DNA of 22,227 bases, from positions 1-22,227 of IMG/VR virus record IMGVR_UViG_3300029813_000181. One strand, 5' to 3'. The first letter of the stretch is position 1, and each line of letters opens with the position of its first letter. This stretch comes from a virus. Positions 1 to 22,227 of the stretch are shown piece by piece. The notes below the pieces were generated by a model. It saw nothing but the letters and a program-made list of their open reading frames with translations, had not been told where the DNA came from and did not search any database. Position numbers and translations under genes: made by a program.

Positions 1-123
1 CCCGTTGTGCCCCACGATCACCACCTGCTGCACCACCAGCGCCCAGCGAAGCTTCGCACGGACGTTCATGTGCTCCCACCCCGGCGGGAAACGAAGCTCG
101 ACCTGTTGCGGCAGTCCGGGCAC
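1..123 (-). CDS. Unknown phage protein, N-terminal part (runs off left edge)
   Basis: A GTG start at 123 opens a frame of 41 codons that stays open to the left edge. It begins VPGLPQQVELRFPPGWEHMN. An AGAGG sequence lies about seven bases before the GTG, at the very end of the holin-like gene, whose TAA is only three bases upstream; this fits coupled translation and supports the GTG start. No domain is recognisable from the N-terminus alone. In phages with this head type the genes after the capsid are often head completion or tail proteins, but nothing here proves that. Confidence 0.6.
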   Translation of the reverse strand, partial: MPGLPQQVELRFPPGWEHMNVRAKLRWALVVQQVVIVGHNG

Positions 124-126
124 TGG

Positions 127-288
127 TTACCTCTTGGCGATGGCCGCCCGAATCGCGCCCAAGCCGGCCGCACCGATGGCCCCCCAGACCCACTCAGGAA
201 TCTCGACGCCCGAGGCCATGATGCCGCCCATGACGAAAATACCGACGGCCACGATGTACGTCTTCTTACCTTCCAGCCACTTCAACAT
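127..288 (-). CDS. Small membrane protein, holin-like
   Basis: This 53-residue protein begins MLKWLEGKKTYIVAVGIFVM. It has a charged head, a first hydrophobic stretch at about residues 10-26, a short break with an acidic residue near 29, and a second hydrophobic stretch at about 34-50 ending in Arg/Lys. That layout is typical of small phage holins or of a common short membrane protein found near lysis genes. A GAGGTGA ribosome site precedes the ATG and includes the stop of the gene before it. The lipoprotein and coiled-coil membrane protein just upstream would fit a lysis set. Holin function is an inference from size and topology. Confidence 0.65.
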   Translation of the reverse strand: MLKWLEGKKTYIVAVGIFVMGGIMASGVEIPEWVWGAIGAAGLGAIRAAIAKR

Positions 289-291
289 TTC

Positions 292-501
292 TCACCTCTT
301 CAAGATCAGCGGCAGCAACTCCTGCACGAAGTCGAGCAGCCTGCCAGCGAAGTTAGCCTCCACGTGTCCTTGGACCTTGGCGTTTTCGAGCTCCTTCGCC
401 AGCAGGCCGCACCGCACCTTCTGGGCGGTCGTCAGGGGCAGCGTGGGGGTCGTGTTCAGCCCGCGCATCGGGCTACGGTTCGGGTCTAGCTTCTTGGACA
501 T
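292..501 (-). CDS. Small hypothetical phage protein
   Basis: This 69-residue protein starts MSKKLDPNRSPMRGLNTTPT. The N-terminal third is polar and probably flexible; residues 25-69 form a likely amphipathic helix with several Glu and Lys, ending in LLPLILKR. It has no signal peptide and no clear membrane segment. It overlaps the 3' end of the lipoprotein gene by 29 bases, and its TGA lies inside the ribosome site of the holin-like gene, so it sits tightly inside the possible lysis set. I do not recognise the family. Confidence 0.6.
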   Translation of the reverse strand: MSKKLDPNRSPMRGLNTTPTLPLTTAQKVRCGLLAKELENAKVQGHVEANFAGRLLDFVQELLPLILKR

Positions 502-1006
502 TGGGAGGCTCCTCGGGCATCTTGGCCAGGCGTGCTCGCGACTGTGCCATCAGGTACGCTTTCCACTGGGCTGAGATGTCGGACTGGTAGAGCGCGAACT
601 CCTTCGCCAGCTTGGCAACATCGGCGGCGTAGTCAAGGTTGTCGAGCGTGACCTCGAGCAGCACCTGCCGCCTACGCTCCTGCTCCCGCAGGTTCGTAAG
701 GTGTTGCCTGACGGGCACGAGGCCCTCGGGCGTTCCCGCGAACACGATGGCCTCGGCGTATGACTCGGCGTCCGCCGGCTCCTGACCGTCGGCAAGCGCA
801 GCCTCGATGATCGTAGCCTTGAGACGGGTGAGCAGTTCTCGCTCCAGCCGCACGCCGTTCGCCCGAACGGCCGCGTCGTAGGCGATAACACCTTTCCTCG
901 CCTCCACCGTCGCCAGCTCGATGGCGTCGTAGCCCAACAGCTCGTACGAGGTTCCGGCCTGGCACCCGACCAGGAGCATCATCACTACCAGCAGTAGTCG
1001 TATCAT
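473..1006 (-). CDS. Phage lipoprotein, possible outer-membrane spanin
   Basis: The start is set at the ATG at 1006. It gives a classic lipoprotein signal MIRLLLVVMMLLVGC with lipid-acceptor Cys15, has AGGAGA just upstream, and forms a TGATG junction with the preceding gene. The open frame reaches back to 1087, but that extension would bury the signal peptide. The mature part is about 160 residues, very helical and rich in Glu, Arg, Leu and Ala, with a Pro-rich tail (MPEEPPNVQEARPEP). The preceding gene encodes an N-terminally anchored coiled-coil membrane protein. This pair resembles a two-component spanin (inner plus outer), although outer spanins are usually shorter. A structural or exclusion lipoprotein is the alternative. 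Confidence 0.7.
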   Translation of the reverse strand: MIRLLLVVMMLLVGCQAGTSYELLGYDAIELATVEARKGVIAYDAAVRANGVRLERELLTRLKATIIEAALADGQEPADAESYAEAIVFAGTPEGLVPVRQHLTNLREQERRRQVLLEVTLDNLDYAADVAKLAKEFALYQSDISAQWKAYLMAQSRARLAKMPEEPPNVQEARPEP

Positions 1007-1233
1007 CACGTGTCTCCTAGGCGACCTTCGATCCGAGCCACCCCCTCTAGCAGCTTGTCGGTCTTCTCGTCGAGCGTTCCCATCCACGCGAGTCGCTCGT
1101 CACACCGCTTCATCTGTGTGTCCATCGTGCCCCGCAACTTCGTGACCGAGATCTCCAAGCTAATCACCTTCAGGGTGATCCAGCTTCCCCACCCCAGCCC
1201 GACCAGGACCATCAGATAAGTCCACCAGGCCAC
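1006..1233 (-). CDS. Small membrane-anchored coiled-coil protein, possible inner spanin
   Basis: This 75-residue protein starts at GTG 1233 with AAAGGAG seven bases upstream. Residues 4-25 form one hydrophobic helix (TYLMVLVGLGWGSWITLKVI). The remaining 50 residues are a hydrophilic likely coiled coil with regularly spaced Leu/Met and charged residues (KLRGTMDTQMKRCDERLAWM). A short N-terminal anchor with a long coiled-coil tail is seen in inner-membrane spanins and, in other arrangements, in XhlA-like lysis proteins. Its stop shares bases with the lipoprotein start (TGATG), so the two are made together. Function is inferred from layout and neighbours. Confidence 0.65.
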   Translation of the reverse strand: MAWWTYLMVLVGLGWGSWITLKVISLEISVTKLRGTMDTQMKRCDERLAWMGTLDEKTDKLLEGVARIEGRLGDT

Positions 1234-1262
1234 GCGTCACTCCTTTAAGAAAGCGGCCCGAC

Positions 1263-1304
1263 CCGTCCCGGACGAGTCGAGCCCTTTACCGGTCATCGGG
1301 ACGG
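1263..1304 (-). terminator. Possible stem-loop after the capsid gene
   Basis: An 8-bp perfect inverted repeat, CCGTCCCG with CGGGACGG (1263-1270 and 1297-1304), lies in the gap after the capsid gene, with a 26-base loop. The RNA downstream ends GGGCCGCTTTCTT, a weak U-rich run. It could partly reduce read-through after the capsid gene, or protect the 3' end of capsid mRNA. The loop is long, so this is a weak call. Confidence 0.3.
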
Positions 1305-1309
1305 AGCGC

Positions 1310-2329
1310 TCAGCTGCTTGCCGCGGAGCTGGTGGTAGCCTTCACCAGCACGCCAGGCCTGTGACAGAGCGGCAGTGGGTTCGACTGGACGTGGAGCTTC
1401 ACGCCCCGGTCGAACTCCAGGATCGCCCTCTTCGCGTACAGCGGAATCCCGTTCGTCCCCACCGACTCGATGAAGTCGCCCGGGGCGAAGTACGTGGCGA
1501 AGAGGTTGGGCACTCCTACCGGGAAGAAGTGCGCCTCGTCGTCCTCGATGAAGTCGACACCGGACACGGTGCCGCGGTACTCCTCGAAGATGACGCCCGC
1601 GAAGTTGAAGCCAGCACGGACGTCGGAGCGGAGGATCTCGCCATCCCGCCAGCGGTCGTAGGCGGCCTTCACGTCGGCGTGCGAGACGAGGTCGTCGAAC
1701 CACTCCTGACCGCAGAGCGCGTGGATGTGGCCGTACGTGCCGGCGCCCAGGGCGTCCTCAATGGCTCGCTTGACCTCCAGACACTTCAGGCGAATGTCGG
1801 TGCCCGCCACCGCGAGCTCGAAGTCGACGGTCGTCTGCGTGATCGCGAACTCCGTGAACAGGTTGTAGATGACCGTCGCCCCGTCAGCGTCGAGGATCAC
1901 GCCCTTGAGCGCCCCGAGCTTGAGGTACTCGAGGGTCGTCATGACGTCCTGCTTCATCATGGCGAGCCGGTCGTTCACCGTCATCGCCACCCCATCCTCG
2001 AGGTTCTCGCTCCCGAACTGGCGACGATTCAGAACGTCGTCCGCCTGGATCGTGTCCTCGTACGGGATGTGCGTGCAGAGGAGTGACCTCGCCACCCGCT
2101 TGGGACCTCTGGCCTGCTCGGCGGGAGCACCACGACGCGTGGTGGGAACGAGGTTCAGCAGGCCAGCCCGTTCCTCGATCATCACGGTCGTGGTAGGAAT
2201 TCCCTGGTCGGCGAAGAGGCCCATCTGGGTCACCCGCCCGGGCACGTACGGCAGCCTCTCGATGGCTGCGCACAGCGTGAACATCGAGAAGATGTCCGTG
2301 TTGAACACGTCGGCTACGCTCGGTGGCAT
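1310..2329 (-). CDS. Major capsid protein, lambda gpE-like
   Basis: This 339-residue protein forms the icosahedral shell. Its early part carries the pattern typical of the phage major capsid protein E family: an N-terminal helix, then YVPGRVTQMGLFADQGIPTT and a VMIEERAGLLNLVPTTRRGA segment at about residues 28-66. The C-terminal half has the acidic and aromatic strand region usual in the family (FAGVIFEEYRGTVSGVDFI). Length is close to lambda gpE (341). GAGGAG lies eight bases before the ATG. It follows the decoration and protease-scaffold genes in the standard order. A possible stem-loop follows the gene. The HK97 fold is expected from family knowledge. Confidence 0.9.
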   Translation of the reverse strand: MPPSVADVFNTDIFSMFTLCAAIERLPYVPGRVTQMGLFADQGIPTTTVMIEERAGLLNLVPTTRRGAPAEQARGPKRVARSLLCTHIPYEDTIQADDVLNRRQFGSENLEDGVAMTVNDRLAMMKQDVMTTLEYLKLGALKGVILDADGATVIYNLFTEFAITQTTVDFELAVAGTDIRLKCLEVKRAIEDALGAGTYGHIHALCGQEWFDDLVSHADVKAAYDRWRDGEILRSDVRAGFNFAGVIFEEYRGTVSGVDFIEDDEAHFFPVGVPNLFATYFAPGDFIESVGTNGIPLYAKRAILEFDRGVKLHVQSNPLPLCHRPGVLVKATTSSAASS

Positions 2330-2362
2330 CGTTCACTCTCCTCAGGAGACTGGTTATTGCTG

Positions 2363-2731
2363 TTAGGCGGGAACGGTGTCGGGCACGTCGTCGCGGCAGA
2401 CGATGCCCAACGCCGTGAGGGCCGCCACGACGTCGGCGAGAGTCGCGGTGCCAACGTCAAGGAAGTCCTCGATGATGATGGCGTGCCGAACCACCGCGAT
2501 GATCTGGGCGGTCGACTCTGCGTCCGTGGTCACCGCCTCGAGAGCAACGGCCGTGACCAGGGCCTCGTTGCCGATCGTGACCTTTGCGAGACCATCGCCG
2601 ACCGGCATAAGGGGCGTCCCGATGATGATGGTGTTGGACGCGTTGATGGTCACGATCTCTCGACTGTACCTCTGGTCTTCTTCGAACTTGATGAGGTCGC
2701 CGATGACCCGACCTTCGTTGAGCTCTGCCAT
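2363..2731 (-). CDS. Head decoration protein, lambda gpD-like
   Basis: This 122-residue protein most resembles capsid decoration proteins of the lambda gpD type (HDPD family). It opens MAELNEGRVIGDLIKFEEDQ and continues YSREIVTINASNTIIIGTPL, the EED..SRE.VT pattern followed by a GTP/L turn that typifies the family. The middle is beta-rich with many Ala/Val/Thr; the end contains an Ala-rich helix. Such proteins bind as trimers at capsid threefold sites after expansion and stabilise the DNA-filled head. AGGAGA precedes the ATG. It sits between the protease-scaffold and capsid genes, exactly as in lambda-like head modules. Confidence 0.85.
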   Translation of the reverse strand: MAELNEGRVIGDLIKFEEDQRYSREIVTINASNTIIIGTPLMPVGDGLAKVTIGNEALVTAVALEAVTTDAESTAQIIAVVRHAIIIEDFLDVGTATLADVVAALTALGIVCRDDVPDTVPA

Positions 2732-2765
2732 GTCTACTTCTCCTGGAATTTGTATCGCTGGGAAA

Positions 2766-3296
2766 CTACTTCGCCGCGGTGACGGCCCGCTTCTCAGCGT
2801 CCTTCACGAGCGGGCTGTCATCGACCTTCGCACCACCGCTGAGCACGACGGTCGTCTGAGGCCCGGTCTGCTCACCGACGTGGGCGGGCTTGTTGTCCGC
2901 CAGAATGTCGAGGAGCTTATCGAGGTTCTCGTCCCGCCGCTGGATGCTGAGGGAGAGCGCCGCGTCGTCCTTGCCGAGGAAGACGTCGACGAGCTTGTCT
3001 CGCGTTGACTTGGTGATCCGCGACCCCGTGACAAGCGCGTCGAGCTTCTGCCGGCGAGCATCACCGACGAGCTTGAGGACGACGGGGTCGACCTGGACTT
3101 CCTGACCGGAGAGCTTGAGCTCGTCGAGGGCCGTCTGGATCGTCTTCGTCTTGTCATCTGACGCCTTCATCGCCGAGGCGGCATCCTTCACCTTCTGGTC
3201 GAGCACCCCGACGGCGGACAGGACGAGCGTCTCCGCGTTCTCGTCCTTCATCTCTTCCTTGATGCCCAACGCTTCCTTGATCTTCTTCCAGTCCAT
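2766..3296 (-). CDS. Nested capsid scaffold protein (internal in-frame start)
   Basis: An internal ATG at 3296 (Met175 of the protease) is preceded by GAGGAGAGTTCG, one of the best ribosome sites in the window and better than that of the full-length gene. It would produce a 176-residue scaffold alone, starting MDWKKIKEALGIKEEMKDEN. It is rich in Lys/Glu/Asp and Leu heptads and has no protease residues. Mu makes its scaffold Z from inside I, and lambda makes Nu3 from inside C, so nested expression is known for this function. The site is seen directly; that it is used is an inference. Confidence 0.65.
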   Translation of the reverse strand: MDWKKIKEALGIKEEMKDENAETLVLSAVGVLDQKVKDAASAMKASDDKTKTIQTALDELKLSGQEVQVDPVVLKLVGDARRQKLDALVTGSRITKSTRDKLVDVFLGKDDAALSLSIQRRDENLDKLLDILADNKPAHVGEQTGPQTTVVLSGGAKVDDSPLVKDAEKRAVTAAK

Positions 3297-3818
3297 CGAA
3301 CTCTCCTCAAGCTGTAGTGATGCCGCGATGCGCTCGAACTCGCCCAGCCCGCTGATCACCGGGTCCGTGCAGAGCGCCACGTGGATGATTGGTCTTCGGT
3401 ACTCGTTACCCTTCCCGTCAGTGAACGATGCTGGCGAGAAGATACTGACGTCTGACCGGCGGGACGCGGCGAGCCCGTCCTCACCGACCAGGTCCACGAG
3501 CGCGACCAGCGAGCCGCCCTCCCGAAACATGTCAACCACCCAGCCCCGGTTCTTGTCGGGATCACCCTGCCCCTCGTGAGTCGCGGGGCAGGGGACTCGC
3601 ACGCCGTTCGCCGTCATCAGCTGGAAGGTCGCGACCCAGTGGTCGAGGAGCGTCTCGGTAATCTCGAAGGTGGTAGGACCCTTCACCCACCGACCCGTTT
3701 TCACCAGTTCCTTTCGGAACCGCTGAACGGGAATGCCCCTCTCCTCACGAACGGTGCCCGCGACCGCAGCCGTCGACTGAAAGAGAAACACGTAACCTTG
3801 TCCGTTCTGATCCGTCAT
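2766..3818 (-). CDS. Prohead protease with C-terminal scaffold (Mu I-like)
   Basis: This 350-residue protein has two parts. Residues 1-170 resemble the Mu I-type head maturation protease. A likely catalytic His81 sits in CPATHEGQGDPDKNRGWVVD, and Ser128 in SIFSPASF is followed by RRPIIHVALCTDPVISGL, matching the family's Ser region and the ending before the scaffold. Residues 175-350 are highly charged and helical, as expected for a scaffold that the protease later removes. The ATG at 3818 has no strong ribosome site, unlike most genes here; it lies 17 bases after the stop of the upstream gene. Low synthesis of protease relative to scaffold would make sense, because a second, strong start exists inside the frame. 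Confidence 0.85.
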   Translation of the reverse strand: MTDQNGQGYVFLFQSTAAVAGTVREERGIPVQRFRKELVKTGRWVKGPTTFEITETLLDHWVATFQLMTANGVRVPCPATHEGQGDPDKNRGWVVDMFREGGSLVALVDLVGEDGLAASRRSDVSIFSPASFTDGKGNEYRRPIIHVALCTDPVISGLGEFERIAASLQLEESSMDWKKIKEALGIKEEMKDENAETLVLSAVGVLDQKVKDAASAMKASDDKTKTIQTALDELKLSGQEVQVDPVVLKLVGDARRQKLDALVTGSRITKSTRDKLVDVFLGKDDAALSLSIQRRDENLDKLLDILADNKPAHVGEQTGPQTTVVLSGGAKVDDSPLVKDAEKRAVTAAK

Positions 3819-3835
3819 CTACTATATTGTATCCG

Positions 3836-4030
3836 CTACTCGGGTTCGTGTTCGAACCTAATCCCGTGATCACCAGGATAAGGTTTTGTGTGGTCTACGT
3901 CGCCGTAAGCAATCTCGTCGGGAATCCCGTCGGGGAACGCCTCGCACGCGAGGCGCTCGTCTGGCTCGTTGCCAACGACCCCGATGAAGAACTTACACCC
4001 GCGTGTATGGCATCTGGGTTCTAGTAACAT
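3836..4030 (-). CDS. Small conserved phage protein with Cys motif
   Basis: This 64-residue protein has the layout CHTRGCKFFIGVVGNEPDE at residues 7-25, then ACEAFPDGIPDEIAYGDVDH and TKPYPGDHGIRFE. I recognise this C..C-F-G...E...C-AFP-GIP-I..G..H..P..GD-GI-F pattern as a short protein seen repeatedly near phage head genes; its role is unknown to me. Three Cys and several His/Asp residues could bind a metal. AGGAGAAC lies before the ATG. It overlaps the preceding small gene by 38 bases and ends 17 bases before the protease start. Confidence 0.7.
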   Translation of the reverse strand: MLLEPRCHTRGCKFFIGVVGNEPDERLACEAFPDGIPDEIAYGDVDHTKPYPGDHGIRFEHEPE

Positions 4031-4217
4031 CCCTGAGTTCTCCTATCCTCTTGAGCGGCGTCTGGTCGTCCGTCGCCTCCCAGTAGCCACGAGCGAGAAT
4101 CGAGTTGGCGTGCAGTGACCCGCGTCGCTGTCCTTGCTTGAAGTCGAGAACGTGACCGAGCGTTCCCTCGACCGCGAGGTATACTTCTTGACCTTTCCTA
4201 CGAGCGATGATTCTCAT
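3993..4217 (-). CDS. Small hypothetical protein
   Basis: This 74-residue, basic protein starts MRIIARRKGQEVYLAVEGTL. The first 30 residues look like a beta-hairpin rich domain (EVYLAVEGTLGHVLDF), the rest is polar with many Arg. Its ATG overlaps the TGA of the large MuF fusion gene (ATGA), and AAGGTGATC serves as ribosome site within that gene. It has no recognisable catalytic motif. Because it directly follows a possible toxin-like C-terminal domain, an immunity or chaperone role is conceivable, but nothing in the sequence shows it. Confidence 0.6.
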   Translation of the reverse strand: MRIIARRKGQEVYLAVEGTLGHVLDFKQGQRRGSLHANSILARGYWEATDDQTPLKRIGELRDVTRTQMPYTRV

Positions 4218-6742
4218 TTGAAGATCACCTTGATTCCCTTCTCCACTAGGAGACGCAGTCCTCGACTGTCGGGGGCCCAGCTAGATCCGGAGCTAACCGT
4301 GATTGACTCGATGTCATCTAGCTTGACACCGCCGTGCACCTGCGCCTCGACGTAGAAGTGATTCTTCGTGATGCGTTCCTTGAGCGGGTTGTACTTAGGA
4401 ATCGCGACGTCCTCCGCGTCGAAGACTACGAGACCCTTGTGCGAAGGATTGGTCAGCGAGGTGGGAAGTGCCGTCGTCTGCCCCGTCGTGTTAGTCCACG
4501 AGTCCCCGAACATGCAGGTCGAACGCTTGTGAACGCTTTTCTTCAGCTTTATCGCGACCTCGCCGTAGTCCTTGAGGTGCTCGTTCGTCATGTAGGCGTC
4601 GTCCCCTAGGTAACCGTAGACGGGACGCTTCGCGACGGCGCTTCCCTTCTTATACCCAAAGAGCTCTTCCTCTACCTTCTGGCGAGACGTCGTGCCCATC
4701 TCCCCGGCGCCACTCGAGGACGACGTCTCGAACTGCGTCTTGAAGCGACCGTCCCTGAGAATGTCGTCCACGTGTTGCTCGGGTACCCGGACGTAGATGT
4801 CCTTACCCGACACCTGCGCCTTGATGTGAGAGTCAAGCTTGCGAGTCGCGACCTTCGGTGACATCTTGTGTTTCTTGGCGTAGCGCTCGATCCACTCAGT
4901 CCGGATCTTAAGAGAAGCCTCCTCCTTAAGCGCAGCCACGCGAACGCCCGACACGAGTTCCGGAGCAGCCTTCACCGGCGCCGCTACCTTTACCTTCCCG
5001 CTCAACAGTCGGTCCATGAACGCCTCGACGTCCTTCGGCAACAGACCTCGCCGGTAGTCGGGACTAGTGTACGCCGAGAAAGACTCAGAAAACATTTCCC
5101 TCGTGTTCGTGGTCGCGTACCTACTCACCCGCTGGCGGAGTTCCTTCTTGTTCTTACTCCACCGTTCCCAGATCTTGTCCCACCCCTCGCCACCCTTCGG
5201 TGACCTTAATACTGGATCTGCCGACCGGCGAAGAGCGTGCCCCATCTCGTGACGAAAAACTCCAGCGGCGTCCGTCTGAATGTTGAACCCGCCCATCTTG
5301 AGTGACTTCCTAGCTGACAAGTTCGCGAGGTGTACCGCTCGTTCCTTGTTCCGGTACAGACCCACAGTACCGCATCTTCGCTCGCCCTCCACGATCCACC
5401 CCCCAGGATGTAGCTCTATGCTGTGTATCACGCGTTCTTTCGATCTCATCGCCTCCCTGAGCAAGGGATGTTCCTTCAGTACCCGTTGCCAGTCCTTGCC
5501 TATCGCCTTAAGATTCGCAGTAACCTCCGACAGCGGTACGTCGAACATCCTTGAGACGTCCACTTGGCAGTCAAGAATGTCGCCCAAGTCCGCCGCGGCA
5601 TCCTCATAGGCAAGCCGTTTTTCGTAGGCCACCTCGGGCTTCACTTTGGGCGCCTTAATCTTCGGCGCCTTCACCTCGACCGGCGGTGCCTTCTTATCAG
5701 CGAACCACTCCGGGTGCTCAGCCCTGGCGGCGGCTCGCTGCGACTTGAGCTGCTCCCACCTCGCCTGGGCTTGTACCTTCTCGACGCCCGTGGCCTTACC
5801 CTTCAACCTGTACGCCTTCGCTATGTCTTTCTCGACTTGCCGCAGCCAGTCGGGTGCCGTCTCGGTAAACCGCGTGAGAGCTCTGTCCGTTCTTGAAGTG
5901 ACGAGCCTCGACGGATTCCACGCGAACCCCTTGTCCGGTCCTGGCCTGAACGTTCTGCCGCCTCGCGTGACCTCCTCGGGAGGCATCACGATGGCTCGCT
6001 CCTCGAAGATCGGAATCGTCTGGCACCGACACGCCCACCCGTTCGGGGGCCAGCACGTCCCCCACACTGGGTCCTCCTTCGGCGCCGTCATCCCGTCCAG
6101 GTCCCAGTGCGTCTCCCGCACGCGGTCGTCGCCGACGGTCACGTACTTGTAGCCCCACAGGATTTCCTGAACCTCCGGATCCTGGTACGATTCCCACCTC
6201 GCTGCGCCGTACGCCATCTGGGTCTGGGTTCGCCAGATCGCCTCGACGGTGTACGGGTTGTCGGGTGTGACGCCCGCCGCGCTCATCGCCTTCCGTAGTC
6301 GCTTGACCCCCTCGCGCACGTGCTCGCCCGCGACGGTGATCTGCGTCATGGCCGTCGCGAGCTTTCGCTCGACTGCCGCTGAGGAGTCCTTGAGGACCCT
6401 GAGAGCACTAGCGTTCATCCTCTGCTCTACCTCAGCTAACTGGGCGGCCGACATGCCTGCCTTCCCCTGAAGCCACCCCACGGCCCCGTCGTATGCCGAG
6501 AACTGCATATCCGTGTTCCACAGGCCGAGCAGGTAGCTCACGAGCATCGCGCCCGTAAGATCGTCGAGCTGTTCCTCGAAGATGCTTAGGTTCGGCTCGC
6601 GTCTCTCGCGGAACGCTCGCACGACCTCCGCCTGAAGACGACGCGACGTCCTCAGCGCGATCCGCAGACCCTTCGTCAAGATACGTTGTGTAGCTCGAGC
6701 CTGGCGAAGAGCTTGCCTACGTTCCTTCAGGGTAACCTTCAT
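4214..6742 (-). CDS. MuF-type minor head protein fused to zincin and DUF3626-like domains
   Basis: An 842-residue protein from the ATG at 6742, overlapping the portal gene by 26 bases; the frame extends to 6841, but that stretch is Arg-rich shadow of the portal. Residues 1-250 are the head morphogenesis (Mu gpF-like) domain, ending in the signature HWDLDGMTAPKEDPVWGTCW and CRC at about 212-240. A Lys/Pro linker (VKAPKIKAPKVKPE) follows. Residues ~375-570 hold a metallopeptidase-like domain with HEMGH at 498-502 and a possible third ligand in SESFSAY near 553. Residues ~645-842 carry TQFET, RPVYGYL, FGDS and YVEAQVHG, a set I associate with DUF3626-like C-terminal domains. MuF proteins with added effector domains are known and may be injected with DNA. 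By eye, base composition of the C-terminal half is less GC-rich than its neighbours. Confidence 0.85.
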   Translation of the reverse strand: MKVTLKERRQALRQARATQRILTKGLRIALRTSRRLQAEVVRAFRERREPNLSIFEEQLDDLTGAMLVSYLLGLWNTDMQFSAYDGAVGWLQGKAGMSAAQLAEVEQRMNASALRVLKDSSAAVERKLATAMTQITVAGEHVREGVKRLRKAMSAAGVTPDNPYTVEAIWRTQTQMAYGAARWESYQDPEVQEILWGYKYVTVGDDRVRETHWDLDGMTAPKEDPVWGTCWPPNGWACRCQTIPIFEERAIVMPPEEVTRGGRTFRPGPDKGFAWNPSRLVTSRTDRALTRFTETAPDWLRQVEKDIAKAYRLKGKATGVEKVQAQARWEQLKSQRAAARAEHPEWFADKKAPPVEVKAPKIKAPKVKPEVAYEKRLAYEDAAADLGDILDCQVDVSRMFDVPLSEVTANLKAIGKDWQRVLKEHPLLREAMRSKERVIHSIELHPGGWIVEGERRCGTVGLYRNKERAVHLANLSARKSLKMGGFNIQTDAAGVFRHEMGHALRRSADPVLRSPKGGEGWDKIWERWSKNKKELRQRVSRYATTNTREMFSESFSAYTSPDYRRGLLPKDVEAFMDRLLSGKVKVAAPVKAAPELVSGVRVAALKEEASLKIRTEWIERYAKKHKMSPKVATRKLDSHIKAQVSGKDIYVRVPEQHVDDILRDGRFKTQFETSSSSGAGEMGTTSRQKVEEELFGYKKGSAVAKRPVYGYLGDDAYMTNEHLKDYGEVAIKLKKSVHKRSTCMFGDSWTNTTGQTTALPTSLTNPSHKGLVVFDAEDVAIPKYNPLKERITKNHFYVEAQVHGGVKLDDIESITVSSGSSWAPDSRGLRLLVEKGIKVIFK

Positions 6743-8012
6743 CCGGGATCTTTTCCGGGGCGTCCGGCGTTGCCTTTTCCTTGTCCTCGGGTTTCTCCAG
6801 GGATGGGATGCCGAGCTGTTCCCTGACCGCGGCCGTGTCAACCCAGTCGTACTCCTCCGCGAACCCGGCGGGGTTCTTGATGATCTCAGTGTAGATGTCC
6901 TTGAGCATTGCCTGCTTATCGTCGGCCAGCGGAGCAGCGACGAGCTTCACCGAACCCCTGGTCTCCTCACCGTAGTTGAGCGCGAGGGTCTGATCCACCG
7001 CGTGCCAGTTCGCCATCCTCGTGACGTACTTATGTTGCAAGTCCATGTTGGTGAGTGCCATGTCGGCGTGCTTACCCGCCTCGGCCTTCGTTCCGAACTG
7101 ACCCTCGAGAACAGCTCGCTCCGGAAGAAGGAACCCACGCACGAACATCTTGTCAAGATAGCTGAGGCGGTTCACGAACGTCGGCTGACGGCCACCCCTG
7201 TCCTCAAGGATCTCGATTCGCCAGCCTCCCGCGGACTGCTCGTTCAGATCGTCGAGCTGGGCTGACACGACGTTCGGTACCGCGATGGAACCCGAGCCCT
7301 CAAGTCCCGCGATCATCAGCTTCGCGAGCTCGTGGTTGGGAACTTGCTTGCCGGTCTTGTCAGTACTGACCCCGAGAGGATAGTAGACGACGAAGTGCGA
7401 GCCAGCGATCTTTTTGTCGTAGACACCCGCCGACGTGTTTGCCTCGATCCACGAGTCGTAGGCCAGCTTAGCGTTCTCCATCAGCGCGGCCCCGTGCCAC
7501 TGCGTGCCCTCGACCCGGAAGGAAACAAGAAGAGCGTTCTCGAGCGGGAGGACGATCGGACCTCGAACGGTGGTCTGCTTAAATCCCGCGAACGAGCCGG
7601 TCTGCACGTCGACCAGAATGTCAGTCATGTCGTGGAGCAACGGCTTTAGCTTGATGATGACCTCCCTCCCGTCGCGGTCGATCCCGAACACCTTCTCGAA
7701 GGGAGCCCACCCGAAGTCGATGCCGCCGTACATTGCTGACTCGAGCAGGAGCTCGCGAACCGGAATGAACGTGTCCGTGATCAGCTCCTCCGCACCCTCG
7801 GGCGCGTCGTCCGTAGGCTCGACGCTCCAGGTTGCCGCGAGAATCGGCGCGACGCTCAGGGCTCTCGCCATCGCGATGGTGGGATGCACCCGCATCGCCC
7901 GGATTATCTTGTACGACGTACGACCCGGGGGCTTCATCAGCTCCGGTACTGACTGGCCGTACACCTGAGGCGCGGTCACCTCGCCGTGCTGCGGTCTGGG
8001 CTGCTCGTCCAT
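6717..8012 (-). CDS. Portal protein, DUF935 / Mu gp29-like
   Basis: This 431-residue protein is predicted to form the dodecameric portal ring through which DNA enters the head. It resembles the DUF935 portal family of Mu: an early helix-rich part with MRVHPTIAMARALSVAPILA, then AMYGGIDFGWAPFEKVFG near residues 94-110, a clip/stem region, and an LPERAVLEGQFGTKAEAGKH segment near 300-318. The C-terminus is charged and disordered (KPEDKEKATPDAPEKIPDEG). It starts ten bases after the terminase stop and overlaps the MuF gene. Terminase, portal, MuF is the usual gene order for this family. Length is somewhat shorter than Mu gp29 (about 510). Confidence 0.88.
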   Translation of the reverse strand: MDEQPRPQHGEVTAPQVYGQSVPELMKPPGRTSYKIIRAMRVHPTIAMARALSVAPILAATWSVEPTDDAPEGAEELITDTFIPVRELLLESAMYGGIDFGWAPFEKVFGIDRDGREVIIKLKPLLHDMTDILVDVQTGSFAGFKQTTVRGPIVLPLENALLVSFRVEGTQWHGAALMENAKLAYDSWIEANTSAGVYDKKIAGSHFVVYYPLGVSTDKTGKQVPNHELAKLMIAGLEGSGSIAVPNVVSAQLDDLNEQSAGGWRIEILEDRGGRQPTFVNRLSYLDKMFVRGFLLPERAVLEGQFGTKAEAGKHADMALTNMDLQHKYVTRMANWHAVDQTLALNYGEETRGSVKLVAAPLADDKQAMLKDIYTEIIKNPAGFAEEYDWVDTAAVREQLGIPSLEKPEDKEKATPDAPEKIPDEGYPEGT

Positions 8013-8021
8013 GTCAGGATC

Positions 8022-9302
8022 CTAAGTAATGACCACGGCTTGATCACCCTCTACCTCCACCCGAATCGGGAAGAGACGGCTGACCACGTATCCCATGGCG
8101 TCGGTCATGTGACCGATGTCTCCCGAGTCGTTTACCTCACTCGTGCCTGGCTTGTAGTGCCGCACCCTGAGGTCGTCGATCAGTCTCTTGCACCGCGGGT
8201 CGACGAATGCTCGCCGGTCGCCCGCGGCGTTGAGAAACATAGCGTTGCACCCCGCGAAGCGATCAGCTACTCGAGGATTACTTCGCGGGTAGTGAACGCT
8301 GCGACCCGCTTTCTTGAAGCGCTCGTCGTTCAGGATCTGCTTGTAGTCGCTCTTGCTCGCGGAAGTCTTACGGGCCGCGCCCGTCGCGTCGCCAAAGAAC
8401 TGGAACCCACTCTTGTGCGACGAGTAGCGACCCCACAGGATGTCGAGCGTGGCTCGCGTGTTCGTGTCGCGCTTGAAGATCTCGTCAACCCACTCGACGC
8501 GGTCGGGGTAGGCGTGTCCGATTACCCAGGACATGGGGTCCACGTTGAAGTCACTTCCCACCACGATGGGTCGCGACGAGTCGTAGGCACAGGGTCTGAC
8601 GTTGAACTCCTCGTCGAAGGCGTAGAAGATGCCACCGCCGGCGGTCTCCCAGCACGCGTTGAACTGCTCGTTGTAGTCCTTCGGGTCGAGGTTCTGCTGC
8701 GCCCACCGCAGCGTGTCGTGCGGGACGATGTCCTCGCTCGGCCAGGTGAACGTCGCCGCGTTCTCGATCTTGCCCGTCGCCGCGTCCTCGCTGAACTGGC
8801 GGAACTCTCTCGCGCCCACGCCCGCCCGCTTCGGCACGCCGATGCGCCAGCACCACCCGTGTCTCCAGACGAGGGCTGGGAGAACGTTCAGCTCGAAGAC
8901 CTTCGGCTTCTGGTCACACGACTCGTCGAGCACGCACCCGTCCCACTGGACGCCCTCGATCCGCTGCGGCTTATCCATCCCCACGACGAGGATCATCGAC
9001 CCGAAGATCGTCTCGATGCTGAGCTCCGACTCGCTGACGTGGGCGATCCAGTCCTTCGGCGTGAGCGCTTTCAGATCTCGCCACGCGGTTCGCTTCGCCT
9101 GCTCGTGGGTGGGCGCACCGTAGAAGTATCGTGGGTCGCCCCACTCCTTCCGCACCGGAAGAAAGCGGACGAGGCGGCGCTTAGCTAGCTCAGTCTTCCC
9201 GCCGCCTCGACCCGCCGGCACGGCAACGAACCTACTCGAGCATCGCCACAGGGCTCGCTGTACTGGGTGAGGCTTAAAGGGATTCCAGCGCTTCGTCAGC
9301 AT
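8022..9302 (-). CDS. Terminase large subunit
   Basis: This 426-residue DNA packaging motor has both expected domains. The ATPase has a Walker A-like loop AGRGGGKTE (residues 30-38) and Walker B VLDES (124-128, Asp126 and catalytic Glu127). The RNase-H-like nuclease has acidic residues in VVGSDFNVDP (Asp251), FFGDATG (Asp305) and GHMTDAMGY (Asp401). This layout fits Terminase_6-type large subunits. GGAGACGG stands just before the ATG. It overlaps the 3' end of a small gene by 29 bases and lies just before the portal gene. All key residues are present, so the protein appears functional. Confidence 0.93.
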   Translation of the reverse strand: MLTKRWNPFKPHPVQRALWRCSSRFVAVPAGRGGGKTELAKRRLVRFLPVRKEWGDPRYFYGAPTHEQAKRTAWRDLKALTPKDWIAHVSESELSIETIFGSMILVVGMDKPQRIEGVQWDGCVLDESCDQKPKVFELNVLPALVWRHGWCWRIGVPKRAGVGAREFRQFSEDAATGKIENAATFTWPSEDIVPHDTLRWAQQNLDPKDYNEQFNACWETAGGGIFYAFDEEFNVRPCAYDSSRPIVVGSDFNVDPMSWVIGHAYPDRVEWVDEIFKRDTNTRATLDILWGRYSSHKSGFQFFGDATGAARKTSASKSDYKQILNDERFKKAGRSVHYPRSNPRVADRFAGCNAMFLNAAGDRRAFVDPRCKRLIDDLRVRHYKPGTSEVNDSGDIGHMTDAMGYVVSRLFPIRVEVEGDQAVVIT

Positions 9303-9456
9303 CCGTCTCCGCCTCGAGCAACGGGCCTATCGCCTCGAGCATTTTCGAGACACTTCTCCACGGCCCGGTTTCCTTCGTCGTCCCGTCCCTGCAGACGATC
9401 TTAGCAGTCCACTTCGAGTGGTGTCGCATCAGCTGCGCCTTTATCACCTTCATCAT
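9274..9456 (-). CDS. Small hypothetical protein between terminase subunits
   Basis: This 60-residue protein starts MMKVIKAQLMRHHSKWTAKI. It looks like a small alpha/beta protein: a basic strand-rich N-terminus, CRDGTTKETGPWRSVSKMLE in the middle and an acidic helix at the end. A GAGGTGA ribosome site fits either of two consecutive ATGs at 9456 and 9453. It overlaps the putative small terminase by 56 bases and the large terminase by 29 bases. Such double overlap is unusual even here, but the ribosome site and amino-acid pattern argue that it is real. Confidence 0.55.
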   Translation of the reverse strand: MMKVIKAQLMRHHSKWTAKIVCRDGTTKETGPWRSVSKMLEAIGPLLEAETDADEALESL

Positions 9457-10090
9457 CTTTCACCTCTGGTGCTGAGACATCGTCCATCTCTCGGACGACC
9501 TCGTCGGGCGTGAGATCGGTCCCGGGCGTCGTGTCGTCCGTCGTCGGCATGCGTACCGTGTTGTGAATCTCTTCCTCAATCTTGCCCGCCAGCTCGTCGT
9601 CCTGGCACACCCGGTGCACGGCCCTGACGACCTGAAGGATCAGCAAGTCCACCACCCGCAGGCTAACCTTGTCCTCGCTGTCCTTCTCGATTCGCGTCAC
9701 TGCCAGGCACATCTCACGCACGCGAGTCATAGCGTCGTGCAGGCAGCTGACGGCGAGCGCCTTCGTCTCGTCGACCTTCGACTTCTGGGCCGCCTCCCAC
9801 AGCTTGATCGCGTCGAGCGCCGCGAGCCGCGTGAGCGCGAGCTCCTCGTAGAGCTCGACCTGCTCGTGATGAGGCGAGGAGGCTAGCTCGGCGAGCTGGG
9901 CTCGGAGCGTCTTACCGAGATGCCTGCCGTACTTACCCAAGCCTTTCTCCGAGACGACCTCGCGACGACCGCCGTGGAACTGGCAGAAGTCCCGGCCCTT
10001 GAGAGCCCACTTGCGGCAGCGCTGTCGCGTGTGCATCGACCTCGCGTGACACTGCCTCGGGCTACCCTCGGGCGGTGATCCGCTCAGCAT
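9401..10090 (-). CDS. Putative terminase small subunit with N-terminal zinc motif
   Basis: This 229-residue protein lies directly before the large terminase, where the DNA-recognition subunit is expected. Residues 14-41 form a Cys/His motif (C14, C25, C36, H39) in QCHARSMHTRQRCRKWALKG ... CQFHGG, a pattern I know from phage proteins at this locus. The middle (about 60-165) is a long helical region rich in Leu, Ala and Glu that could oligomerise. The last 55 residues are acidic and Thr/Asp rich, probably disordered. An AGGAAG site precedes the ATG inside the glycosyltransferase gene. The small-subunit call rests on position and motif, not on a clear helix-turn-helix. Confidence 0.65.
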   Translation of the reverse strand: MLSGSPPEGSPRQCHARSMHTRQRCRKWALKGRDFCQFHGGRREVVSEKGLGKYGRHLGKTLRAQLAELASSPHHEQVELYEELALTRLAALDAIKLWEAAQKSKVDETKALAVSCLHDAMTRVREMCLAVTRIEKDSEDKVSLRVVDLLILQVVRAVHRVCQDDELAGKIEEEIHNTVRMPTTDDTTPGTDLTPDEVVREMDDVSAPEVKDDEGDKGAADATPLEVDC

Positions 10091-10757
10091 ACAGCTTCCT
10101 CATCTGGGACGGGGTGAAGTCGTAGCCACCCACGACGCCGGGCGGCAGCGGCGGCCCGTCGACGAGCACGCGAGTCTTCCCGTCCGTGTACCGCTGGATC
10201 CACGGTACGTCGAGCGTCGGGAACCCAAGGTACCTCGCGCTTCCGGTCACGTACACGTCCGACGCGAGACCGTCGTTCCTGGTGCTCTTGTCGTAGCGCA
10301 TCGTCCCCAGCATTGTCCAGTACCTGAACGCCGGATCGTGATGCCTGATGCCGCGACGGATCTTGCTCACCAGCTCGCGAGGAATCACGTACAGCGACCC
10401 GCCGATGAACGGCCCGCCAAAGTCAACCTCGACGCCGCACATCGCTCGAGGTGGCCGCAGGCGAGCTAGCATCTCGAGATCCACGTAGGCGTCGTCGTCA
10501 GCCTTCACCATGTAGTCGTATTCGGCGTTGCCGAGCGACCACCCGTACGCCCGCATCACCTTATGTATGAACGCGGAGTACCGGTCGCCGGTCGTGACGA
10601 GCAAGGTACCGTTCGAGAACGATTCGCGACGAGCACCACCCTCCACGAACACGACCCGCACGTTGTCCGGGGGACTGCTGGCCCACGTCCGTCGCGAGGC
10701 GAACGTCTTCGCCCGCTGACAGCGACAGCCCATCACCATCACGAGGAACCTAACCAC
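10062..10757 (-). CDS. GT31-like glycosyltransferase
   Basis: This 231-residue protein resembles the galactosyltransferase/fringe group (GT31). Near the start it has VMVMGCRCQRAKTFASRRTW, matching the usual hydrophobic strand, Cys and R.TW motif. YDYMVKADDDAYVDLEML at residues 81-98 supplies the metal-binding DDD triad, followed by GGPFIGGSLYVIPRELV, a region that in this fold holds the acceptor loop. It would transfer a sugar from a nucleotide-sugar donor. The GTG start at 10757 has a GA-rich ribosome site and overlaps the sigma-like gene by 19 bases; its end overlaps the small terminase by 29. A sugar-transfer gene wedged between a sigma-like factor and terminase is unusual. Confidence 0.75.
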   Translation of the reverse strand: MVRFLVMVMGCRCQRAKTFASRRTWASSPPDNVRVVFVEGGARRESFSNGTLLVTTGDRYSAFIHKVMRAYGWSLGNAEYDYMVKADDDAYVDLEMLARLRPPRAMCGVEVDFGGPFIGGSLYVIPRELVSKIRRGIRHHDPAFRYWTMLGTMRYDKSTRNDGLASDVYVTGSARYLGFPTLDVPWIQRYTDGKTRVLVDGPPLPPGVVGGYDFTPSQMRKLYAERITARG

Positions 10758-11209
10758 TTTCTCGCCTTTCTCAGAACCGCGCTCAGCTGGTAGTGCACGG
10801 TACTCTTCGTCACGCCTAAAACACCCGCGATCTCCTCAAAGGTTAGGTCCTGCCAGAACCTCAGGACGAGCAGCGCTCGCTCGTACTCGTCCAGTCTCGT
10901 CCATACGTATTGTATCGCCTCGCCGACGTCTTGTTCGGGTTCTTTCTGGACGACATCGTTGACGAGAGGGACGGTTTCGAGACGACGCCGACCAAGCTCC
11001 TTCAGGTACTCGTTCCGCAGGGCGCGGTAGAGATAGGTTCCCCACCTAGCTCGCTCCGGGTCCCACCGCTGACGAGCACGGTGCACGGTCTCAAGCCCGA
11101 TCCCGTAGGCCATGTCGTCCCAGTCCTGGCTCGGTATCCGTAGGCGACGAAGCAGGTCGTAGCACATAGGTAAGTTCTCTACGATCACTTCCCAGTCGGA
11201 CGCGTCCAT
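10739..11209 (-). CDS. Sigma-70-family-like transcription factor
   Basis: The ATG at 11209 gives 156 residues; the frame extends to 11347, but that Arg-rich part is a shadow of upstream genes. Residues 28-75 resemble region 2 (DDMAYGIGLETVHRARQRWD then PERARWGTYLYRALRNEYLK), including the WGTYLYRALRN helix that in sigma factors meets core polymerase and the -10 element. Residues 103-152 resemble region 4: a helix, then DLTFEEIAGVLGVTKSTVHY, a clear helix-turn-helix for the -35 element. The size suits an ECF-like or phage sigma factor. It lies two genes before terminase, so it may direct late genes. A core-independent DNA-binding regulator is the alternative. Confidence 0.75.
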   Translation of the reverse strand: MDASDWEVIVENLPMCYDLLRRLRIPSQDWDDMAYGIGLETVHRARQRWDPERARWGTYLYRALRNEYLKELGRRRLETVPLVNDVVQKEPEQDVGEAIQYVWTRLDEYERALLVLRFWQDLTFEEIAGVLGVTKSTVHYQLSAVLRKARKWLGSS

Positions 11210-11367
11210 ATTACTCGCAGCCCTCGGTGCCACCCCTCGACGAGCTTCCTTGCCGCGTCCGCGGTGGACGCCTCGATCACGAGCTCCAGACCTCCCCGGT
11301 CGTCGTCGAGCGACCTTGCCGCGGAGGCCAGCTTCGAGGTCACGCACACTACCCAGTGCCTAGCCAT
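11185..11367 (-). CDS. Small hypothetical protein
   Basis: This 60-residue protein begins MARHWVVCVTSKLASAARSL and continues with LELVIEASTADAARKLVEGW, a beta-alpha-beta-like pattern with basic ends. GAGGAAC precedes the ATG within the pyruvyl transferase gene, which it overlaps by 19 bases; its end overlaps the sigma-like gene by 25 bases. The ending (WHRGLRVIWTRPTGK) is short and basic. It resembles short phage proteins of one compact domain; function is not recognisable. Confidence 0.6.
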   Translation of the reverse strand: MARHWVVCVTSKLASAARSLDDDRGGLELVIEASTADAARKLVEGWHRGLRVIWTRPTGK

Positions 11368-12062
11368 GTCACGTTCCTCATGTCACGCAGGCAGTAGTCG
11401 TACATCGCCCAGTTCTTGAAGTAGGAGTTCTGGTAAAGGGTAACCCTCCGACCCATAAGCGCCGCACTCATCGCGAGGTGAACGCGGTCAGTCCAGACCC
11501 GTCGGTGATCCGCGATCTCGTCGAGGTACTCGTCCACCGACCCCGTGACGGTCCTCGAGCTAATGTCGTTCAGCCCAGCACGTGTCATCTGGTGACACTC
11601 TCTGTTACCGCGGTAGGACTTGAGCAAGTCGCGGGACGGCTTGCGACTCGCCCACGGGTTGAAGTCGAACGTCATCACGGCACACGGGGCGAGGATCGAC
11701 CCGGGCACGGCGTTGTGACTCACCCGCTCCCGGCAGAAGACCACGTCCATCTTCGCGAGGGCAACGGCGTTCGGACCCCACGCGGTGCAGGGCAACATCA
11801 CCACCCTCCAACTCGCGGCCCGCACGCGTCTCAGCCTCTCGAGGTTACGACCGTAGAGGTGTGCCCAGCCACCGCCGCCCCCGTGAACGATGAGCAGCTT
11901 AGTCGTCCGCAGGTTCTCGTACTCCATAATGTCGTACTCGTAACCGACGAGCTCCTGGGCCTCTGCCCGACCAATGAGCTGGTCCCCGCGGTTACCGCCG
12001 TGTGGCACGTACGCGAACCTACCCAGACCCCGCAACGTGTCATGCACCTTATCCCAGTTCAT
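11349..12062 (-). CDS. Polysaccharide pyruvyl transferase family protein
   Basis: This 237-residue protein matches the polysaccharide pyruvyl transferase family (WcaK/CsaB/ExoV group). It has GGNRGDQLIGRAEAQEL (residues 22-38), HGGGGGWAHLYGRNLERL (60-77), MLPCTAWGPN (89-98), VFCRERVSH (108-116) and the C-terminal TDRVHLAMSAALMGRRVTLY (191-210), the conserved ligand-binding TDR-H-A motif. Members move pyruvate from phosphoenolpyruvate to a sugar, giving a charged ketal on surface polymers. At 237 residues it is shorter than many family members but keeps both halves. A GGAGGTG ribosome site lies in the overlapping small membrane gene. The exact sugar acceptor is unknown. Confidence 0.82.
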   Translation of the reverse strand: MNWDKVHDTLRGLGRFAYVPHGGNRGDQLIGRAEAQELVGYEYDIMEYENLRTTKLLIVHGGGGGWAHLYGRNLERLRRVRAASWRVVMLPCTAWGPNAVALAKMDVVFCRERVSHNAVPGSILAPCAVMTFDFNPWASRKPSRDLLKSYRGNRECHQMTRAGLNDISSRTVTGSVDEYLDEIADHRRVWTDRVHLAMSAALMGRRVTLYQNSYFKNWAMYDYCLRDMRNVTWLGTG

Positions 12063-12174
12063 CGAGCACCTCCACGAAGAAAACGGCGGCCAGGAACCAC
12101 ACGCCCAGGGACCACCACGTGTCGAGCTTGCAAGCCACGACCGTCGCGATCACGAGCCCAATCACCTTGAACAT
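12049..12174 (-). CDS. Small membrane protein
   Basis: The 41-residue protein from ATG 12174 begins MFKVIGLVIATVVACKLDTW and is almost entirely hydrophobic, with two short helices separated by KLDTWW and an acidic tail (EVLDELG). TGGAGACG gives a good ribosome site. The open frame runs back to 12276, but that part overlaps the CCDC gene and has no hydrophobic character. The gene overlaps the pyruvyl transferase start by 14 bases. Function is unknown; small phage membrane peptides can act in lysis or exclusion. Confidence 0.6.
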   Translation of the reverse strand: MFKVIGLVIATVVACKLDTWWSLGVWFLAAVFFVEVLDELG

Positions 12175-12230
12175 CTTCGTCTCCAGAGAAAGTAGGTCAG
12201 CACCATCAGCATCGCGAACACGTACTTCAT
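12162..12230 (-). CDS. Very small membrane peptide
   Basis: A 22-residue frame, MKYVFAMLMVLTYFLWRRR plus three residues, has one hydrophobic helix ended by a basic cluster, the layout of a single-pass peptide with its C-terminus in the cytoplasm. Its ATG shares an ATGA junction with the stop of the CCDC protein gene, and its end overlaps the next small membrane gene by 13 bases. Both junctions match the pattern of all neighbours and fill what would otherwise be the only break in this gene series. The upstream ribosome site is weak, so reinitiation is assumed. Confidence 0.5.
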   Translation of the reverse strand: MKYVFAMLMVLTYFLWRRRCSR

Positions 12231-12406
12231 CGTTTTCTTCGCATCTGTCCTGTCGCCCTCGCGTCGCGAAAAGCACGAAACTGAATATGCCCCCTCACGA
12301 TCCTGAACTCGATCCGGTGCACGAGACCGCAGTCACAACACGCCAGCTTGTAGCTCCTGCGGTTCGGCTGTATCCAGGCACCATCCTCGTGCCGCGTGTA
12401 CCTCAC
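12227..12406 (-). CDS. Small conserved CCDCGLVH phage protein
   Basis: The start is GTG 12406 because it forms a GTGA overlap with the methyltransferase stop; the same frame stays open to 12589, but that part is a shadow. The 59-residue protein reads RYTRHEDGAWIQPNRRSYKL, then ACCDCGLVHRIEFRIVRGHI, then a basic end with RATGQMRRKR. I recognise this CCDCGL-H ... F-R ... RAT-R pattern as a widespread short phage protein of unknown role. The Cys/His set suggests a bound zinc ion. It ends in an ATGA overlap with the 22-residue membrane peptide. Confidence 0.75.
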   Translation of the reverse strand: MRYTRHEDGAWIQPNRRSYKLACCDCGLVHRIEFRIVRGHIQFRAFRDARATGQMRRKR

Positions 12407-12957
12407 GGCTTGACCACGAACCACGACGGCTTGCGCTCGAGCATCGTCGCGAAGAAGCCGTGGTGCCTGACCTCGTCGAGGAACCGGCCGACGCCCAGCA
12501 CGACGTTGTTGAACACGCCGTCGGGCGACACGAACGTCGTGAAGTCGTGACCGCCCAGCACTCCGCCCGACCGCACCTTCGGCCACCACGTCGCCGCATC
12601 CTCGTAGGCGCTGGGAGCGTCGTGACGAGCGTCAATGTACGCGAGGTCGAAGTGACCGTCATCGAAGAGCTTCGCCGCGGTAACCGACCGCATGCGATAA
12701 AGACTCGCGATGTCCAACCGCTGTAGGTCAGCGTGCCACGCGTCCATCGTCTCCTGCGTGACCTCACTATCATAACCCTCGATCAACCACGGATCGACGC
12801 CCACCAGCTCGAGTAAGCCTGGGCAGGTCGCGAGATGCTTCAGATGCCGTCCGCTCGCGACGCCGACCTCGACGACCCGCCTGAACTCGAGCCGCTCCAT
12901 CACCAGCGGCAGGTCCCATCTCTTTCGCATCGTTCTCAGCTCGTCGATCACCGACAT
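12403..12957 (-). CDS. Class I SAM-dependent methyltransferase-like protein
   Basis: The ATG at 12957 has AAGGAGACTGAG upstream; the frame extends to 13131 only as a shadow. The 184-residue protein has the Rossmann methyltransferase start VVEVGVASGRHLKHLA (residues 28-43), acidic VGVDPW after strand 2, then HFDLAYIDARHDAPSAYEDA (102-121) and SGGVLGGHDFT (130-140). These features match the Methyltransf_24 type, often found in sugar or surface-polymer clusters. It is similar in layout to the methyltransferase at 17684-18232 (IDGDH and AGHDY there), so two related enzymes exist. The target could be a sugar hydroxyl; this is inferred from neighbours. Confidence 0.75.
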   Translation of the reverse strand: MSVIDELRTMRKRWDLPLVMERLEFRRVVEVGVASGRHLKHLATCPGLLELVGVDPWLIEGYDSEVTQETMDAWHADLQRLDIASLYRMRSVTAAKLFDDGHFDLAYIDARHDAPSAYEDAATWWPKVRSGGVLGGHDFTTFVSPDGVFNNVVLGVGRFLDEVRHHGFFATMLERKPSWFVVKP

Positions 12958-13190
12958 CTCAGTCTCCTTACCCGTCGTATCGCGCACCGCGGGATCGTCA
13001 TTCGTCCTAGCACCAGCTCGCCACCCACGCTTTGGGCAACGGTAACGTAGCCCGGCTTGTCCTCCTCGAGGAACCCGACCGAGCAACACTCGACCGGCAG
13101 CATCGGCTCCGGATCGTCGCGAGGTTCCCACTCATCCGAGATACCTCTCGCATCGACCCACTCGACGAGGACTATATTACGGCTCAACAC
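12948..13190 (-). CDS. Small conserved phage protein
   Basis: The 80-residue protein starts at GTG 13190, with GGGGGTGG ahead of it, and overlaps the SEC-C lipoprotein gene by 14 bases. The sequence [40 protein letters not shown] and [16 protein letters not shown] has a pattern I know from short phage proteins: V-W-DA, a Cys-SVG turn, a strand-rich core and a closing IP..AI..I..L segment. It looks like a small beta-barrel type domain. The function is not known to me. Confidence 0.65.
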
Positions 13191-13527
13191 GAACCACCCC
13201 CGTCCTGCCTAGGCAACAGTGCTTAAACTTCTTCCCGCTGCCACACGGGCACGGGTCGTTCCGCCCGAGCTTCCTACGTGCGGTGATCGTCGCCCCACGA
13301 GCCGCGGCCTGGGCGCTCTCAACGCCGAGCTGGCTCTCCGGAACGATGCGGGTCAGCTTCCTTCCGTCCGGGTACGTTTCCGTCTGCATCGTAAAGTCTC
13401 CTTCCCAGAACATTCGGTAGACGAGGGTATCCCCGTCCTCGGTGACGAACGTCTTAGTTCCGACCCTCGGGAGCACCACCACGTCGGCGCACCCTGTCAA
13501 CAGCAGGAGCAGTGCTAGGTATCTCAT
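13177..13527 (-). CDS. Lipoprotein with C-terminal SEC-C zinc motif
   Basis: This 116-residue protein combines two features that rarely meet. Residues 1-13 ([13 protein letters not shown]) form a lipoprotein signal with lipid-acceptor Cys13. Residues 88-106 carry a near-perfect SEC-C motif, [20 protein letters not shown], with zinc ligands C93, C95, C104 and C105 or H103. That motif closes SecA and many cytoplasmic proteins, where it binds zinc and often SecB or nucleic-acid machinery. Between them lie a strand-rich segment and an Ala/Arg helix. GAAGGAG before the ATG is strong. The gene starts 74 bases inside the preceding membrane protein gene. An extracytoplasmic SEC-C motif would be unusual; dual localisation is possible. 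Confidence 0.72.
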
Positions 13528-13687
13528 CGACGTACTCCTTCTCGATCTCGGTGAAGCGACTCGGCCCGCCTACCTCGGGCAGACCGCCCGCCTCGTCAGG
13601 TCCACAGCAAAGGGCCATCGTCACGAGCACCACGATGATCGCGACCGCGACTGCCCACACGACGAACTCGATCGCTTTCCTAGTCAT
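13454..13687 (-). CDS. Small single-pass membrane protein
   Basis: The ATG at 13687 forms an ATGA overlap with the previous gene and gives 77 residues. Residues 4-25 are one hydrophobic helix ([20 protein letters not shown]), followed by [15 protein letters not shown] and a charged, Pro-rich tail ending [13 protein letters not shown]. The last 74 bases also encode the signal peptide of the lipoprotein in another frame. Inner and outer spanin genes often overlap like this, but the tail has no clear coiled coil. The frame extends to 13753 upstream as a shadow. Confidence 0.6.
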
Positions 13688-13827
13688 CTCGTTCTCGCCG
13701 GTAGGTAAGGCTGCGGCCGAACCTGGGAGTGCTTGAGCAGCTTCAGCGTCCACCGCTGCGGCTTGCCGATGCGTGCCATCACCTCGCGCTCGAAGAGGGT
13801 GGGATCACGCTTGACTCGCTGGGTCAC
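13684..13827 (-). CDS. Small basic hypothetical protein
   Basis: The chosen GTG at 13827 makes a GTGA overlap with the stop of the four-Cys protein gene and has AAAGGAAC as ribosome site. The 47-residue protein (VTQRVKRDPTLFEREVMARI, then GKPQRWTLKLLKHSQVRPQP) is very basic and could bind nucleic acid. An ATG at 13869 would extend it by 14 residues but would overlap the upstream gene by 46 bases. It ends in an ATGA overlap with the membrane protein gene. No family is recognised. Confidence 0.55.
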   Translation of the reverse strand: MTQRVKRDPTLFEREVMARIGKPQRWTLKLLKHSQVRPQPYLPARTR

Positions 13828-14063
13828 CAGAGTTCCTTTCTGAACAGGGACATTGCACATGCCCGGCACAACGCTCCGACTCGCCTGGCAGGGGCTGCCC
13901 GTTCGTTCTTAATAAAACGTTGCGTTTGATCATGCCTTAACATAACCCACTGCCTGGACCTCGGCTTGTACGTCTTGCAGACCGGACAGTACCTGTCTGG
14001 CACTAACTGGTCAAGCTCGCTTCTTCGACGCAGTTGACGCCTAACGCTCTGTGAACGGCCCAT
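13824..14063 (-). CDS. Small four-cysteine protein, copy 2
   Basis: The 79-residue protein starts at ATG 14063, joined TGATG with the stop of its upstream relative. It carries CPVC (26-29) and CRAC (66-69), a likely zinc ribbon, separated by KPRSRQWVMLRH and ARRVGAL. The preceding gene has the same elements (CPVC, LRSRQWVLLTH, ARRVGALCKSC), so the two are duplicates. Twenty bases are identical between the copies (13867-13886 and 14097-14116). The N-terminus is Arg-rich. A similarly basic zinc protein could bind nucleic acid. Function is unknown. Confidence 0.7.
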   Translation of the reverse strand: MGRSQSVRRQLRRRSELDQLVPDRYCPVCKTYKPRSRQWVMLRHDQTQRFIKNERAAPARRVGALCRACAMSLFRKELW

Positions 14064-14365
14064 CACATCTTCTTCAGTCGCATTGCACAAGACTTACACA
14101 ACGCTCCGACTCGCCTAGCATTACTTGACCCAGGGCAACGAACCTCGTGGGTCAGCAGTACCCACTGCCTCGATCTTAGCTTCGTGTGCCCACACACCGG
14201 GCAGCGTCTCGTGGGCACCCGCAGGTCAAGCAACTTGTTACGATGCTCGTACCTTCGTTCCTTGAGCGGTCGACCCGGGACGGACACCTTCGCGTCCACT
14301 GCGTCCAGGGCCAGGCGAAGGTCGCGTGCTATGCGCTTCAACTTTCTAACACGTTGCACGTACAT
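14063..14365 (-). CDS. Small four-cysteine protein, copy 1
   Basis: This 100-residue protein begins MYVQRVRKLKRIARDLRLAL, a basic helical region, followed by CPVC (55-58), LRSRQWVLLTHEVRCPG and CKSC (90-93). The four Cys suggest one zinc-binding domain. It is the first gene after the AT-rich gap, so its mRNA leader begins there. No good ribosome site precedes the ATG; an in-frame stop lies 18 bases upstream, so the start cannot be much earlier. The downstream copy has a shorter N-terminus but the same core, pointing to duplication within this locus. Confidence 0.7.
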   Translation of the reverse strand: MYVQRVRKLKRIARDLRLALDAVDAKVSVPGRPLKERRYEHRNKLLDLRVPTRRCPVCGHTKLRSRQWVLLTHEVRCPGSSNARRVGALCKSCAMRLKKM

Positions 14366-14370
14366 GGTCT

Positions 14371-14398
14371 TGGCAACTGATCAGCGTGTTGCTCCGAA
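14371..14398. repeat. Inverted repeat, left arm
   Basis: The plus strand reads TGGCAACTGATCAG, six variable bases, then GCTCCGAA. The right arm at 14516-14543 is its reverse complement except for the six central bases, giving 22 of 28 matches. The left arm lies just before the start of four-cysteine copy 1. CTGATCAG within the arm is itself a palindrome. Confidence 0.75.
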
Positions 14399-14487
14399 GT
14401 TCTAGTAGAATCTCACGATACCAACTTCACGCCCTATAATAATAATAATAACTAGGAATGGGCTATTACTCTATACTATACCTGGAC
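14399..14487 (-). promoter_or_regulatory. AT-rich intergenic region, possible promoter with TTA repeat
   Basis: This is the only long gap in the gene series and is much richer in A/T than the rest. In the direction of transcription it contains TATAGTATAG, then five TTA-like units ending in TATAGGG. These include sequences close to a -10 box (TATAGT, TATTAT), but I see no convincing -35 element at the right distance for a normal sigma-70 promoter. It may be a phage promoter or one read by the encoded sigma-like factor. The inverted repeat arms flank it. Confidence 0.4.
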
Positions 14488-14898
14488 TTACGACGGCGTA
14501 GTACCCTGGGGATATTTCGGAGCAGTGGACTGATCAGTTGCCAGGCAGTTGTGCGGCAGGTTCCGTAGGAACTCGTACGCTTCTGTGCCAGTCCTCGGTG
14601 TGTCAAGAACGGTTATCAGCGTGCCTGTCTCGTCGCTTACGTGAATCCTCCCACCCACGAACCTCGCGACCACGACGTTCACGCCTCGAGTTCTCAGCCC
14701 CTCGATCACGTGCAGCTGGATGTCGCTCAGGCGACCGGCATCTGCCTTGAACTCTATCCATCCGCTCCAGGCTCGGTGGGCAACGTACCGGTCAGGCCAG
14801 CCTGCCGGCATCATGCGTCCCGCCACGACCGGCAACACCATCGTGTTACAGCACCTCAGCGCCGCGCACACGTCACGGGTCATCGCACTCTCGCCCAT
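14488..14898 (-). CDS. VRR-NUC-like nuclease
   Basis: This 136-residue protein resembles the small VRR-NUC type PD-(D/E)xK nucleases of phages. It has GWPDRY (33-38) with Asp36, then WIEFKADAGRLSDIQLHVIE (47-66), giving the E49-x-K51 pair and Gln61, and a helix before GVNVVVARF. These enzymes cut branched or single-strand containing DNA. Start choice is open: ATG 14898 has AGGAAG at good distance, whereas ATG 14883 makes an ATGA overlap with the upstream gene. The last 15 or so residues are encoded by the right inverted repeat arm and may be a late addition to the domain. Confidence 0.75.
   Translation of the reverse strand: MGESAMTRDVCAALRCCNTMVLPVVAGRMMPAGWPDRYVAHRAWSGWIEFKADAGRLSDIQLHVIEGLRTRGVNVVVARFVGGRIHVSDETGTLITVLDTPRTGTEAYEFLRNLPHNCLATDQSTAPKYPQGTTPS
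14516..14543. repeat. Inverted repeat, right arm
   Basis: On the minus strand it reads TGGCAACTGATCAG, TCCACT, GCTCCGAA. It matches the left arm at 14371-14398 except at the six middle bases. This arm lies inside the 3' end of the nuclease gene and encodes LATDQSTAPK. Read in the plus direction, the left arm would encode LATDQRVAPK, so the arms look like copies of one sequence placed head to head. Confidence 0.75.
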
Positions 14899-15104
14899 GT
14901 CTCTTCCTGTCCGTTTCCCCAGGTTATCTTGATCTGACCGTCGATAAACGTCGCGGTCGTTACCTCGGAATCGGCAGCCGCTGCCGCGAGGATGACGGGA
15001 GCACCTCGGCTGTGACGAGCCTGCCAGACCTCGGCGTGGGTCAGGGCGCCGCTCACCTCGAGGTCGTCGAGCGCCTCATCTCGCGAGATGCCAGACTTCG
15101 TCAT
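14880..15104 (-). CDS. Small hypothetical protein
   Basis: This 74-residue protein begins MTKSGISRDEALDDLEVSGA and has a helical first half followed by a strand pattern (TATFIDGQIKITWGNGQEET). AAGGTAAC precedes the ATG, which lies within the upstream membrane protein gene (29-base overlap). The end overlaps the nuclease start. It has no cysteines or clear active site. I do not recognise the family. Confidence 0.6.
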   Translation of the reverse strand: MTKSGISRDEALDDLEVSGALTHAEVWQARHSRGAPVILAAAAADSEVTTATFIDGQIKITWGNGQEETWARVR

Positions 15105-15312
15105 GATAGGTTACCTTCACGTCGTAGACCAGGTAGGTAGCGTTGCCAAGGTACTTCACGACCTCCGGGAAATCGTCCCAGACTGGCTCGACGCCGTTCT
15201 GCTGGTGAACCCACACGAAGGCGTTAAATGCGCTGTGGTAGGGCGGCTCTGGCCCATCGACGAGGATCATCAGAAACAGCACTACCATTACAATGATCAT
15301 CACGTATCTCAT
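15076..15312 (-). CDS. Small exported or membrane-anchored protein
   Basis: This 78-residue protein opens MRYVMIIVMVVLFLMILVDG, a strong hydrophobic helix after one Arg, followed by PEPPYHSAFNAFVWVHQQNG and an aromatic-rich tail. The N-terminus is a signal anchor or uncleaved signal, placing the rest outside the cytoplasm. GGAGATAAGCG precedes the ATG, which overlaps the stop of the upstream gene (ATGA). The tail has HDEVWH, which is not a recognised motif. Function is unknown. Confidence 0.65.
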   Translation of the reverse strand: MRYVMIIVMVVLFLMILVDGPEPPYHSAFNAFVWVHQQNGVEPVWDDFPEVVKYLGNATYLVYDVKVTYHDEVWHLAR

Positions 15313-15488
15313 CGCTTATCTCCTTCGTCGTAGTCGGGCTCCAGCTCCCAGGTTTTCTTACCACTCCGAACCTTGAGCATACCCTCGTCCCACCGCAGGA
15401 CGAACTCCACCGGATCGTCGTCACACACCGTCAGGACGAGGTCACCGATCCACGTCTTCTCGTGCCTCGTGTCGAAGCGAATTCTCAT
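15309..15488 (-). CDS. Small beta-rich hypothetical protein
   Basis: ATG 15488 makes an ATGA overlap with the zinc-motif gene upstream and yields 59 residues. The sequence MRIRFDTRHEKTWIGDLVLT, VEFVLRWDEGMLKVRSGKKT, WELEPDYDEG alternates short strands with turns and ends acidic. An earlier in-frame start at 15587 would overlap the upstream gene almost completely and is rejected. It looks like a compact beta-barrel domain. No family is recognised. Confidence 0.6.
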   Translation of the reverse strand: MRIRFDTRHEKTWIGDLVLTVCDDDPVEFVLRWDEGMLKVRSGKKTWELEPDYDEGDKR

Positions 15489-15664
15489 CGTCTTAGGAAC
15501 CTTCCGAGCCAGTTGAGCCCGTCGCCACACGGGCATTCCTCGACCAGGTCCGTGCTCGTGTACCCGGCCCCACCACACTTGTGACATAGGAACAGCCAGT
15601 CGCGGAAACGTATTCGCCAGCTTCGATGCATCTTGTCTAGCTTCGTCCAGTCAATCATTAGCAT
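15485..15664 (-). CDS. Small protein with DnaJ-like zinc motif
   Basis: The 59-residue protein has CHKCGGAGYTSTDLVEECPC followed by GDG, that is C-x2-CGG-x-G ... C-x-C-x-G. This is close to one zinc-binding module of the DnaJ Cys-rich region. A basic helix (KMHRSWRIRFRDWLFL) precedes it. ATG 15664 is chosen because GAGGAG lies nine bases ahead; ATG 15658 (TAATG with the upstream stop) is also possible. Without a J domain it cannot act as a full co-chaperone. Such isolated modules are common in phage proteins of unknown role. Confidence 0.65.
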   Translation of the reverse strand: MLMIDWTKLDKMHRSWRIRFRDWLFLCHKCGGAGYTSTDLVEECPCGDGLNWLGRFLRR

Positions 15665-16500
15665 AAGAACGATCTCCTCACCCACTCCATCTGGGCCACC
15701 AGGACGTCGATCACGCTAGCCCGGTGTCGCTTCCTGAAGCTGGCCGGCAGCAGGTCGAAGTGATAGTGGCCCAGCGCCTGCGTCGTCTGGCTGCTCGTTG
15801 GCTGCCACTGTCGGCGACGCTTCATGTCGTCACTGCACGCGGCCTCCCACTCGCCCAGGTAAGTTCCGTTGCGGCGAGCGGCGAGCAGGTAGGTGCACGA
15901 CTGGATCACGCCGAATTGCGGCGCGACGTTCACCGCGTCCACCACGTCTCGCAGGCCGAGGAGACTCGGCCGGTAGTCACAGTTGTGACCCTTCACGAGG
16001 TGGGACGTTCGCCGCGGCCGTATCTTCCCCGTGTTCCTGAGCCCGTCGATCAGACAGCCGGTCGGGTAGCTGACGAAGAGACACGTCTCCAGCTTACCCG
16101 CGATCTCGAGGAAGTGATCGCTTACCTCATCTCCCTCGCCCGGCCCGAATTCGAAGAGATGATCCGGGAACGCCGCGTTGAGCTCCTCGCACACGCCCAC
16201 GTCAGTCGTGTGGGCGTGTGTCAGGTAGCACCCGTTCTCAATGTCCTTCTTAGTCGTCTCGAGCCGGTTCTCGCGAAGGTGATCACGCTGCCACTCGACG
16301 TGGCCCACGGGATAGCGACGGTGGAGCGCGGCCATGAGATCCGGCATGTCCGGCCCGGCCAGTCCCGTGTAGCCCGAGCCCTGCACGCCTACCTGGCCCT
16401 CGCTGGCGCACAGGCCGACGGGCAGCATGCTTAGTGCCGAGAACTTGTGGGCCGCCTCGACGCACTCGACGCTCATCGGTCCGAACCATAGCTTGATCAT
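15658..16500 (-). CDS. GatZ/KbaZ-like class II sugar-bisphosphate aldolase-family protein
   Basis: This 280-residue protein resembles the GatZ/KbaZ (D-tagatose-bisphosphate aldolase subunit) TIM-barrel family. SEGQVGVQGSGYTG (33-46) parallels the family TSNQVNQ-GGYTG loop, RDHLREN (72-78) the GDHLGPN loop, GHNCDY (171-176) the EAHSTDY motif, and NVAPQFGVIQS (191-201) the KVGPALTFA strand. It is shorter than GatZ (about 420). Family members work on sugar phosphates or assist aldolases. Here it sits in a sugar-activation block, so a role in making the sugar precursor is plausible. Some catalytic residues differ (Asn and Cys in GHNCDY), so exact chemistry is unclear. Confidence 0.6.
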   Translation of the reverse strand: MIKLWFGPMSVECVEAAHKFSALSMLPVGLCASEGQVGVQGSGYTGLAGPDMPDLMAALHRRYPVGHVEWQRDHLRENRLETTKKDIENGCYLTHAHTTDVGVCEELNAAFPDHLFEFGPGEGDEVSDHFLEIAGKLETCLFVSYPTGCLIDGLRNTGKIRPRRTSHLVKGHNCDYRPSLLGLRDVVDAVNVAPQFGVIQSCTYLLAARRNGTYLGEWEAACSDDMKRRRQWQPTSSQTTQALGHYHFDLLPASFRKRHRASVIDVLVAQMEWVRRSFLC

Positions 16501-17687
16501 CGGTAACCTCCGTAGAGCTCGTGCCAGCGGTCGTCGCCCACCGTCTCGCCGTCGAGCAGGTCGTCGATCATCTGGTCGAGTAGGGAAAAGTCAGGCTTGA
16601 GCAGCTCACGCCACCTCTCGAGCTGGCTGTCCGGCCCCATCTTCGAGAGACGGGACAGGTCCCCGGGCTTCGTGACACGCCACGGGTCGTCGAGCGGCAC
16701 CATCTTCCCGTACGGGTCCCACGTGTAGGGATCAGTCCCGTCGCCGTAGAGCAGCGGGACGCATTCCTGGGCCATGAGAACCCACGGCTTACCAGTGTAG
16801 AAGTGCGATCCCGCGGACACGCAGGGACAGTAGCGGGCCTGACCCAGTACCGCCCGAACCTCGTCTGGCTTGATGACGCCGGGACTGAGGTAAGACCAGG
16901 GCGTCCTCGCCCAGCCCCGGCCGTACAGCCGGAACCCATGCTCGACGAGCCATCCCATGTTCGGGTCGTCCAGTACCGCGTGCCAGGACTGCTCGCGCTT
17001 ACGCTGCTTGCACCCGTCGTAGATGTGGGCGTGGGCGACGCACGTGCAGGGAACGGTCTTCTCGAGACCGAGGAAGACGTCCGGCACGGCCCACGACTCC
17101 GCCCTCGCGTACACGCTGCGGCGCTGGTACCGTACCCCGCCGACCACGGTCGAGTAGGTCCCGGCCCACTGATCCAGAAGCGCCGCGGGAACGCACCAGG
17201 GCCAGCCCATGGACATTTCCTGGTCCTTTGGGTACGTGCGGGGATCATTGTTCACGACGAGACGCGGAAGCTTGAAGTGCTGGATCGCGTTCAGCATCGG
17301 CGCCGTGTAGCGGATGCACGCGGCCTGGGTAGTGGTCTGCTTCGGATTGTTGATGAAGGACATCGTGGGCGAGTAGCCGGCGACGTTGACGAACCCGACG
17401 AACGGCGCGTACTCGTCGAGCTCCGCGACGTCGGCCGCGAGACACTCGTCCTGGTAGGCTCCGGTCGACATCTCGTTTAGATCCTGGAGGTGAGGTTGCA
17501 CGACCGTGAGGCCTCTCGGAACCTCGCCGAGGTACTTCCCGAAGTAGACGAGTCGGACGTCACGGCGCTCGAGCAGGTGAAGGATCGTTCCCTCGGTCTC
17601 GCCCTGCTCTCCCACGGCGCTCGACTTCCGCGCCTCCGCCCGGGTACGGTAGACGCCGCCGCCCTTCGCGATCAGTAACGTTTTCAT
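16497..17687 (-). CDS. Glycosyltransferase-like protein (GT-B type suspected)
   Basis: The ATG at 17687 forms an ATGA overlap with the methyltransferase stop and begins MKTLLIAKGGGVYRTRAEAR. The 396-residue protein has an N-terminal Rossmann-like part and a C-terminal part with FRLYGRGWARTPWSYLSPGV then CPCVSAGSHFYTGKPWVLMA and QECVPLLYGDG, reminiscent of the donor site of GT-B glycosyltransferases, where a glycine-rich loop and a conserved acidic residue bind the nucleotide sugar. It ends in an ATGA overlap with the GatZ-like gene. The assignment rests on fold pattern and neighbours, without a diagnostic motif, so moderate doubt remains. Confidence 0.5.
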   Translation of the reverse strand: MKTLLIAKGGGVYRTRAEARKSSAVGEQGETEGTILHLLERRDVRLVYFGKYLGEVPRGLTVVQPHLQDLNEMSTGAYQDECLAADVAELDEYAPFVGFVNVAGYSPTMSFINNPKQTTTQAACIRYTAPMLNAIQHFKLPRLVVNNDPRTYPKDQEMSMGWPWCVPAALLDQWAGTYSTVVGGVRYQRRSVYARAESWAVPDVFLGLEKTVPCTCVAHAHIYDGCKQRKREQSWHAVLDDPNMGWLVEHGFRLYGRGWARTPWSYLSPGVIKPDEVRAVLGQARYCPCVSAGSHFYTGKPWVLMAQECVPLLYGDGTDPYTWDPYGKMVPLDDPWRVTKPGDLSRLSKMGPDSQLERWRELLKPDFSLLDQMIDDLLDGETVGDDRWHELYGGYR

Positions 17688-18232
17688 AACACCACTTTCC
17701 ATACCTTGTTCATGGGCGCCACGTCCTGCGGGTACTTCTGGACGCGGTCGCCGTACCTTTCCTTGAGGACAGACCGGATCCCGGCGTACATGGGTGAGCC
17801 ACCGGCGACGCGGTAGTCGTGACCCGCCAGCACGAGGCGTGTTCTTGACTCCCAGGCGTCCAGGTCGCGTCTCAGTCTTTCCGGGCGGTGATCGCCGTCG
17901 ATGAAGACGACGTCAGTCCACTCGACGATGCTCGCGGCTGCCGCACTGTCTGACTCCACCAGCTTCACGGGCAGGTGGAACTCGTGGACGGCACGAAGAA
18001 ACTCGGCCCGCACGTCTAGGCTGACCCTGTCTTTCAGGTCGATACCTTCTTGTGAGAAGTTGTCTACCGCCCACACCTCGACGTCCAGGTGACGAACAAC
18101 CTCCGCCACCGAGCACAGCGAGCGGCCCATCCAGCAGCCGATCTCGACGAGACGACGCGGGTGGTGGTCCTCGAGGAGGCGACGGTAGGCGATCATGTCA
18201 CCACTGTTGAAGGCACCCTGCGGTAGCTTCAT
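17684..18232 (-). CDS. Class I SAM-dependent methyltransferase-like protein
   Basis: This 182-residue protein has RLVEIGCWMGRSLCSVAEVV (27-46), the glycine-rich SAM loop; VWAVDNF (53-59), the acidic strand-2 end; VVFIDGDHRPERLRRDLDAW (108-127); and LVLAGHDYRVAGG (133-145). This is the Methyltransf_24 pattern, where IDGDH and GHDY mark a metal-linked active site in some members. Both ends are ATGA overlaps, with the cupin before and the glycosyltransferase after, so it is surely part of the sugar operon. It likely methylates a sugar or sugar nucleotide. A related enzyme occurs at 12403-12957. Confidence 0.78.
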   Translation of the reverse strand: MKLPQGAFNSGDMIAYRRLLEDHHPRRLVEIGCWMGRSLCSVAEVVRHLDVEVWAVDNFSQEGIDLKDRVSLDVRAEFLRAVHEFHLPVKLVESDSAAAASIVEWTDVVFIDGDHRPERLRRDLDAWESRTRLVLAGHDYRVAGGSPMYAGIRSVLKERYGDRVQKYPQDVAPMNKVWKVVL

Positions 18233-18567
18233 CCGACGAACTCCGTGTCACCGCCGTCTCTCACGCTGTCGCTGTCGTTAGGATCGGGGGTACTGCACTC
18301 GGCGTAGGTACACCCGACGGTGCTTAGCATCGCGTGACGGCGGTTGATGGGTATCACGACGAAGCTTCCCGGCCCGTGCATCGTGAACCGGTGGACGTCC
18401 CACTGGATAGTGAGCATCCCGGAGATCACGATGATCGTCTCGCGCTTCATGTCGTGATGATGAAAGCTGGTGCTCTTGCCGGGCACGATGCTGAGCAACT
18501 TGACCTCGTAGGCGTCGCACCGGTCGACGTGCATCTCGACGCCCCATCTCTTGACTCTCGATCTCAT
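18229..18567 (-). CDS. Cupin-domain sugar-related protein
   Basis: ATG 18567, in ATGA overlap with the nucleotidyltransferase, gives 112 residues; the frame runs to 18741 as a shadow. It has the first cupin motif as HHHDMKRETIIVISGMLTI (36-54; H36, H38 and E43 as likely metal ligands) and a second with PGSFVVIPINRRHAM (66-80; H79). This resembles the C-terminal cupin of mannose-6-phosphate isomerase/GMP enzymes and stand-alone sugar cupins. It may isomerise or bind a sugar phosphate, or regulate the adjacent nucleotidyltransferase. The last 20 residues are acidic and likely disordered. Confidence 0.78.
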   Translation of the reverse strand: MRSRVKRWGVEMHVDRCDAYEVKLLSIVPGKSTSFHHHDMKRETIIVISGMLTIQWDVHRFTMHGPGSFVVIPINRRHAMLSTVGCTYAECSTPDPNDSDSVRDGGDTEFVG

Positions 18568-19181
18568 GACTCGCTCCAGTAGTCCAGGTAGCTCTCGGCC
18601 GTGCCGACCTCGTGCCACGATCCCTTGACCTGACGAGCCCGCGCCTTGATCATGTTGAGGTACTCGACGCTGGTCAGCTGGCTGGAGAGGCCTACCTCGA
18701 TGTGCTCGCGACCCAGTAGGTACCAGCCCGCGAGACACCACCGCTCGGAACCGCTCTCACGCTCTTGCCATCTCATCTTCTGGAAGTCGTACCAGTCGAG
18801 CTGGGCTGGGTGTCTCCACCTCACGCTGACCAGCGGCGCGGTCTCTCCGACCTCGGGACCGCAGTCGCGCTCGTCGTACACGTTGTCACAGAACGTGATG
18901 AGCGCCAGATCCTCGACGAAGTTCGCGGCGCACGTGATCGCGTCCCGTACGCCGTCTGGCTCGCGCTGAACAGCGTAGTTGAGACCGCTCGGCTCGAGGG
19001 TCTGGAGGACCAGCGGCACGGCGCTGTTCGGTCCCACGACGATCACGACCCGCCCGCATCTCGCTCGGCGACAGAAGTCGATGGCTGACGTGATCGCGGG
19101 TCGACCGTTCCTGAGCGGGAGTAGGGGCTTGTTGGGCAGTCGTGTTGCCTCACCGGCTGCCAAGACGATTCCGCATCGCAT
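18564..19181 (-). CDS. Sugar-phosphate nucleotidyltransferase
   Basis: This 205-residue protein has the nucleotidyltransferase start GIVLAAGEATRLPNKPLLPL (4-23): the glycine-rich loop with R-L and the conserved Lys18 that binds the sugar phosphate. A metal-binding Asp is likely in LITFCDNVYDE (about 94-104). The C-terminal KGSWHEVGTAESYLDYW matches the W-D-x-GT-x-x-Y closing motif of NDP-sugar pyrophosphorylases. It would form NDP-sugar and pyrophosphate from a sugar-1-phosphate and an NTP; the base is not predictable. AGGAGATAGCAC supports the ATG, which lies inside the HAD gene (32-base overlap). Confidence 0.82.
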   Translation of the reverse strand: MRCGIVLAAGEATRLPNKPLLPLRNGRPAITSAIDFCRRARCGRVVIVVGPNSAVPLVLQTLEPSGLNYAVQREPDGVRDAITCAANFVEDLALITFCDNVYDERDCGPEVGETAPLVSVRWRHPAQLDWYDFQKMRWQERESGSERWCLAGWYLLGREHIEVGLSSQLTSVEYLNMIKARARQVKGSWHEVGTAESYLDYWSES

Positions 19182-19530
19182 GTGCTATCTCCTTGAGACC
19201 AACGTTCCTGCCCGAGGTAAACGCCAGGGCGCTGGTGCCCTGGCCGGGCTTCTCGTCGTTCAGCATGACTCGGGGTCCGGAGGTAACGCCCATGATGAGC
19301 TGATCCCAGTACAAGCCTTCGACCTTTAGTGACTGCTCGGTGGCGTACCTCACGCATTCCTTTCGTGCGGTGATGATGACGATTCCCCACCCCCGGGCCT
19401 CCCACTCGTCGAAGGCCTCCCTCACCCCGGGCAGTAGCTCGGCGTTCCCGTACCACTGGGCGGACGCCCCCTTCCCGCGATGACGAAGAACTAGACCATC
19501 AAGATCGACGAAGACGGTGGGGGGTTTCAT
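19150..19530 (-). CDS. HAD-superfamily phosphatase
   Basis: ATG 19530 (ATGA with the kinase) gives 126 residues; the frame upstream to 19665 is a shadow. It begins PTVFVDLDGLVLRH, the HAD motif I with nucleophile Asp9 and general acid Asp11. Motif II is IVIITARKE with Thr54. The end has RVMLNDEKPGQGTSALAF, with Asn91-Asp92 in the motif IV position. No large cap domain is present. It resembles small sugar-phosphate phosphatases of polysaccharide clusters. In this context it may dephosphorylate a sugar bisphosphate, as GmhB does in heptose synthesis, between two kinase steps and activation. Confidence 0.8.
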   Translation of the reverse strand: MKPPTVFVDLDGLVLRHRGKGASAQWYGNAELLPGVREAFDEWEARGWGIVIITARKECVRYATEQSLKVEGLYWDQLIMGVTSGPRVMLNDEKPGQGTSALAFTSGRNVGLKEIAHAMRNRLGSR

Positions 19531-20180
19531 CGAGTCATCTCCTCGATCTCTGCTATGCGGGCGCGGGCGAACGTCACCCCGACGGGGCGAACGTGACGGA
19601 GCATGCGAACGTAGTGGGAGTAGAGTAACGCGTAGTGTACCGAGCTCGCCAGGAATCGGGGCCACTGGTCGGGCATCGGATCACCCTCGTACACGTGACG
19701 GAACCCGTCCAGCGACTGCATCAGCTTCGCCTCGTCGATCTCCCTGCACGTGAGACCCCAGTCGTTACCCGGGTCAATGAAAACGATTCGCCCGTCGGGC
19801 GTCGCGACGCAGTTCGCGAGGGTGAGGTCTCCGTGGGTCAGCGTGACGGGATGCAAGTAGTCGTGAAGGATCGGAAGGAGAACCCGGTGGCATTTCTCGC
19901 CATCTAGATCCGCCTCGCGTGCTCTGTTAAGGACGTATCTGGAGTAAGCGAGTCTATTGTCGTAGGTTACCGCCTGTTGCTCTGCGGTCCCCCAGATCGC
20001 TTTCTGGGCACATAAGTATACCCGCCGCCAGGAGCGAGGTCGACGTCCTACCTCGTACTCGTACGAGACGGTCGTCGCCGTGGAGGTGATTTGCTTCGGC
20101 CGGCAGTCCGGTGGTATCGTGTGCCAGAAGTAGCTCCAGCGAGCGACCTGATTCTTTGTCCCAGTCTTCGTTACTCGCAT
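19527..20180 (-). CDS. APH-family small-molecule kinase
   Basis: This 217-residue protein has the catalytic loop TLTHGDLTLANCVATPDGRI (113-131), where Asp118 is the base and Asn123 binds metal, followed by VFIDPGNDWGL (133-143), the DFG-equivalent with Asp136. This is the aminoglycoside phosphotransferase/choline kinase pattern. The N-lobe is short and its ATP-binding Lys is not obvious, possibly in AQKAIWG (58-64). In polysaccharide gene clusters such kinases phosphorylate sugars or alcohols. It lies between the cytidylyltransferase-kinase fusion (10-base overlap) and the HAD phosphatase (ATGA), so it likely acts in the same pathway. Antibiotic resistance is unlikely here. Confidence 0.75.
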   Translation of the reverse strand: MRVTKTGTKNQVARWSYFWHTIPPDCRPKQITSTATTVSYEYEVGRRPRSWRRVYLCAQKAIWGTAEQQAVTYDNRLAYSRYVLNRAREADLDGEKCHRVLLPILHDYLHPVTLTHGDLTLANCVATPDGRIVFIDPGNDWGLTCREIDEAKLMQSLDGFRHVYEGDPMPDQWPRFLASSVHYALLYSHYVRMLRHVRPVGVTFARARIAEIEEMTR

Positions 20181-21313
20181 CGTCGTACCCTCACCCTTTC
20201 ACCCGGGCCACCGACGACCGCCATGTAACCGCCGTGACCGGCGCCCTGGATGAAGTACCCGAGGCAGTCGTTCGGTGGCTTGACGTGCTGGTGGTAGGTC
20301 GGGCAGACGCGAGCGAACGCGAGACAGCTCGCGGTCATGGCCAGGCCGAGCCTCTCGGCGTTGAGGGAACTCACCGCGTCTCGTACCGCGTAGGTGCTGG
20401 CCGTGAACTGCTGCACGAGACCGTGGTCGTACTCGAGAACGTAGTGCTCGCCCCTGGGTCGCGGCTGGGTCTGGCGGACTCGGACGTTAGCCTCGAGGAA
20501 GTCGAGCACCTCGTCGTTCACCGTGTTCTCGATCCTGGGCCACGGGCCGCCGCTGTACTCCATCACGCTCAGGCCGGGAAGACACAGGCTGATCGGATCG
20601 ACGCTGCCCGTGACGTATCGCGGAGCGAAGGATCCCCAGGGGAAAGCGCCACCTGGCTCCACGCGGGTCGTCGGCTCGTTCTCCACGGCGAAGGCAATCC
20701 TCGCGACGTCCAGCGGGTCAAGGTAGCCCGGCCAGCTTCCTCCGAACACGTTGCCCAGGGTTCGTCGCGAGCTGGTCGCCATGCCGCTGCGGTCGTCGAA
20801 GTTACGGCCCTCAATGCTGAAACCCACGCAGAGGCCGCTGGACAGCTTGCTAAGGGACATCTGGTCGGCGCCGGTGGTTAGTACCACCCTGCCAGGCAGG
20901 GTCCCTCCGCGTGCGTCTGAGCTGCTTCTCGCGCCGTACGGCTGGGATCGGGGCAATAGCACGTACCCCGCGCCCGCCTCGCGGCACGCCTGCTGCTGGA
21001 GACTGGCGATCTCGGGGTCTAGGTCGTCGCCGGCCACCACCATGTCGACGCTGTCGAGAAGGTGTCGCCAGCTCACGTTGCCCAGACCCCAGTCACCGTC
21101 CCTCAACATCACTGCTCGTACGACACACTTCAGGTTGGCAACCATGAACAGGCGTTCCGCCTCACCGTGAAGCGGACGGGTCGCCTTGACTCGCATCATC
21201 TGTCGGTCTGTCCCGACGCCCACCCAGAGGTCGTGTTGCTGGGCGACCTGTCTGAGGAACGCCACGTGCCCTGACGTCAGGCCGTCGAAGTAGCCAGCCA
21301 CCAACGCGATCAT
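20171..21313 (-). CDS. Cytidylyltransferase fused to GHMP-type sugar kinase
   Basis: This 380-residue protein has two enzymes. Residues 1-135 form a cytidylyltransferase-like domain: ALVAGYFDGLTSGHVAFL (3-20), with SGH where many have H-x-GH, and ARSSSDARGG (128-137), similar to the ISSTxxR motif. Residues 138-380 resemble GHMP kinases: LPGRVVLTTGADQ (139-151), SGMATSSRRT (176-185) in place of the G-L-GSSAA loop, GSVDP (236-240) and GAGHGGYMAVVG (357-368) near the end. Known HldE fuses a PfkB kinase to this transferase; here the order and kinase family differ. It could phosphorylate a sugar and activate it. Ser/Thr changes in the kinase loop are noted. Confidence 0.65.
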   Translation of the reverse strand: MIALVAGYFDGLTSGHVAFLRQVAQQHDLWVGVGTDRQMMRVKATRPLHGEAERLFMVANLKCVVRAVMLRDGDWGLGNVSWRHLLDSVDMVVAGDDLDPEIASLQQQACREAGAGYVLLPRSQPYGARSSSDARGGTLPGRVVLTTGADQMSLSKLSSGLCVGFSIEGRNFDDRSGMATSSRRTLGNVFGGSWPGYLDPLDVARIAFAVENEPTTRVEPGGAFPWGSFAPRYVTGSVDPISLCLPGLSVMEYSGGPWPRIENTVNDEVLDFLEANVRVRQTQPRPRGEHYVLEYDHGLVQQFTASTYAVRDAVSSLNAERLGLAMTASCLAFARVCPTYHQHVKPPNDCLGYFIQGAGHGGYMAVVGGPGERVRVRRCE

Positions 21314-21486
21314 TTCGTGTCCCCTATCTTGATGCGAAGTCGTCGGAGCGTCTCACGAACGGACGAGTTCATCGTGTTCTCTTCGATGAGCCGTATCTCC
21401 GTTACGAGCGACTCGAGGTCAGCTTCCTTGACGTATCGTCGAATCGTCACGGCCAGAACATCGACGTCTTTGTAGGACGCGGTCAT
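21310..21486 (-). CDS. Small protein, tandem repeat gene B
   Basis: The 58-residue protein starts MTASYKDVDVLAVTIRRYVK, is helical and charged, and ends NSSVRETLRRLRIKIGDTK. Its last 19 residues match those of the next gene upstream almost exactly. It starts with an ATGA overlap with that gene and ends with an ATGA overlap with the cytidylyltransferase-kinase fusion. AAGGGACACGAG serves as ribosome site, itself inside the repeat. Function is unknown. Confidence 0.6.
   Translation of the reverse strand: MTASYKDVDVLAVTIRRYVKEADLESLVTEIRLIEENTMNSSVRETLRRLRIKIGDTK
21311..21370. repeat. 60-bp direct repeat, copy 1
   Basis: This copy and 21484-21543 match at 56 of 60 positions, spaced 173 bases apart. 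Each contains the 3' end of a small gene and the start codon with ribosome site of the following gene. The core GATGCGAAGTCGTCGGAGCG and following bases are identical. Confidence 0.85.
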
Positions 21487-21635
21487 CTCGTGTCCCTTAT
21501 TTTGATGCGAAGTCGTCGGAGCGTCTCACGAACGGACGCGTTCTTGGTTGTGTTAGTCTTAAGTGGCCGATCTTCTCGCATACGGTGAACTCTTCGTGCT
21601 TGTTCCTTCTCGTCAACTTCGCCTACGTCGATCAT
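21483..21635 (-). CDS. Small protein, tandem repeat gene A
   Basis: The 50-residue protein starts at ATG 21635, just after the stop of the upstream gene, with AAGGAAAC ahead. It reads MIDVGEVDEKEQARRVHRMR and ends NASVRETLRRLRIKIRDTR. The first 30 residues differ fully from its neighbour while the last 19 are nearly the same, so the pair arose by duplication of the 3' part only, or by conversion. Basic helices could bind nucleic acid. Confidence 0.6.
   Translation of the reverse strand: MIDVGEVDEKEQARRVHRMREDRPLKTNTTKNASVRETLRRLRIKIRDTR
21484..21543. repeat. 60-bp direct repeat, copy 2
   Basis: It is the partner of 21311-21370. The four differences lie at repeat positions 4, 14, 18 and 56 in the plus-strand sense. 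Two of them change an amino acid (Gly/Arg and Lys/Arg in the protein tails) and the others are nearly neutral. Confidence 0.85.
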
Positions 21636-21636
21636 G

Positions 21637-21960
21637 TCATGTTTCCTTCGCGAGCCACTCGTGTCTTGACATTACCTCAAGCACCTCGACGCCCTCCACC
21701 CGGCTCACTAGGCGGAGGGCCGTCGGGTACTCCCTGAACCATGGTCGCAGGTTGTGCGGGGTGAAATCGCCGTGCAGCAGCGTCCAGACGTCACCGCGAT
21801 GCTGGGCGTACCACCCCACGTACTGGTTTCGCCAGGTGCGTAGGTTCTCGAGAACGACCGGACGGGCGTCCTTCTCGCCCGTGGCCGCCGCGATTACCAG
21901 GGACACCATCGCCCGCATCTGCTCGCGTGTCGCTCGGAATATTACGACTTCGCCGTGCAT
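21637..21960 (-). CDS. Hypothetical protein
   Basis: The start is placed at ATG 21960, with GGAAC upstream, giving 107 residues; the open frame reaches 22050 but that part overlaps the glycosyltransferase tail. It begins MHGEVVIFRATREQMRAMVS and later has LRTWRNQYVGWYAQHRGDVW and TLLHGDFTPHNLRPWFREYP. HGDFTPHN looks like an APH kinase loop, but no N-lobe, no DFG-like Asp afterwards and the short length argue against a working kinase. The closing segment (LVSRVEGVEVLEVMSRHEWL) is strand-helix like. Function unknown. Confidence 0.6.
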   Translation of the reverse strand: MHGEVVIFRATREQMRAMVSLVIAAATGEKDARPVVLENLRTWRNQYVGWYAQHRGDVWTLLHGDFTPHNLRPWFREYPTALRLVSRVEGVEVLEVMSRHEWLAKET

Positions 21961-22034
21961 AGCTTGTTCCACAGTTCGGTGTTGTAGACCTGACCGGGGG
22001 CGATGTAACGGTGTGCCTCCCAATAGGTCGCGTG
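21942..22034 (-). pseudogene. In-frame continuation of the glycosyltransferase-like gene past TGA
   Basis: After the TGA at 22035-22037 the same frame continues for 30 codons to a TAA at 21942-21944. It encodes HATYWEAHRYIAPGQVYNTE followed by LWNKLCTAKS. Codon use is GC-rich at third positions like the neighbours and the residues look protein-like. Read together, YHQ-stop-HATYW looks like one continuous protein end. The TAA would then overlap the next gene by 19 bases, matching the local spacing habit. Confidence 0.5.
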
Positions 22035-22227
22035 TCACTGGTGGTAACACAGCCGGAACGCTCCGGGAATGAAGCCGGAGTCAACCATCAAGTCCGCCAG
22101 CGCCCGGTCCCACCACTCGTAGGCGAGGAGGAAGTCCGGGAACCCGTCGCGGACCGCGTGCCACCAGCCGCGGGTGAGCCAGAAGAGGTCGACACCTTCC
22201 CAGGGCGTCACGTCGTCGCGGGTGGCG
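22035..22227 (-). CDS. Glycosyltransferase-like protein, C-terminal part (runs off right edge)
   Basis: The frame enters from the right edge and encodes 63 residues before a TGA: DDVTPWEGVDLFWLTRGWWH, AVRDGFPDFLLAYEWWDRAL, ADLMVDSGFIPGAFRLCYHQ. The pattern of D-L-F/W-L, a WW pair, FPD, an E-W-D triplet and a closing YH is like phage GT-A-type glycosyltransferases, whose late part often ends in YHE-x-H-x-x-YW. Here the stop falls exactly inside that closing motif. The gene is therefore either truncated by a mutation or read through. The N-terminal catalytic part is outside the window. Confidence 0.55.
   Translation of the reverse strand, partial: ATRDDVTPWEGVDLFWLTRGWWHAVRDGFPDFLLAYEWWDRALADLMVDSGFIPGAFRLCYHQ

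Follow-up and report, generated by a model that had tools for sequence, protein, structure and literature searches.

An overlapping series of eight genes in a viral genome record contains a GatZ-like protein and a candidate pathway for nucleotide-activated sugar synthesis

The stretch of DNA analyzed here (the window) is the whole IMG/VR virus record IMGVR_UViG_3300029813_000181, which comprises 22,227 bp and probably represents a fragment of a phage genome. Nearly all genes of the window lie on the minus strand. Between positions 15658 and 21313, eight open genes, all on the minus strand, overlap from neighbor to neighbor without a break:

20171-21313, minus strand: CTP-transferase-like (HldE-C/RfaE-II/TagD type) N-domain followed by a C-half of about 250 amino acids (PF01467, 4e-7; TIGR02199, 1e-9)
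19527-20180, minus strand: APH/fructosamine-kinase-like small-molecule kinase (weak Pfam and profile match)
19150-19530, minus strand: HAD phosphatase (weak in Pfam; family profile, 91 bits)
18564-19181, minus strand: NTP-transferase of the RmlA/GlmU/MobA fold (PF12804, NTP_transf_3, 1e-9; PF00483, 2e-7)
18229-18567, minus strand: cupin of the PMI-II C-terminal type (PF01050, 4e-8)
17684-18232, minus strand: class I methyltransferase (Methyltransf_24, 1e-12; near rhamnosyl O-methyltransferase/CmcI)
16497-17702, minus strand: 401-amino-acid protein, GT-B-like by eye only, without a family match
15658-16500, minus strand: GatZ/KbaZ-like TIM barrel of the class II aldolase fold (profile and predicted fold)

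Counted from 20171-21313 to 15658-16500, the successive overlaps are 10, 4, 32, 4, 4, 19, and 4 nt. The initial annotation had described eight consecutive genes joined by overlaps, and both the coordinates and the overlaps of 4 to 32 nt agree with that description. Likewise, its assignments of the nucleotidyltransferase, the cupin, and the methyltransferase were corroborated by the NTP_transf_3, PMI-II cupin, and Methyltransf_24 matches listed above. Further genes recognized in the window are as follows:

1310-2329: major capsid protein
2766-3818: head maturation protease
4214-6841: MuF-type protein
6717-8012: portal
8022-9302: terminase
10062-10757, minus strand: weak GT31/Galactosyl_T-like protein (PF01762, Galactosyl_T, 4e-4, below the cut-off)
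10739-11347: sigma factor
11349-12062, minus strand: polysaccharide pyruvyl transferase, a possible glycan-capping enzyme (PF04230, 7e-8)
12403-13131, minus strand: another methyltransferase of the Methyltransf_24 family, located farther along this strand (PF13578, 5e-13)

The structural module is common to the window and its terminase relatives among viral contigs, the near ones of which exhibit approximately 54-64% terminase identity. The NTP-transferase was found in 0 of the 10 terminase relatives searched, and because all 10 lack it, the sugar genes probably constitute an addition to this phage lineage. The GT31-like gene is inserted between the sigma-factor gene and gene 9401, which adjoin each other in two relatives (L003/L004), as revealed by synteny. 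Both a GT31-like enzyme and a pyruvyl transferase had been placed further along the series at the outset; the latter is borne out by its PF04230 match, while for the former the gene is present but its identity is weak. A tblastn search against phages yielded no match for the pyruvyl transferase.

To compare the window with other viruses, we used profiles of the module families that were built without window sequences and for which shuffled controls scored at most 7 bits. The HAD protein matched its module profile with 91 bits (E of 2e-27), and tblastn revealed relatives in phages, including marine virus AG-345-E15 (L030/L038) and Synechococcus phage S-SRM01 (L032). The cupin scored 50 bits against the module cupin profile and retains the conserved residues H45, E50, and H85 (numbering of an alignment sequence starting at 18588). 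The NTP-transferase reached a weak 8.6 bits against the profile of the fused viral NTP-transferase; its superfamily membership is clear, and neither tblastn against phages nor a single-protein scan of viral contigs recovered relatives. The short APH-like protein carries the motifs HGDLTLAN...IDPGN, matched the fructosamine-kinase and APH families (3e-4 and 0.02, both below the Pfam cut-off), and yielded a weak score of 16.4 bits (E of 2e-4) against the profile of the APH domain from the viral fusion proteins. Thus, of the APH kinase and HAD phosphatase named in the initial annotation, the phosphatase is well supported and the kinase weakly so. In the window, the NTP-transferase and the APH protein are encoded by separate, unfused genes, and any placement of the two in the subfamilies of their counterparts in the viral module is provisional.

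The gene at 20171-21313 had been interpreted as a fused transferase-kinase. Its N-terminal half is indeed CTP-transferase-like and closest to HldE domain II, with 37.9 bits against TIGR02199, for which the curated cut-off is 181.5. The kinase half did not hold: the C-terminal half has no Pfam match, scored 5.9 bits against the GHMP profile, and was not matched by the HddA model, motif III alone being GHMP-kinase-like; a single-sequence AlphaFold model of this half was uninformative (pLDDT of 33). Since a GHMP kinase was not confirmed here, the claim that two kinases are present was not borne out. Neither tblastn against phages nor a single-protein scan of viral contigs revealed relatives of the whole protein, and a plasmid search for relatives of the cassette proteins gave short CTP-transferase matches only. 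In three loci (L052, L081, and L134), the module has a relative of the N-domain nearby, and in two others (L111/L116) such a relative is fused to a HAD domain and stands beside a GHMP kinase. One possibility for the additional CTP-transferase-like gene of the window is that it acts on a second sugar. The 401-amino-acid protein, previously called glycosyltransferase-like, found no match in Pfam, PHROGs, NCBIfam, phages, or viral contigs, so that this identity lacks support from any library; a profile comparison with the families neighboring the module revealed none related to it.

The last gene of the series encodes the GatZ-like protein. This protein had no Pfam or NCBIfam match, and tblastn against phages found none. 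Nevertheless, it scored 45.6 bits against a full-length profile built without the window, with 0 of 500 shuffles passing an E value of 1, and 30.9 bits against a profile of Firmicutes GatZ/KbaZ-like proteins, on which E. coli GatZ itself scores 57 bits. The AlphaFold model was confident (mean pLDDT of 86.8), and its best structural matches included the GatZ-family entries 2fiq (Z of 22.1, 279 residues aligned) and 3txv (Z of 21.6), which cover 277-279 of the 280 residues. Class II fructose-bisphosphate (FBP) aldolases reached Z values of 21-22 with about 230 residues aligned, and as the two families tie to within one unit of Z, the fold by itself favors neither. Residues D73, H74, and H172 are invariant in 34 aligned sequences; Asp73-His74 and His172 of the window protein are the counterparts of Asp87-His88 and His257, which were proposed to be catalytic in E. 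coli GatZ (PMC11907403). At the position of the third metal ligand, a Glu (GTE motif; Glu171 of E. coli GatZ), the window protein has Gly121, with Glu122 one residue on. The score obtained without the window, the shuffles, and the predicted fold together uphold the GatZ-like identity given in the initial annotation. E. coli GatZ and KbaZ are reported to be C4-epimerases that convert fructose-6-phosphate to tagatose-6-phosphate (PMC11907403), and the window protein has its family and fold in common with the GatZ/KbaZ C4-epimerases of E. coli, A. tumefaciens, and S. meliloti. It differs from them in length (280 versus about 420 amino acids) and in its context, which is biosynthetic rather than catabolic. 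The analysis places GatZ-like proteins, which annotations have long treated as aldolase chaperones, in a biosynthetic and viral setting.

A single run of genes in AG-345-E15 encodes an NTP-transferase/APH fusion together with a HAD protein, a cupin of the PMI type, and a distant homologue of the GatZ-like protein. We scanned viral contigs with the GatZ-like protein alignment alone, so that the loci were not chosen by any other gene, and obtained 80 loci. The scan relied on two short peptide patterns, and the following frequencies are valid for that sample only: the GatZ-like gene was accompanied by APH in 79/80 loci, NTP-transferase in 78/80, HAD in 76/80, and cupin in 73/80, the NTP-transferase being fused to APH in 78/80, and all four were present in 69/80 loci (34/42 after dereplication at 70%). 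In several loci, the module directly adjoins the T4-type baseplate genes gp25 and gp6, and therefore those copies reside in phage genomes. Most loci with the GatZ front end sit among glycosyltransferases, epimerases, and aminotransferases. The core of the gene set recurs in about 70 viral fragments and some cellular metagenome-assembled genomes (MAGs), but the gene order and split of the window differ; judged by these comparisons, the window holds a version of the module that has diverged, its genes being split and rearranged, and is not a typical member. No close relatives of its cassette were found. In the open-access literature searched, we found no description of GatZ in phages or of this gene set, in line with the initial impression that the exact product looks undescribed. 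A set that recurs across some 70 viral contigs, and also in a few cellular genomes, can be named, with a testable step given to each gene.

A sister set emerged from a scan with the NTP-transferase/APH fusion of S-SRM01, which yielded 13 loci. A SIS isomerase lies beside the NTP-transferase in 13/13 of these, and HAD in 12/13, the remaining locus being truncated; GatZ was found in 0/13. Conversely, no SIS isomerase was found in the GatZ loci or in the window fragment, in which the initial annotation had already seen no GmhA-like isomerase. Coliphage RB69 belongs to the same picture, as its ORF053c (NTP-transferase), ORF052c (APH), and ORF051c (HAD) scored 50, 57, and 58 bits, respectively, against the module profiles; ORF055c is a SIS protein, and ORF051c carries the annotation phosphoheptose isomerase. 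The RB69 genes were proposed in 2018 to synthesize UDP-arabinose, with the biochemistry left open (PMC6024577), a 2021 paper noted the RmlA/APH homology and the phosphatase domain (PMC8056088), and in 2026 the arabinose donor pathway was still described as not fully characterized (PMC13390438). The phage-borne genes of RB69/Mosigvirus (ORF055c, ORF053_052c, and ORF051c), the presumed source of a non-host sugar donor, thus share three enzyme families with the viral module by profile, the window HAD included. However, they have a SIS front end, which the window lacks, no GatZ or cupin, a fused NTP-transferase/APH, and a tie to DNA arabinosylation. Because the S-SRM01 type and RB69 have SIS in place of GatZ and cupin, the kinase, phosphatase, and transferase most likely constitute an activation cassette that can be reused behind interchangeable front ends. 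What appears to be new is that RB69, S-SRM01-type, and GatZ-type viruses have this cassette in common and that none of the viral loci examined combines the two front ends. For the arabinose donor of RB69, the cassette suggests a concrete order of enzymes.

Directly observed are the parts, the order in which they overlap, and the fact that other viruses repeatedly carry them together; from the enzyme families and their context we infer the following order of steps. The GatZ-like barrel would epimerize a ketose phosphate at C4 by retro-aldol/aldol chemistry, by analogy fructose-6-phosphate to tagatose-6-phosphate, and the PMI-type cupin would convert the ketose phosphate to an aldose phosphate. 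These two proteins probably supply the isomerase that is absent from the window; in related phages, this place is taken by a SIS isomerase. The APH kinase would then phosphorylate the anomeric hydroxyl to give a sugar bisphosphate, the HAD enzyme would remove the distal phosphate, and the NTP-transferase, as its family suggests, would turn the sugar-1-phosphate into an NDP-sugar. Such a sequence would need no phosphomutase, since kinase, phosphatase, and nucleotidyltransferase would suffice to yield the NDP-sugar, as in bacterial heptose synthesis. Finally, the methyltransferases, the pyruvyl transferase, and the putative glycosyltransferases may modify and attach the sugar, the likeliest acceptor being a virion or host-surface glycan. 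Collectively, we consider it probable that the cassette constitutes a phage route to an NDP-activated rare sugar that neighboring transferases attach to a glycan.

The initial annotation had recognized in these genes the phosphorylate-dephosphorylate-activate logic of GDP- or ADP-heptose synthesis. Dozens of other viral loci that group these parts lend the logic good support, and it is that of the bacterial GDP-heptose pathway, in which GmhA, HddA, GmhB, and HddC isomerize, 1-phosphorylate, dephosphorylate, and activate. A heptose product is not supported: the N-domain closest to HldE domain II, the kinase-phosphatase-transferase order, and an HddA-like kinase near the module in AG-345-E15 (L030/L038) speak for a true heptose pathway (GmhA, HddA, and GmhB with HddC or HldE), but no SIS/GmhA and no HddA match were found in the window fragment, the NTP-transferase has no HddC match, the HAD protein is not GmhB, and every match lies far below the curated cut-offs. 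The kinase (APH, not proven GHMP), the HAD protein, and the isomerase of the window come from other families, and we hold a heptose product to be highly improbable. LicA and LicC pair a kinase of the APH fold with an NTP-transferase of the MobA/RmlA fold. The window and the module contain such a pair, which could point to kinase and cytidylyltransferase activating a small alcohol rather than a sugar; the near-constant presence of HAD, PMI-type cupin, and GatZ or SIS alongside points instead to sugar phosphates and leaves the small-alcohol reading little chance.

A donor for DNA hypermodification, as proposed for the arabinosyl-cytosine of RB69/Mosigvirus, appears unlikely to us. RB69 employs the same NTP-transferase/APH and HAD families and its DNA is arabinosylated (PMC6024577, PMC13390438), but glycosyltransferases, epimerases, and aminotransferases surround most GatZ-front-end loci, and the window encodes, besides a pyruvyl transferase, two methyltransferases of the small-molecule type, with no base-modifying enzyme seen in the fragment. 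It could also be argued that unrelated enzymes make up the window cassette as a mosaic that only resembles the conserved module, given its separate NTP-transferase and APH genes, their different order, and the weak similarity of the NTP-transferase. We find this very unlikely, as HAD, cupin, and GatZ-like proteins within one overlapping series all match profiles built without the window, and the same profiles found no match in 268 kb of DNA of terminase-related phages. The route to an NDP-activated rare sugar for a glycan remains our preferred reading. A broader version of it, which we offer tentatively and with considerable doubt, is that viruses widely possess a de novo route to an NDP-activated C4-epimer sugar, e.g., NDP-D-talose from fructose-6-phosphate via tagatose-6-phosphate, in which GatZ would act as a biosynthetic epimerase in front of a phosphomutase-free cassette, with different phages exchanging the front end. 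If true, this would account for the synthesis of the arabinose donor in RB69 as well.

Polysaccharide clusters of jumbo phages and cyanophages (P-SSM2 and others) likewise combine cupin isomerases, kinases, nucleotidyltransferases, HAD phosphatases, and glycosyltransferases, according to parts of a published account (PMC7824862) that name PfkB kinases and HIGH-superfamily transferases and mention neither GatZ nor an NTP-transferase/APH fusion. In the few cellular MAGs that carry the module, it lies beside glycan genes. A KdsC-like HAD protein, assigned by eye, was observed near the module in three MAG loci (L137, L140, and L155).

An additional gene recurred within the module that joins the GatZ-like, cupin, nucleotidyltransferase/APH and HAD genes: in 25 of the 80 viral loci, the module also encoded a protein of approximately 210 amino acids whose N-terminal domain is of the shikimate-dehydrogenase type (PF08501, 1e-15), in most cases directly preceding the GatZ-like gene (e.g., L091:7355-7987). 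Two loci, L111 and L116, carried other genes next to the module:

L111:10468-12130 (also in L116), HAD/CTP-transferase fusion followed by a GHMP kinase, adjoining the GatZ module

This pair possibly constitutes a second, heptose-like activation set. As for the HAD component, the RB69 counterpart, ORF051c (L200:1709-2095), scored 58 bits against the HAD phosphatase profile, which is at odds with its GenBank label, "phosphoheptose isomerase."

GatZ/KbaZ-like genes also occurred outside the module. Most of the cellular loci L120 to L133 (marine Bacteroidetes/Flavobacteria) harbored a lone GatZ-like gene, adjoining apparent succinate dehydrogenase genes, with the sugar module absent. A KbaZ-like gene was also found on the contig named "Listeria phage LM 4-11-1" (L039, OR846727.1) together with a PTS operon and an LPXTG-type protein, and this contig looks like bacterial chromosome.

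Elsewhere in the window, the following features were identified:

4214-6841, minus strand, MuF-type head protein with long C-terminal extensions (family matches)
10739-11347, minus strand, sigma-70-type factor, with gene 9401 and the terminase a short distance downstream
13824-14090 and 14063-14365, minus strand, two adjacent Zn-ribbon-like proteins (motifs RxCPVC...RSRQWV...RRVGALC)
21311-21370 and 21485-21543, direct repeat of approximately 60 bp in two copies, immediately upstream of the cassette
about 22033-22035, minus strand, TGA stop in an incomplete ORF at the window end

In a profile search, the extensions of the MuF-type protein matched DUF3626 (7e-13); they also gave a metalloprotease-like match, with an HEMGH motif, that fell below threshold (Pfam ATLF, 2e-4). 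In its C-terminal extensions, it resembles MuF proteins that bear effector-like cargo domains. The order of sigma factor, gene 9401 and terminase was retained in the terminase relatives L003 and L004. Judging by their common motifs, the Zn-ribbon-like proteins appear to have arisen by tandem duplication. Both copies of the direct repeat (aac[t/g]cgtccgttcgtgagacgctccgacgacttcgcatcaa...) fall within two small ORFs. Past the TGA, the reading frame stays open for approximately 30 codons (HATYWEAHRYIAPGQVYNTELWNKLC), and this stop may represent a nonsense change or a sequencing error.
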